Origin: Solirubrobacterales bacterium
GTDB taxonomy: Bacteria > Actinomycetota > Thermoleophilia > Solirubrobacterales > JACPNS01
Assembly (NCBI GenBank): GCA_016185345.1
Contig: JACPNS010000003.1
Coordinates: 248,001-312,000 of the forward strand
DNA length: 64,000 nt
Direction: 5' to 3'
Position numbers and translations under genes: made by a program. Of the stretch, positions 1 through 64,000 are shown one piece after another. How positions within the stretch are numbered: position 1 is the first letter of the stretch; each line of letters begins with the position of its first letter. The notes beneath the pieces are model-generated. The model was not told the origin of the DNA. It searched no databases and saw only the letters and a program-made list of their open reading frames with translations.

Positions 1-296
1 ACGTACGCTGCATCTGCGACGCTCAAGTTCTCCCGTAGTTCCCAAGCGCGCTCAAGCAAAGGCTCGACCGGGAGCTCGCGGATGTCGAGCCGACGTAGCG
101 TGGCAATGGCGTCCAATGCAGATGTTTCACTGAGGGTGTCCCGGCGCGTGTGCTTGCGCCATGCGGATACGGCCTCAAGCTTCATATGGGCGGGTGCCAC
201 GAGCTCGGCGTCGCGCATTGCTCGCAGTGCGGCCTCGGCGCGAGTCCCAACACCGGAGAATGCGTCCACGACGACCGACGCATCGATCACCGTCAC
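1..296 (-). CDS. VapC-like PIN-domain toxin (partial, 3' end beyond window)
   Basis: Probable PIN-domain ribonuclease, cut by the window edge so that only about the first 98 residues are present. Read from a GTG at 296, the frame shows three acidic active-site positions of PIN nucleases: Asp5 (VTVIDASVVVD), Glu41 (KLEAVSAW) and Asp95 (SVADAAY). In the family these hold Mg2+ for RNA cleavage, often of tRNA or rRNA. The GTG overlaps the antitoxin stop codon by four bases (GTGA), so the pair is probably translationally coupled. The overlap and the position of Asp5 fix the start. The family call is strong; the RNA target is unknown. Confidence 0.85.
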   Translation of the reverse strand, partial: MTVIDASVVVDAFSGVGTRAEAALRAMRDAELVAPAHMKLEAVSAWRKHTRRDTLSETSALDAIATLRRLDIRELPVEPLLERAWELRENLSVADAAY

Positions 297-526
297 TCCC
301 ACGTCTCGTCGATTCCAGCGAGAGTGATGTCGAGTGGCAGATCCGGCTTGGAGCTGTCGTGTCGCGTTTCGATCTCGTTCAAGAGTTCTTCGACGGTCGG
401 GCGCTCGGCCTCGGCCGTGAGGTACTCGCGCATGTACTCCTGGAGCGATTGACCACGTTTGGCGGCTCGCACCTTCCATGCGCGGACGGTGGCGTCGGGG
501 AGATTGCGGACTTGAATGGTGGCCAT
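293..526 (-). CDS. VapB/FitA-like ribbon-helix-helix antitoxin
   Basis: A 77-residue antitoxin. The N-terminus (MATIQVRNLPDATVRAWKVR) is the beta strand plus first helix of a ribbon-helix-helix DNA-binding domain of the FitA/VapB kind, followed by a second helix (SLQEYMREYL). The C-terminal 35 residues are acidic and would wrap the PIN toxin. It precedes the toxin gene with a four-base overlap, the usual antitoxin-first order. Such proteins repress their own promoter, and a duplicated inverted repeat lies just upstream at 548-584. No clear Shine-Dalgarno precedes the ATG, so a short or leaderless transcript is possible. Confidence 0.85.
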   Translation of the reverse strand: MATIQVRNLPDATVRAWKVRAAKRGQSLQEYMREYLTAEAERPTVEELLNEIETRHDSSKPDLPLDITLAGIDETWE

Positions 527-547
527 GCAAAAACCATACCGGAAATC

Positions 548-584
548 AGCGCTAATTTAGCGCTACAAGCGCAATAAAAGCGCT
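548..584 (-). promoter_or_regulatory. double inverted-repeat operator of the toxin-antitoxin pair
   Basis: Two 17-bp inverted repeats share the pattern AGCGC-N7-GCGCT. The first, at 548-564, is AGCGCTAATTTAGCGCT with 8-base arms. The second, at 568-584, is AGCGCAATAAAAGCGCT. They begin exactly 20 bp apart, about two helical turns, and lie 22-58 bp upstream of the antitoxin ATG. This suits cooperative binding by two RHH dimers and autoregulation; binding itself is inferred. Confidence 0.65.
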
Positions 585-602
585 ACGAGTTCGCACGATC
601 AC

Positions 603-1298
603 TCATGGGTACCGCTGATCGATGCGCGGGAAAGTCACCTGATGACGAGTCTTCCGCCTGTGCGGCTTGGGCTCTGGTCGAGCGGCGATAAGTTCGCGCC
701 AGGCTGCGGCGCTTTCGAAAGCGGGCTGATCGCCGCGCAGCATTGCCAGCGAATCGTCGGACAGTGCGTGGGTGCGCCCGGCAATCACCGCGCGCTCGCG
801 CTGAATCAGGTGCAGCCACATCTCTGCCGCCAGCTCGGCGTCGCCGAGCGCATCATCTGACGCACCAGGCACGTAGCCAAGATTCGTCTCGGCAAGGCGA
901 TACGGATTGAGCACGCCGTAGTCGCCGCGCATCGGAAATCCAGAGACGCCCTCGGCATCCACAAGGTCCGCGACGCAGGGGTAAAGCGCGCTGTAAATAT
1001 CGATCGTGCGCGGAATCAGCGGCGACACATCAACCAGCGAACCAAGCGAGAGCCAGTCAAAGCGCAGCGCAGTGAAGGCGAGCAGTGGGGCATCGATCTT
1101 GAGCAGGCGCTCAGTTGCGCCGAGTAGTTCCTCTGATGCAAGTGTGTAGCGATCCGTGATTGACCCCGATTGGAGGATCGCCACGCCGATCTGCGTGACC
1201 GGCAGAAGCTCCGGCTGTGGATCGCGGTGCTTCTTGCCCCAGAGCACGCCCACGCTGATCGCCGCCACGCGGCTCGGCACACGAACACCAGTTCCCAT
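603..1298 (-). CDS. hypothetical protein, possibly a degenerate DnaQ-like exonuclease fold
   Basis: A 231-residue cytoplasmic protein with no confident family. Two segments resemble parts of DEDDh exonucleases. LLAFTALRFDWLSL (Asp81) looks like the AHNANFD motif, and DDALGDAELAAEMW (Asp153) looks like the HNALxDA motif with the histidine replaced by Asp. The first catalytic pair, Asp-x-Glu near the N-terminus, is missing (AISVGVLWG is found). If related, it has probably lost nuclease activity. It is divergent from prfB with 50 bases between the start codons. A genuine exonuclease of this fold is encoded at 9517. The gene call is fair; the fold assignment is tentative. Confidence 0.6.
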   Translation of the reverse strand: MGTGVRVPSRVAAISVGVLWGKKHRDPQPELLPVTQIGVAILQSGSITDRYTLASEELLGATERLLKIDAPLLAFTALRFDWLSLGSLVDVSPLIPRTIDIYSALYPCVADLVDAEGVSGFPMRGDYGVLNPYRLAETNLGYVPGASDDALGDAELAAEMWLHLIQRERAVIAGRTHALSDDSLAMLRGDQPAFESAAAWRELIAARPEPKPHRRKTRHQVTFPRIDQRYP

Positions 1299-1348
1299 GC
1301 GCGAAGACTACGAGGCCGGCAGGACGTCGCCGATAGCCTTCAATTGGC

Positions 1349-2485
1349 ATGGCCCTCGACGAACACGAACTCGGACAACGCATCGCAGCGATCAAGAAGC
1401 AGCTCAGCCTGCTCTCCGACGCGCTCGATCGCCCGACAGTTGCCGCTCGCGTTGAAGAGCTCGAAGGCCTGATGGGCGGCGAGGGCTTCTGGGACGACCA
1501 GGAGAATGCCGCCAAGGTCAACGCCGAATACGCCCGGGGCAATCGCAAGCTCGAAGAGTTCGACGCCGTCTCATCCGAAGTCGAAGACCTCAGCTCATTG
1601 GCGGAGATGGCGCTCGAAGACGAATCAATGGGCGATGAGCTTGAAGAGCAGCTCTCCGACCTCGAGAAGCGCATGTCGATCCTCGAAGAGGCCCGCCTCT
1701 TCACCGGCGAGTATGACTCCGGCGACGCCGTGGTCACGATCCAGGACGGCGCTGGCGGCACCGACGCCCAGGATTGGGCCGAGATGGTGCTGCGCATGCA
1801 GACCCGCTGGGCAGAGAACCGCGGCTTCAAGGTCGAGCTGAAGGAAGTCGCCGCCGGCCAGGAAGCCGGCATCACCCGCGCGACATTCCTCGTCCACGGC
1901 GAGAACGCCTACGGCCTCTTCGGCGCCGAGCGCGGTGTTCATCGGCTTGTGCGCCAGAGTCCCTTTGACAGCGCCCATCGCAGGCAGACATCGTTCGCCG
2001 GCGTGGAGGTAGCGCCGCTCGTCGACGACAACGTCGAGGTCGAGATCGACGAGTCGGACTTGCAGATCGACACCTACCGAGCCTCGGGCGCAGGCGGCCA
2101 GCATGTCAACAAGACCGACAGCGCCGTTCGCATCACGCACCTGCCGACCGGCATCGTCGTCCAGTGTCAGGACGAGCGCTCGCAGGGAGCAAACAAGAAC
2201 ACCGCGATGAAGATGCTGCGCGCCCGGATCGTCGCGCTCGAAGAAGAGAAGCGCGCGGCAGAGATGGCGGCAGAGAAGGGCGACGCGATCGACGTCAACT
2301 TCGGCTCCCAGATCCGCAGCTACGTGATGCACCCGTACTCGATGGTCAAAGACCACCGCACCAACTTTGAAGTCGGAGACGTTCAGCGCGTGCTCGACGG
2401 CGACCTCGATGGATTCGTCCACGCCGAGCTATCGCGCCGCGCGGCCGGTCGCCCGAGCGAGCGCGCAGGGAGCGTCAATGAATAG
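1349..2485 (+). CDS. prfB: peptide chain release factor 2
   Basis: RF2, which recognises UGA and UAA and triggers peptidyl-tRNA hydrolysis. The 378 residues contain the tripeptide anticodon SPF (204-206) and the catalytic GGQ loop (249-251, ASGAGGQHVNKTDSA). The N-terminal coiled-coil region is acidic, as usual. The in-frame UGA frameshift site that autoregulates RF2 in many bacteria is absent: the frame is continuous from the ATG, as is common in actinobacteria. No strong Shine-Dalgarno precedes the start. The stop lies 8 bases inside nadC, so the two are co-translated. Confidence 0.96.
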   Translation: MALDEHELGQRIAAIKKQLSLLSDALDRPTVAARVEELEGLMGGEGFWDDQENAAKVNAEYARGNRKLEEFDAVSSEVEDLSSLAEMALEDESMGDELEEQLSDLEKRMSILEEARLFTGEYDSGDAVVTIQDGAGGTDAQDWAEMVLRMQTRWAENRGFKVELKEVAAGQEAGITRATFLVHGENAYGLFGAERGVHRLVRQSPFDSAHRRQTSFAGVEVAPLVDDNVEVEIDESDLQIDTYRASGAGGQHVNKTDSAVRITHLPTGIVVQCQDERSQGANKNTAMKMLRARIVALEEEKRAAEMAAEKGDAIDVNFGSQIRSYVMHPYSMVKDHRTNFEVGDVQRVLDGDLDGFVHAELSRRAAGRPSERAGSVNE

Positions 2486-3302
2486 CGAGGACTACGCCGA
2501 GCTCGTCGCACTGGCGATCGCCGAAGATGTCGGAAGCGGCGACGTCACCACGGCCCTGACCGTCGAGCTGATCTCACCGACCCACGCCACGATCCGCCAG
2601 AAGCAGCCAGGCGTGATTTTCGGCCACGACGTAGCCGAGTACGTCTTCCGCAAGATCGACCCCACGACTGAGTACGCCCGTGTCCAGGTAGAAGGTGTCT
2701 GGAGTGACGGGGGCGAAATCGCGTCGATCTCGGGCCAGGCTGCGGGCCTGCTCACCGGCGAGCGCACAGCGCTGAACTTCCTGATGCACCTCTCTGGCGT
2801 CGCTACCGCCGCCGCGCAAGCAGTCAAAGCGGTCGAGGGGACCGGAACGCAGATTCTCGACACTCGAAAGACCACGCCGGGTATGCGCGCTCTCGAAAAG
2901 GCGGCAGTGGCTGCAGGCGGCGCAACCAACCACCGCGCCGGCCTCTACGACGCAATTCTGATCAAGGAGAACCACATCGCCGCGGCCGGCGGGATCACGC
3001 AGGCGATCGAGCGTTGCCGTGCCGGATCAGACCTGCCGCTCGAGATCGAGGTCCGCAACGAGCGCGAGATCGACGAAGCAATCAAGGCCGGCGCCAACCA
3101 CCTGCTGCTCGACAACATGGACAATCTTGAGCTGAAGGCAGCCGTTTCGCAGGTCGCCGGACTGGCAAGACTCGAGGCCTCGGGCGGCTACCGGCTCGAC
3201 AACATCAGGGCAGCGGCAGAGACCGGCGTTGACTTCATTTCGATGGGCTCGCTCACGCATGGCGCGCCCGCGCTTGACCTGTCGATGATCATCGACGACT
3301 GA
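2478..3302 (+). CDS. nadC: nicotinate-nucleotide pyrophosphorylase (quinolinate phosphoribosyltransferase)
   Basis: Converts quinolinate and PRPP to nicotinate mononucleotide in de novo NAD synthesis. At 274 residues it has normal length for NadC. Recognisable motifs are LNFLMHLSGVAT, ILDTRKTTPGMRALEK, the substrate-binding NHRAGLYDAILIKENH and the C-terminal DFISMGSLTHGAPALD. The ATG at 2478 is preceded by AGGGAG six bases upstream and overlaps the end of prfB. nadA follows after 86 bases. L-aspartate oxidase (nadB) is not in the window, so the first step is encoded elsewhere or replaced by aspartate dehydrogenase. Confidence 0.95.
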   Translation: MNSEDYAELVALAIAEDVGSGDVTTALTVELISPTHATIRQKQPGVIFGHDVAEYVFRKIDPTTEYARVQVEGVWSDGGEIASISGQAAGLLTGERTALNFLMHLSGVATAAAQAVKAVEGTGTQILDTRKTTPGMRALEKAAVAAGGATNHRAGLYDAILIKENHIAAAGGITQAIERCRAGSDLPLEIEVRNEREIDEAIKAGANHLLLDNMDNLELKAAVSQVAGLARLEASGGYRLDNIRAAAETGVDFISMGSLTHGAPALDLSMIIDD

Positions 3303-3388
3303 TCGCCCTCGCTCGCTATACAATCTGAAGCCCATTACATTCCGGCTTGCGAGAACAGATCGCAGCGGAACATAAGGATCGGACAGGC

Positions 3389-4429
3389 ATGACACCCCCA
3401 CCGACAGTCACGCAGCCCCAAACGGCCGAAGCCTTCATGCTTCCGCTCGTACCCCCACCTCTGCCCGAGCCGCCCAGCGCCGAGCAGATCGCCCGGCTGA
3501 CCGAAGAGGTCCGCGAACTTGCCAAGCAGAAGAACGCCGTCATCCTCGCCCACAACTACCAAGTGCCCGAGGTCCAGGACGTCGCCGACTACACCGGCGA
3601 CTCGCTCGGTCTCTCGATCGAAGCGTCCAAGACCGATGCCGAGCGCATCGTCTTCTGTGGCGTCCACTTCATGGCCGAGACGGCCAAGGTGCTCAGCCCC
3701 GAGAAGACAGTGCTGATCCCCGACACCCGCGCCGGCTGCTCACTCGCCGACGGCATCTCCGCGCAGCAGCTACGCGACTGGAAGGCCGAGAATCCCGGCG
3801 CGAAGGTCGTGATGTACGTAAACACAACCGCCGAGGTAAAGGCCGAGACCGACTACTGCGTGACCAGCTCAAACGCGGTGAACGTCGTCAACGCGATCCC
3901 AGAGGGCGAAGAGATTCTGTTCGGCCCGGACATGTTCCTGGGCAGCTACGTCGAGAAGATGACCAAGCGACCGATGAAGGTCTGGATGGGGGAGTGCCAC
4001 GTGCACGCCGGTATCCGCCCGGCCGACCTGCAGAAAATGCTCGACGACAGCCCCGACGCCGACCTGATGATCCACCCCGAGTGCGGCTGCTCCACGAGCG
4101 CGATGGAATACCTCGCCTGCGGCGACATCGACCCCGAGCGCACGTTCATCCTCTCGACGGGCGGAATGATCGAACACGTCAAGAAGAGCAAGGCCAAGAA
4201 GTTCATCGTTGCGACCGAGGAAGGCATCTTCCATCCGCTGCGTCTGGCCGCGCCTGACCGCGAGTTCGTGCCTGCAAGTCAGGGCGCCGTATGCGGCTTC
4301 ATGAAGACGATCACGCTTGAACGCCTGCGCGACGCACTGCGCGACGAGAAGTACGTCGTCGAGGTCGATTCCGCGATTGCCGAGAAGGCGCGCATTCCGA
4401 TCGAGCGGATGATCTCGATCACCGCCTGA
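3389..4429 (+). CDS. nadA: quinolinate synthase A (4Fe-4S)
   Basis: Condenses iminoaspartate with dihydroxyacetone phosphate to quinolinate, supplying NadC. The 346 residues contain the three-repeat NadA fold with AVILAHNYQVPEVQDVADY, GDSLGLSIEASK, DTRAGCSLADGI, GPDMFLGSYV and HPECGCS. Conserved cysteines in GCSLAD, GECHVHAG and AVCGFMK fit the three ligands of the [4Fe-4S] cluster. The chosen ATG has AAGGA ten bases upstream; a TTG at 3347 would add 14 residues. A TATACAAT at 3317-3324 may be a -10 element for a separate promoter, but no good -35 goes with it. Confidence 0.95.
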   Translation: MTPPPTVTQPQTAEAFMLPLVPPPLPEPPSAEQIARLTEEVRELAKQKNAVILAHNYQVPEVQDVADYTGDSLGLSIEASKTDAERIVFCGVHFMAETAKVLSPEKTVLIPDTRAGCSLADGISAQQLRDWKAENPGAKVVMYVNTTAEVKAETDYCVTSSNAVNVVNAIPEGEEILFGPDMFLGSYVEKMTKRPMKVWMGECHVHAGIRPADLQKMLDDSPDADLMIHPECGCSTSAMEYLACGDIDPERTFILSTGGMIEHVKKSKAKKFIVATEEGIFHPLRLAAPDREFVPASQGAVCGFMKTITLERLRDALRDEKYVVEVDSAIAEKARIPIERMISITA

Positions 4430-4435
4430 CCGGCG

Positions 4436-5875
4436 CTAAGCGGCGGGCCTGAGGCTGTCGCGCAGGCGAGGAAAGTGTTCACGCACGTTCCCAGCGCCCT
4501 GCCGCTTGGCGGCGTACATCGCCTCGTCCGCTGCGGTGATCAGCGCCTCGGGATCGATCTTTTCGAGATCCTCGACCAGCGCGATTCCGATGCTCGCGGT
4601 CACGTGCTTCACTCCCGCGCTTCGAAGTTCGGGCGAAGCATCCAGCAGCCGCTCAATCAGCGAGCGAGCGAGCATCCTTGCTCCCTCGTGCGTCGTCTCT
4701 GTGAGCAGGATCGCGAATTCGTCGCCGCCGATGCGTGCGCCGACGTCCGTGTCACGCAGACGCTCTCGAAGAGTGTCGGCCACGGCCTTGATCATGTAGT
4801 CGCCCGCGATGTGGCCGAGGCCGTCGTTGACTTCCTTCAGCTTGTCGAGGTCGAGCATCAGGAGTGCGCCACGCGGGCCATAGCGCTCGCACTCGGCGAT
4901 GTGCCGAGCGAGCACTTCGTCGAACTTGCGGCGATTCGGCAGACCAGTCAGCGGGTCGTGGTCGGCGATGAACTGAAGGCCGTCTTCGTAGCGCTTGCGT
5001 TCAGTGATGTCCACGATCGTCCCGATCAGTCGGGTGGTCCTGCCGTCGCGACTCTTCTCGGCAAATCCCTTGGTCGCGATGTAAATGGGCTCGCCGTTGG
5101 CGTCGGGACGGGCGCGCTGGAAGTTGAAATTGAAATCTCCACCATTGATGATCGCGTCTGCAAGGCATGCCTGCCCGCGTGCGTGCTCGCTCGGGTCGAG
5201 GCTGGAAAGCCAAAGCTCTGCGTCTGGCATTCCCTCGGGCTGCGCGATACCCAGCAGCTCATAGGTTGCGTCGGACCAGAACATCTCGCCGCTTGAGATC
5301 TCAAGGTGCCAGCTGCCGATGCGGGCGATGTCCTGCGCGCTGCGGAGCTGGCTTCGTTCGATTTCAAGCGCCTTCTGCAGCTCGAAACGCTCGGTGACGT
5401 CCCTGGCTTCAGCGAAAACGAGTTCGTCCTCCTGCGAGGCGATCACAACCCATTCGAGCCAGCGCCAACTTCCATCCATGTGCTTGAAACGAAGCGTGAA
5501 GGGTTCGGTATCGACGCCACCGGCGGCCACCTTGGCAAACGCGGCGGGGGTGTCTGCGAGGTCGTCGGGGTGAATCCTCGAGCCGAACGGCTCGGTGCGC
5601 AGGATCTCAAGGCTGAGCCCGAGGTGATCTGTCCAGGCGCGGTTGCAAGAGACGATGTTGCCGGCGAAATCGATCGTCAGCGCAAGATCGTCCGAGAGTT
5701 CGAAGAACTTTGCGTCGATCTCAACCTGCCGGTTGTCGCGCTCAAAGGACTGACGTCGACGGCTGTCGCGCAGCTCGAAATAGAGGCACAGAACGAATGT
5801 GATCAGGCCGAGCGCGAGCACATCCAGAGCTATGGATGAAACGATGGTGTTGCTTTGAAAATCTTGCACTGACAT
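4436..5875 (-). CDS. membrane-anchored PAS-PAS-GGDEF diguanylate cyclase
   Basis: Makes cyclic di-GMP from two GTP. The 479 residues comprise one N-terminal membrane helix (about 12-32), a PAS domain (55-165), a second PAS/PAC domain (175-295) and a GGDEF domain (300-470). The active-site GGDEF is intact at 383-387. An inhibitory-site RxxD (Arg374 to Asp377) stands five residues before it, so product feedback is expected. There is no EAL or HD-GYP partner in the window. It converges with nadA, with stops six bases apart. The sensed signal is unknown, since no cofactor-binding residues could be recognised in the PAS domains. Confidence 0.92.
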   Translation of the reverse strand: MSVQDFQSNTIVSSIALDVLALGLITFVLCLYFELRDSRRRQSFERDNRQVEIDAKFFELSDDLALTIDFAGNIVSCNRAWTDHLGLSLEILRTEPFGSRIHPDDLADTPAAFAKVAAGGVDTEPFTLRFKHMDGSWRWLEWVVIASQEDELVFAEARDVTERFELQKALEIERSQLRSAQDIARIGSWHLEISSGEMFWSDATYELLGIAQPEGMPDAELWLSSLDPSEHARGQACLADAIINGGDFNFNFQRARPDANGEPIYIATKGFAEKSRDGRTTRLIGTIVDITERKRYEDGLQFIADHDPLTGLPNRRKFDEVLARHIAECERYGPRGALLMLDLDKLKEVNDGLGHIAGDYMIKAVADTLRERLRDTDVGARIGGDEFAILLTETTHEGARMLARSLIERLLDASPELRSAGVKHVTASIGIALVEDLEKIDPEALITAADEAMYAAKRQGAGNVREHFPRLRDSLRPAA

Positions 5876-5993
5876 TCTCTACTCCGTTTTGCGGATCCGA
5901 GATGTCGCGCCCTTGATTTACATGAATCGACTACGAGGGCCGTCCACTCAAGGCCAATAGAGACAAATGTCCGTTACTGGTCAGTCAACGCTC

Positions 5994-6024
5994 AACCTTC
6001 ACACACTTATGGTAAGGTTCACAC
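5994..6024 (+). promoter_or_regulatory. repeat upstream of the merR-ahcY pair, candidate operator
   Basis: The heptamer TTCACAC occurs at 5998-6004 and 6018-6024, exactly 20 bp apart. Overlapping it, AACCTT (5994-5999) and AAGGTT (6014-6019) form an inverted repeat. The block ends one base before the MerR start codon and contains the only Shine-Dalgarno-like AAGG. It may be an autoregulatory site or part of the translation start region. Confidence 0.4.
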
Positions 6025-6025
6025 G

Positions 6026-6433
6026 ATGGCTCCCCCAGCCACCAAAGCCCCGAACGCGGAGGTTCCGACCGACGCTCTGACGATCAACGAGGCCGCTGAG
6101 ACCAGTGGCTGGTCGCCGCGCATGCTGCGATACATCGAAAGCGTCGGACTCGTCGAGCCCCCTCGATCACCAAAGGGCTATCGCCTGTACGGACCGGGCG
6201 AACTGCAGCGCCTTCGCACATTGAAGGAGTTGCTCAAGGGGAACAAGCTCGAAATCGCAGACGTCGGATTCATCCAGCGCATGCGCGACGAGCCCGAGAT
6301 CGATCGCGCTGTCAACGAATGGCTCGATCAGACCGCCGAGAAGCCGAAGGAAATCCCTGCGGACGACTGGCTGTCATTCGAACAGCAAAAGCATCAGCAG
6401 CTTCTGAACGCCACCCAAACAAGCAACTCCTGA
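6026..6433 (+). CDS. MerR-family transcriptional regulator
   Basis: A 135-residue regulator. After a 16-residue leader, [20 protein letters not shown] is the winged helix-turn-helix start and [20 protein letters not shown] the second wing and helix typical of MerR proteins. The C-terminal part is short, acidic and helical with no cysteine pair, so metal sensing is unlikely; the effector is unknown. It ends 17 bases before ahcY on the same strand, which suggests it controls S-adenosylhomocysteine hydrolase and itself. A repeat block lies directly upstream of its start. Confidence 0.85.
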
Positions 6434-6450
6434 AGGAGAACCACCCAAGC

Positions 6451-7899
<1,449 letters not shown>

Positions 7900-7923
7900 C
7901 GATCAGCTCCAGCAGACGTCTCC

Positions 7924-7957
7924 AAAGGGGGTCCGGCCGGCGCCGGCCCCCTTTTTG
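7924..7957 (+). terminator. intrinsic terminator of merR-ahcY
   Basis: AAAGGGGG and CCCCCTTT pair around inner arms CCGGC and GCCGG, giving a long GC-rich stem followed by a run of five T. It starts 25 bases after the ahcY stop. Confidence 0.9.
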
Positions 7958-8006
7958 TCTGGCCCGAACTTCAGGTGCCATAAAGTGCTGTCGATCAATC
8001 TGGGCC

Positions 8007-9470
8007 ATGCGAATCAGGTCATCTCTCACACTCGCGCTTCTGGCGCTCACTTTCGCCTTCGCGAGTACGGCGAGCGCCGACCCCTCGATCGATGTGATCG
8101 GCGGGACCAATGTGACCAACAGCCAGTACACGACGGCGTATCCGTTCATGGTCGGACTGATGGCGGCGCAGGATCCAAGCGCCCAGTTCTGCGGCGGCAC
8201 GCTGATCGCCCCGCAGTGGGTTATGACCGCCGCGCACTGCTACGCGCCCGAGGAAGGTGCTGATCCGGCCTTCATTCGCATTGGCAGCGAGGATCGACTG
8301 GGAGTTGGCCAGTACGTGCCGGTGGTTGGGCACGTCATCCATCCCAACTGGGACCCGAATTACCTGAGCAACGACATCATGCTCCTGAAACTTGCTTATG
8401 CGCCGACGCCGGCGACCCCGGCCGTGCGCGCGACCGCGACCGACGACCCACTCGCCGGAAACCTGGCAACCCTGATTGGCTGGGGCCTCACGACGCCGGG
8501 CGATGACGCCTTCTCGTCGCGCATCCTCAAACTCGCGACGCTCGACGTGATTGATCAGACCGAGTGCGAACAGGACTGGGCGGCGCTCGAGGGCGTTGAT
8601 TTCGTCACCGACAAACAGCTCTGCGCGATCCACTACAACACCGGCGCCGGCGCTCGCCAGGCCTGCAACGGGGACAGCGGTGGTCCGCTTCTCTTTGCGG
8701 ACAAGGTGGTCGGAATCGTCAGCTTTGGTTATTCGGGCTGTTTCGATGACGCTCCGAACGTCTTCACGCGTGTTTCGGCCTACAACGCCTGGATCGACGG
8801 CGCGCGCCAGAAATTGTTGACGCCTTCGGCAGATTCAGAAGATTTCGGAGCGCTGGACACCACATCTGGCACCGCTGATCGGACGATCACCTTCCGCAGC
8901 GACGGCGACAGCTCGGTCAGCATCCTTGGGGTCAGTTCTAGCGGCGACTTCCCCGTCAAGTCGAACTCGTGTGCTGGACCGCTCCCGGCGCAGGCGTCCT
9001 GCTCTGTGGTGGTGACCTTCGACCCGACCGTTGCCGGCCCGCGCTCTGGAGAACTTGCGATCAGCACTGACTCTCTTGGCGTTCCAACAGCGCGCGTCAA
9101 GCTGCAGGGAATCGGCACAAGCATTGCCACAACCACGCCAATCGTGCTGAAGCTCTCGATCCCTCGCAAGTCGAAAATGAAGGACGGCAAGCTCAGGACC
9201 AGGTTCAGCATCAACTTCTTGCCGCCGCCGGCAACCGGCTCGCCAGCCGCTTGCATCGGGGCGGTCATGCTCTCGCTGAAGATCCCGAAAGTGAGAGGCC
9301 TCGTCAAGAGGAGCGGCACGATGGGCTGGACGAGCAGGGGATGCTCGGTGACACTGATCACGCGATTGCCCGCAAAGGCAAAGGGCATGAAGGCCAAGGC
9401 GACCGTGACGTTCGGCGGCAACGCCGCCGCCGCCGCATCGACGCTCGTCAAGAAGCTCAGGATTCGCTGA
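8007..9470 (+). CDS. secreted trypsin-like serine protease (S1) with C-terminal beta domains
   Basis: An exported 487-residue protease. A signal peptide (1-24, ending ASTASA) leads into a chymotrypsin-fold domain. The mature-type N-terminus reads VIGGTNV, and the catalytic triad is His77 (TAAHC), Asp123 (SNDIMLL) and Ser224 (NGDSGGP). Paired cysteines fit disulfides. Residues 275-370 resemble an ASH/HYDIN-type beta sandwich (CSVVVTFDPTVAGPRSGEL). Residues 379-487 are a lysine-rich module with Cys416 and Cys446 that recurs in the secreted protein at 24676. The gene stands alone, flanked by the ahcY terminator and a downstream exonuclease on the same strand. Substrate unknown. Confidence 0.9.
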   Translation: MRIRSSLTLALLALTFAFASTASADPSIDVIGGTNVTNSQYTTAYPFMVGLMAAQDPSAQFCGGTLIAPQWVMTAAHCYAPEEGADPAFIRIGSEDRLGVGQYVPVVGHVIHPNWDPNYLSNDIMLLKLAYAPTPATPAVRATATDDPLAGNLATLIGWGLTTPGDDAFSSRILKLATLDVIDQTECEQDWAALEGVDFVTDKQLCAIHYNTGAGARQACNGDSGGPLLFADKVVGIVSFGYSGCFDDAPNVFTRVSAYNAWIDGARQKLLTPSADSEDFGALDTTSGTADRTITFRSDGDSSVSILGVSSSGDFPVKSNSCAGPLPAQASCSVVVTFDPTVAGPRSGELAISTDSLGVPTARVKLQGIGTSIATTTPIVLKLSIPRKSKMKDGKLRTRFSINFLPPPATGSPAACIGAVMLSLKIPKVRGLVKRSGTMGWTSRGCSVTLITRLPAKAKGMKAKATVTFGGNAAAAASTLVKKLRIR

Positions 9471-9516
9471 CCGAGCGGCTCCGACGGGCCGGCGCGATAG
9501 GTACGGTGATCGCACG

Positions 9517-10161
9517 ATGGATTCCTTCGTCGCGATCGACTTTGAAACCGCCACCCGGGGCTCGGCCTGCGCGATCGGTCTTGCGCACTTTGAGGATGGC
9601 GTGAAGATCGATCAGCGTTACACGCTGATCAACCCGCAGATCTCGGCAAGGCGCTGGGATTACGGCGCGATCCGCGTGCACGGCATCCGCCCGAACGACG
9701 TGATCGACGCGCCGACCTTCGCCGACATCTGGCCCGAGCTGATCCACTACGCCGCCTGTTATCCGCTCATGGCGCACAACGCGAACTTCGACATCGGCGT
9801 GCTGCGCGCAGAACTCGCTCGTTCAAACCTCGCTAGTCCCTCTATCCGTTACGGCTGCTCGATGCAGCTTGCGCGAAGCGCCTGGCCCAAGCGGCGCGCA
9901 AAGGATCTCGAGGTCGCGACCGTCGCAGAGCTGCGTGCGGCCCCCGAGAACCACAAGCTCAACACGCTCAGCGAGTTCTTGGAGATCGAGCTTGACCACC
10001 ACAATGCGCTCTCGGACGCAATCGCCTGCGGTGAAATCACCGTTCGCGCGGTTGACCATCTGGGCGCAAACACGCTGGCTGCGGCATACGCGCATCCACG
10101 ACTGCGTTGGGGCGAGATGTCTCCTGAGCCGGTCGCTACCGACACATGGACGTCCGTCTGA
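9517..10161 (+). CDS. DnaQ-like 3'-5' exonuclease (DEDDh)
   Basis: A 214-residue stand-alone exonuclease. All three Exo motifs are present: Asp8/Glu10 in AIDFETA, Asp92 in AHNANFD, and His162/Asp167 in HHNALSDA. These coordinate two metal ions for removal of 3' nucleotides from DNA or RNA. It has neither the BRCT domain nor polymerase domain of larger relatives. Such free-standing proteins serve as proofreading subunits or in nucleic acid turnover, and the sequence does not decide which. A helical tail of about 40 residues follows the catalytic domain. Confidence 0.88.
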   Translation: MDSFVAIDFETATRGSACAIGLAHFEDGVKIDQRYTLINPQISARRWDYGAIRVHGIRPNDVIDAPTFADIWPELIHYAACYPLMAHNANFDIGVLRAELARSNLASPSIRYGCSMQLARSAWPKRRAKDLEVATVAELRAAPENHKLNTLSEFLEIELDHHNALSDAIACGEITVRAVDHLGANTLAAAYAHPRLRWGEMSPEPVATDTWTSV

Positions 10162-10254
10162 CGTGACGCCGCACGCTCGGTTAGTTTTCAAGGCTCGCTA
10201 CCGCATTTCGGTACGCACGCTCATACCCCTCAGACCTCAACCATGGAGATTCTC

Positions 10255-11034
10255 GTGAAGAAGCCCACACTCCGTCGCGTTCGCTCGCGGCTGTCCTACG
10301 CAAACATCATCGCCACTATGGCCCTCTTCATCGCGCTCGGCGGCGTCAGCTGGGCGGCCGTCAAGCTGCCCAAGAACAGCGTCACCACGAAAACAATCAA
10401 GCGAAGCGCCGTCACCAGTCAAAAGATCAAGAACAAGACGATCGTTGGCGCCGATGTGAAGAGCAACACGCTCACCGGGACGCAGATCAACGAGTCCACG
10501 CTCACCATTCCCTCAGTTGGCTTTGCAACATCGGCCGGGACCGCGGCGACTGCGGCCGACACATTCAGCGTCGTCAAGTCGACTCGCTCATCCGCGACCA
10601 ACGCCGATGAGGATATTGCCAGAGCGGCAGCAACCGAAGTTCCCCTCGTGTCCCATGGAAACGTATCGCTCTATGCAAAGTGCTTCATTGACACCACCGC
10701 CAACGCAACGCACTTCGAGGTCATCGCTCGGACAAATACGAACGGCGCGATCTTCCAGGGGTACTCAAGCTCTGATTCGTTGTTCGGCGACCCGGATCTG
10801 CTGAACACCGCCACCCCCGAGAATCTGCGCCAAATTACCGATGATGAGACGGACTCGGCGAATGACATCGACGACGACAACGCAGAAGGTGTTTCGTTGC
10901 TCGGCCCTGACAGCAAGGGGCTCTACTTCAACGTGCTCGCATTTGGGCGTAACGGAGCAGTGGCAACGCCACCAGCGCAGCTTCCGAACGACGACTCCTG
11001 CTTCTTCCAGGTGCAGGGAACCAAGCTCGGCTAG
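10255..11034 (+). CDS. membrane-anchored exported protein of a Thermoleophilia-type repeat family
   Basis: Function unknown. The 259 residues start with a basic segment and one hydrophobic helix (SYANIIATMALFIALGG), then short repeats of the pattern N-S-[VL]-T-x-x-x-I-K (KNSVTTKTIK, NKTIVGADVK, SNTLTGTQIN) that probably form a beta-helical stalk. The rest is a Thr/Asp-rich outer domain with two cysteines (AKCFID, SCFFQV). The GTG at 10255 is preferred because GGAG stands six bases before it, whereas the in-frame ATG at 10243 has no ribosome binding site. I recall the anchor and repeat as common in Solirubrobacterales genomes. Confidence 0.75.
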   Translation: MKKPTLRRVRSRLSYANIIATMALFIALGGVSWAAVKLPKNSVTTKTIKRSAVTSQKIKNKTIVGADVKSNTLTGTQINESTLTIPSVGFATSAGTAATAADTFSVVKSTRSSATNADEDIARAAATEVPLVSHGNVSLYAKCFIDTTANATHFEVIARTNTNGAIFQGYSSSDSLFGDPDLLNTATPENLRQITDDETDSANDIDDDNAEGVSLLGPDSKGLYFNVLAFGRNGAVATPPAQLPNDDSCFFQVQGTKLG

Positions 11035-11059
11035 GGCTCAACGCTGAACAGATTGACTC

Positions 11060-11105
11060 GAAGCAGCGGCGCGTCCACAAGTTCTACGGGCGCGTCGCTT
11101 GCTTC
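11060..11105. terminator. hairpin between convergent genes
   Basis: A long stem pairs GAAGCAGCGGCGCGTCC with GGGCGCGTCGCTTGCTTC, with one bulge and an 11-base loop. It sits between two convergent genes and could stop transcription from both sides. There is no clear T-run on either side. Confidence 0.5.
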
Positions 11106-11112
11106 CGATTCA

Positions 11113-11952
11113 CTAAGCCGCAACCTTGCGCTTCTGCTTGGCCGCGCGTTTCATCATCTGGCTGTACATCACGCGGTGTTGCTTCATCGCAAGGCGGGGA
11201 GAGATCCGTTCGAGCCACCAACCGATCTTGCCGTAGAACGGCGTGACGACGATCGACTTCTTCTTGGCGACGCCTTCAAGCAACGTGCGCACGGCCTTGT
11301 GAGTGGGGTGGGGCTTGATCGGGATCATCCCGCGCACGTCGGGAACGTCCATCGTCCCGCGCACAGTGTTGTTCTCGATCATCCCGCTCTCGACAAACGC
11401 CGGGCAGAAGGTGGTCACCGAGATGCCGTGACGCTCGGCCTCAAGCTCAAGGTTCTTGCCCATCCCAACGACAGCGTGCTTGGTCGCCACGTAGTGAGTC
11501 TGTAGCGGAACCGGCATGAGCCCCGCAACCGAAGCCGTGTTGATGATGTGCCCGCTCTCCTGGATGTACATCTGGTCGTAGGCGAGCTTCACGCCGTAGG
11601 CGACGCCCTTGAGGTTCACGTCGATGATCTTGTCCCAGTCGTCGAGCGTCACGACCTCGACCTCACCGAAGATCGCCACGCCGGCGTTGTTGAAGATGAA
11701 GTCGAGCGAGCCGTGGCCTTCGACCACGCGGTTGATCGCGGCTGCGACCTGGTCGCGGTCTGAGACGTCAACGATCATCGATCCCTGATTGCCGGGCAAC
11801 TCGGCCGCAACGGCCTCGACTGAATCGACGACGTCGGTGAGCAGCACCCGCGCGCCGGCCTCGGCGCACTGTTTGGCGATCTCTTTTCCGATTCCGCTGG
11901 CGGCACCGGTCACGATCACCGACTTACCGCGGAAGGCCTCATCAACTGTCAT
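11113..11952 (-). CDS. short-chain dehydrogenase/reductase
   Basis: An NAD(P)-dependent oxidoreductase of 279 residues. The Rossmann motif is VTGAASGIGKEIA, followed by FNNAGVA, the catalytic serine region NTASVAGL and the YVATK pair. The C-terminal 60 residues are basic (KRAAKQKRKVAA), which may favour membrane association, as in SDRs acting on lipids. The substrate cannot be told. The ATG at 11952 is chosen over an upstream TTG at 11958. A good promoter and a palindrome sit directly upstream, so the transcript would have a leader of only about a dozen bases. Confidence 0.9.
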   Translation of the reverse strand: MTVDEAFRGKSVIVTGAASGIGKEIAKQCAEAGARVLLTDVVDSVEAVAAELPGNQGSMIVDVSDRDQVAAAINRVVEGHGSLDFIFNNAGVAIFGEVEVVTLDDWDKIIDVNLKGVAYGVKLAYDQMYIQESGHIINTASVAGLMPVPLQTHYVATKHAVVGMGKNLELEAERHGISVTTFCPAFVESGMIENNTVRGTMDVPDVRGMIPIKPHPTHKAVRTLLEGVAKKKSIVVTPFYGKIGWWLERISPRLAMKQHRVMYSQMMKRAAKQKRKVAA

Positions 11953-11957
11953 GAACA

Positions 11958-11999
11958 ATCACGTTCGTGATGTTATATGACACGAAGTCAATAAGTCAA
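11958..11999 (-). promoter_or_regulatory. promoter with overlapping palindromic operator for the SDR gene
   Basis: On the minus strand, TTGACT (11999-11994), a 16-base spacer and TATAAC (11977-11972) form a sigma-70-type promoter. Just downstream lies ATCACGAACGTGAT (11971-11958), a 14-bp inverted repeat with ATCACG/CGTGAT arms covering the expected start site. A repressor bound there would block initiation. The -35 overlaps the stop codon of the upstream CBS gene. Confidence 0.6.
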
Positions 12000-12670
12000 T
12001 CGCCCCCGCCGCCCATGCTGTGAAGCGTGGGGCATGGCGGGCGTTGCTCCCAGAGTGATTGAAGTTCTTCGGCGTCGAGGTCAGTGCGCTCTTCGGCCTG
12101 GCCGATCACCACGTCGATCCAGTCGAGCTCGCAGTCGCAGTTGATGGCGGCCCAATGCTGCTTTGCGCTCTTGCGCAGGTTGTGCAGAAGGTGGGTTGAG
12201 TCATCGGGGACGATCGATGCGATCTCAACGGTCTCGCCTTCGCCGGCGGCCTCTGGCTCTTCATTGTGTTCGGCGATGTGGTCGAGGATGTCTCGCATCG
12301 CGAGCATGCCAACGAGCTCGCCTTTGGAGACCACGATGAGGTGCCTGAACTGGCCGACCATCATCGTGTGCAGCGCGCGCTCGAGCGTCCAGGAAGGCTT
12401 TGCGGCAACCACTGTGCGGGTGTGGAAGTCGGCGACGGTCTTGCCCTCGGGTGAGACGCCCGCGGCGACCATCTTGACCACGTCGAATTCAGTGAAGATT
12501 GACGGGGAGTCGTCGCCTGTGTCAACAACCAGCGCCCTCCCGCGGTTCTCTCTGAAGAGCTGCGAAGCGACGGTAATAGGCGTATTCGCCAGTACGAGGT
12601 GGACGCCGCCCATCGCGTCCTCGACCGTGGAGGTCTTCAGCAGTGTTGTGTTGATGCTCCCCGCTTCCAT
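11996..12670 (-). CDS. tandem CBS-domain protein
   Basis: A 224-residue soluble protein. Residues about 16-75 (TVEDAMGGVHLVLANTPITV onward) and 80-140 (TVVAAKPSWTLERALHTMMV onward, ending GELVGMLAMRDIL) form a pair of CBS domains, which usually bind adenosyl ligands such as AMP or ATP. The remaining 80 residues are acidic and end in a Gly-rich tail (HSMGGGGD). The ATG at 12670 has GAGG a few bases upstream; a longer reading frame to 12829 has no such signal and covers a probable operator. Target protein unknown. Confidence 0.85.
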   Translation of the reverse strand: MEAGSINTTLLKTSTVEDAMGGVHLVLANTPITVASQLFRENRGRALVVDTGDDSPSIFTEFDVVKMVAAGVSPEGKTVADFHTRTVVAAKPSWTLERALHTMMVGQFRHLIVVSKGELVGMLAMRDILDHIAEHNEEPEAAGEGETVEIASIVPDDSTHLLHNLRKSAKQHWAAINCDCELDWIDVVIGQAEERTDLDAEELQSLWEQRPPCPTLHSMGGGGD

Positions 12671-12793
12671 CGAATCCTCAGTATGACCTAAAGCGGGAGC
12701 CGGCGTGCCCGATGGTGAGTTTGCAAAAGAAAGAGGGACGTCGCAGCGCGGCTCTGATCCAGAGCGCCTAGGCCAAAGCCACAGCTGCGCAAA

Positions 12794-12813
12794 TTCACGG
12801 AACCCCCCGTGAA
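12794..12813 (-). promoter_or_regulatory. inverted repeat upstream of the CBS gene
   Basis: TTCACGG (12794-12800) and CCGTGAA (12807-12813) are perfect 7-base arms around AACCCC. The 20-bp size suits a dimeric regulator. It lies about 125 bases upstream of the CBS start. The rest of the 351-base gap 12671-13021 holds no gene; the other recognisable element is the terminator at 12918-12955. Confidence 0.35.
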
Positions 12814-12917
12814 CTCCGTCCCGCACCAAGGGTAGGACAAATATACCGATTGGTACTCAAATTTGGACGTATGTATTGCGACGCACATGGGGTAGGTCAA
12901 AGACGCGAAGTGTCTAG

Positions 12918-12955
12918 ACAAAAGAAAACGGCCGAAGCGAGTGCTCCGGCCGTTT
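12918..12955 (-). terminator. intrinsic terminator of the S8 protease gene
   Basis: On the minus strand AAACGGCCG pairs with CGGCCGTTT around an 11-base loop, followed by TTTTCTTTTG. It lies about 70 bases beyond the stop of the protease gene at 13022. Confidence 0.85.
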
Positions 12956-13021
12956 CTAGAAGGAGGTCGGTATGAACCAAACAGCCTTCGTGCTGACGTA
13001 GTGATTAATTTAGCGCCGCAG

Positions 13022-16000
13022 CTACTTGACGGTGAGCTTTTTCGAGATCGATGCTTCGGCGTATTTCGATGTGGCGCTGGCCGACACCGTGAAGTTGTAC
13101 CTGCCCTTGGCAACGCGAATCTTGATGGAGAAGCGGCCCTTCTTCACGGTCACGCGCTTGCTTGCCTTCTTCGTGCCCTTCTTGCCGATCCGCTTGGAAG
13201 AGAAGGTGACCTTGCCGTTGTAAGTCTTCTGTGTCGAGCCCGTGATCTTCACGTAGCTGCCAACGCGCGAGAGGCTCAGCACTCGCATCCCGTTGGGGGC
13301 GAGCCTGGTCTGGACTGAGTAGTCCTGGGAGAAGCTCGCGGAGCGACCGAGGGCGTCCGTTGCAGTGGCCCGAAGGTTGGCGATGATCTGCTTGCTCGTG
13401 ATGTTCTTGTAGGTCACGTACTGGCCGTTGGCGACGACGCCGGTGCGTCCGCCTGCGGTGTCGGCAAAGGTGAAGCGGCCGGTGACGGGCGAGCCGGCGT
13501 TGGTGAGGAAGACGGGAACGCGGATCGTGCCGCGCACGCTGGTATCCGGGGTGCCGAAGGTGACGACGGGTGGGATCGCGTCGATGGTGGTGGAGACTTC
13601 GGTCCAGGCTGAGGTGTTGCCGAGGTCGTCTGTGGCGCGGACGCGGACGCGAATCAGTTGGCCTTCGGCGCCGGTGAGGGTGAGGATGGTTTGGGATGAG
13701 TTGGTTAGCTGCGCGACCCAGCTGCCTTGGTCGATTGCGGCGTCCACGTCGTAGCCGGCCACGGGGCTTTCAGAATCGGTGGCGGTCCAGTTGAAGGTTG
13801 GGGAAGTTATCGAGGTGTAAGTCGGGGGCGGCGCGACCGTGACTGACGGGGGAGTGGAATCAACGTTGATTGTTGCTTCACCCTCCCCAGAGAAATCTTC
13901 ATCGTTTGATGTGCCGGTCGCAGTCGCCGTGAAGCTCTTTGCGCCAGCCGAGGTGGCCTGGACGGTCCATGTTGCGACTGCCGTCCCGGACGGTGCGATC
14001 GTGCCGAGCGGTTGGGGGTTGTCACCGCTCTGGATCTGCGTCCCGACCGGGTCGTTCAACTGCACCTCGGCCGCATCAAGCGGAAGATCATCCGACGGAT
14101 TCTGGACAGTCGCGGTAACTGTGAAGTCCTGCACTAGCCCCGTCGTGGTCGGCGCTGTGGCAAGCGTTACCTCCGGGATGGGAGTTGAGAGCGCCGTGAT
14201 GGGCCCGCTGGCGGCGATCGAGAATGGTTCTGAGACGGCGCCGTCGACGGCGGATAGCGACTTGACCTTGAGAATCTGTGTACCCGTGGCGTTCGAGCGA
14301 ATCTGTTCGATGTTGTCGCCGCCGTCAGTTCCGTTGCCCGGCATAGGGTTGTCGGAAGTTGCGTTCGACGCGGCCTGCACGGGGTCTGGATCTCCGCCTT
14401 CGGTGTCAACCGTGTCGGCCGCGTCGGATCCGCCACTTGAGGTGACAGCGAGTGTGCCTGGGTCAAATTGCGTGAGGTCGAGATTCGTGAGCGCGTAGTA
14501 GCCGGGATTCGAGATCTGGCCGTTGGTTGGGTTGGGCAGATCGTCGATGTTGGTGCGGCGGTTCCAGACAAGAGTGGCGCGATCGCCGTTGGCGACGCCG
14601 GTGACTTGGAAAAAGCGAGCGCTGTTTGGCCCGCTGCCGGAAACGTTGCTGTTGACGTAGTTTCCGCGGTCGTAGTAGGCAGCGTCCATGTTGATCGCGC
14701 CCCAACCGGTGCGTGGGGTCCAGTAGGTCTGACCTTGAACCGGGCGAGCTGAGTTGACCATGATGGCCTTTTGCGCGGTCGGCAGGTAGACGCCAGATGA
14801 TGCAAGTAGGAGTGCTCCTGCCGCTGCGACGGGTGCAGCAAAACTGGTGCCGTACCCAAATGATGTCGTCGTGTTGTCATCGATTGCGGAGGGCGTACCT
14901 GCGGTTCCGTTGACCGGTCCGATGAGGTCTGGCTTCTTGCGTCCCCCCCATGTCGGCCCTGGTGACGAGTTGGGCCATGGTGCGTATGTGGATGTATCGG
15001 CGGGGTTTGCGGTTATGTCTTGGCCGCCCATTGTGAGGACGTTGTAGTTGACGCCGGGTGTTCCGACTCTGTGCGGTCCGGTGCCGCAGTTTGTGTAGAA
15101 GGGATCTGCGATGCCGCAGTTGCCGCCGCTGACTGTGTTGAGAATCCCAAAGCGCGACTCAAGTGCATCGAAGTAGTTCCAGGCCGGGTCGAGGTCCACT
15201 GTGTTTTGGTAGAGGCCGGCGCTGTAGTTGATGACTTCAGGGAGGTCGGTGTTCCCGCCAAGCCCCGTGTCGCTGCCAACGTTGATGCCCAGATCCCAGA
15301 GATATGGATTGGTCGCCTGGTAGTTGTCGTAGAGCTTGTCTATTCCATACGCCATGCCTACTTGGCCGGCCGGATTCATACTCGGAGTGAAGGCGGTGCC
15401 GGCGATCTGAGCGGCAATGGTGTTGGCGTGTTTCGATCCAGAGAAGTCGTTGCGTATCACTGGCGAAACGATGCGTGAAGGGCCGGAGCCAAGACATGTG
15501 CTGCAATCGCCTGGCAGGCGACTTTTGAATACGTCGTGGGTGGTTCGGATGCCGGTATCGAAAACGACAGCGTCGGGACTGCCATTACCGTCTAGCGAAG
15601 GGCCTTGCCCGGTGAAGCCGTTGGTCCACCACACGGCGGAGCCGTCGAGCGGTGCTGCGAGCGAAACGGGCAGGCGTGCAGCTGCGATGCGTGCGACGCG
15701 AGGGTCGCGCTTGATGACAGGAAGGGCGGAGCTAGGGGTTCGCGCCACGATCTGATTGGGGATCGGGCTCGCGCTGATCACGCGTCCTCCAAGACGACGG
15801 ATCTTGCGTTGAACGAGTTCGCTGGCCTTAATGCCTGGAGCTGCAGCGCGACGGATCATCGGGATCGCAGCGTTGCGCGAGTTCTCAGCGATCGAGGCTG
15901 CAACCGCTTCGGATTCCGAACGCTTGAAGGGATTGCGCTGGGCAGCCAGCCGTGCAGCGGTGGATCCCTTGGTCGTCGTCAGCAGATCGGTCGCTTTTTT

Positions 16001-16216
16001 GGGCAGATCGGTGGTGAGCGAGTTGGATTTCAAAAGCACGGTCACAAGAACCGTTCCTCGAGCGGCGTTAATGCTCTTCGGCGAGCTCAGGGCAGGAGCA
16101 GTTGGTGCGGCGGCAGCCGGCGCGCTGCGAGAGACCTGCAGGAGCACAAGGATGCCGACTGCAAGCGCAAACGCAACGGTGAGTGCCTTCGGAATGTTGA
16201 TGGTTTGAGTGTTCAT
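13022..16216 (-). CDS. exported S8 (subtilisin-like) protease with C-terminal Ig-like domains
   Basis: A large surface or secreted protease, 1064 residues from the ATG at 16216. An N-terminal hydrophobic helix (about 9-28) acts as signal or anchor. The catalytic domain carries Asp220 (VVFDTGI), His263 (GSKHANTIAAQIAG, where most relatives have HGTH), a probable oxyanion Asn366 (SGGNCG) and Ser458 (GYGTSFAAP). Downstream come a jelly-roll-like region, CARDB/Ig-like repeats, an Fn3-like segment (SPTFNWTATDSESP) and a very basic C-terminal beta domain. It follows the sigma factor and Ig-protein genes on the same strand, but a terminator at 16353-16390 gives it separate transcription. Processing of neighbouring surface proteins is possible. 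Confidence 0.88.
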   Translation of the reverse strand: MNTQTINIPKALTVAFALAVGILVLLQVSRSAPAAAAPTAPALSSPKSINAARGTVLVTVLLKSNSLTTDLPKKATDLLTTTKGSTAARLAAQRNPFKRSESEAVAASIAENSRNAAIPMIRRAAAPGIKASELVQRKIRRLGGRVISASPIPNQIVARTPSSALPVIKRDPRVARIAAARLPVSLAAPLDGSAVWWTNGFTGQGPSLDGNGSPDAVVFDTGIRTTHDVFKSRLPGDCSTCLGSGPSRIVSPVIRNDFSGSKHANTIAAQIAGTAFTPSMNPAGQVGMAYGIDKLYDNYQATNPYLWDLGINVGSDTGLGGNTDLPEVINYSAGLYQNTVDLDPAWNYFDALESRFGILNTVSGGNCGIADPFYTNCGTGPHRVGTPGVNYNVLTMGGQDITANPADTSTYAPWPNSSPGPTWGGRKKPDLIGPVNGTAGTPSAIDDNTTTSFGYGTSFAAPVAAAGALLLASSGVYLPTAQKAIMVNSARPVQGQTYWTPRTGWGAINMDAAYYDRGNYVNSNVSGSGPNSARFFQVTGVANGDRATLVWNRRTNIDDLPNPTNGQISNPGYYALTNLDLTQFDPGTLAVTSSGGSDAADTVDTEGGDPDPVQAASNATSDNPMPGNGTDGGDNIEQIRSNATGTQILKVKSLSAVDGAVSEPFSIAASGPITALSTPIPEVTLATAPTTTGLVQDFTVTATVQNPSDDLPLDAAEVQLNDPVGTQIQSGDNPQPLGTIAPSGTAVATWTVQATSAGAKSFTATATGTSNDEDFSGEGEATINVDSTPPSVTVAPPPTYTSITSPTFNWTATDSESPVAGYDVDAAIDQGSWVAQLTNSSQTILTLTGAEGQLIRVRVRATDDLGNTSAWTEVSTTIDAIPPVVTFGTPDTSVRGTIRVPVFLTNAGSPVTGRFTFADTAGGRTGVVANGQYVTYKNITSKQIIANLRATATDALGRSASFSQDYSVQTRLAPNGMRVLSLSRVGSYVKITGSTQKTYNGKVTFSSKRIGKKGTKKASKRVTVKKGRFSIKIRVAKGRYNFTVSASATSKYAEASISKKLTVK

Positions 16217-16352
16217 GGCGTGCTTGCCGTTACTAGTTCTATCGGCAGGTGAGGCCTGCTTGTTTCGCGCAGCTTGATGCGCAACAGAACTTCCAACTGA
16301 ACATCCGTCGCCAAAAGGCGAACGGTTGCCTCTTTGAAACAAGCTTTAGACG

Positions 16353-16390
16353 AAAAAAGAGCGCCCCGCCGACTTGGCAGGACGCTCTTT
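16353..16390 (-). terminator. intrinsic terminator of the sigma/Ig-protein operon
   Basis: On the minus strand AAAGAGCG pairs with CGCTCTTT, with a partly paired inner stem (CCTGCC with GGCGGG), followed by a run of T. It starts about 40 bases after the stop of the 1016-residue protein gene. Confidence 0.88.
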
Positions 16391-16430
16391 CCTTTTACTT
16401 GTTTCCTTTGGGGGGTTAGGAAACGTCGGG

Positions 16431-19400
16431 TTAGTAGTTGAGCTTGATGCTCACCGGCTTGGACGCGCTGAATGCGTGTCCCCAGGCGTCTTCAGATGGA
16501 GCAACGACGCGGAAGATGATCTTTGCGCGCACCTTGCGGCCGTCGAACTTGTACTTGAGCTTGAAGTTGCCCTTCTGGTCGGTGTGTCCGACTCCGACGG
16601 CCGGACGCCACTTCTTCGCCGCAAAGAACTGCAGCGCGACGATTTTGCCGCCCGACGGGTAGGTCGCGTCATACGGCGTGACCTTGCCGGAGAACGTGAT
16701 TGTCTGGCCAGTCTTGGCGCGCTTCTTGCTCACCTTCAGCTTGAGCTTGGCCTGAGTGTTCAGCGTTCCGGTGCTTGTCGACGGGCGACGGGTTTCGGTC
16801 CCCTCGTAGGTGGCCTTCACGGCGCGGTTCACACCGGCAGGAACGCGTATCGCCCAGATGCCGTTCGCGTCAGTTGTCGCGACGCCGACTTCTGCGTTCT
16901 TGCCGCTGGCTTTTGCAGTTGTCGTCACAACAACATCGGTGTTCTTCAGCGCAGATCCATTGGCGTCTGTCAGAACGCCAGTCGCGATCGCTCCACGGTT
17001 GTATGCGGAAGTGACCGTTGTTGATCCGCCCTGAAGGACGACCTTGCCCTTTAGCACCTTGTAACAAATGCCCTTGGACTTCGCGGCGTTCTTCTTGGTT
17101 GGGCACTTCTTGATCGCGCACTTCATCTTCCCGTCCTTGCCCTTGTCGCACTCGCGAAGGGCCTTGAAGAGCTTGACCGAGACGCCAGAAGCGGCGCGCA
17201 TCGGGTTCTCGACGCGGGCGAGTGATCCGTCCTGGTAGCGCTGAGTTGCGAGCGGGTTTCCGGCCTGGTCGAACGCCTGAACGCGAACGTCATAGGTTCC
17301 CTGCCCCAGCGTCGTGTCCGGGAAGCGCGCTGTTGCGATGCCGTTTGAGACTGCAGAGCCGACGACGTTGCCGTCAGCGCCAGCCAGTGAGGTCGGCAGC
17401 TGAATCCAGTCTGCGTCACTGCCGCCAACCGGGCGAACAGAGAAGATCGCGTAAGAGACGCCTGATGGTGCGTCAGTCAACTTGGCCGACAGAAGCGTCG
17501 GGCGAGCTGAGTCAGGGCGGTCGATGTAGCCGTTGGGGTTCGTTGCGTCGATTCCGAAAGTTGCGACCTTGGCCGCCGCCTTGTTGCCGGCGAGGTCGAC
17601 CGGCGAGAAGCGGAGTTCCTTCTGGCCTTCGCCGGTAATCGGGATTGATGTGGTGTCACCTCGCGGGGCGTCTACGTCGAGCGGCCCGGTTCCATTGATC
17701 GAATATGCGAGGTAGGCGCCTTTCGTCGAAAGAACTTCGTTAGTGGGAGCTGGTGCCATTCCGGAAAGAGCGTCAGTGGCGCGCAGCTCTGCGATCTGCC
17801 CGTTCTTGTACCACTTGCCGTTTTCGACGCCGGTGATCGTGCCGACAGGGTCGGTGCGGTCAACTGGAGCGGTGACAGTCTCGGTGGTCGGTGATGCGAT
17901 GCCGGCGCAACTGACGGCGCGTAGGTGGACGTAGTGCGTGTCCTCGTCAAGCGTGCCCGGAAGCTGCCAGCTGCGAACGCTGCCGCCGCCCGGAACGTTG
18001 ATGCTGGTGCCAGCGGTGCCGTTCAGGCTCTTGTCGATTGCGCCGGCGAAGCCGCAGACGGGTGCAAGTGAGCTCGGTGAAGCGGTGTATGAGAATTCCT
18101 GATTGAAACCAGCTGCGAGTTCATCGCGGCTGATCCAGCCGTTGGCTTGTCCTTGCGGCGCTGCCGGCGGGTTGGGGTCGTAGCCAATTGAGACGTCAGA
18201 ATCAGCAGATCCGCCGGTGCCATCCCCCACGTCAGAAACATTGCCGGCGCGATCGACCAGCTGCAGGCGCATTGCCCAGCGACCAGTTTCAGGAACGGTG
18301 ACGCCGGAGATGCTCGAGTTGGTTGCGGAAATGCCCGATGCGGTTCCGCCGATTGGCACGGTGACCGGTGCCGGGTTCGTGTGACCGGGCTCGTTCGGGT
18401 AAACGTCAACGATCACGCTGCTGAGGCCGGACTGAGTTGCCGTTTCGCTCACTTCGCTGCCGTTGGTCCAAGTCGCGCCGAAGGAGTTATTGGAACTCCA
18501 ACCGTCGTCGCCATTGGTGACCGGATTGATCGTGTTCGGCGTCGTCGGCTTGGTGTTGTCGACCTTGAACGTGAAGTTCGCGGTAGGTGCCGTGTTGCTG
18601 CCGGGGTCGGTCGCGGTGTAGCGACCGCTTTGGGTCCCGTCATCCACGTTGGTGGTGTCAAAAGTGCCGGTCCAGTTACGCGAGGTCGCGCAGGGATTCA
18701 AGTTTGCGTAGTTGCATGCAGGACTTGTGGTGACGGTCTGCGTGATGTCCGAAAGCGGCACGAAGGCCATGCTCGAGATACCGCCGCCTGTGTCCGCCGC
18801 GCTTGCGCCGACGCCGACGGTGCCGCGCAGCCAGTTGCCTTGACTGATCGCATAGTTGGCGAGCGTTGTGCTGACAGTCGGGACAATCGTGTCGGTGATG
18901 GTTGCCTGGGCGTTTGAGACCGCCATGAAACCACTATCGGGTCCGACACCATTACCGGGTCCGGACGTTGCACCCCACTGAAAGCCGCCGCAGCTGTTGC
19001 AGGTCAGAAGATCACTGGTCCATGAACGAGCAGCAAAGTTTGCTTGATCGGGGGTTGGCAGTGCTGCACCGACGCAGCTGCCGGCGTATCCGCCTGCCCA
19101 CACATCGGTTGTTCCCTGATAGCGCAGGCAGCCGCGCAGAATCACGTTCGGATCTGCGGTGCCTGTCTCGGAGGACGCATAGGTGAGCGTGAGGGCCGTC
19201 ATCGCGGCTCCGTTGTTCACGCGCTGGGACTTGACGTATATCGCGGAGCCGGGAGGGCCGACCGGATTGTTGAGCGTTGAGTTCAGCTGCAGCCAGGTGG
19301 CGCCAAATGCGCCGCAATAGATGCCTCCGCCCCAACCATCGAGTGCGCCGCCGCTGGCAAAAATTCCGCAGCCGGGCTGATTGACGACATACGTGCCAGC

Positions 19401-19481
19401 CTGAGCCGACGTGGAGAATGCGAAGACCGAAGCGACGGTGAGCGCCGCGATCAAATACTTGCGTATGGGCTTCAACTTCAT
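16431..19481 (-). CDS. large secreted multi-Ig-like surface protein
   Basis: A 1016-residue exported protein with a signal peptide (cleavage after TSAQAG, about residue 29). The N-terminal 230 residues are Gly/Cys-rich (CNSCGGFQWG) and hold a jelly-roll-like domain. Next come several bacterial Ig/Fn3-like repeats marked by DNTKPTTP, DRTDPVGTI and DATNPNGYI, linked by LVDRAGN/PVDLAGN motifs. A cysteine cluster (ECDKGKDGKMKCAIKKC) and lysine-rich Ig domains form the C-terminus. No sortase motif or terminal membrane helix is visible. Its ATG overlaps the sigma factor stop by four bases (ATGA) with AGAGGGG upstream, so the two are coupled. Adhesion or matrix role is inferred. Confidence 0.85.
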   Translation of the reverse strand: MKLKPIRKYLIAALTVASVFAFSTSAQAGTYVVNQPGCGIFASGGALDGWGGGIYCGAFGATWLQLNSTLNNPVGPPGSAIYVKSQRVNNGAAMTALTLTYASSETGTADPNVILRGCLRYQGTTDVWAGGYAGSCVGAALPTPDQANFAARSWTSDLLTCNSCGGFQWGATSGPGNGVGPDSGFMAVSNAQATITDTIVPTVSTTLANYAISQGNWLRGTVGVGASAADTGGGISSMAFVPLSDITQTVTTSPACNYANLNPCATSRNWTGTFDTTNVDDGTQSGRYTATDPGSNTAPTANFTFKVDNTKPTTPNTINPVTNGDDGWSSNNSFGATWTNGSEVSETATQSGLSSVIVDVYPNEPGHTNPAPVTVPIGGTASGISATNSSISGVTVPETGRWAMRLQLVDRAGNVSDVGDGTGGSADSDVSIGYDPNPPAAPQGQANGWISRDELAAGFNQEFSYTASPSSLAPVCGFAGAIDKSLNGTAGTSINVPGGGSVRSWQLPGTLDEDTHYVHLRAVSCAGIASPTTETVTAPVDRTDPVGTITGVENGKWYKNGQIAELRATDALSGMAPAPTNEVLSTKGAYLAYSINGTGPLDVDAPRGDTTSIPITGEGQKELRFSPVDLAGNKAAAKVATFGIDATNPNGYIDRPDSARPTLLSAKLTDAPSGVSYAIFSVRPVGGSDADWIQLPTSLAGADGNVVGSAVSNGIATARFPDTTLGQGTYDVRVQAFDQAGNPLATQRYQDGSLARVENPMRAASGVSVKLFKALRECDKGKDGKMKCAIKKCPTKKNAAKSKGICYKVLKGKVVLQGGSTTVTSAYNRGAIATGVLTDANGSALKNTDVVVTTTAKASGKNAEVGVATTDANGIWAIRVPAGVNRAVKATYEGTETRRPSTSTGTLNTQAKLKLKVSKKRAKTGQTITFSGKVTPYDATYPSGGKIVALQFFAAKKWRPAVGVGHTDQKGNFKLKYKFDGRKVRAKIIFRVVAPSEDAWGHAFSASKPVSIKLNY

Positions 19482-20671
19482 TCTGATCCCCTCTCTTCTG
19501 GTAGGAATTCTGCGGACCCGTCGTCAATCGTCTGGTCGGCTTGACCGACGGACTCGGGTGCCTTGATTGGCACCCGCGCGGGCGGCGTGACTCGCGATTC
19601 GGCCGCCTTCCTTCGCTTTGCGGGTTTGCGAACCGGGCGCGATGCTGGGCGCGTCACTTCGATCGGGTCGATCAAACCCCTGGCTGGAGCGTTCGCAGCT
19701 GCGCGAGTCTGTACAGCCGAATTTCCTTTTGGCGCCCGGCTGTTCTCGACGGCCTGGTGTACTGCCGCGCCGCCACCGACCGAAGCGGCGGCGATCGACG
19801 CGACCACCGCGACCTTTTTCACACCAGCTGCCTCTGCCCAACGTTCGGCGCCCAGGAACTGCATCGAGGCGCGATCCGCGAGCGATTGACACCAGTCCGC
19901 GATTCGAGCAAAGACGGTCGCGCTCGGGTAGCCAACGACGACCAGGGACGGCGGGAACAGAGCGGCAGCGCTCCGCGGCGCAGCGTCGTACGCGCGAAGC
20001 CGGCCTCGACACGCAAGACAGTGCCTCAGGTGAGGACGAAGTTCGATCGCGGCCGCTGCGTCGGCGTCGAGTAGCCGGTGGATCAATGGTTGCATCCGCT
20101 CGCACTCGGATCCAGCAGCGATCGCATCGACCTTCCGAGTGAAAGCGTGGCGCCCATTCTCGATGCAGCGCGTGACTTTACGTCGAGTGAATCCGGTGAG
20201 CTCGACAATCTCGTCGTAGTTCATGCCAGCCGACTGGGCGATCAAGCACGTGACTTGGTCCTGAGAGAGGTGTTGTAGCGCCTCGGCTCCACGCTCGAGA
20301 TCCGCGAACGACTCGACCACATCGTCCGTCGGCATCGCGTCGCTCGCGGCGGCTTCCGCATGCTCGGGCTTGAACTCTTGGTTTGTGTTGTGACGCGACT
20401 GGGCGATCGCCAGCGCTTCGTTTCGCACGACGGTCCTGAGCCACGGCACCAATTGAGCTGGGTCCGTCGTGGGCGCCTTCGTCAAGAGGATCTCGAGCGA
20501 CCGCTGGTAGGCGTCCTCGGCATCCGAGGCGTTGGCGCTGTATCGGGTCGCGTCCTGAAGAATCAACGAGCCGTACTTGACGACAAGATCGGTCGCGACC
20601 CGATCAAGCTCGAGTCGATTCAGACTTCTGAGATTTGTCGCGCGCCGAGCACGCAGTGTCGCTGGGTTCAT
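19478..20671 (-). CDS. ECF sigma factor fused to a zinc-finger anti-sigma-like domain and membrane helix
   Basis: A 397-residue regulator. Residues 20-95 are sigma region 2 (DAEDAYQRSLEILL, WLRTVVRNEALAIAQSR) and 125-182 region 4 (LSQDQVTCLIAQSAGMNYDE, then TRRKVTRCIENGRHAF). Residues 190-225 hold His214-x3-Cys218-x2-Cys221, the zinc motif of ZAS anti-sigma factors. A single hydrophobic helix follows (286-304) and then a Pro/Arg/Lys-rich tail of about 90 residues, presumably outside. ECF proteins with fused zinc-finger and membrane extensions are known in actinobacteria. Control by retention at the membrane and later release is inferred. GGGAGG four bases before the ATG is a strong ribosome binding site. 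Confidence 0.85.
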   Translation of the reverse strand: MNPATLRARRATNLRSLNRLELDRVATDLVVKYGSLILQDATRYSANASDAEDAYQRSLEILLTKAPTTDPAQLVPWLRTVVRNEALAIAQSRHNTNQEFKPEHAEAAASDAMPTDDVVESFADLERGAEALQHLSQDQVTCLIAQSAGMNYDEIVELTGFTRRKVTRCIENGRHAFTRKVDAIAAGSECERMQPLIHRLLDADAAAAIELRPHLRHCLACRGRLRAYDAAPRSAAALFPPSLVVVGYPSATVFARIADWCQSLADRASMQFLGAERWAEAAGVKKVAVVASIAAASVGGGAAVHQAVENSRAPKGNSAVQTRAAANAPARGLIDPIEVTRPASRPVRKPAKRRKAAESRVTPPARVPIKAPESVGQADQTIDDGSAEFLPEERGSE

Positions 20672-20826
20672 CGGGCCTCCCGAGTGAGGTCCGGTGTCGG
20701 ATAATCAAGGTCAGTGGGGGAGTAGGCGCGACCGCCCCTCGTTCTTACGTTTCCCCCGCACGAGAGGCGGCGCAGCCAGATTGAACGCACATGCTCCGAA
20801 GGAGCACCGAGATATGCGTTGGGACT

Positions 20827-20863
20827 TGTATAACTGCTTAGTTGGCAAAAAGCAAGCGCTTTT
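20827..20863 (-). promoter_or_regulatory. candidate promoter of the sigma operon with overlapping inverted repeat
   Basis: On the minus strand TTGCTT (20855-20850), 17 bases, then TATACA (20832-20827) resemble a sigma-70 promoter, leaving a leader of about 150 bases. The leader holds a small hairpin, TGCTCC/GGAGCA, at 20792-20806. AAAAGC/GCTTTT (20848-20863) is an inverted repeat over the -35, between the sigma gene and the divergent XRE regulator. Confidence 0.45.
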
Positions 20864-20907
20864 AGGTATTTGTTTCTTACTCGCGGGATCTCGCTCATGA
20901 CCAGTTA

Positions 20908-21285
20908 ATGGTCTGGCCCAAAATGTTTACTCCCTCGTATGGGGTATTCGACTTCCGCGCTCAGTCGGCGCAGGCCGAACCCGATGCAAATGGGGCGCTC
21001 AGGATTCTTGCGCTTTCGATCAGGTCGGCTCGCAAGCAGCGGCGCTGGACGCTGGAAGAACTCGCGAGCCGACTGGGTGTGGACAAGTCAACTGCGATCC
21101 GAATCGAGAAGGGCGACCCAAGAGTCGCGATCGGCACGTTTTTTGATGCGGCGGTGTTGACCGGGGTCACGCTCTATTCCCCAGACGAGCGAGGACGCGG
21201 AGCCGAAACGCGGCGCCTTGAGCACGAGCTGACGCTCCTCCCGAGCCGGATCGACTCCCCACGAACAAGGACCAATGACTTCTAG
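20908..21285 (+). CDS. XRE-family regulator, HipB-like antitoxin
   Basis: A 125-residue DNA-binding protein. Residues 32-80 are a lambda-repressor-type helix-turn-helix (LALSIRSARKQRRWTLEELA, SRLGVDKSTAIRIEKG). The first 25 residues and the charged tail have no clear family. It overlaps the start of a HipA-like reading frame at 21275, the arrangement of hipBA operons, and so is probably the antitoxin half of a decayed module. It is divergent from the sigma factor gene and may bind the shared region. The start could instead be the ATG at 20923. Confidence 0.75.
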   Translation: MVWPKMFTPSYGVFDFRAQSAQAEPDANGALRILALSIRSARKQRRWTLEELASRLGVDKSTAIRIEKGDPRVAIGTFFDAAVLTGVTLYSPDERGRGAETRRLEHELTLLPSRIDSPRTRTNDF

Positions 21286-21424
21286 GCCAGACGAGCAGTA
21301 CGTCTGGATCTGGCTTCCTGATGCCGTGGAACCGGTTGTCGCTGGGCGGCTCTTTCGTGCTGGCACGCCACAGCGCGAGTTGTTCAAACGCCATCCGCGC
21401 GCGGACGCTTGCGACTCCGATTGA
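21275..21424 (+). pseudogene. HipA toxin N-terminal remnant
   Basis: A 49-residue frame starting inside the end of the XRE gene, with AAGGA just upstream. It begins MTSRPDEQYVWIWLPDAVEP and continues VVAGRLFRAG, which fits the first strands of HipA kinases (VWIWLPxxxEPVVAGRL). HipA is normally over 400 residues; the kinase core is missing and the frame ends in TGA at 21424, 30 bases before the convergent phosphorylase gene. It reads as a truncated, inactive toxin. The match is by eye. Confidence 0.6.
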
Positions 21425-21454
21425 TTCTGAGTATCGCGGTTCTGGGCGGCACAG

Positions 21455-22231
21455 TTATGAATCCTGCTGCCTTTTATGGCCTTGACGACTGATCGCGGCG
21501 ACGCCTACGGAGCCAAGGTCATCCCCAAGCGCAGTCACCTCGTCATGCGTCATCCGCACCCGATCAACCTCGCCGTGAAGCTCATCGGTCACGCCAAGTA
21601 GGCAAGCCGCCCGCACGCCACGTCGCTTGGCAACAGCAAAGATCGCCGCGGCCTCCATGTCTATGGCGAGTGCTTCGCGATCGAGCAGTGACTCGTGTCG
21701 CCCATCGGCATTCGGGTCGTAGAAGAGGTCAACCGTAGCGATGCGACCGCCGTAAGCCACACGCCCGGATCCCTCGGCGTGCTCAAGCAGCGATTCAAAG
21801 AGCTGGCGATCCGCCAGCACCGCGTGCGACGCGCCGAGCGCCTTGCTCGTTCCGTCATCCGCGATCGCGGCGCTGGCCACCACAAGGTCTCCGAGTTTCA
21901 CCGCTGGGTCGATCGCCCCACACGTTCCGACCCTCACCAGGATCTCCGCCCCAAGATCACAAAGCTCTTCGGCAACGATCGCCGCGCTAGGTCCGCCCAT
22001 GCCGGTCGCCTGAATCAGGAACCCTTCGCCCTCAGGCGTAAGTCCCGAATAGCCCCACAGCCCGCGGCGGTGGTTGAACATTCGCGGCTCGGTGAGCTGC
22101 TTGATCGCGATCGACATCGCGCGCGCCGGGTCGCCCGGCAGAAGGATGTTCGGGTAGAACTCCGCGGCGGGGTTCAGGTGGATCGTCTCGCCGTCGCCCT
22201 CGGGCAACTCCATGTCTTGCAGCGGCGTCAT
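21455..22231 (-). CDS. nucleoside phosphorylase (PNP/uridine phosphorylase family)
   Basis: Phosphorolytic cleavage of nucleosides to base and ribose-1-phosphate, for salvage. The 258 residues show NP-I family motifs: phosphate-binding LLPGDPARA, GMGGPSAAIVAEEL, VRVGTCGAID, and the ribose-binding DMEAAAIFAVAKRRGV. The DeoD/Udp-type layout is clear, but purine versus uridine preference cannot be decided. The ATG at 22231 was chosen because family similarity begins near there; an ATG at 22213 is also possible. It converges with the HipA remnant. The 254 bases upstream, to the histone-like gene, hold no other gene. Confidence 0.88.
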   Translation of the reverse strand: MTPLQDMELPEGDGETIHLNPAAEFYPNILLPGDPARAMSIAIKQLTEPRMFNHRRGLWGYSGLTPEGEGFLIQATGMGGPSAAIVAEELCDLGAEILVRVGTCGAIDPAVKLGDLVVASAAIADDGTSKALGASHAVLADRQLFESLLEHAEGSGRVAYGGRIATVDLFYDPNADGRHESLLDREALAIDMEAAAIFAVAKRRGVRAACLLGVTDELHGEVDRVRMTHDEVTALGDDLGSVGVAAISRQGHKRQQDS

Positions 22232-22485
22232 GGCCGCGGAGGCTACTCGCCCAGCGCGAAGCAGTGATCGTGCTGACGTCGGTGTACTGGCCTTTGCCCG
22301 CAAAGGCGTGCGGGTCGGTGACGATGATCTTCAGAAGACTTGGGTGCGAACAGACGCGCCAGCCGGAGTAAGGCAAAACAGAAGTGTGATCGCTGCGATT
22401 GCGTTCCATCGAAGGGGGGCGCATCGCGCGAGGCTGTGCAATCAATCTTCTCCGAGCTTCATGGCGTCAGATTGGGGAGTATCGT

Positions 22486-23172
22486 ATGCCGCCTATGGCT
22501 ACCAAAAAGACACCTCAGGGCATTACTGACCAGCTCCGCGCCGCCGTCGAAAAGACTTTCGAGGCGACCCTTGGAGACAACTTCGACCGTAAGCGTGCCA
22601 AGGGCGTGCTCGACGAGGTGACCGACGCGGCCGACCGCTTCAGTCGTTCAATCGTCGATGAAGTCAAGAGCGTGAGCGACGAGCTGCGTAAGGCTTCCGA
22701 AGACCTGCGCAAGAGCGCGTCCGCCGAGCTCGACTCAGCTCGTGACCTCGTGGACTCACTTGAAGAACGATTCAACGATCTTGAGGCACGCGTCCGCGCA
22801 GCCGCGCCTGGCGTTGCCTCCAAGCCCGCCGCCAAGAAGTCGGCTGCGAAGAAGCCGGCCGCCAAGAAGCCTGCCGCGCGTCGCACAACTGCCGCGAGCA
22901 AGCCCGCCGCAAAGTCCGCAGCAAAGAAGCCCGCCGCTCGCAAGCCAGCAGCAAAGAAGCCCGCAGCCAAGCCCGCCGCGAATACTGCGTCGGCCGCAGC
23001 AAAGAAGCCTGCCGCTCGCAAGCCAGCAGCAAAGAAGCCAGCCGCAGCAAAGAAGCCGGCCGCAGCAAAGAAGCCAGCCGCAAAGACCGCAGCCAAGAAG
23101 CCGGCAGCCAAGAAGCCGGCAGCCAAGAAGCCGGCAGCCAAGCCCGCCGCGAAGAAGCCTGCGGCCAAGTAG
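22486..23172 (+). CDS. histone H1-like lysine/alanine/proline-rich protein
   Basis: A 228-residue, very basic protein in two parts. Residues 1-108 are charged and helical with heptad spacing (SIVDEVKSVSDELRKASEDL), probably a coiled coil. Residues 110-228 consist almost wholly of K-K-P-A-A-K units, like the tails of eukaryotic H1, chlamydial Hc2 or the actinobacterial HupB extension. DNA binding and nucleoid compaction are inferred. There is no HU domain, so it is not HupB; a phasin-like role of the helical part is an alternative. GGGGAG six bases before the ATG sets the start. A hairpin follows the stop. Confidence 0.8.
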   Translation: MPPMATKKTPQGITDQLRAAVEKTFEATLGDNFDRKRAKGVLDEVTDAADRFSRSIVDEVKSVSDELRKASEDLRKSASAELDSARDLVDSLEERFNDLEARVRAAAPGVASKPAAKKSAAKKPAAKKPAARRTTAASKPAAKSAAKKPAARKPAAKKPAAKPAANTASAAAKKPAARKPAAKKPAAAKKPAAAKKPAAKTAAKKPAAKKPAAKKPAAKPAAKKPAAK

Positions 23173-23183
23173 TCCTCGCCCAA

Positions 23184-23209
23184 GCGGGCCTGCCCTCGGG
23201 CGGGCCCGC
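23184..23209 (+). terminator. hairpin after the histone-like gene
   Basis: GCGGGCC pairs with GGCCCGC around an inner GCCC/GGGC stem, 12 bases after the stop. The following sequence is only weakly T-rich (TTTCCTCT). The remaining bases up to 23425 hold no recognisable gene. Confidence 0.55.
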
Positions 23210-23425
23210 AATGGGCTTTCCTCTCGGTTTCCCGCTCAAGCCGTCTGGGAACCGCAAAGTACCGCGCAAATTGCGTCATTGGCGGAGTGTTAAAGCTCTG
23301 TGAGGATGAGCGAACGAATCGATCGGCCTGCGAAAATCTCTCGGCTGCTCCGCTCGCCCTGAGCCTCGCCCGATATCGACGGCAAGCACGCCGCAATCAT
23401 CGCCGCAAGGAGCTCGAACACCCCG

Positions 23426-24679
23426 ATGGCCAAATCAAGCGCAAATCTTCCGACGCCTCAGAACACTGAGGAGTTCCACGCTCAGGTCGCCCACCTGACC
23501 ACGGACGACGACGTCGCCGAGCGAGTTGGCGTTTCGGTCGCCACGCTGAAGCGTTGGATAAAGGCTGGCGCCATACCCGAGTACGACGGCGTCTGGACCA
23601 GCTCATCGATCGCACACGCGCGCATCGTCGGCCAGCTGCGAAAGGGCGGGCAGCCGCTCGAAGAGATCGTCAAGGCCGCGCAGGATGGGCGCCTGGCGCT
23701 CGGCGGGATCGACGCGCTCTTCGCGGTTGAGTCGAAGCACTACTCGTTGAAGAAGGCGGCGAAGGCTGCCGGGATCAAGTTCGACATCGCCGAGCAGATC
23801 TGGCTCTCACTCGGCATGTCGGTCCAGAAGACCGACCGCGTTACCGAGCAGGACGTCGAGGCGCTGAAGCGCGTGCGCGAGATCCTCGACGCCGGCGTAC
23901 CGCTCGGCGCAGTGCTTCAGGTGATCCGCGTTGCAGCGAAAGCTTTCTCGGACATCGCAGACGCCGAGGCGCGCCTGGTCCGGATGTTCGTGCACGAGCC
24001 ACTGCTCCAGAGCGGCGCAAAGCCCGAAGAGATTTCCGGTGCGATGAGCTCGATGATCGGAGGCGTCCTCCCGCACATCTCGCCGCTCTTTGAGTACATG
24101 CACTCGCGCTTCCTGCAGGAGTACACCGAGCAGGTACAGATCGAGAACGTTCAGGGCAGTTCGCGAAGCTCGGAGTCGGCCGACGGCCGGCTGAACGTTG
24201 CGATCTGTTTTGTGGACATCGCAGGCTTCACTCGCTACACCGAGCAAGAGGGAGTCGAGAAGGCGTTTGCGCAGGCAGATCAACTTCGCCAGCACATCGA
24301 GACGACGCTTCCCGACAGCGCCCGGCTGATCAAACTGACGGGCGACGGCGCGATGGTCGTCGGTTCAGACCCAGCGGCGCTCGCCGTCTGGGCAGTTGAG
24401 CTTGCCAGCGAAGGCGAGCATCCGTTCAAGTTGCGCATCGGACTCGACTTCGGCGAGGCGCTCTACCGCGACGGCGACTACTTCGGCGGCGCAATCAACA
24501 TGGCCGCCCGGGTGCTCAGTCGCACCGACATCGATGAGGTCCTCGCGACCCAGCAAATCAAGCAGAACGTGAAGAACCGCAAGGCGCTCGGCCTGCGGTT
24601 CGTGTCGATCGGAAAAGTGCGTCTGAAGGGCTTCGACGACGTCGTCGAGCTCTTCCGCGTTGAGCCTCGCGAGGGTTAG
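23426..24679 (+). CDS. class III adenylyl cyclase with N-terminal MerR-like DNA-binding region
   Basis: A 417-residue cytoplasmic protein. Residues 28-75 (DVAERVGVSVATLKRWIKAG) are a MerR-like helix-turn-helix and 105-150 look like a second one; 155-240 are helical. Residues 255-415 are a class III cyclase domain with metal Asp264 (CFVDIAGFT) and Asp307 (LTGDGAM), Lys303 as adenine-selecting residue, and transition-state Asn358 and Arg362 (INMAARV). All residues for cAMP synthesis appear present. The direct join of DNA binding to nucleotide cyclase suggests a regulator tuned by, or making, cAMP at the chromosome. The Shine-Dalgarno AGGAG is rather far from the ATG. It converges with the next gene, overlapping four bases. 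Confidence 0.88.
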   Translation: MAKSSANLPTPQNTEEFHAQVAHLTTDDDVAERVGVSVATLKRWIKAGAIPEYDGVWTSSSIAHARIVGQLRKGGQPLEEIVKAAQDGRLALGGIDALFAVESKHYSLKKAAKAAGIKFDIAEQIWLSLGMSVQKTDRVTEQDVEALKRVREILDAGVPLGAVLQVIRVAAKAFSDIADAEARLVRMFVHEPLLQSGAKPEEISGAMSSMIGGVLPHISPLFEYMHSRFLQEYTEQVQIENVQGSSRSSESADGRLNVAICFVDIAGFTRYTEQEGVEKAFAQADQLRQHIETTLPDSARLIKLTGDGAMVVGSDPAALAVWAVELASEGEHPFKLRIGLDFGEALYRDGDYFGGAINMAARVLSRTDIDEVLATQQIKQNVKNRKALGLRFVSIGKVRLKGFDDVVELFRVEPREG

Positions 24680-25602
24680 GCGAAGAACCCGGGCTTCAGC
24701 TCGATGTTGATGGGCCCCGTGTCGCAGTTGTTGTAGACAATTCTGCTCTCGGCGCCGAGACCAACGAGATACGCGACCTTCCCGGTCAGGCGAAAGGTTC
24801 CGGTGGCATGATTCGGGCTGTCGAACTGGAGCGTGAATCGCGATGTGGTTTTTGCCTCCGCACCCATGTACGTGGGATCGATCCAATCGTCGCTTGCGGT
24901 GATGTTGGGTGAAGCGATGGTGAACGGCGTGTCGAATGGGGCGTCGTTCTCGTCAGTTCGCAGAAAGACGGTCGTGGGACCGTCGCAAATCGCGCTCAGG
25001 TTTGTGAGTCGATCGATCCTGGCCACGACGCCATCGGCCCCGATCGTGAATTTCCAGTTCTGCGGGTTGAATGCAGGCAGATTCTGCTGAATGATCCATG
25101 CGCCCGCGGTCGGAACGAAAGGCGGCGCAGGCGGGTCGGGATACTTGACAAGGAACTTCGAAGACTTCGAAAACTTCTTCACCGCGTCGTTCCCCTTGAA
25201 CGTCGCAGTGAACTTCAAGGTCTTGCCGTAGAGCGCGATCGGGACCTTCACAATCGGCGACGCAGTGCACACGCCAAGCGGACTCTTGATCGAGGCCGTC
25301 TTCTTCGCGTAGATCGTCTTCTTCTTTTTCTTTCCCTTGACCTTCACGGACTTCTTGCCAATCGGGACGCTGACGGTCACCTTGCCCTTGCAGGCGGCCC
25401 TTGCGGTCGTGCCCTTTGGCGGGGCGAACGTGACCGAGACGGTCGGATTCACGGTCTTGGTGTTGGACCCGCCATCGGTGAGCGTGATGAATATCTTCGG
25501 CCCGCTGCTTTTGGGCTTCGGTGTCTTCTCTGCCTGCGCCGTGGCCGGAGCGAGAAGCGAAAGAGACAGGACAAGAAGCGTGAGCGATCGCCGAGTAGTC
25601 AT
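24676..25602 (-). CDS. secreted protein with lysine-rich two-cysteine module
   Basis: A 308-residue exported protein of unknown function. A signal peptide (1-24, ending ATAQA) is followed by a lysine-rich beta module (36-153) containing Cys71 and Cys112, TVSVTFAPPKGTTARAACKG and FTATFKGN. This module matches residues 379-487 of the trypsin-like protease at 8007. A Pro-rich linker (PDPPAPPF) leads to a C-terminal beta-rich domain (165-308) with a further cysteine pair (SAICDG, YNNCDT). No membrane anchor is seen. It lies downstream of the subtilase gene's opposite end and may be transcribed after it, since both are on the minus strand with 22 bases between. Confidence 0.8.
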   Translation of the reverse strand: MTTRRSLTLLVLSLSLLAPATAQAEKTPKPKSSGPKIFITLTDGGSNTKTVNPTVSVTFAPPKGTTARAACKGKVTVSVPIGKKSVKVKGKKKKKTIYAKKTASIKSPLGVCTASPIVKVPIALYGKTLKFTATFKGNDAVKKFSKSSKFLVKYPDPPAPPFVPTAGAWIIQQNLPAFNPQNWKFTIGADGVVARIDRLTNLSAICDGPTTVFLRTDENDAPFDTPFTIASPNITASDDWIDPTYMGAEAKTTSRFTLQFDSPNHATGTFRLTGKVAYLVGLGAESRIVYNNCDTGPINIELKPGFFA

Positions 25603-25624
25603 GCGATCAATATAGAGACAGTTC

Positions 25625-27229
25625 CTAACGCTTCTTCTTCGTGTTCAGCACCGAGATGCGACCGTCGCTGGAGGCTGACCGCATCGCCGTGGTCGTATTG
25701 CCCTCGGCGTCGATTGCCACGACGCTCCACTTGAGCTTGCCAGCCGGAACTTTGATGCGGGCGTGCGTGCCCCGAACCTGCGCGCGGACCTTTCCGTTGA
25801 CGATCACGTCGTAACCGATCAGGTCGCTGTCACTGCTGGTGCTCCAGCTGAAGCGCACCTTGCCGCGCTTGCCGCGGATCTTCACCTTTTTGCCGGGCTT
25901 ACGAAGCTTGAAGTCCTTCGGGGCCGCGCCGCGGTCGGTGATCGCGATGCCCGCGCCGAGTGCGTTCAGCGTTCCTGCTGCATCAACGACTCCGCCGGTC
26001 CTGACCTTCCCGGTGAGCGTCGCGCTCTTGCGTGCGCCAGCTTCGATCGAAGCGATCACGCTGCTCGGGGCAAGTCCCGGTCGAAAGCTGCGCGCGAGCG
26101 CCGCGACAGCCGCGACATGAGGCGCGGCCATCGAGGTGCCGCTCATCAGTCCGACTCCCGTGCCCTGTGTGCTGATGATCTCAACGCCAGGGGCTGCAAC
26201 ATCAACGCTGTTGCCGAAGTTCGAGAAGTTTGCGAGGCGATCGCTGCGGTCGCTCGCAGCGACGGCGATCAAGTTCGGGAGGTTGAAGGCGGCCGGGTAG
26301 GTGGGGGAGGTCTCGCTGCTCAGTCCGTCGTTGCCTGCAGCGGCGATCACGGTGATGCCAGCGGCTCCCGCGCGGGCGAAGGCGTCGCGCAGCGGCGGCG
26401 ACATGTCCGGGCCGCCCCAGCTCGCGTTGATCACGTCTGCGCGGTTGACGATCGCGTACTCGACTGCAGCGATCGCGTCGGCGACCGTTCCGGATCCGTT
26501 GCCGTCAAGGAATCGCAGCGGCATTATCTTTGCGCCTGGAGCAACGCCCGATGCCCCGAAGTTGTTCCCGGCGGCGGCGGCGATCGTGCCGGCGACGTGC
26601 GTGCCGTGTCCGCCGGTGTCGTTGGGGTTGCCGTCGCGCTCGACCCAGTCGGCGCCGTTGACGTCATCGATGAAGCCGTTGTTGTCGTCGTCGATCCGGT
26701 TGCCGGGGATCTCGGCGGCATTGGTCCAGAGCGCCGGGGCGATGTCCGGGTTGCTCGCGTTGACTCCGCCGTCGAGCACGGCGACGACTGCGCCAGTGCC
26801 GTCGGCGACGGGCCAGGCGTTCAGAGCGTGGATGCGCGTCAGGCCCCAGGCGCTTCCGTCGTTGACGAAGGGATCGCTGGATACTGCCGAGGCGCGAACG
26901 ATGAAGTTCGGAGAGGCGTAGCGCACGCTGCCATCGGCCTCGAGTTCGTCGGCGATGTCGGCGAGCTTCGTGCCGGGCTCGACCGTGACAACTGCCGATC
27001 CACCCGGCAGGCGGCGTTCGATCGATGCATCGCTGTCCTCGATGATCGAGGCGCTCTCAGAGCGCGAGGTGCCGTCCGTGAATCCGACGATCAGCTGATT
27101 CGCGGTCGACGCAGCACCAGCAGGTGATGCGGCAGCAAGTGTGGAAAGCAGCACGATTGCGAACAGGCCAGAGACGGCAATCAGGCGGGCGACTCCGCCG
27201 CTGCGGGATACTGTGGTGACACCGGGCAC
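25625..27229 (-). CDS. secreted subtilisin-like serine protease (S8) with propeptide and Fn3-like tail
   Basis: An exported 534-residue protease. The signal peptide spans about 1-40, the I9-type propeptide about 42-113 (LIVGFTDGT, ending YASPNFIV), and the catalytic domain about 125-415. The triad is Asp153 (AVLDGGV), His208 (GGHGTHVAGT) and Ser366 (GTSMAAP), with oxyanion Asn300 (AAGNDG). Acidic DDDNNGFIDD is a likely calcium site. The last 95 residues form a basic Fn3-like domain (WSTSSDSDLIGYDVIVNGKV). All catalytic residues are intact. Sequence is far closer to classical subtilases than the protease at 13022. It is divergent from tilS. Confidence 0.93.
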   Translation of the reverse strand: MPGVTTVSRSGGVARLIAVSGLFAIVLLSTLAAASPAGAASTANQLIVGFTDGTSRSESASIIEDSDASIERRLPGGSAVVTVEPGTKLADIADELEADGSVRYASPNFIVRASAVSSDPFVNDGSAWGLTRIHALNAWPVADGTGAVVAVLDGGVNASNPDIAPALWTNAAEIPGNRIDDDNNGFIDDVNGADWVERDGNPNDTGGHGTHVAGTIAAAAGNNFGASGVAPGAKIMPLRFLDGNGSGTVADAIAAVEYAIVNRADVINASWGGPDMSPPLRDAFARAGAAGITVIAAAGNDGLSSETSPTYPAAFNLPNLIAVAASDRSDRLANFSNFGNSVDVAAPGVEIISTQGTGVGLMSGTSMAAPHVAAVAALARSFRPGLAPSSVIASIEAGARKSATLTGKVRTGGVVDAAGTLNALGAGIAITDRGAAPKDFKLRKPGKKVKIRGKRGKVRFSWSTSSDSDLIGYDVIVNGKVRAQVRGTHARIKVPAGKLKWSVVAIDAEGNTTTAMRSASSDGRISVLNTKKKR

Positions 27230-27245
27230 GACCTAGTTGTCGCCC

Positions 27246-27269
27246 GTACGCGCGTACCTCCCTATAGGG
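27246..27269. promoter_or_regulatory. two palindromes between divergent subtilase and tilS genes
   Basis: GTACGCGCGTAC (27246-27257) and CCCTATAGGG (27260-27269) are perfect palindromes separated by two bases. They sit in the shared upstream region, so they could serve a regulator of either gene. Binding is unproven. Confidence 0.3.
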
Positions 27270-27339
27270 CTCGAAATAGACGGACGCGTGTTCTATGGAC
27301 GTTTGTTTGATGAATCAACGAAAAGCTTCAGGGATTTCG

Positions 27340-28281
27340 ATGGACCTTCAGCGAGTGGCCTCCGGGTCACTAGGCAAAATCGGGGTGACCGCCGGTAAAA
27401 CTCCTGCAATTGTGTTGTTTTCTGGCGGGGGCGATTCGACGGCGCTTTTGCTCGCGATGGCGCGGGACCGGGGTCCCGAGAAATTGATCGCTTTGCATGT
27501 CAATTACCGTTTGCGCAAAGATTCAAGTGACGCAGATGAAGCCTTCTGCCGCGAATTCTGCGCGCGTCTGGAGGTGCCGATCGAAGTGGTCAGAGCGCCG
27601 GATCATCCTGGTGGAAATCTCCAGGATTGGGCCCGCGACCTGCGCTACTCGGCGGCCGAAGAACTGGCCGAATCGCTCGGCGCGGACGCCGTGGTCGCCG
27701 TCGCCCACACGGCCGACGATCAGGCCGAAACGATCCTTTACAGACTCTTCGCATCACCCGGTCGTCGCGCGCTGTCCGGAATGTCTGCCAGGCGCGGTCG
27801 GATTGTGAGGCCGCTACTTGATGTGCGGCGTAGCGAGCTGCGCGAGTGGCTGGCCGAGCAGGGCGAGGAATGGCGAGAGGACGCGTCAAACGACGACCCT
27901 CGATTTGCCCGCGTGCGCGCTCGCAAACTTCTGGCCGACGCCGAGGCGCTGCACCCGGCCGCGATCGCAAACCTGCTCACCACCGCCGAGGATCTGCGCA
28001 GCGAAGGCGCCGAGCTGGGCGAAGTGGTTGATGGCCTGACGCTCGGCCTCACGACTGACGACGGCGCGCTCGATCTTGACGGCCTGGCCGAGCTGCCGCC
28101 AGCGCTCGGCGGCGCGGTGCTGCGGAGATATGTCGAAGAACGCCGCCCGGTGCCAGTTCCCAAGGCGGCGCGTGTGCTGGCTGAAGCGCTGAGGCTCGGC
28201 AGGTCGGGCGAGCCGCGAGAGTTGCAGGTCGAAGGCGCGCGGATCGCGATCCAGGCCGGCCGCGCCCGCGTCCTACACTGA
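27340..28281 (+). CDS. tilS: tRNA(Ile)-lysidine synthase
   Basis: Joins lysine to C34 of the tRNA(Ile) CAU anticodon using ATP, changing both codon and aminoacylation identity. The N-type ATP-pyrophosphatase loop is FSGGGDSTALLL. Further TilS features are ALHVNYRLRKDSSDADE, AVAHTADDQAETIL and RPLLDVRRSELREWL. At 313 residues it is a short form lacking the large C-terminal domain of E. coli TilS, as in many actinobacteria. AGGGA four to five bases before the ATG at 27340 supports that start; an ATG at 27295 is in frame without one. hpt follows after seven bases. Confidence 0.92.
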   Translation: MDLQRVASGSLGKIGVTAGKTPAIVLFSGGGDSTALLLAMARDRGPEKLIALHVNYRLRKDSSDADEAFCREFCARLEVPIEVVRAPDHPGGNLQDWARDLRYSAAEELAESLGADAVVAVAHTADDQAETILYRLFASPGRRALSGMSARRGRIVRPLLDVRRSELREWLAEQGEEWREDASNDDPRFARVRARKLLADAEALHPAAIANLLTTAEDLRSEGAELGEVVDGLTLGLTTDDGALDLDGLAELPPALGGAVLRRYVEERRPVPVPKAARVLAEALRLGRSGEPRELQVEGARIAIQAGRARVLH

Positions 28282-28288
28282 CCCTCCA

Positions 28289-28819
28289 GTGCCGCCCAGC
28301 GAACAAATCGGCGAGATCCTCGTGCAGTCAGATGACCTGCGCCAACGGATTCGCGCGCTCGCGGCGGAGATCAACGAGGACTACGCAGGCAAGAACCTTC
28401 TGCTGGTCGGCGTGCTCAAAGGCGCTGTCTTCTTCCTGGCCGACCTGATGCGCCAGTTGGAGATTGAATGCGAGCTTGACTTCATGGCCGTCTCGTCTTA
28501 CGGATCGAGCACCGAGTCCTCGGGCGTCGTGCGAATCCTCAAGGACCTCGACACGCCGATCGAAGGCCGCGACGTTCTGATCGTCGAGGACATCGTGGAC
28601 TCCGGCCTGACGCTTTCCTACTTGATGAAGAACCTCGGCTCGCGAAATCCCGCTTCGCTCGAGGTCTGCTCGCTGCTGGTCAAGCCCGATCGATTCAAGG
28701 TCGATCCCAACCTTCGTTACGTCGGCTTTGAGATCCCTGACAAGTTTGTCGTCGGCTACGGGCTCGACCATGCGCAGCAACTCCGCAACTTGCCTTACGT
28801 GGCTGCATTAAAGACCTAG
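28289..28819 (+). CDS. hpt: hypoxanthine phosphoribosyltransferase
   Basis: Salvages hypoxanthine and guanine to IMP and GMP with PRPP. The 176 residues contain the PRPP loop VLIVEDIVDSGLTL, the flexible-loop sequence VSSYGSSTESSGVV and the purine-contacting KFVVGYGLDH. It starts at GTG, seven bases after tilS. tilS-hpt-ftsH is a widely conserved bacterial gene order, which supports all three calls. Confidence 0.95.
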   Translation: MPPSEQIGEILVQSDDLRQRIRALAAEINEDYAGKNLLLVGVLKGAVFFLADLMRQLEIECELDFMAVSSYGSSTESSGVVRILKDLDTPIEGRDVLIVEDIVDSGLTLSYLMKNLGSRNPASLEVCSLLVKPDRFKVDPNLRYVGFEIPDKFVVGYGLDHAQQLRNLPYVAALKT

Positions 28820-28871
28820 CTGCCAGATACCGAATCACTGGTAGCCTGCAATTTCACGGTTTTCCAGCTCT

Positions 28872-30854
28872 ATGAATCCAATGGCCAAACGGGCGTTAGT
28901 CCCGATTCTCTTCCTGATCCTCGTCGTCTTTCTGGTGACGAGGCTCATGGCGCCGTCTCCCAACAAGCAGGAGCAGTCCTTTGGCGACTTCAACCAGCAG
29001 CTCACCGCTGGCGAGATCACGAAGGTCACGATGGACACGGCCAACAACGGCCTTCAGGTAACTCTGAAGCCGAACGTCCCGAAGGATCGACGCACTTACA
29101 AGACGGCGTACCCGCCGGAGTTCGCGCCCCAGCTGACCAAGGAGATTTCCGCTCAACAAAAGAAGCAGGGCCTCAAGAGCCTGACCTTTGATGTACGCCC
29201 GAGCAACCGCAGTTCGCTCGGCAGCCTGCTCACGCTCTTCCTGCCGATCCTCCTGCTGCTTGCCTTCTGGCTCTTCATCTTTGGGCGTATGCAGGGCGGC
29301 GGCGGCGGCCGAGTCATGAGCTTCGGCAAGAGCCGCGCCAAGCGAATGACCGCAGACACCCCGAAGATCACGTTCAAGGACGTGGCTGGTGTTGATGAAG
29401 CAGTTGAAGAGCTCCAGGAAGTCAAAGAATTTCTCGAGGACCCTCGCCGCTTTCAGGCGCTCGGCGCTCGTATCCCCAAGGGCGTTCTGCTCTACGGACC
29501 TCCGGGCACCGGCAAGACGCTGCTCGCCCGCGCAATCGCTGGCGAGGCAGGCGTGCCATTCTTCTCGATCTCTGGATCGGACTTCGTCGAGATGTTCGTC
29601 GGCGTCGGTGCAAGCCGCGTCCGCGACCTCTTCGAGCAGGCCAAGCAGAACAATCCGTGCATCATCTTCATGGACGAGATCGACGCAGTCGGCCGTCACC
29701 GTGGCGCCGGCATGGGCGGCGGCAACGACGAGCGTGAACAGACGCTCAATCAGCTGCTCGTCGAGATGGATGGATTTGAGACCAAGGACAACGTCATCCT
29801 GATCGCGGCAACCAACCGCCCTGACGTTCTTGACCCCGCGTTGCTTCGTCCCGGCCGATTTGACCGCCAGGTCGCAGTCGACCGCCCGGACCGCAAGGGC
29901 CGCATCCAGATTCTCAAGGTTCACACCCGCGGCAAGCCGATGGCGCCATCTATTGATCTCGAAAAGCTCGCTGGTCAAACGCCCGGCTTCACCGGTGCCG
30001 ACCTCGCAAACCTGATCAACGAGTCTGCCCTTCTGGCAGCGCGCGACGGCCTGAAGGCCATCGCAGAGAAGCAGCTCGAAGAAGGCATAATGCGCGTGAT
30101 CGCGGGTCCCGAGAAGAAGTCGCGGCTGATGAGCGACAAGGAACGCCTGATCACCGCCTATCACGAGATGGGCCACGCACTCGTTGGGCACTATCTCCCC
30201 GGCTGCGACCCGGTCCACAAGATTTCGATCATCAACCGCGGCCAGGCGCTGGGCTACACGATCAGCATGCCGACCGAGGACAAGTTCTTGACCTCGCGCT
30301 CGGAGTTGACTGACACGATGGCCATGACGCTCGGCGGCCGCGCAGCTGAAGAAGTCATCTTCGGCGAGATCACCACTGGCGCATCGAACGACCTCGAGAA
30401 GGTCACAGAGACGGCCAAGCAGATGGTCATGCGCTTCGGCATGAGCGAGAAGCTCGGACCCAGCGTTTTCGGGCACAACCGCGGTCAGCCGTTCCTGGGC
30501 CGCGAGTTCTCCAGCGAGCCCGACTACTCCGACGAGATCGCCTCGGAGATCGACTCCGAGCTGCGCCGCCTCGTTGAGAACGCCCACCAGACCGCGCATC
30601 GCGTGCTGGAAGAGCACCGCGAGAAGCTCGACCGAATTTCCAAGATCCTGATCCGCCAAGAAACGATCGAAGCCGATCAGTTCCTGCGCCTGCTCGATGG
30701 CGACCCCGAGGACGAGGTCTTCAAGGCCCCAGAGCCCGAAACTCCGCCTGCCGAGTCATCCGGCCGCCCGCTCCCTGAACGTCCGGTTCCCGGTCGTGGC
30801 GCGCGGCCTACTCCGCTTCCGCGCCCCGGCCTAGCCGGTGGCGGCGCCGAGTAG
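28872..30854 (+). CDS. ftsH: ATP-dependent zinc metalloprotease FtsH
   Basis: Membrane-bound AAA+ protease degrading unassembled membrane and selected soluble proteins. In 660 residues: membrane helix 1 (8-26), a periplasmic domain (about 30-112), helix 2 (116-138), an AAA domain with Walker A GPPGTGKT (209-216), Walker B FMDEID (266-271) and the pore motif MFVGVGA, then the zinc protease site HEMGH (431-435) with a downstream Asp in ASNDLEKVT. The C-terminus is a Pro-rich disordered tail. The start could also be the ATG nine bases later. Confidence 0.97.
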
Positions 30855-30969
30855 CCATCTCTTTCTGACGGGTCTCGATTGCCGGCGGCGCTCGCACGCC
30901 GGATCGCCTATTGCGCGCCGTTGATCACATCGGCCCTGTTCACGAGCAGTAGCGCTAGTTTGAAAAGCG

Positions 30970-31371
30970 ATGTATCGCCTCTCCGATCATCCGCCTGACC
31001 AGCCCGACTCCGCACGGCCAGGCGCGCGTCCGACTGGCCGCAGGTTTGCGCCTGTACCGCTCGGCATCTTCAGCGGATTCCTCGGGCTGTCCGCGCAGTT
31101 CTTCGGGATGTTTCTGATGGCTTGGGGGATGGCGCCGACGAGCATCGGCTGCGGCCCCGAACGCGCGGTATCGATGACCGGCATTCAGTTGGCGATCGCC
31201 GCAGTGATCTTTGGCGCGATCTCCTTCGTCGGACTCGGAATCATGCGCGACGCGCAGGAGTCGAGCCTGCGCCGTCGCTCCTATCTGTTGACGTTCGGCG
31301 CCATCTACGTTCTCGGATCCATCCCACTCTTCGTCGCAGCGGCGTTACTGGGCAGCTGCTTCGATTTTTAA
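30970..31371 (+). CDS. small integral membrane protein, unknown function
   Basis: A 133-residue protein of no recognised family. A Pro/Arg-rich N-terminal 25 residues precede three likely membrane helices (about 30-52, 68-90 and 104-127). A single cysteine lies in each of the IGCGPERA and GSCFDF segments. It stands between ftsH and cydA on the same strand with over 90 bases on each side, so it probably has its own promoter. Confidence 0.55.
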   Translation: MYRLSDHPPDQPDSARPGARPTGRRFAPVPLGIFSGFLGLSAQFFGMFLMAWGMAPTSIGCGPERAVSMTGIQLAIAAVIFGAISFVGLGIMRDAQESSLRRRSYLLTFGAIYVLGSIPLFVAAALLGSCFDF

Positions 31372-31466
31372 TCTCCCGATCTGTCGAATCAGTCACACTC
31401 GAGCCGGGTGTCGAGCGATAGATTGCTTTTTGTGATGACTTCGTCAGAACAAGCGGTCTCGGACTG

Positions 31467-32876
31467 ATGTTCCACCACCTCCTGTCGCTCTTGCCGATTG
31501 CGGAGGTGGCACAGACCACCGGCAAGCTTGGTGGCGGTAGTACTGACCAGTTGATCTGGGCGCGCGAACTTCAGGCGCTCAGCCTGATCGTCCACATCCC
31601 GCTCGTCTCCTTTGGCATCGCATTCCCGGCGATGGTGCTGTTCACCGAAGCGCTGTACCTGAAGACCGGCGACCTCCTCTACAAGCGGATCGCCAAGCGC
31701 TGGTCGAAGGTGATCATCATCTTTTTTGCGATCGGTGTGGTGACTGGGACGATCCTCACGTTCGAGTTCGGGATCCTCTGGCCCAACTTCATGGCGACCT
31801 TCGGCGACGTCTTCGGCCTCGCCTTCGGGCTCGAGGGATTCGCATTCTTCATCGAGGCGATCTTCCTGACGATCTACGTCTACGGCTGGGAGAAGCTGCC
31901 GCCCAAGGTGCACTTCCTTTCCGGCATCCCGGTTGCGATCACGGGCGTGTTGGGTGCGTTCATGGTCATCTCGGTAAACGGCTGGATGAACAATCCGGTC
32001 GGGTTTGACGTGGTGAACGGCGAGATCGTCAACATCCAGCCCTTCAAGGCGCTCTTCAATGATTTCTTCTGGCACGAGTTCGTGCACATGTACCTCGCTG
32101 GGTTCATCGTCGTCGGATTTCTCGTCGGCGGCGTGTATGCCGTGGCCTGGCTGCGCGGCGACCGCAGTCGCTACGTGCGCACGGCGATGATCATCCCTCT
32201 CACTTTCGCGGCATTGATCGCGCCCGCGCAGCTTGTGGTCGGAGACTGGGCGGCTCGCGTGGTCGCCAAGGAGCAACCGCTGAAGCTCGCGGCAATGGAG
32301 GGCCTGCCCGACACGACCAAGAATGCGCCCTTCACGATTGCCGGATATTGGAGTGAGAGCGAAGGCAGGATCAAGGGCGGCGTGGCGATTCCCGATCTGC
32401 TTTCACTGCTTGCCTTTCGCAACCCGAACGCGACGGTGACCGGCTTGGATTCTGTGCCCGCTGAAGACCGGCCGAAAGCAATCAATGTGATCCGGTACTC
32501 GTTCCAGGCGATGGTCGGCATCGGCACGCTGCTCGCGCTGCTCGGCGCGTACTACCTGTTCGTCTGGGCGCGATGGCGCAGGTTGCCAAAGTCGAAATGG
32601 TTCTATCGAGTACTTGCAGTTTCTGGTGGTCTGTCGGTGATCGCGCTAGAGGCCGGCTGGATTGTCACTGAGGTGGGGCGACAGCCATGGGTCGTCTATG
32701 GCGTGATGCGAACTTCTGAGGCCGTCACTCAGGCCGAAGGAATCAACATCTTGTTCTGGGTCGGCGTCGCGGTCTACACCGGACTCCTCGCCGCGGTCGT
32801 CTGGCTGCTCCGGCGGCTCGCGGGCGACCCCGAACGCGTGAAGGAAGACGATCAGGCCGAGGGGGCGACGAAGTGA
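31467..32876 (+). CDS. cydA: cytochrome bd oxidase subunit I
   Basis: Quinol-oxidising, haem-bearing subunit of the high-affinity terminal oxidase. The 469 residues contain about nine membrane helices. His43 in LIVHIPLVSFGI and the histidine in HEFVHMYLAG are expected haem ligands, as is the methionine in WVVYGVMRTSEAVT. The Q-loop region begins QPLKLAAMEGL and is short, the S-subtype seen in Gram-positives, without the E. coli insertion. cydB follows with a four-base overlap (GTGA). The enzyme would support respiration at low oxygen. Confidence 0.95.
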   Translation: MFHHLLSLLPIAEVAQTTGKLGGGSTDQLIWARELQALSLIVHIPLVSFGIAFPAMVLFTEALYLKTGDLLYKRIAKRWSKVIIIFFAIGVVTGTILTFEFGILWPNFMATFGDVFGLAFGLEGFAFFIEAIFLTIYVYGWEKLPPKVHFLSGIPVAITGVLGAFMVISVNGWMNNPVGFDVVNGEIVNIQPFKALFNDFFWHEFVHMYLAGFIVVGFLVGGVYAVAWLRGDRSRYVRTAMIIPLTFAALIAPAQLVVGDWAARVVAKEQPLKLAAMEGLPDTTKNAPFTIAGYWSESEGRIKGGVAIPDLLSLLAFRNPNATVTGLDSVPAEDRPKAINVIRYSFQAMVGIGTLLALLGAYYLFVWARWRRLPKSKWFYRVLAVSGGLSVIALEAGWIVTEVGRQPWVVYGVMRTSEAVTQAEGINILFWVGVAVYTGLLAAVVWLLRRLAGDPERVKEDDQAEGATK

Positions 32877-33946
32877 TCGAGTATCTCGTCCTCTTCCTCG
32901 CGCTACTCGGCATGACGATGTACGCCGTGCTCGGCGGCGCAGACTTTGGCGCTGGCTTCTGGGACCTCACCGCCGGTACTGCGCACAACGGCGCGCGTAT
33001 GAGAACGATCATCGAGCGAGCGATGGGGCCGGTGTGGGAGGCCAATCACGTCTGGCTGATCTTCGTACTGGTGGTGCTGTGGACGGCTTTCCCGACGTTC
33101 TTCGGGTCGATGATGTCGTCGCTCTACATTCCACTTGCGATTGCGATGTTCGGGATCATCCTGCGCGGCACCGCCTTCGCGCTGCGTGGTCAGTCGGCGA
33201 CGATGAATGAGGCCCGAGTGCTCGGTGCTGTGTTCGCGTTCTCAAGCGTGATCGTGCCGTTTGCGCTCGGCACGGTGGTTGGTTCGATCGCGTCCGGCCG
33301 CGTCGCCTACGGAAATGCCGCAAGCGATCCAGTGTCCGCGTTCCTCAATCCCACTTCGATCTTCGTCGGCCTGATGGCCGTTGCATTCTGTGCCTACATC
33401 GCGGCCATCTTCCTGGCCGCAGACTCGAAACGGTTCGACGCCGAGGACATGGTCGAGGCATTCAGAAAGCGAGCGTTGGTTTCCGGGACCGTCGCGGGAC
33501 TGTTTGCGATCGGTGGCCTGGCCGAGACGCGCTTGGACGCGGAGTATCTCTACGAAGGCCTCACCTCCGGAATGGGGCTGGTCAGCGTGGTCGTCTCAGC
33601 GGTCGCCGGCGGGGCGACGCTCGCGCTCGTGTTCACACGGCACACGCAGCTCCCAAGACTGACTGCGGCCGTCGCGATCGCTGCGGTTACTGCGGGTTGG
33701 GCGTTTGCCCAGACGCCGTACATGTTGCCGCCCGGTCCCGCAGGCAGCACGCTCACTTTTGAAGAAGCGACGGGCGATCCCACGACGCTCTGGGCGCTGT
33801 TCATCGCAGTGCTCGTCGGCCTCGTCGTCCTCGTTCCATCGCTCTATTGGCTCTACAAGCTGACGCTGACCGGAGAGATCGATCCCAACCATCGACCGAT
33901 CGAGGATCTCGAGAAGTCTGACGACGAAGTGAAGCCGCTGGCATGA
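32873..33946 (+). CDS. cydB: cytochrome bd oxidase subunit II
   Basis: Structural partner of CydA. The 357 residues contain about eight membrane helices; the N-terminal MTMYAVLGGADFGAGFWDL is the characteristic CydB signature, and EANHVWLIFVLVVLWTAFP follows. It starts at a GTG inside the cydA stop region and ends with an ATGA overlap to a small membrane gene. No cydCD exporter genes are nearby. Confidence 0.95.
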   Translation: MIEYLVLFLALLGMTMYAVLGGADFGAGFWDLTAGTAHNGARMRTIIERAMGPVWEANHVWLIFVLVVLWTAFPTFFGSMMSSLYIPLAIAMFGIILRGTAFALRGQSATMNEARVLGAVFAFSSVIVPFALGTVVGSIASGRVAYGNAASDPVSAFLNPTSIFVGLMAVAFCAYIAAIFLAADSKRFDAEDMVEAFRKRALVSGTVAGLFAIGGLAETRLDAEYLYEGLTSGMGLVSVVVSAVAGGATLALVFTRHTQLPRLTAAVAIAAVTAGWAFAQTPYMLPPGPAGSTLTFEEATGDPTTLWALFIAVLVGLVVLVPSLYWLYKLTLTGEIDPNHRPIEDLEKSDDEVKPLA

Positions 33947-34176
33947 ACAGATCACTCGCATTCATCCCAGTCTTCACTGCCGGCGCACTCTTGATGTTTC
34001 TCTTTGAGAACACCTGGACTCTGCTGGGCGGGATGATCATTCAGACCGTCGCAGTCTGCATGGGCGTGGCCGCGGTCGCGGCGCCTGCCTTCCTCGAGGC
34101 GGACGCCGACGAGCACGACGAGACCAATCGATCAGCTCCAACCAGCGACGCTGGCGATAGCCAAAGCACGCGCTGA
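33943..34176 (+). CDS. small membrane protein in the cyd operon, candidate accessory subunit
   Basis: A 77-residue protein with two hydrophobic segments (about 3-21 and 26-48) and an acidic hydrophilic tail. Its ATG overlaps the cydB stop by four bases, so it is translated with the oxidase. In other bacteria, small single-helix proteins (CydX, CydS) complete the bd oxidase; this one is longer and not obviously homologous. A role in oxidase assembly or stability is inferred from position alone. Confidence 0.6.
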   Translation: MNRSLAFIPVFTAGALLMFLFENTWTLLGGMIIQTVAVCMGVAAVAAPAFLEADADEHDETNRSAPTSDAGDSQSTR

Positions 34177-34189
34177 CGAACGGCCCACG

Positions 34190-35065
34190 GTGGAAACGGT
34201 CGCTTCGCTGACGCGTACGATCACTCGTGTGACCCGTGATTTCCAGATCATGGGCGTGGTCAACGTCACGCCCGATTCATTCTTCGACGGTGGCGCGCAC
34301 GACACGCCCGGCCCGGCCGCGGCACACGCGCAGGCGCTGATTGCGGAGGGCGCAGACATCGTCGATATTGGCGGCGAGTCGACTCGCCCCGGTGCAGCCC
34401 ACGTTTCTGCAGCGGACGAGATCGCCCGCGTCGTTCCGACAATCGCGCAGATCCGATTGGCACACCCAGACGCGCCGATTTCCGTGGACACGATGAAGGC
34501 TGAGGTCGCTGTCGCCGCAATCGAAGTCGGAGCGACCTACGTTAACGACGTATCCGCGTTCAGCGCGGACCCTGAGCTCGCCGGCGTCGTTGCGAGCACC
34601 GGTGTGGATTGCTGTCTGATGCATATGCGGGGCGAGCCGCGCACGATGCAGGACGACCCGCAATACGCCGACGTCGTGGACGAAGTTCGCGCCCACCTCG
34701 AATCGCGCATGGCGTTCGCAATCGCCGAAGGCATTCCAGAATCAAAGATTCAACTCGACCCGGGGATCGGATTCGGAAAGACGCTCGCGCACAATCTCGA
34801 ACTGTTGGCGCGCCTCGACGAAATCGTTGCTCTTGGTCGACCGGTCGTGATCGGCGTCAGCCGCAAGTCGTTCATCTCGCGGGTCGCCCAGGATGCGGGC
34901 GTGAGCGGGGTGGAAGTCGAGGATCGACTACCCGGCACTATTGCCGCGAACACGTTGGCCTTCGAGCGCGGCGCTCAGGTCTTCCGCGTTCACGACGTTC
35001 GAGCGACTGCGCAAGGGCTGGCCGTGGCGGCCGCAGCTTTTACTCGCTCAAGGTCCCGGGCGTAA
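34190..35065 (+). CDS. folP: dihydropteroate synthase
   Basis: Condenses dihydropterin pyrophosphate with p-aminobenzoate in folate synthesis, and is the sulfonamide target. The 291 residues show MGVVNVTPDSFFDGG, DIGGESTRPGA, VDTMKAEVA, YVNDVSAF, LDPGIGFGKT, GVSRKSF and the C-terminal RVHDV, all family markers. It starts at GTG 13 bases after the small membrane gene, so it may share the cyd transcript. A convergent gene overlaps its last 26 bases and separates it from folB and folK. Confidence 0.95.
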   Translation: METVASLTRTITRVTRDFQIMGVVNVTPDSFFDGGAHDTPGPAAAHAQALIAEGADIVDIGGESTRPGAAHVSAADEIARVVPTIAQIRLAHPDAPISVDTMKAEVAVAAIEVGATYVNDVSAFSADPELAGVVASTGVDCCLMHMRGEPRTMQDDPQYADVVDEVRAHLESRMAFAIAEGIPESKIQLDPGIGFGKTLAHNLELLARLDEIVALGRPVVIGVSRKSFISRVAQDAGVSGVEVEDRLPGTIAANTLAFERGAQVFRVHDVRATAQGLAVAAAAFTRSRSRA

Positions 35066-35555
35066 GAATCATCACCGGGATTGTTCGGATACCAGCCGTC
35101 TTCTTGGCGTACTTGCCGTAGCCGCCGTAAAGCTTTTTCGCCAACTCGAACAGCGCCGTGCGCTCTGGCTCGTCGGCCTCGCGCGCCACGTATGTACCGC
35201 TGCCGCCGCGCCACTCGAGCTCACATTCACGCGCGGCTCGCAGGTTGTAATACCAAGCCGGAAAGCTCTCGCCGCCGAAGTTGGACGCGACCAGGATGAC
35301 CTCATCGCCGCGGGTGAAATAGAGCAGCGTCGCGGTGCGCGGCTCTCCGGACTTGCGGCCCGGCACTGTGAGGTTGACGCGCGGCCCGCTGCCAAACTGG
35401 AACTTGCCGCCGCTCGCCCTGATCATCGCTGGCTCGAAGTGACTGACCACGTGCTTGAAGAACCACGTACCAGGAGGAGTTGCGACGGAAGCCTCCATCG
35501 TGCGCAGAGCGAGGTTCTTGTGTTGGACTGGATCGACTCGCGGGATCGGCTGCAT
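35040..35555 (-). CDS. deazaflavin (F420)-dependent nitroreductase family protein
   Basis: A 171-residue split-beta-barrel protein of the Ddn family. Markers are TVPGRKSGEPRTATLLYF, VASNFGGESFPAWYYNL and the closing PVMILTPG. Members use reduced F420 or bind flavin/haem to reduce quinones or nitro compounds, so the organism probably makes F420. It sits backwards between folP and folB, overlapping folP at the 3' end by 26 bases. Its ATG lies 55 bases from the folB start, making the pair divergent. Confidence 0.88.
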   Translation of the reverse strand: MQPIPRVDPVQHKNLALRTMEASVATPPGTWFFKHVVSHFEPAMIRASGGKFQFGSGPRVNLTVPGRKSGEPRTATLLYFTRGDEVILVASNFGGESFPAWYYNLRAARECELEWRGGSGTYVAREADEPERTALFELAKKLYGGYGKYAKKTAGIRTIPVMILTPGTLSE

Positions 35556-35609
35556 CGCCTCAATCTACCGAGTGACACGAGCTTGGGTGGCGAGTACGCT
35601 GGCGTGGCA

Positions 35610-36095
35610 ATGAGCGACGATAAACCCGAACTGCCCGCCGACGACCAGCGCCCCGACGAGGAGGAGCTGCCGCTCGATGACAACGAGGACGATGACCTCC
35701 ACGACGATGATGAGGATGAGGAAGGTGAGGGCGAGACAACCGTCTCGATCGACATCACCGGGCTCTCCGTGTACACCCACCACGGCGTCACGGCTGCCGA
35801 GCAAGAGGTCGGCCAGCGTCTGCTGATCGATGTTGGCTTCGAGCTCGACGTCTGCGACGCGACCGTCACAGATTCGATTGACGACACGGTTGACTACGGC
35901 GCAGTCTGCGAGCAGGTCTGGCTCGCCGCGCAGAACCGTTCGTACAAAACTTTGGAGCGCCTCTGCAGCGCGATCTGCGACCACTTGATCGACCATTTCG
36001 GTGTGGACTCGGTGATGGTGAGAGCAACCAAGCCAGAGCCGCCGATCCCGCTACCGGTGGGCGATGTGGCCGTGGAGGTTTGGAAAGAGCGGTGA
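35610..36095 (+). CDS. folB: dihydroneopterin aldolase with acidic N-terminal extension
   Basis: Cleaves dihydroneopterin to hydroxymethyl-dihydropterin and glycolaldehyde. The catalytic domain (about 45-161) has DITGLSVYTHHGVTAAEQEV, the substrate-binding VDYGAVCEQVW and LERLCSAICDHLI, and the catalytic lysine region VRATKPEPPIP. The first 45 residues are an unusual acidic run (DDNEDDDLHDDDEDEEGEGE) absent from standard FolB, which is about 120 residues. Start at ATG 35610; a later start within the acidic run has no better ribosome binding site. folK follows 111 bases on; that gap holds no convincing gene. Confidence 0.9.
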   Translation: MSDDKPELPADDQRPDEEELPLDDNEDDDLHDDDEDEEGEGETTVSIDITGLSVYTHHGVTAAEQEVGQRLLIDVGFELDVCDATVTDSIDDTVDYGAVCEQVWLAAQNRSYKTLERLCSAICDHLIDHFGVDSVMVRATKPEPPIPLPVGDVAVEVWKER

Positions 36096-36206
36096 TGACG
36101 AAGCCGCGTCAGGCGAATCACGCGAGATCCCCATCGACGCGGATTTGGTCGGAGGAGGAGGCGTGATCTCGTACGCAATGATCACCGGAAATGACTACTG
36201 GGTCCG

Positions 36207-36692
36207 ATGATCGGCTACCTCGGACTCGGCTCAAACGTCGGCGACAGCGAGGCAAATCTGCGCGCCGCCGCCGACGCGCTTGAAGCCTCCGGTGTGACGA
36301 TCCTCGCTCGCGCCTCGATCTACGTCACCGCCCCGCAGGGCGAGATCCTCGATCAGCCGGACTTTTTCAACAGCGCGCTGAAGATCGATACCGAGCTGCC
36401 CCCGACGGAATTGCTCATCGTCGCCAAGTCGATCGAGCACGACATGGGCCGAGACCCCGACGGTTTGCGCCACGGCCCGAGGCCAATCGACATCGACATC
36501 CTGATGCTCGGAGACGCGCCATTCGAATCAGAGCGCCTCAAGCTACCGCACCGCGAAATTGGTACGCGCCGTTTCGTGCTGGAGCCATTGCTTGAGATCG
36601 AACCAGACTTCAAGCTTCCGGACGGCACGCGCGCAAAGGACTTGCTCGCCGCCGTTTCCGATCAGCCCGTCAGGAAAGTGACGAACTCGTAG
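36207..36692 (+). CDS. folK: 2-amino-4-hydroxy-6-hydroxymethyldihydropteridine pyrophosphokinase
   Basis: Transfers pyrophosphate from ATP to the pterin made by FolB, giving the FolP substrate. The 161 residues contain YLGLGSNVGDSEANL, the pterin-binding PDFFNSAL, the ATP/Mg motif GPRPIDIDILML and LPHREIGTRRFVLEPL. Length is normal. Together with folP and folB it covers the pterin branch of folate synthesis. Confidence 0.95.
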   Translation: MIGYLGLGSNVGDSEANLRAAADALEASGVTILARASIYVTAPQGEILDQPDFFNSALKIDTELPPTELLIVAKSIEHDMGRDPDGLRHGPRPIDIDILMLGDAPFESERLKLPHREIGTRRFVLEPLLEIEPDFKLPDGTRAKDLLAAVSDQPVRKVTNS

Positions 36693-36740
36693 GCCTTGCT
36701 CACGCGGTGGTAATTCCAACGCCGTCGACGACGAAGACGC

Positions 36741-37514
36741 CTACGCGCTGACCGCTGCACCGTGCGCTGCGTTGACAGCTGTGAGCCATGCTGCGTCCAG
36801 CGCGCCCTCGGGTACATCTCCGGGGGCTTCGCCGAACACTTCGCGAGTCTTCCGCCCAGCGGGACGCGAGTCGATGAACGGCCGCAGCTCGGCGATCGAA
36901 CGCAGAAGCCACAGGTTCGAGAGGATCGTCAGGTCGGCGGCATTTGGCTGCTCGTTGCCGATCACGCCAGCGGCGATGTAGTCATCGATCTCGTCCACCA
37001 GCCTCGGGAACAGCTCGAGGTCGCCGCGCACCTGATCGTCACTCGCGTTGTTGAGCTTGCGCTCGCCCCAGATCACCGCGGGGCCGAGCGGCTTGGTCAT
37101 GGCGTCGGGAAGCGGGAGGTCTGAATCGAAGGTCAGCAATCCATCGGGCTTCGCCGCAAGCGCAACCCAGATGATCCGACGCGTCAGATCCTGCAGCTCG
37201 CCCGCGCCCCATGCCTCTGCGGCGACCACGCGCTCGCGGGCGCCCGACTCTGCAGGATAGAACGGTGGGTCGGGCTGGAGCGATTCGAGCGCGCGCAGAC
37301 ACTTGATCGTCGTCTGCGCCTTCTCGGTGCCGTTCGGCCCGCCGATGATTTTCATTGCTGGAACGGTTCGCGAGCCAAAGAGAGCGGTGGCCACGAGCGG
37401 CTGCATCAGGGGCGCGAGGTCCACGACCTTGTGCTCGATGCCTTTCAGCTCTGCGCCGCGGATGACTGCCTGGCAGGGGTGTGACGCGGGTACGCGATAG
37501 ATCTTCAGTTTCAT
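36741..37514 (-). CDS. glutathione S-transferase-like protein
   Basis: A 257-residue protein with an N-terminal thioredoxin-like domain (YRVPASHPCQAVIRGAELKG, with a Cys where GSTs often have the catalytic residue, and cis-proline in RTVPAM) and a helical C-terminal domain (about 90-250, with NAADLTILSNLWLL). This is the GST layout, but many actinobacteria lack glutathione, so another thiol or a non-enzymatic role is possible. It is convergent with folK and divergent from coaX (77 bases). Substrate unknown. Confidence 0.75.
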   Translation of the reverse strand: MKLKIYRVPASHPCQAVIRGAELKGIEHKVVDLAPLMQPLVATALFGSRTVPAMKIIGGPNGTEKAQTTIKCLRALESLQPDPPFYPAESGARERVVAAEAWGAGELQDLTRRIIWVALAAKPDGLLTFDSDLPLPDAMTKPLGPAVIWGERKLNNASDDQVRGDLELFPRLVDEIDDYIAAGVIGNEQPNAADLTILSNLWLLRSIAELRPFIDSRPAGRKTREVFGEAPGDVPEGALDAAWLTAVNAAHGAAVSA

Positions 37515-37591
37515 CGAGATCCCTCCTCCGGGACTGGGCGATCATCGCATAATCCGTATTGCGGCGGGTTGCTACCGATTAGTCTGCACGG

Positions 37592-38359
37592 ATGCTCCTG
37601 GCGGTCGATATCGGAAACACTCAGACTCACCTCGGCGCCTTCCAAAACGGCAACCTGCTCGAACACTGGAGGCTCACCACCGAGCGCGACGCAACCGCAG
37701 ATGAATTGGCGTCGATCTACACCAATCTGCTGGCGCTGCGAGAGCTCAGCTTCACGGACATCGACGACGTGATCATCAGCAGCACCGTCCCGAAGATCGT
37801 GCCCGAGTACGTCGAAATGACCGAGCGCTATCTCGGCGAGCAGTGCGTCGTCGTCGGCCCCGGCCTGAAGACCGGTATGCCGATCCGAGTCGAGAATCCA
37901 CGCGAGCTTGGCGCAGACCGCCTCGTCAACGCTGTGGCCGCCTACGAACGACTGGGTGGCCCCTGCGTGGTTGTGGACTTCGGCACGGCAATCACTTTCG
38001 ACGCGATCAGTGCCCAGGGCGAGTACATGGGCGGAATAATCGCTCCGGGTGTCGAGATTTCGCTGAACGCGTTGACCGAACGCGCGGCCAAGTTGCCGCA
38101 GGTCGAGCTGACCGAACCAGAGCGCCTGATCGGCCGCACGACGCTCGAGGCGATTCAGTCCGGAGTGATCTACGGATTCGCCGCGCAGATCGACGGCATC
38201 TGTGAGCGCTTGCGTGACGAGCTCGGAGACGAACTCCAAGTGATCGCGACCGGCGGGCTCTCCAGCCATATCGTGCCGTTCTGCGACTCCGTCGAACTCA
38301 CCGATGACATGCTCACGTTGACCGGCCTTCGGTTGATCTACGAGCGCAACGCGAGCTAG
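37592..38359 (+). CDS. coaX: type III pantothenate kinase
   Basis: First step of coenzyme A synthesis. The 255-residue ASKHA-fold enzyme has the phosphate-binding MLLAVDIGNTQTHLG, the GADRLVNAVAAYE motif, the catalytic VVDFGTAITFDAIS and GGIIAPGVEISLNAL, and a closing ATGGLSSHI. Type III enzymes need a monovalent cation and are not inhibited by CoA. dus follows after 65 bases on the same strand. Confidence 0.95.
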   Translation: MLLAVDIGNTQTHLGAFQNGNLLEHWRLTTERDATADELASIYTNLLALRELSFTDIDDVIISSTVPKIVPEYVEMTERYLGEQCVVVGPGLKTGMPIRVENPRELGADRLVNAVAAYERLGGPCVVVDFGTAITFDAISAQGEYMGGIIAPGVEISLNALTERAAKLPQVELTEPERLIGRTTLEAIQSGVIYGFAAQIDGICERLRDELGDELQVIATGGLSSHIVPFCDSVELTDDMLTLTGLRLIYERNAS

Positions 38360-38424
38360 ATTCAAGCGACAGCGGGTTGCGCTGAAGGCACAGCACGTGC
38401 GACTCGCCACTAGGCTCAAGGAAC

Positions 38425-39438
38425 GTGTCCGTACTCAACGAATCCTGGTCGCTTGGCGGCGTAGACGTGGAAAACCGTGTCCTGCTGGCCCCGCTCGCGG
38501 GGATCGGCAACTGGTTCGTGCGACTACAGGCCAAGCGTTACGGGGCCGGTCTGACGGTCTCGGAGATGGTCTCGAGCCACGGCCTCGCCTACGGAGACAA
38601 GCGTACGCGCAATGAATTTCTGCGGCTTCACCCGGACGAGGGCCCGACGAGTGTTCAACTCTTTGGCGCGGACCCCGCGATCATGCGAGAAGCGGCGGCA
38701 ATGGTCGCCGACGCCGGCGCCGACCTGATCGATCTGAACATGGGTTGTCCGGTCAGAAAAGTCTGCCGCACAGGTGCCGGATCTGCGCTGCTCAAAGATC
38801 CGCAGCTTGCGGTTGATGTCGCCCGCGCGGCGTCCGAAGGCAGCGGCCTGCCGGTGACTGTAAAACTGCGCCCCGGCATCACGCCCGGTGAGCGCACCGG
38901 AGTGGTCGTGGCCGAGCGCCTTGCGCAGGAGGGCGTGGTCGCAGGGATCGCGTTTCACCCGCGCCACGCCAGTCAGCAACACAAAGGCCTGCCCGACTAC
39001 GCGCTCGCTCGTGAGGTCGTCGAATCGCTCGACGTCCCCGTGATGATCAGCGGCGGACTGATGAGCGAGGCCAAGGCGCACAAGGTGATGGAGATCACCG
39101 GCGCAGAGGCGATTCTGCTCGCCCGCGGCGCGCTCGGCAATCCCTGGCTTTTTCAGCGTGTGCTCGGCGAGCGCGAGGGTTTGCCGTCATGTGACGAGGT
39201 CGTTGCGGAGTGGCTCTGGGTTGTCGAACAATCCGCAGATCACTTCGAAACCGACGAGCGCGCGGCGCGCTATCTGCGCAAATTTCACCCCTGGTATCTC
39301 GATCGATTCAAGGAAATCGACCCGGAAACCTTCACCAAGGCCCGCTTGAACGGGATCAACCAGGACTTGCAAAAGACCGATTCACTCGACGCCGCTCGCT
39401 CAGTTGTTATGGCGATCGAGCTACCTGCCGCAGCCTGA
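38425..39438 (+). CDS. dus: tRNA-dihydrouridine synthase
   Basis: FMN-dependent reduction of uridines in the tRNA D-loop. The 337-residue TIM barrel shows VLLAPLAGIGNWFVRL, TSVQLFGADP, IDLNMGCPVRKVCRTGAGSA (with the catalytic cysteine of CRTGAG), VTVKLRPG, HPRHASQQHKG and ILLARGALGNPWLF, followed by a helical tRNA-binding domain. GTG start with AAGGAA just upstream. It resembles the DusB type found in Gram-positives; which uridine it modifies is not determined. Confidence 0.93.
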   Translation: MSVLNESWSLGGVDVENRVLLAPLAGIGNWFVRLQAKRYGAGLTVSEMVSSHGLAYGDKRTRNEFLRLHPDEGPTSVQLFGADPAIMREAAAMVADAGADLIDLNMGCPVRKVCRTGAGSALLKDPQLAVDVARAASEGSGLPVTVKLRPGITPGERTGVVVAERLAQEGVVAGIAFHPRHASQQHKGLPDYALAREVVESLDVPVMISGGLMSEAKAHKVMEITGAEAILLARGALGNPWLFQRVLGEREGLPSCDEVVAEWLWVVEQSADHFETDERAARYLRKFHPWYLDRFKEIDPETFTKARLNGINQDLQKTDSLDAARSVVMAIELPAAA

Positions 39439-39488
39439 CTGGCGAGTTACTACTCGTCGCTGGCCAATCTGTATACTCGCGCGCTCTA

Positions 39489-39965
39489 ATGGCCAAAGAA
39501 TCATTCGTCACAGCAGAGGGCTACGAAAAGCTCAAGAACGAGATCGAGGATCTCTCTGGTCGTGGTCGGCGCGAAATCGCCGAGCGCATCAAGGAAGCCC
39601 GCGACTTCGGCGAAATCGCCGAGAACGCCGAGTACGATGCCGCCAAGAACGAGCAGGCGATGCTCGAAGGCCGTATTGCGACCCTTGAAGAGCAGTTTCG
39701 CAACGCCGTGATCGTCGATGAGGCCCACCTCGACACCGAGCACGTCGGAGTCGGCACAACGGTCCACCTGAAGGATCAAAAGACCTCAAAGTCGGTCAAG
39801 TACAAGATCGTCGGATCCTCAGAGGCAGATCCGCTCGGCGGCAAACTCTCAAGCGAGTCCCCGATCGGCAAGGCCTTGATGGGCCACAAGCGCAACGACA
39901 TCGTCAAAGTGCCGGTTCCGCGCGGTCCTCAGCGTCAGCTGAAGATCACCAAGATCGAGGCATAG
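39489..39965 (+). CDS. greA: transcription elongation factor GreA
   Basis: Rescues backtracked RNA polymerase by stimulating transcript cleavage. In 158 residues, the N-terminal coiled coil has tip acidic residues in DFGEIAENAEYDAAKNEQ, and the C-terminal FKBP-like domain has SSEADPLGGKLSSESPIGKA and VPRGPQRQLKITKI. Length and motifs are standard. A TATACT at 39472-39477 lies 11 bases before the ATG and could be the -10 of a near-leaderless promoter, with no convincing -35. Confidence 0.95.
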   Translation: MAKESFVTAEGYEKLKNEIEDLSGRGRREIAERIKEARDFGEIAENAEYDAAKNEQAMLEGRIATLEEQFRNAVIVDEAHLDTEHVGVGTTVHLKDQKTSKSVKYKIVGSSEADPLGGKLSSESPIGKALMGHKRNDIVKVPVPRGPQRQLKITKIEA

Positions 39966-39998
39966 TGGTCAGCGCCTGTGGGCGCCGGCTCGGAGGCT

Positions 39999-40478
39999 CT
40001 ATTTGACTGGCTCAGCAAGCTTGACCAGGGACAGAATGCAGCGCTGGGCGTAGATGCGCCAGAGCTTTGAGAGCACCCAGACGATCGGCGCGCCGCCGCG
40101 CTTGGCGTGCCACACGTATGTCCAGCTCACGTGAGTGCCGTCGCTCATCGGCGTGAACTTGAACTCGCCCTCGGCGCGATCGACGAGTTTTCCGACGGGG
40201 CCGGTGAACGGACCGACGGTGTAGGTGAAGCGCTCAGGACTGTCTGCGGCCTTGATGACTTCGCCGGTGTACGAGCCGTCGGCAAGGTCGATGTTTCTTG
40301 TCTGTCCCGCCTGTTCCCAGTCGCCGGTCTGGTCGCGCACGCCGACGACGGCGGGAATCACGGGCTTGAGGCCGGTAAAGACCGCGGTCAGGTCGACCGG
40401 GACGATCACGTCCCATGCGCGCTGCTGATCGGCGCTGGTCCATTCGTCGACCGCCACTCTGAATCCCCGTCTCGGCAT
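39999..40478 (-). CDS. SRPBCC/START-like family protein
   Basis: A 159-residue single-domain protein. The beginning (VDEWTSADQQRAWDVIVPVD) and the pattern of strands with TYVWHAKRGG and a long C-terminal helix fit the polyketide cyclase/START-like SRPBCC fold that binds hydrophobic ligands. No catalytic residues can be named. It is divergent from lysS (38 bases between starts) and convergent with greA. Ligand and role unknown. Confidence 0.72.
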   Translation of the reverse strand: MPRRGFRVAVDEWTSADQQRAWDVIVPVDLTAVFTGLKPVIPAVVGVRDQTGDWEQAGQTRNIDLADGSYTGEVIKAADSPERFTYTVGPFTGPVGKLVDRAEGEFKFTPMSDGTHVSWTYVWHAKRGGAPIVWVLSKLWRIYAQRCILSLVKLAEPVK

Positions 40479-40516
40479 CGGCGCAGACTATCTCCTCGGT
40501 AGTCTCCCGTCTCGCA

Positions 40517-41986
40517 ATGTCTGACGCCCCGGAGACCCAGAACGAACACGAGCTGATCGCCGAGCGCAAGGCGAAGCTTGCTCGCTTCCGCGAAGCCGGT
40601 ATCGACCCGTTCCCACACGAGTTCAGGGGCGTCGTGCCAAGCGAAGAGGTCCGCGAGAACCACCCGGGCCTCGAGCCGGGCACCGAGACGAACGTGTCCT
40701 ACCGAGTCGCCGGCCGCCTGACTGGCCGACGCGGCCACGGCAGGGCGGCGTTCCTGGACGTTGTGGACCGCAGCGGCAAGATGCAGGTTCACGCCCGCGC
40801 GGATCTACTGGGTGAAGAATCCTTCGAGCAGCTCGTCTCACTCGACCTCGGCGACCTCGTCGGGATCGACGGCGAAGCGTTCATGACCAAGCGCGGCGAG
40901 CTCTCGCTTGCGGCAACAGGGTGGACGCTCCTGGCCAAATCCCTGCGTCCGCCACCGGACAAGCACCACGGCCTCACAGACGTCGAGACGCGCTACCGCC
41001 ACCGCGAACTGGACCTGATCGCCAACGAAGAGGCGCGCGAGCTTTTCATCCTGCGATCTCGCGTGATCTCACTCGTTCGCCGCTGGTACGACGACCGCGG
41101 CTTCCTTGAGGTTGAAACGCCTGTGCTGCAGCCGATCTACGGCGGAGCACTTGCCCGCCCGTTCACGACTCACCACAACCAGCTCGATCGCGAGTTCTTC
41201 CTGCGCATCGCCACGGAGCTGTACTTGAAGCGTCTGATCGTCGGCGGCCTGGAGAAGGTCTACGAGCTGGGCAAGGACTTCCGCAACGAGGGCATCAGCA
41301 ACAAGCACAACCCCGAATTCACGATGCTCGAGACCTACGAGGCATACGCGGACTACAGCAAGGTGATGGACGACGTCGAGACTCTCGTGTCCTGGCTCGC
41401 CCAGGAGATCGGCTACGAGGGCGAGCTGAAGTTCGAGGCGCCGTGGCCGCGGATCCCGCTGGCCGAGGCGATCAAGGACCAGACTGGGATCGACATCCTT
41501 GAGCACCGCGATCGCGCGGCACTCGCTCAGGAGATGGTCGGCAAGGGCTTCCACCACGAGCCGCCCGATGATTCCTGGCCGCAGCTCGTGGACGAACTGC
41601 TTTCAAAGCACGTCGAGCCCAAGCTCAAACACCCGACCTTCATCACGGACTATCCCGTCGAACTTTCACCGTTTGCCAAGGAGCACCGCTCAAAGCCCGG
41701 TCTCACCGAGCGCTTCGAGGTCTTCGCCGAAGGCATGGAATTCGGCAACGCCTTCTCCGAGCTGAACGACCCGCAGGTCCAGCGCGAGCGCTTCGAAGCG
41801 CAGGCCCGTCTGGCCGCCGAAGGTGACGAAGAGACTCAGCCATTTGATGAGGCCTTTCTTCAGGCTCTTGAGCACGGAATGCCGCCGACCGGCGGTCTCG
41901 GGATTGGCATCGACCGATTGGTGATGCTGCTCAGTGGGCGGCACGGGATCCGTGAAGTCGTGCTGTTCCCGGCGATGCGCGACTAA
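40517..41986 (+). CDS. lysS: lysyl-tRNA synthetase, class II
   Basis: Charges tRNA(Lys). The 489 residues comprise an OB-fold anticodon-binding domain (about 60-150, VAGRLTGRRGHGRAAFLDV) and a class II catalytic core with motif 1 (FLEVETPVLQPIYGGALARP), motif 2 (YELGKDFRNEGISNKHNPEF) and motif 3 (GGLGIGIDRLVMLL). The N-terminus lacks the extra transmembrane or pathogen-type extensions seen in some actinobacteria (LysX). Start ATG at 40517. Confidence 0.96.
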   Translation: MSDAPETQNEHELIAERKAKLARFREAGIDPFPHEFRGVVPSEEVRENHPGLEPGTETNVSYRVAGRLTGRRGHGRAAFLDVVDRSGKMQVHARADLLGEESFEQLVSLDLGDLVGIDGEAFMTKRGELSLAATGWTLLAKSLRPPPDKHHGLTDVETRYRHRELDLIANEEARELFILRSRVISLVRRWYDDRGFLEVETPVLQPIYGGALARPFTTHHNQLDREFFLRIATELYLKRLIVGGLEKVYELGKDFRNEGISNKHNPEFTMLETYEAYADYSKVMDDVETLVSWLAQEIGYEGELKFEAPWPRIPLAEAIKDQTGIDILEHRDRAALAQEMVGKGFHHEPPDDSWPQLVDELLSKHVEPKLKHPTFITDYPVELSPFAKEHRSKPGLTERFEVFAEGMEFGNAFSELNDPQVQRERFEAQARLAAEGDEETQPFDEAFLQALEHGMPPTGGLGIGIDRLVMLLSGRHGIREVVLFPAMRD

Positions 41987-42242
41987 GCGCTTTCGTTACA
42001 GCGGCCGTCAGCATCTCGATGGTCCGTTCAGCGACGTGACCCATCACGGTTGGCGCAGGGTGATTGATTGTGTGAAACAGAACTTCACCTTTCGTCCGCT
42101 CGCGCACAACGCTGGTGATCTCGATATCGACGAGACCGGTATCGCGGAACTCGCGCGGCGAGTTCCTCGACGGCGTGCAAAACCACAGGAATTTGTGACA
42201 AATGGACCAGCTTTCGCCGTCCTCTGCGGTGTTAACCTTCAT
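41931..42242 (-). pseudogene. possible remnant of a WcbI-like polysaccharide enzyme
   Basis: A short frame of 103 residues whose middle, LVDIEITSVVRERTKGEVLF followed by HTINHPAPTVMGHVAER, resembles the C-terminal part of WcbI-type polysaccharide biosynthesis proteins (LF.TxNHP motif). An in-frame TAA about 30 bases upstream and the neighbouring clpC leave no room for the N-terminal two thirds, and its 3' end runs 56 bases into lysS. It may be a decayed fragment or a chance frame. The gap 41987-42404 between lysS and clpC otherwise holds the inverted repeat at 42280-42297. Confidence 0.35.
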
Positions 42243-42279
42243 GCAGAACCGGCAAGCTGTCTTTCGGCCACATTAAGTC

Positions 42280-42297
42280 CACCAGGTGTGTCTGGTG
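42280..42297 (+). promoter_or_regulatory. inverted repeat upstream of clpC
   Basis: CACCAG (42280-42285) and CTGGTG (42292-42297) flank GTGTGT, about 108 bases before the clpC ATG. It matches neither the HAIR (HspR) nor CIRCE nor ClgR consensus as I know them. It is a candidate site for stress control of clpC. Confidence 0.35.
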
Positions 42298-42404
42298 AAC
42301 ATCCCCAAAAAGGCCGATACCAATAGCCATTGAGCCGTCGCGAGAGGTCCGGCGCGAGACTCGGCAATAGGCCAATGCCTTTCAATGGCACTGAGGAGCT
42401 ACAA

Positions 42405-45041
42405 ATGTTTGAACGGTTCACCGAGCGCGCCCGCCAAGTCGTCGTACTGGCACAAGAAGAAGCGCGGACCCTGAAGCACAATTACATCGGCACTGAGCAC
42501 ATCCTGCTCGGACTGCTGCGCGAGGAAGAGGGCCTGGCTGCCCGTGTTCTCGAGTCACTTGACATCACTGTTGAGCGGGTGCGCGCCCAGGTCGTGCGTA
42601 TCGTCGGCTCCGGTGAAGAAGTCACCTCTGGTCAGATCCCGTTCACCCCGCGCGCCAAGAAGGTTCTAGAGCTCGCTCTGCGCGAAGCCCTGAGCCTCGG
42701 CCACAACTACATCGGAACCGAGCACATCCTGCTCGGGCTTGTCCGCGAGAACGAGGGCGTTGCTGCGCGCATCCTGCTCGACTTCGACGCCGACTCCGAG
42801 AAGATCCGCAACGAAGTCGTCCGCATGCTCTCCGGCCCTGGTGGCCGTCGCAGCGGAAGCTCCGGCAGCGGAAGCTCTGGTTCTGGCGCAGCTGGCTCGG
42901 CGGAGGGCAAGAAGAACTCCAAGCTGCTCGACCAGTTCGGGCGCAACCTGACAAAGCTTGCCCAAGACGGCAAGCTGGACCCAGTCGTCGGTCGCGAACA
43001 CGAGATCGAGCGTCTGTTACAGATTCTCTCGCGCCGCACCAAGAACAACCCAGTCCTCGTCGGCGAGCCCGGCGTGGGTAAGACCGCGGTCGTCGAAGGT
43101 CTCGCAACAAAGATCAGCAATGGCGAGGTGCACGAGCTGCTTCGCGACAAACAGATCTACACGCTTGACCTGGCGGCACTGGTCGCGGGTAGCAAGTACC
43201 GCGGCGAGTTCGAGGAGCGCCTCAAAAAGGTGATGAAGGAGATCATCCAGCGTGGCGACATCATTCTCTTCATCGACGAGTTGCACAACCTTGTGGGCGC
43301 AGGCGCTGCCGAGGGCGCGATCGACGCTGCGTCAATCCTCAAGCCGGCACTCGCACGCGGCGAGCTGCAAACGATCGGCGCAACAACGCTGGACGAGTAC
43401 CGCAAGTACCTCGAGCGCGACAGTGCACTCGAGCGCCGATTCCAAAAGATCGTCGTCGAGCCGCCGTCAATTGACGAGACCGTGCAGATCCTCCAAGGCC
43501 TGCGCGACCGCTACGAGGTCCACCACAAGGTCACGATCAGCGACGAGGCACTGAAGGCCGCCGCCGACCTCGCCGACCGCTACATCTCAGACCGCTTCCT
43601 GCCGGACAAGGCGATCGACCTGATCGACGAAGCCGCCAGCCGCATGCGCATCAAGTCGATGACCGCACCACCTGTCTATAGAGAACTGGAAGAAGAGATC
43701 GAGCAGGTGCGCCGCGACAAAGAGGCCGCGATCGAGAACCAGGACTTCGAGAAGGCCGCCAGCATGCGCGACCAGGAGCGCAAGATCACCAACAAGAAGC
43801 GCGAGCTCGAAGAGCAGTGGGAATCCGGCGAGACCGGTGAGCGCCCAGTGATCGGCGAAGAAGAAATCGCAGACGTCGTTTCGATGTGGACCGGCATACC
43901 GCTCTTCAAGCTGACCGAGGGCGAGACCACGAAGCTCATGCGCATGGAAGACGAGATGCACAAGCGCGTGATCGGCCAGGAGGCCGCAGTTACCGCGGTT
44001 TCGAAGGCCATCCGCCGCAGCCGCGCCGGACTGAAGGACATGACGCGCCCGACGGGTTCGTTCATCTTCCTCGGACCGTCAGGTGTCGGTAAAACTGAAC
44101 TCGCCCGTACGCTGGCCGACTTCCTCTTCGGAGACCCGGACATGATGATCCGCATCGACATGTCTGAGTACATGGAGAAGCACAGCGTCAGCCGCCTGGT
44201 TGGGTCGCCTCCGGGCTACGTCGGCTACGACGAGGGCGGACAGCTCACCGAGGCCGTGCGCCGCAAGCCGTACTCAGTATTGCTGCTCGACGAAATTGAG
44301 AAGGCCCACCCCGACGTCTTCAACATTCTGTTGCAGATCCTGGAAGATGGCCGCCTGACCGACTCCCAGGGCCGAACAGTTGACTTCCGTCACTCGATCA
44401 TCATCATGACCTCCAACATCGGCGCAGCCGAGATCGCCAAGGACGCAAGCTACGGCTTCAGCCTCGGCGAGGAGAACGCCGGATTGTCCTACTCGGACAT
44501 GAAGAGCGGAATCATGGGCGAGCTGAAGAAGGTCTTCCGCCCCGAGATGATCAACCGCATCGACGAGATCGTCGTCTTCCACAAGCTCTCGCGCGACGAG
44601 ATCAAGGAAATCGTCGATCTCATGATCGCCCGCGTGCGCACCAGCATGAAGGAGATGGAACTGCAGCTCGAGCTGTCCGAGGGCATGAAGGATCTGCTCG
44701 TGGACAAGGGCTGGGATCCGTCGATGGGAGCACGGCCCCTGCGCCGCGCGATTCAGCGCTACGTCGAAGACCCGGTCTCCGACAAGGTGCTGTCCGAGTC
44801 GATCGAGCCCGGTTCGACGGTGATCGTCGAGCGCCTGCCCGAGGAAATCAAGGGTGGACCAAACGACGGGCTCGAAGTCAACATCAAGGTCGTCAAGCCG
44901 AAGAAGCCACGTGCCAAGAAGAAGGCGCCGGTTGCTGTCGGAGCAGAGTCTGAGACCGAAGCCACGAATGAGCCTGAGGCGGACCCCTCGGCACCCGGCG
45001 TCGAGAAGCTTTCCGATCAAAAGATTGTCGACGACAAGTAA
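42405..45041 (+). CDS. clpC: ATP-dependent Clp protease ATPase subunit ClpC
   Basis: HSP100 unfoldase that feeds ClpP. In 878 residues: two N-terminal repeats, each with [13 protein letters not shown], a Ser/Gly linker ([12 protein letters not shown]), AAA1 with GEPGVGKT and pore loop [11 protein letters not shown], an M-domain/UVR segment ([19 protein letters not shown]), AAA2 with GPSGVGKT and [13 protein letters not shown], and a D2-small domain with [12 protein letters not shown]. The final 55 residues are Lys-Pro then acidic. The ATG at 42405 has GAGGAG six bases upstream; an upstream in-frame ATG at 42330 is less likely. McsAB and CtsR genes are not nearby. Confidence 0.96.
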
Positions 45042-45049
45042 CGGCACGC

Positions 45050-45081
45050 CTCTGGGGGTCGAATCGATTCGACCCCCAGAG
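45050..45081 (+). terminator. 32-bp perfect palindrome after clpC
   Basis: CTCTGGGGGTCGAATC and its exact complement GATTCGACCCCCAGAG are adjacent, starting eight bases after the clpC stop. As RNA this is a strong stem, but no T-run follows. It may be a terminator or a transcript-stabilising hairpin, or, as DNA, a binding site. Confidence 0.55.
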
Positions 45082-45109
45082 AGGTCATAGCCTGACTAGC
45101 GTTAGCTCC

Positions 45110-46093
45110 ATGCCCGAAGCCGTACCAACATTGAGCGTCGTCATCTGCGCCTACTCGGACGAGCGCCGCGAGCAACTCGACCAAGCGATTGCCTCGCTCG
45201 AACAGCAAACTCATCCCGTCGATCAGATCGTCGTCGTGATAGACCACAACGAGTCGTTGCTGGCTGATGTCCGAGCCCGCCACGCCCAGCACACCGTCGT
45301 CCCCAACCGCCACAAGCGCGGCCTCTCGGGCGCGCGCAACACTGGCATCGAAGAATCCAGGCATGAGGTCATCGCCTTCCTCGACGACGATGCCCGAGCC
45401 GCTTCCACCTGGGCCGAGCTCCTCCTCCCGCACTACGCCGACCCCACGGTGATCGGCGCGGGCGGGCGGATCGATCCAGACTGGGCCAACGGGCGGCCCG
45501 CGTGGTTCCCGTTGGAATTCGACTGGGTCGTCGGCTGCACGTATCTGGGCATGCCGACCGAGACTGCCGATGTGCGCAACATGATCGGCGCCAACATGTC
45601 GCTGCGCAGCACGGTCCTGGAACGGGTTGGCGATTTCAGCTCCGACGTTGGTCGCACCGGCAAACTCCCGGTCGGCTGTGAGGAAACCGAGTTGTGTATC
45701 CGTGCCCTCGATGCTACGAACGGCCGCATCGTCTACGACCCGTCCGCCGCCGTCGATCACCTCGTGACCCCTGAGCGCGGCACGTGGGAGTACTTTCGCA
45801 CGCGTTGTTATATGGAGGGCATCTCGAAGGCGCAGGTGGTCAAGATGGCTGGGGCCCAGAGCGGACTCTCAAGCGAGCGCACCTATACGGCGAAGGTCTT
45901 GCCGCTCGGATTCCTCAGGGGTCTGGCGCAGGGTCTGAGGGGCGAGACCGCCGGCCCGCGCCGCGCCGCTGCGATTTTCTGGGGGCTGGCGGCCACCACG
46001 ACTGGTTACATGCGCAGCAAGTTGTTTGGATTGCCGAAGTCCGTGCGCACGCAGACCGACGCCGCGGTGCACGAGCCAGACCCGGAAACCTGA
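45110..46093 (+). CDS. GT2-family glycosyltransferase
   Basis: A 327-residue cytoplasmic GT-A enzyme using a nucleotide sugar. It shows the N-terminal SVVICAYSDERREQLDQAI, the GLSGARNTGIEES loop, the metal-binding AFLDDDARA and a later ETEL/acceptor region (VGCEETELCIRALD). The C-terminal 70 residues contain a helical, amphipathic segment likely to touch the membrane (GLAATTTGYMRSKLFG). It overlaps the flippase gene by one base (TGATG), which suggests that the glycan it extends is then flipped. Sugar specificity unknown. Confidence 0.9.
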   Translation: MPEAVPTLSVVICAYSDERREQLDQAIASLEQQTHPVDQIVVVIDHNESLLADVRARHAQHTVVPNRHKRGLSGARNTGIEESRHEVIAFLDDDARAASTWAELLLPHYADPTVIGAGGRIDPDWANGRPAWFPLEFDWVVGCTYLGMPTETADVRNMIGANMSLRSTVLERVGDFSSDVGRTGKLPVGCEETELCIRALDATNGRIVYDPSAAVDHLVTPERGTWEYFRTRCYMEGISKAQVVKMAGAQSGLSSERTYTAKVLPLGFLRGLAQGLRGETAGPRRAAAIFWGLAATTTGYMRSKLFGLPKSVRTQTDAAVHEPDPET

Positions 46094-47460
46094 TGCCGAG
46101 TCCGATCGCGCGACTACGCGAACACCTTGAGGAGCCGTTGCATCGCTCGTCATGGGCGGTGATGTTCAGCACGATTCTGATGACCGGCGTCGGCGCGCTC
46201 TTCTGGGCGCTGGCGACGCGCATCTACGACGTGGATGATGTCGGCCGCGGCAATGCGCTGGTCTTCGCGATGATGCTGCTCGCCAGCGTCTTCCAGCTGA
46301 ACATGACAAACGTGATCGTGCGCTTCCTGCCGCAGACGCGCAAGCAGCTGGGCCTCAGGATCAGTCAGGCCTATGCGATTGCCGCTGCCTGCAGCTTCGT
46401 CGCTGCGATCGCGTTCGCCTATGTCGCGCCCGCGCTTTCGGTGGAATATGCCTTCTTCCGTGACGTGGCGTGGCTGCCCATTGTCTTCGCGGTTGCTACC
46501 GCGCTGTGGGCGATCTTCGTGGTCGAGGACCCGGTATTGATGGCGCTCGGCAGGGCGACATGGATGCCGGCAGAAAACTTCGCCCACAGTGCCGGAAAGC
46601 TGACGCTACTGCCGCTGATGTACGTGCTGATCCCCGACCAAGGGCTATTTCTCGCCTGGGTCCTGCCACTGGTGGTCATTGTCCCGGTGATCAACTACCT
46701 CGTCGCGAAGGTCGCCGTCCCGTCCGCGACGGTCGCGCAAGAGGGGACGGCCGGTGGAGTGGTCGACGCCTTCGGGCACCCACGCGTGCTCGTGCGCTTC
46801 ATGTTTCAGGACTTCGTCGGCGCTTCGGCGACGCAGATCGCGATCTACGCCACACCGCTGCTCACGCTGGCCCTTCTCGGTCCGGCTGCCAACGCGGTCT
46901 ACTCCGTACCCTTCGCCGCCATGACGGGCCTCGATCTTCTTTTTGTGGCTGTGCTCACCTCTTATACCGCCGAGGGATCGCGCTCGCCCGAGCGGATCAA
47001 AGAGCTGACGCAGATGGTCGTCAAGCGCCTCGTGCGCGTACAGGTCCCGGCCTCGATCCTCGTCTGGATCTTCGCGCCCTTGCTGCTCCTGCCGTTCGCG
47101 TCCGAATACCGCGAGCAGGGCGTCGAGGTCGCGCGGATCATCGCCATCGCCGGAATCTTCCGCGCGACGATGCTCTTTTACGAAACGGTCGCGCGCCTTC
47201 AGGGCAACGGGCCACGCCTGCTTTTCGTTCAGGTCTTCCACATGGTCGTGCTCGTGGCGGGCTGCTTTCTGCTGGCCGATCCATGGGGAGTCAACGGCAT
47301 TGCAGCGGCCTGGTTGATCGCCGCAGCCGCCACCGCCATCGCGACCGGCCCATGGCTCATTGGCTTCATCCGCAATCCAGAAGTGCGCATCGCGGACGAG
47401 CTCGGGACTCGCGCGCGCGATGAGTTCGTCGACGTTGAGAGCAAATCGCCCTCGCGCTGA
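46093..47460 (+). CDS. polysaccharide flippase (MOP/Wzx-like)
   Basis: A 455-residue polytopic protein with about 12 membrane helices. MFSTILMTGVGALFWALATR and YDVDDVGRGNALVF are the beginning typical of MOP-superfamily lipid-linked oligosaccharide flippases. A paralogue with the same pattern (TAALGVLFWAVATRLF, HEVGRNGALI) is encoded at 51839. It starts at the ATG overlapping the upstream GT2 stop, and ends five bases from the convergent membrane protein gene. Cargo is inferred to be an undecaprenyl-linked glycan. Confidence 0.9.
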   Translation: MPSPIARLREHLEEPLHRSSWAVMFSTILMTGVGALFWALATRIYDVDDVGRGNALVFAMMLLASVFQLNMTNVIVRFLPQTRKQLGLRISQAYAIAAACSFVAAIAFAYVAPALSVEYAFFRDVAWLPIVFAVATALWAIFVVEDPVLMALGRATWMPAENFAHSAGKLTLLPLMYVLIPDQGLFLAWVLPLVVIVPVINYLVAKVAVPSATVAQEGTAGGVVDAFGHPRVLVRFMFQDFVGASATQIAIYATPLLTLALLGPAANAVYSVPFAAMTGLDLLFVAVLTSYTAEGSRSPERIKELTQMVVKRLVRVQVPASILVWIFAPLLLLPFASEYREQGVEVARIIAIAGIFRATMLFYETVARLQGNGPRLLFVQVFHMVVLVAGCFLLADPWGVNGIAAAWLIAAAATAIATGPWLIGFIRNPEVRIADELGTRARDEFVDVESKSPSR

Positions 47461-47465
47461 ACGAG

Positions 47466-49700
47466 CTAGCCGCCGGTGGCGCCGGTGCCGCCGGTGGCGC
47501 CGGCTGCGGCATCGCTTGATTCCGAGTTCACCGTACGGAATATCTCGACATCCCCCTGCCTGTTCCAGAGCTTCCACCGTGGGTTCTTGAGCATCCCGTC
47601 GCGAAGCGCCTTCGGGGCGCCGATCGGCATAACTCCCTCGGTCACGGTGTATCGCTCCATCTCCGGACTGAAAATCACGAAGCCGTTGGGCGAGAGCGCC
47701 TCGATCCAGTTGGCCAGCTCGTCCACCATCGCCGGCGTGTACGCGCGATCACGAATCTTCGGATTGACGTAGATGCCTTCGTAGGGGCTGAATACGGTCC
47801 AGTAGTTGAACGCAAGCTGCCCCGGAAAGTTTGGCGCCAGCGGCACGGCGACCGAACCGAAAGGCGCGTTGGCATAGAGGAACTTGCTGGCCTTGACCTC
47901 GTCAGGGGTCAGGTAGCGATCCTCTTCGAGTCCGTAATACGAGAGGAAGAACCCCACGCCCAAGGTAAGAAGCGTCAGCGCGACCACCACCATCCTCACG
48001 ATCCCCCGGCGAAATTCAAACAACGCCAGCGCGATCAGAATGCCCGAGAAGGGCGCGCTGAACATCACCACACGCAGGATCGCCTCGCCGCCGTAGCTCT
48101 GCCCGAGCAGCGTCAGGAACGGCGCGACGAAACTCAATAGCAAGAGCGGGATCCGAGTCGTGGGTCGCCGCCGCCCGAGGATGAGCACCGAAACCAGCGC
48201 TCCAATGGCGCCCGCAGCGGTCGTAAGCATGATCGCTTTGTTGGTGCCCTCACACGCGGGATTGCAGGTGACCTCGATCACGCGTTCGCGCCCGGCGTTG
48301 GCGAACGGGTCGAGCGAACCGAGCACACCGAAGTTCGAGTTCACCCAGGCGAACTGCGGCGCGAGGTAGGCGACCGTGACGAACGCGCAGGCAAGCACCA
48401 ACCAGCGCGGGCGCAGATATCCGAAGCCGGTGAGCAGAACCATCTGGATCAGCAGCACATACGGGGTGAGCTGGTGGACCATCGCGACTGCCAGCTGCAT
48501 CACGATCACCAGCGCGACGGTGATTTTCCACGACCATTCGGGATTCTCTCTGCGCTGCGGCCACTCCTGTTTCTTGCGCACGAGGAACCCCCCTGTCCGC
48601 GCCATCAGGTGGCCGAGCGCGTTCCCGCCGTTGTAGAGCTGGCTCCAGACGATCAACAACACCGCCAGCATCAACGTAAAGGCCATTGCCTGCGGCGAAA
48701 AGTACGCCTGGCCAATCCAGTCAATCAGCACAAAAGCGGAGGCCGCGACCGCTGCAAGGCCGATGCGCTTGTCCTCGGTCAGCGCGATCGCCGCCACAAG
48801 GGTCGCCTGGATTCCGACGAAGTAGAGCTCGGCCCAGCCGACGTAGTCGAGCGTGTCCTTGAAGCCGCCGAAGTTCGTGTAGATCCCGGCCGCGCCGAAG
48901 AAGCTCGGCCAGCGGTTGTAGATATCCACAAAACTGAACTTGCGGTGGTAGTGAAGGACCAGCTCTGTGACGCCGACGTGCTTGTAGTTCCACGGATAGT
49001 GGGGCACGTCGTAGATCACAATGGGGGTGATGTAGATCATCGCCACGAGCGCCGCTACGGACGAGGCCACAAGCCAGACGCGGGGCGACTTGCGGGTCGC
49101 GTAAAAAGAGATCGCGATGATCGTCAGAGCGAGCGCGAGCTTCCAGCTGGTCGGGAGCAGCGGCACGAGTCCGTAGTCCGAGATTTCGCGGTAGTCCACC
49201 GATGACGCGCCGACGATCCACAGATAGACCGCGAGCAGAAGAACGCCTATGACGATGATCGATGATCGATCGCTGAGCAGGTCTCCCCAGCCGATCCTGA
49301 CGCGTGAGCGCAAGCTGCGCCTGGTCACCTGCGGGCCGTGCGCGGGTGCGCGCAGGACGAGCAGGAGCGCTGCCACCGGAAACAGCGACCAGATCATTAT
49401 GGCCGGGTAGAACAGCCGCGTCAACAGCATTGCGTACGACATGAGGACGATCAGCGTCATGCTGAACGCCGCGGCGAGGCCGATGCGCGAGATCAGCCTG
49501 AGCCGCGGCAGGAAGCTCAGCACCGCGGCGCCGGGCACGAAGGTGTAGACGAGGATCGCGACGGCAGCTTGCGGCCATCCACTGAGATTGGTCGAGTACA
49601 GGATCAGCGCGAGAACCGTCAGCCCGGCCAGAAAGAACGAGACGTCGCGGCTGAGGTTGCCGCCGTCAGGAACCGGCCTGAAGATCGAGCGGAAATTCAT
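47466..49700 (-). CDS. large polytopic membrane protein, GT-C or polymerase-like
   Basis: A 744-residue protein with roughly 13-15 membrane helices over the first 600 residues, followed by a soluble, probably external domain (EEDRYLTPDEVKASKFLYAN, SVAVPLAPNFPGQLAFNYW). This layout, and an acidic DxD-free first loop, fits GT-C-like transferases or Wzy-like polymerases/ligases, but no motif settles it. The C-terminus is low complexity (AAAGATGGTGATGG). Its ATG overlaps the deacetylase stop by four bases, so they form one operon. In this locus a polymerase or ligase is otherwise missing, making that role attractive. Confidence 0.7.
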   Translation of the reverse strand: MNFRSIFRPVPDGGNLSRDVSFFLAGLTVLALILYSTNLSGWPQAAVAILVYTFVPGAAVLSFLPRLRLISRIGLAAAFSMTLIVLMSYAMLLTRLFYPAIMIWSLFPVAALLLVLRAPAHGPQVTRRSLRSRVRIGWGDLLSDRSSIIVIGVLLLAVYLWIVGASSVDYREISDYGLVPLLPTSWKLALALTIIAISFYATRKSPRVWLVASSVAALVAMIYITPIVIYDVPHYPWNYKHVGVTELVLHYHRKFSFVDIYNRWPSFFGAAGIYTNFGGFKDTLDYVGWAELYFVGIQATLVAAIALTEDKRIGLAAVAASAFVLIDWIGQAYFSPQAMAFTLMLAVLLIVWSQLYNGGNALGHLMARTGGFLVRKKQEWPQRRENPEWSWKITVALVIVMQLAVAMVHQLTPYVLLIQMVLLTGFGYLRPRWLVLACAFVTVAYLAPQFAWVNSNFGVLGSLDPFANAGRERVIEVTCNPACEGTNKAIMLTTAAGAIGALVSVLILGRRRPTTRIPLLLLSFVAPFLTLLGQSYGGEAILRVVMFSAPFSGILIALALFEFRRGIVRMVVVALTLLTLGVGFFLSYYGLEEDRYLTPDEVKASKFLYANAPFGSVAVPLAPNFPGQLAFNYWTVFSPYEGIYVNPKIRDRAYTPAMVDELANWIEALSPNGFVIFSPEMERYTVTEGVMPIGAPKALRDGMLKNPRWKLWNRQGDVEIFRTVNSESSDAAAGATGGTGATGG

Positions 49701-50482
49701 CTGTCGAAGCGACGCCTCAGGCGCCGCAGATTCCGAAAGCTCCGTGTGCGCAGGCGCTCTACCCTCCAGGCGCGCGGCGCTCCCGTACCGTCCAGGATGT
49801 CGGCGACTTCATCGACATCAGATCCAGAGGTGATCGTCCAGCGCGCGACTGCGAAGGGGTCGTCGCCGGCATGTGAAATGGCGTTCTTCACTGCGGCCGC
49901 GCCGACATATCCGGTGGCACGCGCGGCGGCGATCACACGCTTGTCATAGTTGCCGTGCGGATAGGCGCAGGTGGTCACGCCGGCACCGAGGATCTCTTCG
50001 AGCGCCGCTTTGCTACCGGCGAGCTCATCTTCGATCTCGCCCTTGCTCAGTTCATCCAGTCTCGGATGCGACTTGCTGTGCGCGGCGATCTCGATTCCCG
50101 GCGCCGCCGCAAGCGCTCGCAGTTCATCGGCGTCGACAAATCCATCCCGCCCGACAAACCCGCTCGTCACGAAGATCGTTGCTGGCACGCCGTGGGCCGC
50201 CAGCGTCTCTGCAGCTTGCAAATTGTCGCGCCAGCCATCGTCAAAGGTCACACAGACGCAGTTCTCCAGGGCGTGCTGCTCACCTGCGGTCAAGCGCCGC
50301 GCAAGCTCTGCGAAACCGATCGCTTCGCGGCCGCTCCGAGCGACCAGAGCGATCTGGTCGTCGAATGCGGCCGTGCGTAAGCTGAAATCGGCGATTTCGG
50401 GCGCGGGAGCGTCGCTCACCGAATGGTAAAGCAATACAGGGATCAGGTCCTTGCGCGCAGCTGTCTGTTCCTCCGACGCCAA
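49697..50482 (-). CDS. polysaccharide deacetylase (NodB homology, CE4)
   Basis: A 261-residue CE4-type enzyme. The catalytic base motif VTFDDGWRDN, the metal-binding HSKSHPRL and later CAYPHGNYDK motif are in order, over a barrel beginning LIPVLLYHSVSD. It would remove N- or O-acetyl groups from a glycan. No signal peptide is visible, so either it acts in the cytoplasm or is exported otherwise. It overlaps the following membrane protein gene by four bases. The C-terminus is very basic (RTRSFRNLRRLRRRFDR). Confidence 0.9.
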   Translation of the reverse strand: MASEEQTAARKDLIPVLLYHSVSDAPAPEIADFSLRTAAFDDQIALVARSGREAIGFAELARRLTAGEQHALENCVCVTFDDGWRDNLQAAETLAAHGVPATIFVTSGFVGRDGFVDADELRALAAAPGIEIAAHSKSHPRLDELSKGEIEDELAGSKAALEEILGAGVTTCAYPHGNYDKRVIAAARATGYVGAAAVKNAISHAGDDPFAVARWTITSGSDVDEVADILDGTGAPRAWRVERLRTRSFRNLRRLRRRFDR

Positions 50483-50570
50483 CCCGCGACAGGCTACTTG
50501 CCCGCCGGAACGTATCGCGGCGTTTGGCAGCGAAGTTTCTGGAGGTCGAAGCCTTCTTGGGGTTGACTAA

Positions 50571-51467
50571 CTAGGCGACTTGACGCGCCGCGGCCGGGGT
50601 GGCCTCGGCGGTCACGCTTGCTGGGCGCCGCGGACGAAGACGCTCGCTGATGATCACGCGGAGAATGCGCAGTCCGTCGCGCACGGCGTTGAGGTTGCTC
50701 GAGCCGTGGATGCGGTCGTACTCCATGCTGGGCACTTCGGCGGTCCTCAGGCCAGTGGTGTGGGCACGGATGTTCATCATGGTCTCGACCTCGAAGCCGT
50801 CACAGTCGAGTGCGAGGTGCGGCAGCGTCCAACGCCAGAAGGCGGCGTAGCCGTAGCAGAGGTCGGTGTATTTGGTGCCGAAGAGCATGTTCACGGCAAC
50901 GCGCAGGCTGCTGTTGCCAGCGCTGCGGATGTACGTGATGTCGGTCGATCCGCCCTCGGGCATGTAGCGCGAGCCCTTGACGAAGTCGGCGCCGTTGACC
51001 AGGGCATCCACGTAGCGGGGGATCTCATTGGCGTCCATCGAGCCGTCGGCGTCGATCATCACGATTATGTCGCCCGTGCAGGCATCGAAGCCGCAGGTGA
51101 GAGCGTTGCCCTTGCCGTTGCCGTCCTGGTCGATCACGCGGACGTTGTCACGCAGCGAGAGCGCCACTTCGGCCGTGCCGTCGGTCGATGCGCCGTCAAC
51201 GACCACGATCTCGAAGACGTCATGCGGGATGTTCTCAAAAACAATTGGGAGGTTCAGAGCCTCGTTGCGAGCAGGCACGACAACGCTGACTCGCGGCCAG
51301 CTGAAGCGTGATTCAAATTCCTGCGGGTGTCGCGTGCGGGCACCGTCGTGCTTGCCGTCGAGCACGCGCCTGCGAATGTCTGCGATTTCGGGGTTGCGCG
51401 CGAGCGCAGCCGCATCAGTGCTTTCACTGAGCCCAATTTCATGGGTGGGAGTTTCAGTGATGTCCAT
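50571..51467 (-). CDS. GT2-family glycosyltransferase, polyprenyl-phosphate sugar synthase type
   Basis: A 298-residue GT-A enzyme resembling dolichol/undecaprenyl-phosphate mannose synthases. Motifs: RVSVVVPARNEALNLP, VVVDGASTDGTAEVA, IVMIDADGSMDANEI with the DAD metal site, KGSRYMPEGGSTD and the acceptor-loop region SMEYDRIHGSSNLN. It would load a sugar onto polyprenyl phosphate. There is no C-terminal membrane helix pair. The ATG at 51467 is chosen at the start of the conserved part of the frame; an upstream extension of 34 residues is basic and poorly supported. Confidence 0.88.
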   Translation of the reverse strand: MDITETPTHEIGLSESTDAAALARNPEIADIRRRVLDGKHDGARTRHPQEFESRFSWPRVSVVVPARNEALNLPIVFENIPHDVFEIVVVDGASTDGTAEVALSLRDNVRVIDQDGNGKGNALTCGFDACTGDIIVMIDADGSMDANEIPRYVDALVNGADFVKGSRYMPEGGSTDITYIRSAGNSSLRVAVNMLFGTKYTDLCYGYAAFWRWTLPHLALDCDGFEVETMMNIRAHTTGLRTAEVPSMEYDRIHGSSNLNAVRDGLRILRVIISERLRPRRPASVTAEATPAAARQVA

Positions 51468-51838
51468 TTGCCGTAAAATCCTTTTCGTCGCTTGGGGTGG
51501 TTGAGGTCGTTTTTTGTTTCTGAAATGGTTGATCACCGCACACGCCTTGACAACTGGCACAAACGACAATCGGCGCTCTTCCAGCTACCTGGTACTGGGG
51601 GATTTCGGGAAGTCATTCCCCGAAAATCATTCAGCACAGGCGACCTTCAACGAGCCGAGACTGCTTATTTTTTCGCTTCTCACCGATCTCCGAGTGATGA
51701 AAAGCTCCAATCAGGCCTACCGAGTCATTCGTATCGGCCGATCAGTTGATACAAGAGTAACGCGAAACGACGAATCGCGCAAGGGCTGACCACCTACTTT
51801 GTCCTTTTAATTACCCGCGGGTTTACGCTCTGGTAGCA
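51468..51838. other. 371-base intergenic region between divergent GT2 and flippase genes
   Basis: No convincing gene. Codon use in the open frames is unlike the neighbours and the region is visibly less GC-rich. It contains an inverted repeat TTTCGGG/CCCGAAA (51603-51609 and 51619-51625) and a CCCGCGGG palindrome near 51815. As the shared upstream region of two divergent glycan genes it is the likely control region of this part of the locus. Confidence 0.5.
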
Positions 51839-53209
51839 GTGGACGGAATGATGCGAGCAGCTCTGATCAACAAAACCCGCGCTTTTCTGGACGAACCACT
51901 AAACCGCACGGCGGTCTCGTTAATGGCCGCCACAGTGATAACCGCTGCACTTGGGGTACTTTTCTGGGCCGTCGCCACGCGACTGTTTCCGGCCCACGAG
52001 GTTGGCCGAAACGGAGCGTTGATCACCGCGATGATGGCGATCGCCGTCACTTTCGACCTCTCGGTGAACAATATCGTTCTGCGATTTTTTCCGCAGATAA
52101 ACGTGCATCTTGGACGGCGGGTGTGGCAGGCGTACCTGTTGGGCGGTAGTGCGGCCGCGATTGGCGGCGCGCTGTTTGTCATTTTCGTACCGTTGGCATC
52201 TGGTCAATTTGACTTCTTGGTCGAGGAAACGGCAGTTGCGATCGGGTTTCCCCTGGCGGCGGCTGGCTGGGCGATCTTTGTATTGCAGGGATCGGTACTC
52301 ACGGCGCTGGGCAAGGCGGCGTGGTTACCGGTGACAAACGGCGCGTTCGCGATCGCCAAAATCGCGGCGATCGGCGGGCTCGTCTTTGGAACGCTGGAGT
52401 ATGGGATCTTCGTGGGGTGGGTTGCGCCGCTGGTGCTCGTGATTCCGGTGGTCAACTGGTTCATATTCTCCCGCGTCGTGCCGGCGGCGGAGGTGAGCCA
52501 GAAGGATGCGCCAGGCGTGATTGAGGTAGTCGGAAAGCGCAGGTTGGTCGCTTTCGTCAGTCAGGACATCGTTTCAACCGCCGCCGGCGAGATCGCCACT
52601 TCCGCGATGCCCCTGATTGTTGTTGCGATGTCGGGAGACATTGAGAGTGCCTACTTCATTGTCCCCTTCGTGCTGATTGAAGCCTTTGACATGCTGTTCT
52701 TCTCTGTGGCCGTTTCGGTGGTGACCGAGGGCGCGCGCGACCAGTCGCGCATCCCGCAGATGATGAAGACGGCATGGCGGAGGCTGCTCACCTTCACTGC
52801 GCCCATCGCCTTGCTCATCGCCATCGCCGCACCGCTACTGCTGATCCCCAATGGTTCTGAGTACATGGACAACGCTTCAACACCGCTGCGGTTTCTCGCA
52901 CTCGCCAGCATCTTCCGCGCGATCGTGATGCTCTACACAGCGACGCTGCGCCTGCAGAGCCGCGGCAGGGCGTTGTTTGTGGTGCAGATATTCAACGCCG
53001 CCGTGATCATCACGGCCGTGATCCTCCTGACCGAGCATTCCGGAGCCAACGGCGCGGCGCTCGGCTGGCTGATCGGACTGGCGATCACGGGCACCGCGTG
53101 CCTCCGGCCGCTACTGAAGTTCGTCCGCAATCCGGTGATCGACCCGAACGCCAAGTCAATCGACCTCGCGGCCGAGTACGAAAAGATCACCAAGCGCGGC
53201 GCGCACTAA
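51839..53209 (+). CDS. polysaccharide flippase (MOP/Wzx-like), paralogue
   Basis: A 456-residue protein with about 12 membrane helices, closely patterned on the flippase at 46093: same length, the same start (ALGVLFWAVATRLFPAHEVG), a matching mid-protein VSQDIVSTAAGEIATSAMPL and similar C-terminal LLKFVRNP. Two flippases in one locus suggest two glycans or two lipid-linked intermediates. GTG start at 51839 followed closely by ATGs at 51848 and 51851; the true start is uncertain. It converges with the double GT2 gene. Confidence 0.9.
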   Translation: MDGMMRAALINKTRAFLDEPLNRTAVSLMAATVITAALGVLFWAVATRLFPAHEVGRNGALITAMMAIAVTFDLSVNNIVLRFFPQINVHLGRRVWQAYLLGGSAAAIGGALFVIFVPLASGQFDFLVEETAVAIGFPLAAAGWAIFVLQGSVLTALGKAAWLPVTNGAFAIAKIAAIGGLVFGTLEYGIFVGWVAPLVLVIPVVNWFIFSRVVPAAEVSQKDAPGVIEVVGKRRLVAFVSQDIVSTAAGEIATSAMPLIVVAMSGDIESAYFIVPFVLIEAFDMLFFSVAVSVVTEGARDQSRIPQMMKTAWRRLLTFTAPIALLIAIAAPLLLIPNGSEYMDNASTPLRFLALASIFRAIVMLYTATLRLQSRGRALFVVQIFNAAVIITAVILLTEHSGANGAALGWLIGLAITGTACLRPLLKFVRNPVIDPNAKSIDLAAEYEKITKRGAH

Positions 53210-53231
53210 TAACCCCGGCGCGAAACCGGCG

Positions 53232-55766
53232 TTAGTCGCGGGTCCGGGCTGCGGGCGCGCGGCCGCGGATCTGCCAGCGGCTCTTGATGTAGAGCCAAGG
53301 GCCGCGGAGCAGGCCGTCGCGCTGAATTTTGCGCAGCTCGCCGTGACCGGTCTCGAAGCTGTAGCTGTTGTCGCCGGCGAGGCGGCGCTGCAGCATGTGG
53401 GCGAGTTTGGCGATGATTGTCAGGCTGTGATGCGGGTCCAAGGCAGTCTTGAAGCCATACGCCATCGCGCCGGATCCATAGCCGAACATCTGCGCGCGCA
53501 GCGCCGGCTCGTCCGAGCGGTGGTGGTGCCAGACCAGCGCTCGCGGCTCATACGAAACCTGCCAATCGTTGGTCGTCAACATCCGCAAGAAGTAGTCGAG
53601 ATCCTCGCCTCCGCGAGTAGGCATCCCCGCGCCGAGCGCCTCGTCAAACGGTCCGATCTCGCTAACCGCTGCAGCGCTCATCGCAAAGTTGGCGCCTGTC
53701 CCGAGCATGCCTGAGGCGTACGGATACATCACGTGGTCCGCGCGGTTTTCCCCTAGGTCATACAGCCGCGCCGCAAAGTTGTCCGACCACTGCACCTGAT
53801 CGTCAAAATACTGTTGGAACTCGTTCTCCAAAGCCGTGCTGACCACGATGCCAGTGACGAGTCCGACCTTCGAGCCGTTGGCGAAACCCTCAAGCAGCCC
53901 GTTGATCCAGCCCGCATCGACTTCGACGTCGTCGTCCGTGAAGGCGATGATCTCGCCGTCGGCCTCCACGAGTCCACGGTTGCGTGCACGCCCCAGGCCG
54001 CCAATCGGCTCCAAGAAGTAGTGCACGCGTGGGTCGGCGCGTCGCTCCACGAGCGTGCGGGTTCCGTCATCGGACGGAGCATTGTCGATCACAATCAACT
54101 CGAAGTTCGGATAGTCAATGGCCAGGACGCTGTCCATCGCGCGCCCGAACTGCTCGGGGTGGTCGCGCGTGCAGATGATCACGCTGACCAAAGGCGTTGC
54201 GGCTGGGGCGGGGTGCAAGCCGGCCGCCTCGACTATCCCAGCGGACGTCAACATCTGACTGCCGAGCCCAAGCCGCTTCAGTTCGTCGCCGATCGCGTTG
54301 CCGAGCGAAGTGCCGACCGCAGCAGCTATCGCAGCCGGCCTCGCGCGACCCTCCGTCAAGGGTACGTCCGCGAACCCGATCGGAGTCCCGTCAAGCCGGA
54401 CCAGCGCGTGCGCCCGCCCGAACCGCGAGCCATCGGCCAGAGGCGGCGAATCAATCACCGCGAGTTTCTGCGAAAGCTCGATCTCGCACACCCAGGCCGG
54501 GGTGAAGGATTCGTCGTTCTGCGGCACCGGTGCAGCGGAGGAAACCCCGTCGTTCTCGCGGCGGCTGCGCAGATAAGCGAGCGGGCCGGAGACCATGCCA
54601 GAGAGCTCGCGCAGCGTGTAACTGAGCGGAAATTCCTTGCCCTTGCGCTGGTTCTTGGCCGAACCGGGGGAAAGCGCGATCATCAGACCGGCTGGGATCG
54701 CGCGCATCAGGCGGCGGCGGTGATTGCCGAAGAAGAGCTGCTTTGCGGTGACCGCTGTCGTGCCGACGCCGTAGTTGTAAACCATCGAGCGCAACTGCGC
54801 TGGCGTGTCAGGGTGCTCGTGGAGCACGGCAGATGCGGGCTCGTAGACCAGTTCATAGCCCTCGAGCATCAGGCGGATGAAGAGATCCGTGTCCTCTCCG
54901 CCGCGTGCTGCAGTGCCGGTGCCGAGTGTCTCGTCAAATCCGCCGAGCTCGTCGAACGCCTTCTTCGTGATCGCGATGTTCGCTCCGCTTCCAAACTGGC
55001 CGGCCGCAAACGGGAAGGTGCGGTCGTCCTCGTTCTCATCCAACCTGAAGCGCGTGCGCTCAAAGCCCTTGGAGAATCCGGCGAAGCGCTCTATCCGTGC
55101 CTGGCTCTCGGTCTCGAGCTTGAGCGGGAGGATCAGTCCGGTCACACAGCTGGCAGCGGGATAGTCGAAGAAGGCCGATGCAGTCGCGGATAGCATGCCG
55201 TGCATCGCGACGACGTCGTCGTCGGTGAACAGAAGGATTTCGCCGGTCGCCTCGGCCGCGCCGCGGTTTCGGGCCGCAGAGAGACCGGCCTTGGCCTGAT
55301 CGACGAGCTTCACGCGCGGGTCGCTCGCGGATGCGCTGCTGGGATCCAGAACGACTGGCCCGTTGGCCGGGCGATTGTTGACGACGATGACCTCGGCGTT
55401 CTCATAACCGCCCGCGAGGATCGAATCGATCGCACGTGCGACGCGGCGGCCCCCGTCGGTCACTCCGACTACGACTGAGATTCGAGGTTGATCGGCGATC
55501 GGCGGCGCGAACGTTGGCTCCGGCTCGACGCAGTTCGACTCCAACTGTTCGACGATCGACTCGGCGCTCACGATGCCTTTTGAGTCAACCGGCAGAGCGA
55601 AGGTGCCGCAGACGCGCCCGTCGTGCGTCGCGACAACGAAGACGCCCGTGTACGCGCGGCCGTCCTCGCTTTTTCCGGGCGTGACGTCCTCGGTCGGTGG
55701 CGAGAGCTTGTCGAGCATCATCACCGCAATCGGCGCGTCGAGCAGGTGAGCGGTGGTGGTCGTCAA
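53232..55766 (-). CDS. double GT2-family glycosyltransferase with repeated N-terminal module
   Basis: An 844-residue protein made of two similar halves. Each half has a small beta module (36-75 GRAYTGVFVVATHDGRVCG; 449-488 GRAHALVRLDGTPIGFADVP) followed by a GT-A domain. GT2-A spans about 95-340 with FTDDDV (181-185), GT2-B about 525-770 with FTDDDV (610-614); both have AxARNRG, GSGANxAx/GTGANFAM and RGGEDxD motifs. All metal sites look intact, so the enzyme may add two sugars in turn. Each half ends in a short basic, probably membrane-touching segment. Paired GT domains occur in chondroitin or galactan synthases, but no specific family is claimed. Confidence 0.9.
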   Translation of the reverse strand: MTTTTAHLLDAPIAVMMLDKLSPPTEDVTPGKSEDGRAYTGVFVVATHDGRVCGTFALPVDSKGIVSAESIVEQLESNCVEPEPTFAPPIADQPRISVVVGVTDGGRRVARAIDSILAGGYENAEVIVVNNRPANGPVVLDPSSASASDPRVKLVDQAKAGLSAARNRGAAEATGEILLFTDDDVVAMHGMLSATASAFFDYPAASCVTGLILPLKLETESQARIERFAGFSKGFERTRFRLDENEDDRTFPFAAGQFGSGANIAITKKAFDELGGFDETLGTGTAARGGEDTDLFIRLMLEGYELVYEPASAVLHEHPDTPAQLRSMVYNYGVGTTAVTAKQLFFGNHRRRLMRAIPAGLMIALSPGSAKNQRKGKEFPLSYTLRELSGMVSGPLAYLRSRRENDGVSSAAPVPQNDESFTPAWVCEIELSQKLAVIDSPPLADGSRFGRAHALVRLDGTPIGFADVPLTEGRARPAAIAAAVGTSLGNAIGDELKRLGLGSQMLTSAGIVEAAGLHPAPAATPLVSVIICTRDHPEQFGRAMDSVLAIDYPNFELIVIDNAPSDDGTRTLVERRADPRVHYFLEPIGGLGRARNRGLVEADGEIIAFTDDDVEVDAGWINGLLEGFANGSKVGLVTGIVVSTALENEFQQYFDDQVQWSDNFAARLYDLGENRADHVMYPYASGMLGTGANFAMSAAAVSEIGPFDEALGAGMPTRGGEDLDYFLRMLTTNDWQVSYEPRALVWHHHRSDEPALRAQMFGYGSGAMAYGFKTALDPHHSLTIIAKLAHMLQRRLAGDNSYSFETGHGELRKIQRDGLLRGPWLYIKSRWQIRGRAPAARTRD

Positions 55767-55901
55767 TGAGGATTTCAGTGTGGGGAGCGCCGAGTGAGTC
55801 GGCGCGATCGCTTCCGAGCGTATTCGAGGTTGCGGAAGCGCGCAAGTACCGCAAAGCAGTTCGCACGAGGTTGATTGCGTCTTGAACTAGTTTTAGGTGG
55901 G

Positions 55902-57083
55902 ATGGCCGAGGAGCCGCAACAAGTACGCGAGCTCACTGTGCTCGTGGTCGAGCAGGGTGAGGGATTGTGGGGCGCGCAGCGTTATCTGCTGCGACTTGCG
56001 CCGCTGCTCGCGGTGCTCGGGATTACGCAGATCCTCGCCGCGCCCGAGGACAGCGCGACGGGCGAGGCGTGGGAGGAGTTGGGTCTGCCCCGCGAGACGC
56101 TGACGGCTCCGCGCGCGCGCGGCGTGCGCGATAAATCCGGCCGGCTTGCGCCGGTGCTGGCAGCCCGCGAGGTATGGCAGATTTTGGCCACCGCGGTTCG
56201 CACCGCGCGCCTGGCCCGCCGCGTCGACGCAGACGTGATCCACGCCAACAGTCACTGGTCCCACCTTGAGTGCGCGCTCGCCGGCAAACTCGCAGGCGTG
56301 CCGGTCGAGCTGCATCTGCATGAAGAGAGTGAGCCGGATCTGTTGGGCAAGGCGCGCGGATTGGCGGTGAAGATGTCGGCAGCCTCGATTGCGGTGAGCA
56401 ACGACGTGCGCGATTCCTTACCCGCGAGCGCGCGGTCGTCGGTCACGGTGATCGCAAACGGGGTGGATCCGGCAGAGATCGAACCGGGCGCTGCCGATCC
56501 GCTGGTGCGGGCGCAGATGACGGACGATCCTTCGGCGCCGCTGGTGCTGTCAGCATCGCGTCTTGATCCCCGCAAGGGCGTGCAGTTTGTGATTGAGGCG
56601 GTGGCCGGGCTGAACGGGGAACTGTCTGGCACGCGGTTGGCGATCGCCGGCTCTGGCAGCCTCGATCCGGCCTTCGCAGCGCAGCTCGAGAAGCAGGCCG
56701 AGCGAGCGGCACCGGGGCGGGTTCGATTCTTGGGCCATCGCAGCGACATCGGAGACTTGTTTCGCGCCGCGGACGTGATGGCCATGGCGAGCAGCCTCGA
56801 GGGGATGCCGCTTGGCGTACTTGAGGCGCAGTCGGCCGGTTTGCCGGTAGTGGCTTGGCCCGCGGCGGGGATCGCCGAGATAATTGATCACGGGGTGAAT
56901 GGACTTATTGCGGATGAGGGCAGCGTGGAAGATCTGCGCGCGAAGATCGCGGCGGTGCTGGGGGATGATGAGCTACACGACCGGATCGCTGCCGCCGGCC
57001 GCTCAAATGTGATCGCCAATCACTCCTTGTCCAAACAAGCCGCCGAACAAGCCGTTCTGCTCCGCGCCATCGTCCCCGCCTAG
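55902..57083 (+). CDS. GT4-family glycosyltransferase
   Basis: A 393-residue GT-B enzyme with retaining GT4 features: N-terminal domain with EQGEGLWGAQRYLLRL, donor-binding C-terminal domain starting VIANGVDP and LSASRLDPRKGVQFVIEAVA, and the E-x7-E-like region SSLEGMPLGVLEAQSAGLPV. It would add a sugar from a nucleotide donor to the growing glycan. The ATG at 55902 is preferred to a TTG nine codons upstream. The 135-base gap back to the divergent double GT2 gene contains no gene. Confidence 0.9.
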   Translation: MAEEPQQVRELTVLVVEQGEGLWGAQRYLLRLAPLLAVLGITQILAAPEDSATGEAWEELGLPRETLTAPRARGVRDKSGRLAPVLAAREVWQILATAVRTARLARRVDADVIHANSHWSHLECALAGKLAGVPVELHLHEESEPDLLGKARGLAVKMSAASIAVSNDVRDSLPASARSSVTVIANGVDPAEIEPGAADPLVRAQMTDDPSAPLVLSASRLDPRKGVQFVIEAVAGLNGELSGTRLAIAGSGSLDPAFAAQLEKQAERAAPGRVRFLGHRSDIGDLFRAADVMAMASSLEGMPLGVLEAQSAGLPVVAWPAAGIAEIIDHGVNGLIADEGSVEDLRAKIAAVLGDDELHDRIAAAGRSNVIANHSLSKQAAEQAVLLRAIVPA

Positions 57084-57137
57084 CGCGGCCCCGCATACCC
57101 CGCTCCAAAGCGGTCGCAGGAACCTTCCGTCCGCACA

Positions 57138-57151
57138 CGAACATATGTTCT
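57138..57151 (+). promoter_or_regulatory. LexA (SOS) box upstream of radA
   Basis: CGAACATATGTTCT matches the Gram-positive/actinobacterial LexA consensus CGAAC-N4-GTTCG/C at all but the last base, with a perfect GAAC/GTTC core. It ends six bases before the radA ATG, where bound LexA would block transcription or initiation. Confidence 0.75.
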
Positions 57152-57157
57152 GTTCGT

Positions 57158-58603
57158 ATGGCGACCGGCACGAAAAGACCAGCGATGATCTTCGTCTGCA
57201 GCGAGTGCGGCACGGTGGAGCGCAAGTGGCATGGGCAGTGCCCCGGCTGCTCGTCCTGGAACAGCATGATCGAAGAGCTGGAGTCCGCGCCGGCCACGGG
57301 CAAAGGCGCGCGCCGCGGCATCGGGGGCCTTGCGCCCGCGGCGAAGGGCGCCGCCCCGCCGCCGGTCGCGCGCGAAACCGGCACGGTCGCCGAGCCAGTG
57401 ATCCTCAGCGAAGTCCGCGCCGCGCGCATCAAGCGCATCGCCACCGGCATCGGCGAGTTCGACCGCGTCCTCGGCGGCACTGAGCAGGCAGGAATGGGGA
57501 TCGTCCCGGGATCGCTCGTGTTGCTCGGGGGATCACCCGGCATCGGCAAATCCACGCTCGTCGGCGCAGCGCTTGGCAATCTCGTCGAGCAGAACTACGA
57601 TGTCCTCTACATCTCCGGCGAGGAGTCGCCAGAACAGATCAGCATGCGCCATCAGCGCCTCGGCGCCAGCGCGATGAAGGTGCCTGTCGTCGCCGAGACC
57701 GATCTCGACAGCGTGATCGCCACGATCGAGGCGCAGCCCAGACAGCCCGATGTTTGCGTGGTCGACTCGGTGCAGACTATGTACTGCGCAGACCTCTCCG
57801 GCGCGCCCGGCAGCGTCGGCCAGGTCCGAGAGGTCACCGGGCGCTTGATGCAGCTTGCAAAGAGCCGCGGAATCGCGATGCTGCTGGTCGGCCACGTCAC
57901 AAAAGAGGGCTCGCTCGCCGGCCCGCGCGTGCTTGAGCACCTCGTTGACTGCGTGCTGCAATTCGAGGGCGAACGCGAGCGCAGCTTCCGCACCCTGCGC
58001 GCGGCCAAAAACCGTTTCGGTTCCACCAACGAGGTCGGCGTCTTCGAAATGGAAGGCAACGGTTTGATCGAAATAGAAGACGCCTCGGCCCGCTTTGTCG
58101 GCGACGCCACCGGATATCCCGGCTCAGTAGTCCTCGCAGCGATGGAGGGCACCCGCCCGATGCTCGTAGAAATCCAGGCGCTCGTCGCGCGCACGGATGT
58201 GGTGCCGGCCAGACGCGTCGCCAATGGCATCGATCGCAACCGCCTCGCGCTCGTACTCGCCGTTCTCGCCCGTCACGCCGGCCTCTCGCTCGGTAACCAC
58301 GACATCTTCGTCAACGTCGTCGGGGGGGTGCGAGTGGACGAGCCAGCAGCAGACCTCGCGATCGCGCTCGCGGTGGCTTCTGCAGCGAAGGGAGTCGCGC
58401 TCACCGATGACGGCGTCCCGCTCACATGTTTCGGAGAGATCGGCCTCACCGGCGAGCTACGTCCAGTGCCGCAGGCGGATCGCCGCGTCGCAGAGGCCGT
58501 CAAGTTCGGCCTCACGCACACGTCGATCCCCGCGGCAAAGAGCGATCACGCCGGCGTGCACAGTGTCAAGGAGGCGCTGGCTCGGGCCTTCGATTACAGC
58601 TAG
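57158..58603 (+). CDS. radA: DNA repair protein RadA/Sms
   Basis: RecA-like helicase that drives branch migration in recombinational repair. In 481 residues: a zinc finger (CSECGTVERKWHGQCPGC), a RecA-like ATPase with Walker A GGSPGIGKST, the RadA-specific KNRFGSTNEVGVFEM, and a C-terminal Lon-protease-like domain (VNVVGGVRVDEPAADLAIAL). The catalytic Lon serine is not expected to act. A LexA box overlaps the region just upstream. It is an island of DNA repair within the glycan locus. Confidence 0.96.
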   Translation: MATGTKRPAMIFVCSECGTVERKWHGQCPGCSSWNSMIEELESAPATGKGARRGIGGLAPAAKGAAPPPVARETGTVAEPVILSEVRAARIKRIATGIGEFDRVLGGTEQAGMGIVPGSLVLLGGSPGIGKSTLVGAALGNLVEQNYDVLYISGEESPEQISMRHQRLGASAMKVPVVAETDLDSVIATIEAQPRQPDVCVVDSVQTMYCADLSGAPGSVGQVREVTGRLMQLAKSRGIAMLLVGHVTKEGSLAGPRVLEHLVDCVLQFEGERERSFRTLRAAKNRFGSTNEVGVFEMEGNGLIEIEDASARFVGDATGYPGSVVLAAMEGTRPMLVEIQALVARTDVVPARRVANGIDRNRLALVLAVLARHAGLSLGNHDIFVNVVGGVRVDEPAADLAIALAVASAAKGVALTDDGVPLTCFGEIGLTGELRPVPQADRRVAEAVKFGLTHTSIPAAKSDHAGVHSVKEALARAFDYS

Positions 58604-58640
58604 CTCGCTGTCGCGGGCCGCGCACGCCGAGCGACAAGAG

Positions 58641-58757
58641 ATGAATCGAGTCACTCCTGCCGACGGAACCGACCTACGCGATGCATCAGCGGCAGTCGGC
58701 GAAATGGCAATAGCCGAGGCTGTGATCGAATCGATCAGTAAGAACTACGAGCGCTGA
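58641..58757 (+). CDS. small ORF of 38 residues, uncertain
   Basis: Starts MNRVTPADGTDLRDASAAVG and ends IAEAVIESISKNYER. The tail is reminiscent of the end of Gfo/Idh/MocA oxidoreductases or other sugar enzymes, where a final helix with an AEA(A/V)xES pattern is common, so it could be a remnant rather than a working gene. A weak AAGAG precedes the ATG. It overlaps the convergent kinase gene by 13 bases. Low confidence. Confidence 0.3.
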   Translation: MNRVTPADGTDLRDASAAVGEMAIAEAVIESISKNYER

Positions 58758-60343
58758 GCAGTAGCGCCGGCCTGCATCGGAATGCCTTCGGGCTCATACC
58801 CATAGCCGTACCCGTAGCCATATCCATAGCCCTTCTCAGCCCCTCCGCCGCCGACCACGACCACACCGAGGGCGCGGGCCTGAGAGGCGGACAGCAGCCT
58901 ACGGACCTCCTTGGCCATCCCCGAGCGCAGCACGCCGCGACGGCCGATCACAACGATCCCGTCAACGCGCTTGGCCAGCGTCATCGGGTCGCCGACGCGC
59001 AGCATCGGCGAGGTATCGATCAATACGAGGTCAAAGCTTTCCTTCACGGTGTCAATGATCGAGGCCAACGCTTGGGTGCTCACAAACTCGCCCGGGTCGG
59101 GCGGGATCGCTCCGCAGGGGAGCAGCCAGAGCCCGCCCTCGGGGTTGCTGCCGCTGGTTGCACCTGTGGTGTCTCCGAGGCGCAGGCGGATCAGGGCCTG
59201 CTGCAAGGTGGCGCTGCCGACGGCGATGTTTGTGATTCCGGGTCGGGGGAGCAGGTCGAACGTGCGCTCGAGTGAGGGACGCCGCAGGTCGAGGTCGATG
59301 AGGCAGACGTTTTTGCCCGATCGGGCGCAGGCCACGGCGAGGTTCGCAACGGTCGTGGACTTGCCCTCATTCTCGACCGCGCTGGTGAACAGCAGCACGC
59401 GCGAGTCCGCGCCGAGCGATGCGAACTCGAGGTTGCTGCGCAGCAGGCGATATGCCTCGGTGTCGGGCGAGTTGGGGTCTGAGAGCATCAGCGGGAGCGT
59501 GGTGTCGCGGCGCTTCTTCTCGAGCGGGACGCGCACGAGCAGGGGGGAGCCGACGGCGTCTGCGATGTCTTCTGCGGTGCGCAGTCGGGTGTCGAGGGCA
59601 TCGACGGCGAACGCGACTCCGATGCCAAGCATTATCCCGAGCAGCAATCCGAGCACGGTGTTTCGCACTGGGGTCGGCTTGACCTGTTCGGCCTGGATCT
59701 CGGTGCGCACTATGAAGGAGTTGGACGTCTGCAGCGCCTGAAGCGTGCGCAGTTGCTCGCGTTTGTCGATCAGGGTCTCGCGCAGCGTCGCAGCGTCGGG
59801 GTCGGTCGCGCTGCCGGCCCGCAGCTGCCTTGAGACCTCAGAAAGCGCGCGGGCGATCGAGGCGGTGTCAATCTGGGTCCGAAAAATCGTGTACTGCTCG
59901 GCGTACTCGTTGACGAGCTGCTTGGAGCGGAGTTGGTCCTCGTCGGTGATCTTGAAGACGAGGATGTCGCTGTTCTGGGAGCTTGAGATCTCGGTCTGCT
60001 CAAGCAGCTGGGTCGGCGTGATGTCGGTGATCTTCAGAGCATTCAGCGTGTTGCGCGCGACGATTGGAGTGGCGGCCAGCTCGGCCTGAGTCTGGGCGAC
60101 CCGGTCGGCATCGTTTGCCTGGATCGACTGATCCTGGGTGTTCGTGAGGCTATTGCCGATGTTCTTCTGGCTGAGCAGAACGTCTGCCTGGCCCTGATAG
60201 GCAGGCGCTTGGAACATCGAGAACGCGAGAGCCGCGCCGGGTACGAGAAACGCACAGAGGATTACCAGGCCGCGGCGACGACGGACCACTGCGAGGGCAT
60301 CACGCAGCGAGGTTCCGCTCTGTTGTTGATCGTTTGGATTCAA
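58745..60343 (-). CDS. chain-length determinant/BY-type tyrosine autokinase
   Basis: Regulates polysaccharide polymerisation. In 532 residues from a TTG at 60343: membrane helix 1 (25-42), a Wzz-type external domain, helix 2 (228-247), and a BY-kinase domain with Walker A (SAVENEGKST, 321-330), Walker A' (CLIDLDLRRPS, 347-357) and Walker B (LVLIDTSP, 439-446). The C-terminal Tyr cluster is a strict repeat, six Tyr at 506-516 (GYGYGYGYGYGY), the autophosphorylation tail. No ATG gives the right length, so TTG is chosen; upstream frame is unlike Wzz. A divergent PHP-family phosphatase lies at 60451. Confidence 0.88.
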   Translation of the reverse strand: MNPNDQQQSGTSLRDALAVVRRRRGLVILCAFLVPGAALAFSMFQAPAYQGQADVLLSQKNIGNSLTNTQDQSIQANDADRVAQTQAELAATPIVARNTLNALKITDITPTQLLEQTEISSSQNSDILVFKITDEDQLRSKQLVNEYAEQYTIFRTQIDTASIARALSEVSRQLRAGSATDPDAATLRETLIDKREQLRTLQALQTSNSFIVRTEIQAEQVKPTPVRNTVLGLLLGIMLGIGVAFAVDALDTRLRTAEDIADAVGSPLLVRVPLEKKRRDTTLPLMLSDPNSPDTEAYRLLRSNLEFASLGADSRVLLFTSAVENEGKSTTVANLAVACARSGKNVCLIDLDLRRPSLERTFDLLPRPGITNIAVGSATLQQALIRLRLGDTTGATSGSNPEGGLWLLPCGAIPPDPGEFVSTQALASIIDTVKESFDLVLIDTSPMLRVGDPMTLAKRVDGIVVIGRRGVLRSGMAKEVRRLLSASQARALGVVVVGGGGAEKGYGYGYGYGYGYEPEGIPMQAGATAQRS

Positions 60344-60450
60344 GGGTCTAAAACTAGTCCCGCCGGGAGCGGCTGGCCGCTTTCCCCAAGTATTGTCGTT
60401 TGTCGCCCTGCATTGACTGCGAGACGAGCCCTTGCACCGCGAATTACAGC

Positions 60451-61227
60451 GTGATTGATCTTCATATCCATCTTCTGCCCGGGATCGATGACGGTCCGGC
60501 CGACGTCGCGGGCACCGTCGAACTCGCCCGCGCATGTGTCGCCGACGGGGTGCAGGCGGTCGCCGCAACGCCGCACGTGAGCGCGAAATACCAGACGACT
60601 CCCGCGCGGATGCGGCAGGGCGTGGAGGAAGCGCGCATTGCGATCAAGGCGGCTGGCGTGCCATTGAAGGTCTACGCCGGGGCAGAGGTTGCGATTGATC
60701 AGATGGCGCGGCTGAGCAATGAGGACCTGCGCGGCCTCACCCTTGGCCCGACTGAAGGATTCATCCTGCTCGAGACTCCGTATGCGGCCTGGCCGATGGA
60801 GCTCGAGACTCAGGTCGGAAGGCTCGCGATGCTTGGCATCCGCGGAATCCTCGCCCACCCCGAGCGCAGCGCGGGTGTTCAGGGACCTGGTGGGATCGAG
60901 AAGCTCGAGCGAGCCGTCAGCCGCGGTCTTTACACCCAGGTTACGGCAGGTTCGCTCGTCGGACGATTCGGTCGCACCGCCAGGAACACCGCCAACGAGC
61001 TGCTCCAGCGTGAACTGGTCCACGTGATTTCGAGCGACTCGCACAACGTCGATCGTCGACCGCCGCGAATGGCCGAGGCAGCAGCGGATGTTGGTGATCC
61101 GGAGCTTGCGAAATGGCTCACGACCGACGCTCCGCTCGCGATCGTGCGTGGAGAACGACTGCCGCCGAGGCCGACGCCCCGCGATCGCCCGAGCGGCGGC
61201 CTGTTTGGCCGCGGTCGGCGCGGTTGA
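60451..61227 (+). CDS. PHP-family protein-tyrosine phosphatase (CpsB/YwqE-like)
   Basis: A 258-residue metal-dependent phosphatase that would dephosphorylate the tyrosine kinase encoded next to it. The metal ligands lie in IDLHIHLLPGIDDGP, ATPHVSAKYQTT, LAHPERS and SSDSHNVDRRPP. It starts at GTG 60451, because family similarity begins at its second residue. The kinase gene is divergent, with 107 bases between the starts. Its stop abuts that of the convergent glycoside hydrolase gene. Confidence 0.9.
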   Translation: MIDLHIHLLPGIDDGPADVAGTVELARACVADGVQAVAATPHVSAKYQTTPARMRQGVEEARIAIKAAGVPLKVYAGAEVAIDQMARLSNEDLRGLTLGPTEGFILLETPYAAWPMELETQVGRLAMLGIRGILAHPERSAGVQGPGGIEKLERAVSRGLYTQVTAGSLVGRFGRTARNTANELLQRELVHVISSDSHNVDRRPPRMAEAAADVGDPELAKWLTTDAPLAIVRGERLPPRPTPRDRPSGGLFGRGRRG

Positions 61228-62685
61228 CTACTTGAAGTACTCGCGCGAGCCGAGCGGGGGGCTGCGTTCGCCGTCCTGTTCGGCCACGTACTGTCCGGCA
61301 CGCCTGCTGTCGACCGTCAGGTGCCGCTTGAAGACTCCGTTGGAAGCCGCTTTTATCGTGGCGACGCGCCTGTACGCGCCGTCGCGCAACACCTTGATCG
61401 TCACGTCCTTGGTGCTGCCGGCCGGTGCCTTGCCCCATACGAGCAGCCCGCGTCCCTGCTGACGAACGAAGAAGGGAAAGCGCAGTACGTAATAGGTCGG
61501 CTTGGCTCGTCCGGCCGAGTCGAAAAGTCCACCGCCTCTGATCATCGCTTCGGAGTTGTCGGACAGTGCGAGCCAGGTCACCTGCGACACACCGGCGCGC
61601 CAGAACATGTAGAGGGCGATCGCAGTACGACGCGCAGCCACGGTTGGAGGATCACCGATCGAGCTGTTCGCCGGCGTCGTGAACCACGCGAACTCAGTCA
61701 CCCAGAGCCGTTTGCTCCCGGGGCTGATGCTCTTTTCGTTCTGGGCAGCCTGGAGTATCTGCGCAAGATCCTCGACATCGGCGACGAACATGTTTCCGGC
61801 GATTCGCGCCCGTTGGGTCGGTCTTGCATCCAACGAATACGGATGAAGACCGAGCACGTCGAATCTGGCCCGCTCGGTGCAGCTCGGGTCCCTCTCGAAC
61901 CAGCCGTTGGCCGGCGTCACGCACAGGAGCTGCTCGGCGAACTTTTTGGGAAAAGCTGCGGGCTGGGATGACTTGACCGGCGCAAGCCCGGCCGTCACGA
62001 TCGTCGCGCCAGGTTGCACAGCCTTCACGGAGTCGCGCATCGAATTGAGCAGGCCGCGATAGAGCTCTGCGGATGTCGGCGCAAGGAACAGCGGAAGGTT
62101 TGGCTCGTTCCACGCCTGCCAGATCGAGACTCTGGGGAGGTTGCCAGCAGTGGTCGCGTCGGAGTACCCGCCCGAGTAGCGGACCGCCGCGGCGCGCGCG
62201 AAATCGCCGAAGGCCGCGGCGCTCGGCTTCCAGGCGCCGCTGCCGGCTTTGGCGCTATCCGGCGCCATCCCATCTTGCGCCCAGCGCGGTGCTTTGAAGA
62301 GCATCAGGTAAGGCGCGAATCCTGCGTCGACCGCCCGACGCACCTGGGCGTCGGTACCGGCCCAGTTGTAGTTCGGATCGGCCGGGTTGCGGGCGTCGAA
62401 GTCGGACGGCTTCGTGGCGCCCGACGGCGCGATCGCATTCCAGGCGGCCGCAATCCGGACGTAGCTGGCGCGCAACGTCGTCGCTCGCGCCAGCGCGGTT
62501 GCTGCCGATGATCCGTTCGCCAACCCTGAGTCATCGATCCCAGTACTGAAGCTCGGCAGCGCCGACCGCGTCTGCTTCATCTTCCCGGTCGCGGCAGATC
62601 CGGTGAAGCCGACGCAGAGCCCAGCGATCAATGCGGTCATGACGAGCGCGGCGGCAACGCCTGCGCTGCGACCCCGGCCGGACAT
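61228..62685 (-). CDS. secreted glycoside hydrolase-like protein (clan GH-A type)
   Basis: A 485-residue exported protein. Signal/anchor helix 10-28 (AAALVMTALIAGLCVGFTGS) is followed by a TIM barrel with the acid/base motif WQAWNEPNLP (Glu194) and nucleophile motif LWVTEFAWFT (Glu331). Both glutamates are present, so hydrolytic or transglycosylating activity is expected; substrate unknown, perhaps the glycan of this locus. A C-terminal beta domain (about 400-485) is basic. The ATG at 62685 lies five bases after the sugar transferase stop, so the two are co-transcribed. Confidence 0.85.
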   Translation of the reverse strand: MSGRGRSAGVAAALVMTALIAGLCVGFTGSAATGKMKQTRSALPSFSTGIDDSGLANGSSAATALARATTLRASYVRIAAAWNAIAPSGATKPSDFDARNPADPNYNWAGTDAQVRRAVDAGFAPYLMLFKAPRWAQDGMAPDSAKAGSGAWKPSAAAFGDFARAAAVRYSGGYSDATTAGNLPRVSIWQAWNEPNLPLFLAPTSAELYRGLLNSMRDSVKAVQPGATIVTAGLAPVKSSQPAAFPKKFAEQLLCVTPANGWFERDPSCTERARFDVLGLHPYSLDARPTQRARIAGNMFVADVEDLAQILQAAQNEKSISPGSKRLWVTEFAWFTTPANSSIGDPPTVAARRTAIALYMFWRAGVSQVTWLALSDNSEAMIRGGGLFDSAGRAKPTYYVLRFPFFVRQQGRGLLVWGKAPAGSTKDVTIKVLRDGAYRRVATIKAASNGVFKRHLTVDSRRAGQYVAEQDGERSPPLGSREYFK

Positions 62686-62690
62686 GGCGT

Positions 62691-64000
62691 CTAGACGCCG
62701 CGGCGCGCGAGGACGTGGCGCACGGTGCGGAGCATGATTTTCGCATCCGACCACCACGACCAGTTGGCCACGTAGAGGTAGTCCGTGCGCATCATTTCAT
62801 CCAGCGGCATGCTGACCGGGCCGTGAAGCTGCCAGGCGCCTGTGATGCCGGGTGTGATGCTGCTGCGACGGCGATACCAACCAGTCACCGCGACGTCTTC
62901 GCGTGGAACCAGCGGTCGCGGCCCCACCAGCGACATGTCGCCGCGCAGAACATTGAAGAGCTGCGGGAGTTCATCGGTCGATGTGGCGCGCAGGAGCTTT
63001 CCGACGCGCGTGATGCGCGGATCGTCCTCGATCTTGAACAGGCCATCGGTTTCGTTGAGGTGCGCGAGCTCGGACTTCTCACTGTCTGCGCCCTCGCGCA
63101 TCGTGCGGAACTTGAAGATCGCAAAGTCCTCGCCAAGTCGCCCGATTCGAATCTGGCGGAAGAAGACGGGTCCGCGGGAGTCGAGCGTGATCGCGATTGC
63201 CGCCAGCACCATGACCGGTGAGGCGAGCAGCAGCAGTAGCGAGGCGCCGACGACGTCGGTTGCGCGCTTGAGCACCGTCGAAGAGGCCGTCATGCGGTAG
63301 TCACGCACGCCCAGCAGTTGCTCTCCGCCGACGTCGTCGCTCTCGACGGCAAAGCCGATCGCGTCGAACAGTCGCGGCAGCAAGCTGATCTTCACGCCGA
63401 GGCTCTTGACGCCCCTCACGACTTCGCTGACTTCATCGGGGTTGCGGTTGCCCGGCACCACGACGATGCGGTCGATCTCGTAGAACGACAAGAGCACGGG
63501 GAGGTCATCGATCTCTCCGAGCACCTTGGCTTGACCGACCGTGAGGTCGGTCGTCGTGATTGGAACACGGCCGACGATTTCGGCCCGGATCTGAGGCGAG
63601 AGCACGATCTTGCGCGTCAGGTGGTCGCAGTCCACGCTGCTTCCGACCACGAGCAGGCGTTCGGTCGGCGAAACGAGGCGCGCCGCGAACCGCGCGATCA
63701 CGCGGCCGACGATCAAGAAGACGGTCATCACCGCGATCAAGAAGACAAGCTGCTTGGTCCCCAGGCCAGGGCTGCCGATCACCGCAAGGTCACGCGCAAA
63801 GAACGCGATCACCGTCGTCATCATCGCCAGCGTGAAGATCTTCGGAACTTCTTCGATCGTCGTGTGATTGAGCACGTGTGCGTCGCGGTCGTAGAGACCG
63901 GCGAGTTTTCCAATCGGCACGACGAACAGCACCGCGACAAACATCGCCCAGTAGACCTGGGAAGTGTGCGTGAACGTCGCTGTGGCGACGAGCGCCAGTA
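62691..64000 (-). CDS. polyprenyl glycosylphosphotransferase (exopolysaccharide initiation), 5' end beyond window
   Basis: Transfers a sugar-1-phosphate from a UDP-sugar to undecaprenyl phosphate, the first step of the glycan. The visible 436 residues contain membrane helices, a Rossmann-like domain (about 110-220, LLVVGSSVDCDHLTRKI), another helix, and the catalytic BacSugarTrans domain with FFRQIRIGRLGEDFAIFKFR, DELPQLFNVLRGDMSLVGPR and PGITGAWQ. The frame is open to the window edge, and an internal ATG at 63944 lies within the membrane region, so the true start is upstream. Belongs to the WbaP/CpsE-type family. Confidence 0.92.
   Translation of the reverse strand, partial: LALVATATFTHTSQVYWAMFVAVLFVVPIGKLAGLYDRDAHVLNHTTIEEVPKIFTLAMMTTVIAFFARDLAVIGSPGLGTKQLVFLIAVMTVFLIVGRVIARFAARLVSPTERLLVVGSSVDCDHLTRKIVLSPQIRAEIVGRVPITTTDLTVGQAKVLGEIDDLPVLLSFYEIDRIVVVPGNRNPDEVSEVVRGVKSLGVKISLLPRLFDAIGFAVESDDVGGEQLLGVRDYRMTASSTVLKRATDVVGASLLLLLASPVMVLAAIAITLDSRGPVFFRQIRIGRLGEDFAIFKFRTMREGADSEKSELAHLNETDGLFKIEDDPRITRVGKLLRATSTDELPQLFNVLRGDMSLVGPRPLVPREDVAVTGWYRRRSSITPGITGAWQLHGPVSMPLDEMMRTDYLYVANWSWWSDAKIMLRTVRHVLARRGV

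Follow-up and report, generated by a model that had tools for sequence, protein, structure and literature searches.

A tandem GT2 glycosyltransferase gene of a Solirubrobacterales bacterium, apparently formed by fusion of neighbouring paralogues with a repeated N-terminal module

We describe a tandem glycosyltransferase gene in a window of 64,000 nucleotides from a Solirubrobacterales bacterium (positions are those of the window). The gene is real, intact and conserved, and it encodes a protein of 844 residues made of two copies, here A and B, of a unit with the order small module, GT2 GT-A domain and basic tail. Both catalytic sites are intact, and the gene lies in a conserved cluster. The tandem apparently arose by fusion of neighbouring, anciently diverged paralogues, and we consider it rather likely that this fusion of GT2 neighbours yielded a bifunctional, non-processive transferase, which performs two consecutive single additions in a lipid-linked oligosaccharide pathway. 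Two-GT2 proteins are already known, and the newest element here is the module.

The gene forms a single uninterrupted frame on the minus strand, with a TTG start at 55766 and a TAA stop. The candidate starts of this gene and of its counterparts in two genomes of the same genus (G004 and G002) are found at similar distances upstream of the residues APIAV. The parts of the gene are the following:

53232..55766 (-): whole tandem GT2 gene, 844 aa (open frame, alignment of the halves)
55530..55742 (-): module A, residues 9-79 (leave-genus-out profile match, 28.1 bits)
54759..55481 (-): GT-A/GT2 core A, residues 96-336 (core profile; Pfam GT2 families)
55212..55229 (-): FTDDDV motif of A, residues 180-185
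54891..54905 (-): RGGED motif of A, residues 288-292
54558..54758 (-): basic tail A, residues 337-403, with the C-terminus GMVSGPLAYLRSRR (alignment, near-invariant G, P and Y columns)
54273..54497 (-): module B, residues 424-498, predicted as three strands and a long helix (profile, 73.6 bits; AlphaFold2)
53466..54188 (-): GT-A/GT2 core B, residues 527-767 (Pfam, core profile, AlphaFold2 pTM 0.91)
53925..53942 (-): FTDDDV motif of B, residues 609-614
53601..53615 (-): RGGED motif of B, residues 718-722
53235..53465 (-): three-helix basic tail B (AlphaFold2 secondary structure; alignment)

To compare the halves the protein was cut at residue 425. BLASTP aligned them with 112 of 330 columns identical (34%, E 5e-53), which bears out the two homologous units of identical part order proposed in the initial annotation and is not the very low identity that it had named as an objection. 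At the DNA level the likeness is patchy only, with a best piece of 40/53, which marks the two copies as old. Pfam family PF00535 matches the protein in two stretches, with a whole-protein score of 142 bits (2e-41; cut-off 23.3), and each half contains the FTDDDV and RGGEDxD motifs of a GT2 metal site and acidic motif (starting at 180 and 288 in A, and at 609 and 718 in B), as the initial annotation had read them.

In G004 the protein is fused likewise, while in G002 the frame reaches the contig end after module B and a second contig begins inside B, with overlapping sequence. The second G002 unit (L042:3-1148 (+)) contains a direct repeat of about 22 residues, with ERQFYSYGSGAIAYGFKHALQP present twice, and the A-B linker of this genome contains a hydrophobic stretch. 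An assembly artefact or a frameshift that joined two genes was considered and is unlikely, since A and B share one open frame also in G004 and in a further genome, G152.

The modules of A and B are only 14-15% identical in direct alignment, which by itself could not prove their kinship. We therefore note that a profile built with the window genus left out finds both copies in the window protein, module A at residues 9-79 (28.1 bits, i-E 9.7e-11) and module B at residues 416-520 (73.6 bits, i-E 6.4e-25), whereas an hmmsearch of the module profile against 2000 shuffles of the tandem protein gave zero matches at E up to 1000, with filters on. The module is thus a real repeated element of both halves, ahead of each GT2 domain, as had been suggested. 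Module B alone was predicted by AlphaFold2 with high confidence (66 rows, pLDDT 95.9, pTM 0.83), and in the model of unit B it comprises strands at 12-18, 39-46 and 49-57 and a helix at 65-86, all ahead of the GT-A domain.

The statement that the module is not a standard annotated domain also holds, as no curated Pfam family matches over the window modules. With the whole tandem protein at E<=0.01, Pfam returned GT2-type families only and nothing that covers the modules; the best scores of module B stay below the cut-offs (Gly-zipper_Omp, 20.1 bits vs 25; Gly-zipper_YMGG, 14.4 vs 28.9), and a scan of the 66 module rows at E<=0.1 gave seven families in total, each matching one row. Foldseek against the PDB found no match to the module at E<=0.001 (best E 0.41), the best VIA match had a Z of 2.8 (rmsd 4.1, 57 aligned), and the module profile against PDB sequences reached at best E 0.0083, over a short stretch of a MutT/nudix protein. 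Some of the weak Foldseek matches are to entries whose names point to PUA-like domains (TruB, YTH domains, 3iuw); as their E is 0.41 or worse, nothing was drawn from them.

Among the best 80 of 306 relatives, the module (E<=0.01) is present with 69 of the 97 GT2 cores of at least 200 bits, in proteins from Streptomyces, Mycolicibacterium, Rhodococcus, Chloroflexota, Cyanobacteriota and Pseudomonadota; the phyla with module and GT2 are Actinomycetota, Chloroflexota, Cyanobacteriota, KSB1 and Pseudomonadota. In a draw of 198 genomes from the phylum the module matched in 16, at 20 places, and when these loci were rescored 13 of the 20 shared their frame with a GT2 core. The seven others comprise two places on a single contig of G380, where the frames are short or broken, one place in G255 that did not reappear, and four weak matches scoring less than 22 bits; hence, as far as seen, a clear module goes with this GT2 type. 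Since the module is predicted to fold confidently, spans several phyla and gave no clear match in our Pfam and PDB searches, a description of it would help to annotate many GT2 proteins better. It is possible, although we regard it as doubtful, that the module represents a domain family not described before, characteristic of a large GT2 subfamily across phyla, and that it acts as an acceptor- or partner-docking element by which paralogous glycosyltransferases work as an assembly line, at first from adjacent genes and later, repeatedly, as fusions.

The AlphaFold2 runs covered unit B and the module alone; a full-length alignment (A2), which seemed to put A-like singles on half B, was excluded from folding. 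Unit B, with 38 aligned units, gave a model with pLDDT 90.2 and pTM 0.91, in which three helices lie C-terminal to the GT-A domain. The best PDB matches of this model are GT-A enzymes with Z 20-23, and in the VIA comparison WrtF came first (Z 23.2, rmsd 4.7, 235 aligned), so that unit B is modelled with a GT-A fold. These matches cover the GT-A domain and the tail (model residues 105-413), and not the module or the tandem arrangement.

The tandem gene is located between ClpB (42330) and a gene at 57158 which, from its translation and general knowledge, we take to be RadA, together with two other GT2 genes, a GT4 gene, a CE4-type deacetylase and polytopic membrane proteins:

45110..46093 (+): GT2a, AglG-like (NCBIfam 199.6 bits; cut-off 440)
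47466..49700 (-): large polytopic membrane protein (20 TM-like stretches; relatives adjoin the tandem gene)
49697..50482 (-): polysaccharide deacetylase, CE4-type (PF01522, 6e-25)
50571..51569 (-): GT2b, AglJ-like (NCBIfam 130.5 bits; cut-off 325)
51839..53209 (+): polytopic membrane protein, flippase-like by hydropathy and setting only (11 TM-like stretches)
55875..57083 (+): GT4 glycosyltransferase (Pfam; synteny)

The cluster is found between RadA and ClpB also in G004, and in G002 on two contigs with the same flanks; the G002 stretches gave no match to the GT4. The window differs in gene order from G004 and from G185, another genome of the order, in that GT2b and the deacetylase lie downstream of the tandem gene. 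In NCBIfam, GT2b and GT2a have their best scores with AglJ and AglG, lipid-linked enzymes of archaea; neither score comes near the cut-off, and this likeness gives a hint of a monophosphate lipid carrier.

Pfam assigned no family to the two membrane proteins at 51839..53209 and 47466..49700, and their identification as flippases was set aside for this reason. One cluster membrane protein, compared with PDB sequences, gave two chance-level matches (E 0.71 and 0.92), and PF01943 matches the genome in six places, a single one of them on this contig, outside the window and with a score under the cut-off. As the membrane proteins have no Pfam family, we infer the lipid-linked route from the surroundings. 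Beyond RadA there are a chain-length/tyrosine-autokinase gene (58745-60568) and a polyprenyl glycosylphosphotransferase, above cut-off (62691-63944), and a Wzy_C domain, also above cut-off, follows about 1.6 kb past the window end. The ABC-2 exporter family PF01061 has 10 places in the genome and none in the cluster, the sole one on the contig being about 68 kb before the window. Taken together, the setting leans to a lipid-linked, flippase-type pathway. The same region includes a 509-aa protein (61228-62757 (-)) with one N-terminal TM-like stretch and without a Pfam family, which appears secreted and, by eye only, glycosidase-like.

Matches at E<=1e-20 were obtained in 33 of 232 genomes of the order; in two others of the same genus, G001 and G003, neither the tandem gene nor GT2a has a match at this threshold. 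Among related genomes this gene neighbourhood persists with its genes separate, joined in part or joined in full. In G185, A and B are neighbouring separate genes in the order GT2b, deacetylase, A, B, membrane protein; the stop of A overlaps the start of a 136-codon ORF with hydrophobic stretches (L077:12853-13263 (-)), and B comes next. G004 has the G185 order, but with A and B fused and the GT4 gene between GT2b and the deacetylase. In G152 (L075:7348-10698 (-)) a PF01522 polysaccharide deacetylase domain, A, module and B share one frame of 1117 codons, with no module detected ahead of A. Other joints also occur: B is in one frame with a different, GT2a-like GT2 in G159 and G158, and A is in one frame of 1322 codons with stretches resembling the large membrane protein of the cluster in G155 (L078:6496-10461 (-)). 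A similarly long frame, with a glycosyltransferase and a non-glycosyltransferase part, was seen in G139 (L090), and in G078 (L097:8074-11352 (+)) a module and GT2 unit shares its frame with a GT4 glycosyltransferase. G248 has three neighbouring single-unit genes. Since these intermediate states survive, they make it possible to trace, and to test, how adjacent genes led to one bifunctional enzyme.

The mechanism that we infer, as regards the donors, the order of addition, the non-processivity, the lipid carrier and the role of module and tail, would be as follows. Each unit has the make-up of a complete transferase, with the three-strand-plus-helix module, the GT-A domain with its metal-binding DDD and catalytic ED, and the basic tail (helical in the B model). 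At the membrane A and B would act in turn, each taking a single sugar from a nucleotide-sugar and attaching it to a polyprenyl-linked oligosaccharide, and the fusion would hold both at the same acceptor and in a fixed ratio. Module and tail may contact the membrane or the acceptor, and the neighbouring deacetylase would modify an amino sugar of the product. Two single additions fit better than a polymerase with the deacetylase, the further glycosyltransferases, the polytopic membrane proteins and the separate genes of G185. Several points speak against this reading: the profile and fold matches in the PDB include true two-domain polymerases, B of G004 departs from ED, the membrane proteins of the cluster have no Pfam family, and the gene order of the window is not that of G004 and G185.

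The protein might instead be a polymerase of the KfoC or class II hyaluronan synthase type, with two sites that alternate on the growing end and produce a long chain alone, which we judge rather improbable. It is suggested by the best PDB match of the unit profile, the chondroitin synthase KfoC (2z86/2z87, 2.4e-25, two stretches), by the presence of KfoC and heparosan synthase among the fold matches of unit B, and by the two-GT2 polypeptide of Klebsiella O7, which takes part in polymerisation according to an excerpt of PMC11231755. However, the structural likeness resides in the GT-A domain and tail and not in the module or the tandem layout, and the cluster has no ABC-2 exporter. In addition, A and B are separate in G185 and B is joined to a different GT2 in other relatives, so across the order A and B are not bound to each other as an alternating pair.

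That only one half is catalytic, the other being an allosteric or scaffold domain, is less probable still. DDD is kept in all 51 units that we aligned, whereas ED is found in 34 of 51 (one truncated row was scored as a miss). L095, a row of the A clade, looks decayed past the DDD motif, and L101 is truncated. Among the four A-B fused proteins, ED is present in A in 4/4 and in B in 3/4, the exception being G004, where B reads GGGDDLD, i.e. DD instead of ED. The incomplete conservation of ED and the DD of G004 would agree with one inactive half; against this, the proteins of the window, G002 and G152 have DDD and ED in both halves, so that no site is inactive throughout the orthologues, which the initial annotation had raised as a ground for doubt. 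The terminal branches of the genus halves in our careful tree are also similar, 0.40-0.51 for A and 0.47-0.64 for B.

The two consecutive additions proposed above would be those of enzymes that diverged before they were joined. The careful tree comprised 51 units (cores >150 bits) cut from fetched loci and three outgroup GT2s. The A halves of the window, G004 and G002 fall in a 15-row clade (support 100/98) and the B halves in an 8-row clade (99/97), and each clade includes single-unit genes from another family of the order, so that the single-half homologues sought by the initial annotation do exist in the order. A tree constrained to unite the six genus halves is worse by 54 log units (p-AU 0.00108). 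A quick tree with wider sampling, of 80 units (cores >200 bits), included 22 hand-chosen loci from the best 80 of 306 relatives and omitted L105, L107, L164 and L182, which are records of genomes already in the set; here B lies in an 18-row actinobacterial clade (SH 99) and A in a 14-row clade (SH 99). The separate clades with single-unit genes and the AU rejection indicate that the paralogues predate the fused gene, and the tandem is therefore attributed to fusion. A recent duplication of one GT2 unit inside the gene in this lineage, which the initial annotation had assumed and which the shared order of parts and the 34% identity might suggest, can practically be dismissed, because A and B belong to separate supported clades with single-gene members, genus-half monophyly is rejected by the AU test under the model used, and the halves are apart again in the quick tree.

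Among the best 80 of 306 relatives, each frame has one strong core except in L164 and L181, and a different GT2 stands in front of the core in L140 and L170. Neighbouring single-unit genes were found, within the same set, in a Chloroflexi genome (L124) and an Actinomycetes MAG (L148). The unplaced genome UBA2219 (L181:5923-8694 (+)) has two units in one frame of 924 codons, and a KSB1 genome (L168:4665-9040 (+)) has three adjacent separate unit genes. In the quick tree the second half of L181 groups with the KSB1 gene L168_7361 (SH 99), and the first half with the other two KSB1 genes, at a fork without resolution (SH 94). L181 thus looks like a second, independent fusion in another lineage.

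Two glycosyltransferase domains on one chain are a known design, of which the tandem gene is a variant. A literature search on two-GT2 proteins, through titles and abstract openings of a limited collection, found neither such a fusion nor the module described. KfoC (K4CP; 2z86, 2z87) resembles the tandem protein in having two catalytic domains on one chain, but both units of the latter also contain an N-terminal module and a basic tail, and to our knowledge K4CP has no module of this type. KfoC-type polymerases belong to ABC-exported capsule systems, a context that is absent from this cluster (PF01061); the cluster has instead a deacetylase, other glycosyltransferases and polytopic membrane proteins, and one relative has the units separate. 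K4CP alternates two sugars, as stated in an excerpt of PMC13411425. The C-terminal region of Klebsiella pneumoniae O7 ORF6 contains two GT2 modules that were separated by DXD mutation (excerpt of PMC11231755). As described there, ORF6 and WbdA (dual GT module) are similar to the tandem protein in that two modules per polypeptide act successively, but they are set apart as parts of ABC-transporter-dependent O-polysaccharide systems with a coiled-coil ruler, and the excerpt makes no mention of a module of the tandem type. The mycofactocin glycosyltransferase MftF (TIGR03965) has the highest NCBIfam score of the 18 families listed for the protein (221.5 bits, two stretches), which is below the curated cut-off of 280 and hence outside the family; its best stretch (75-342) begins only at profile position 58 and does not extend over the module. 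The closest family to both halves, among the best 80 of 306 relatives, is that of the module and GT2 proteins of other bacteria.
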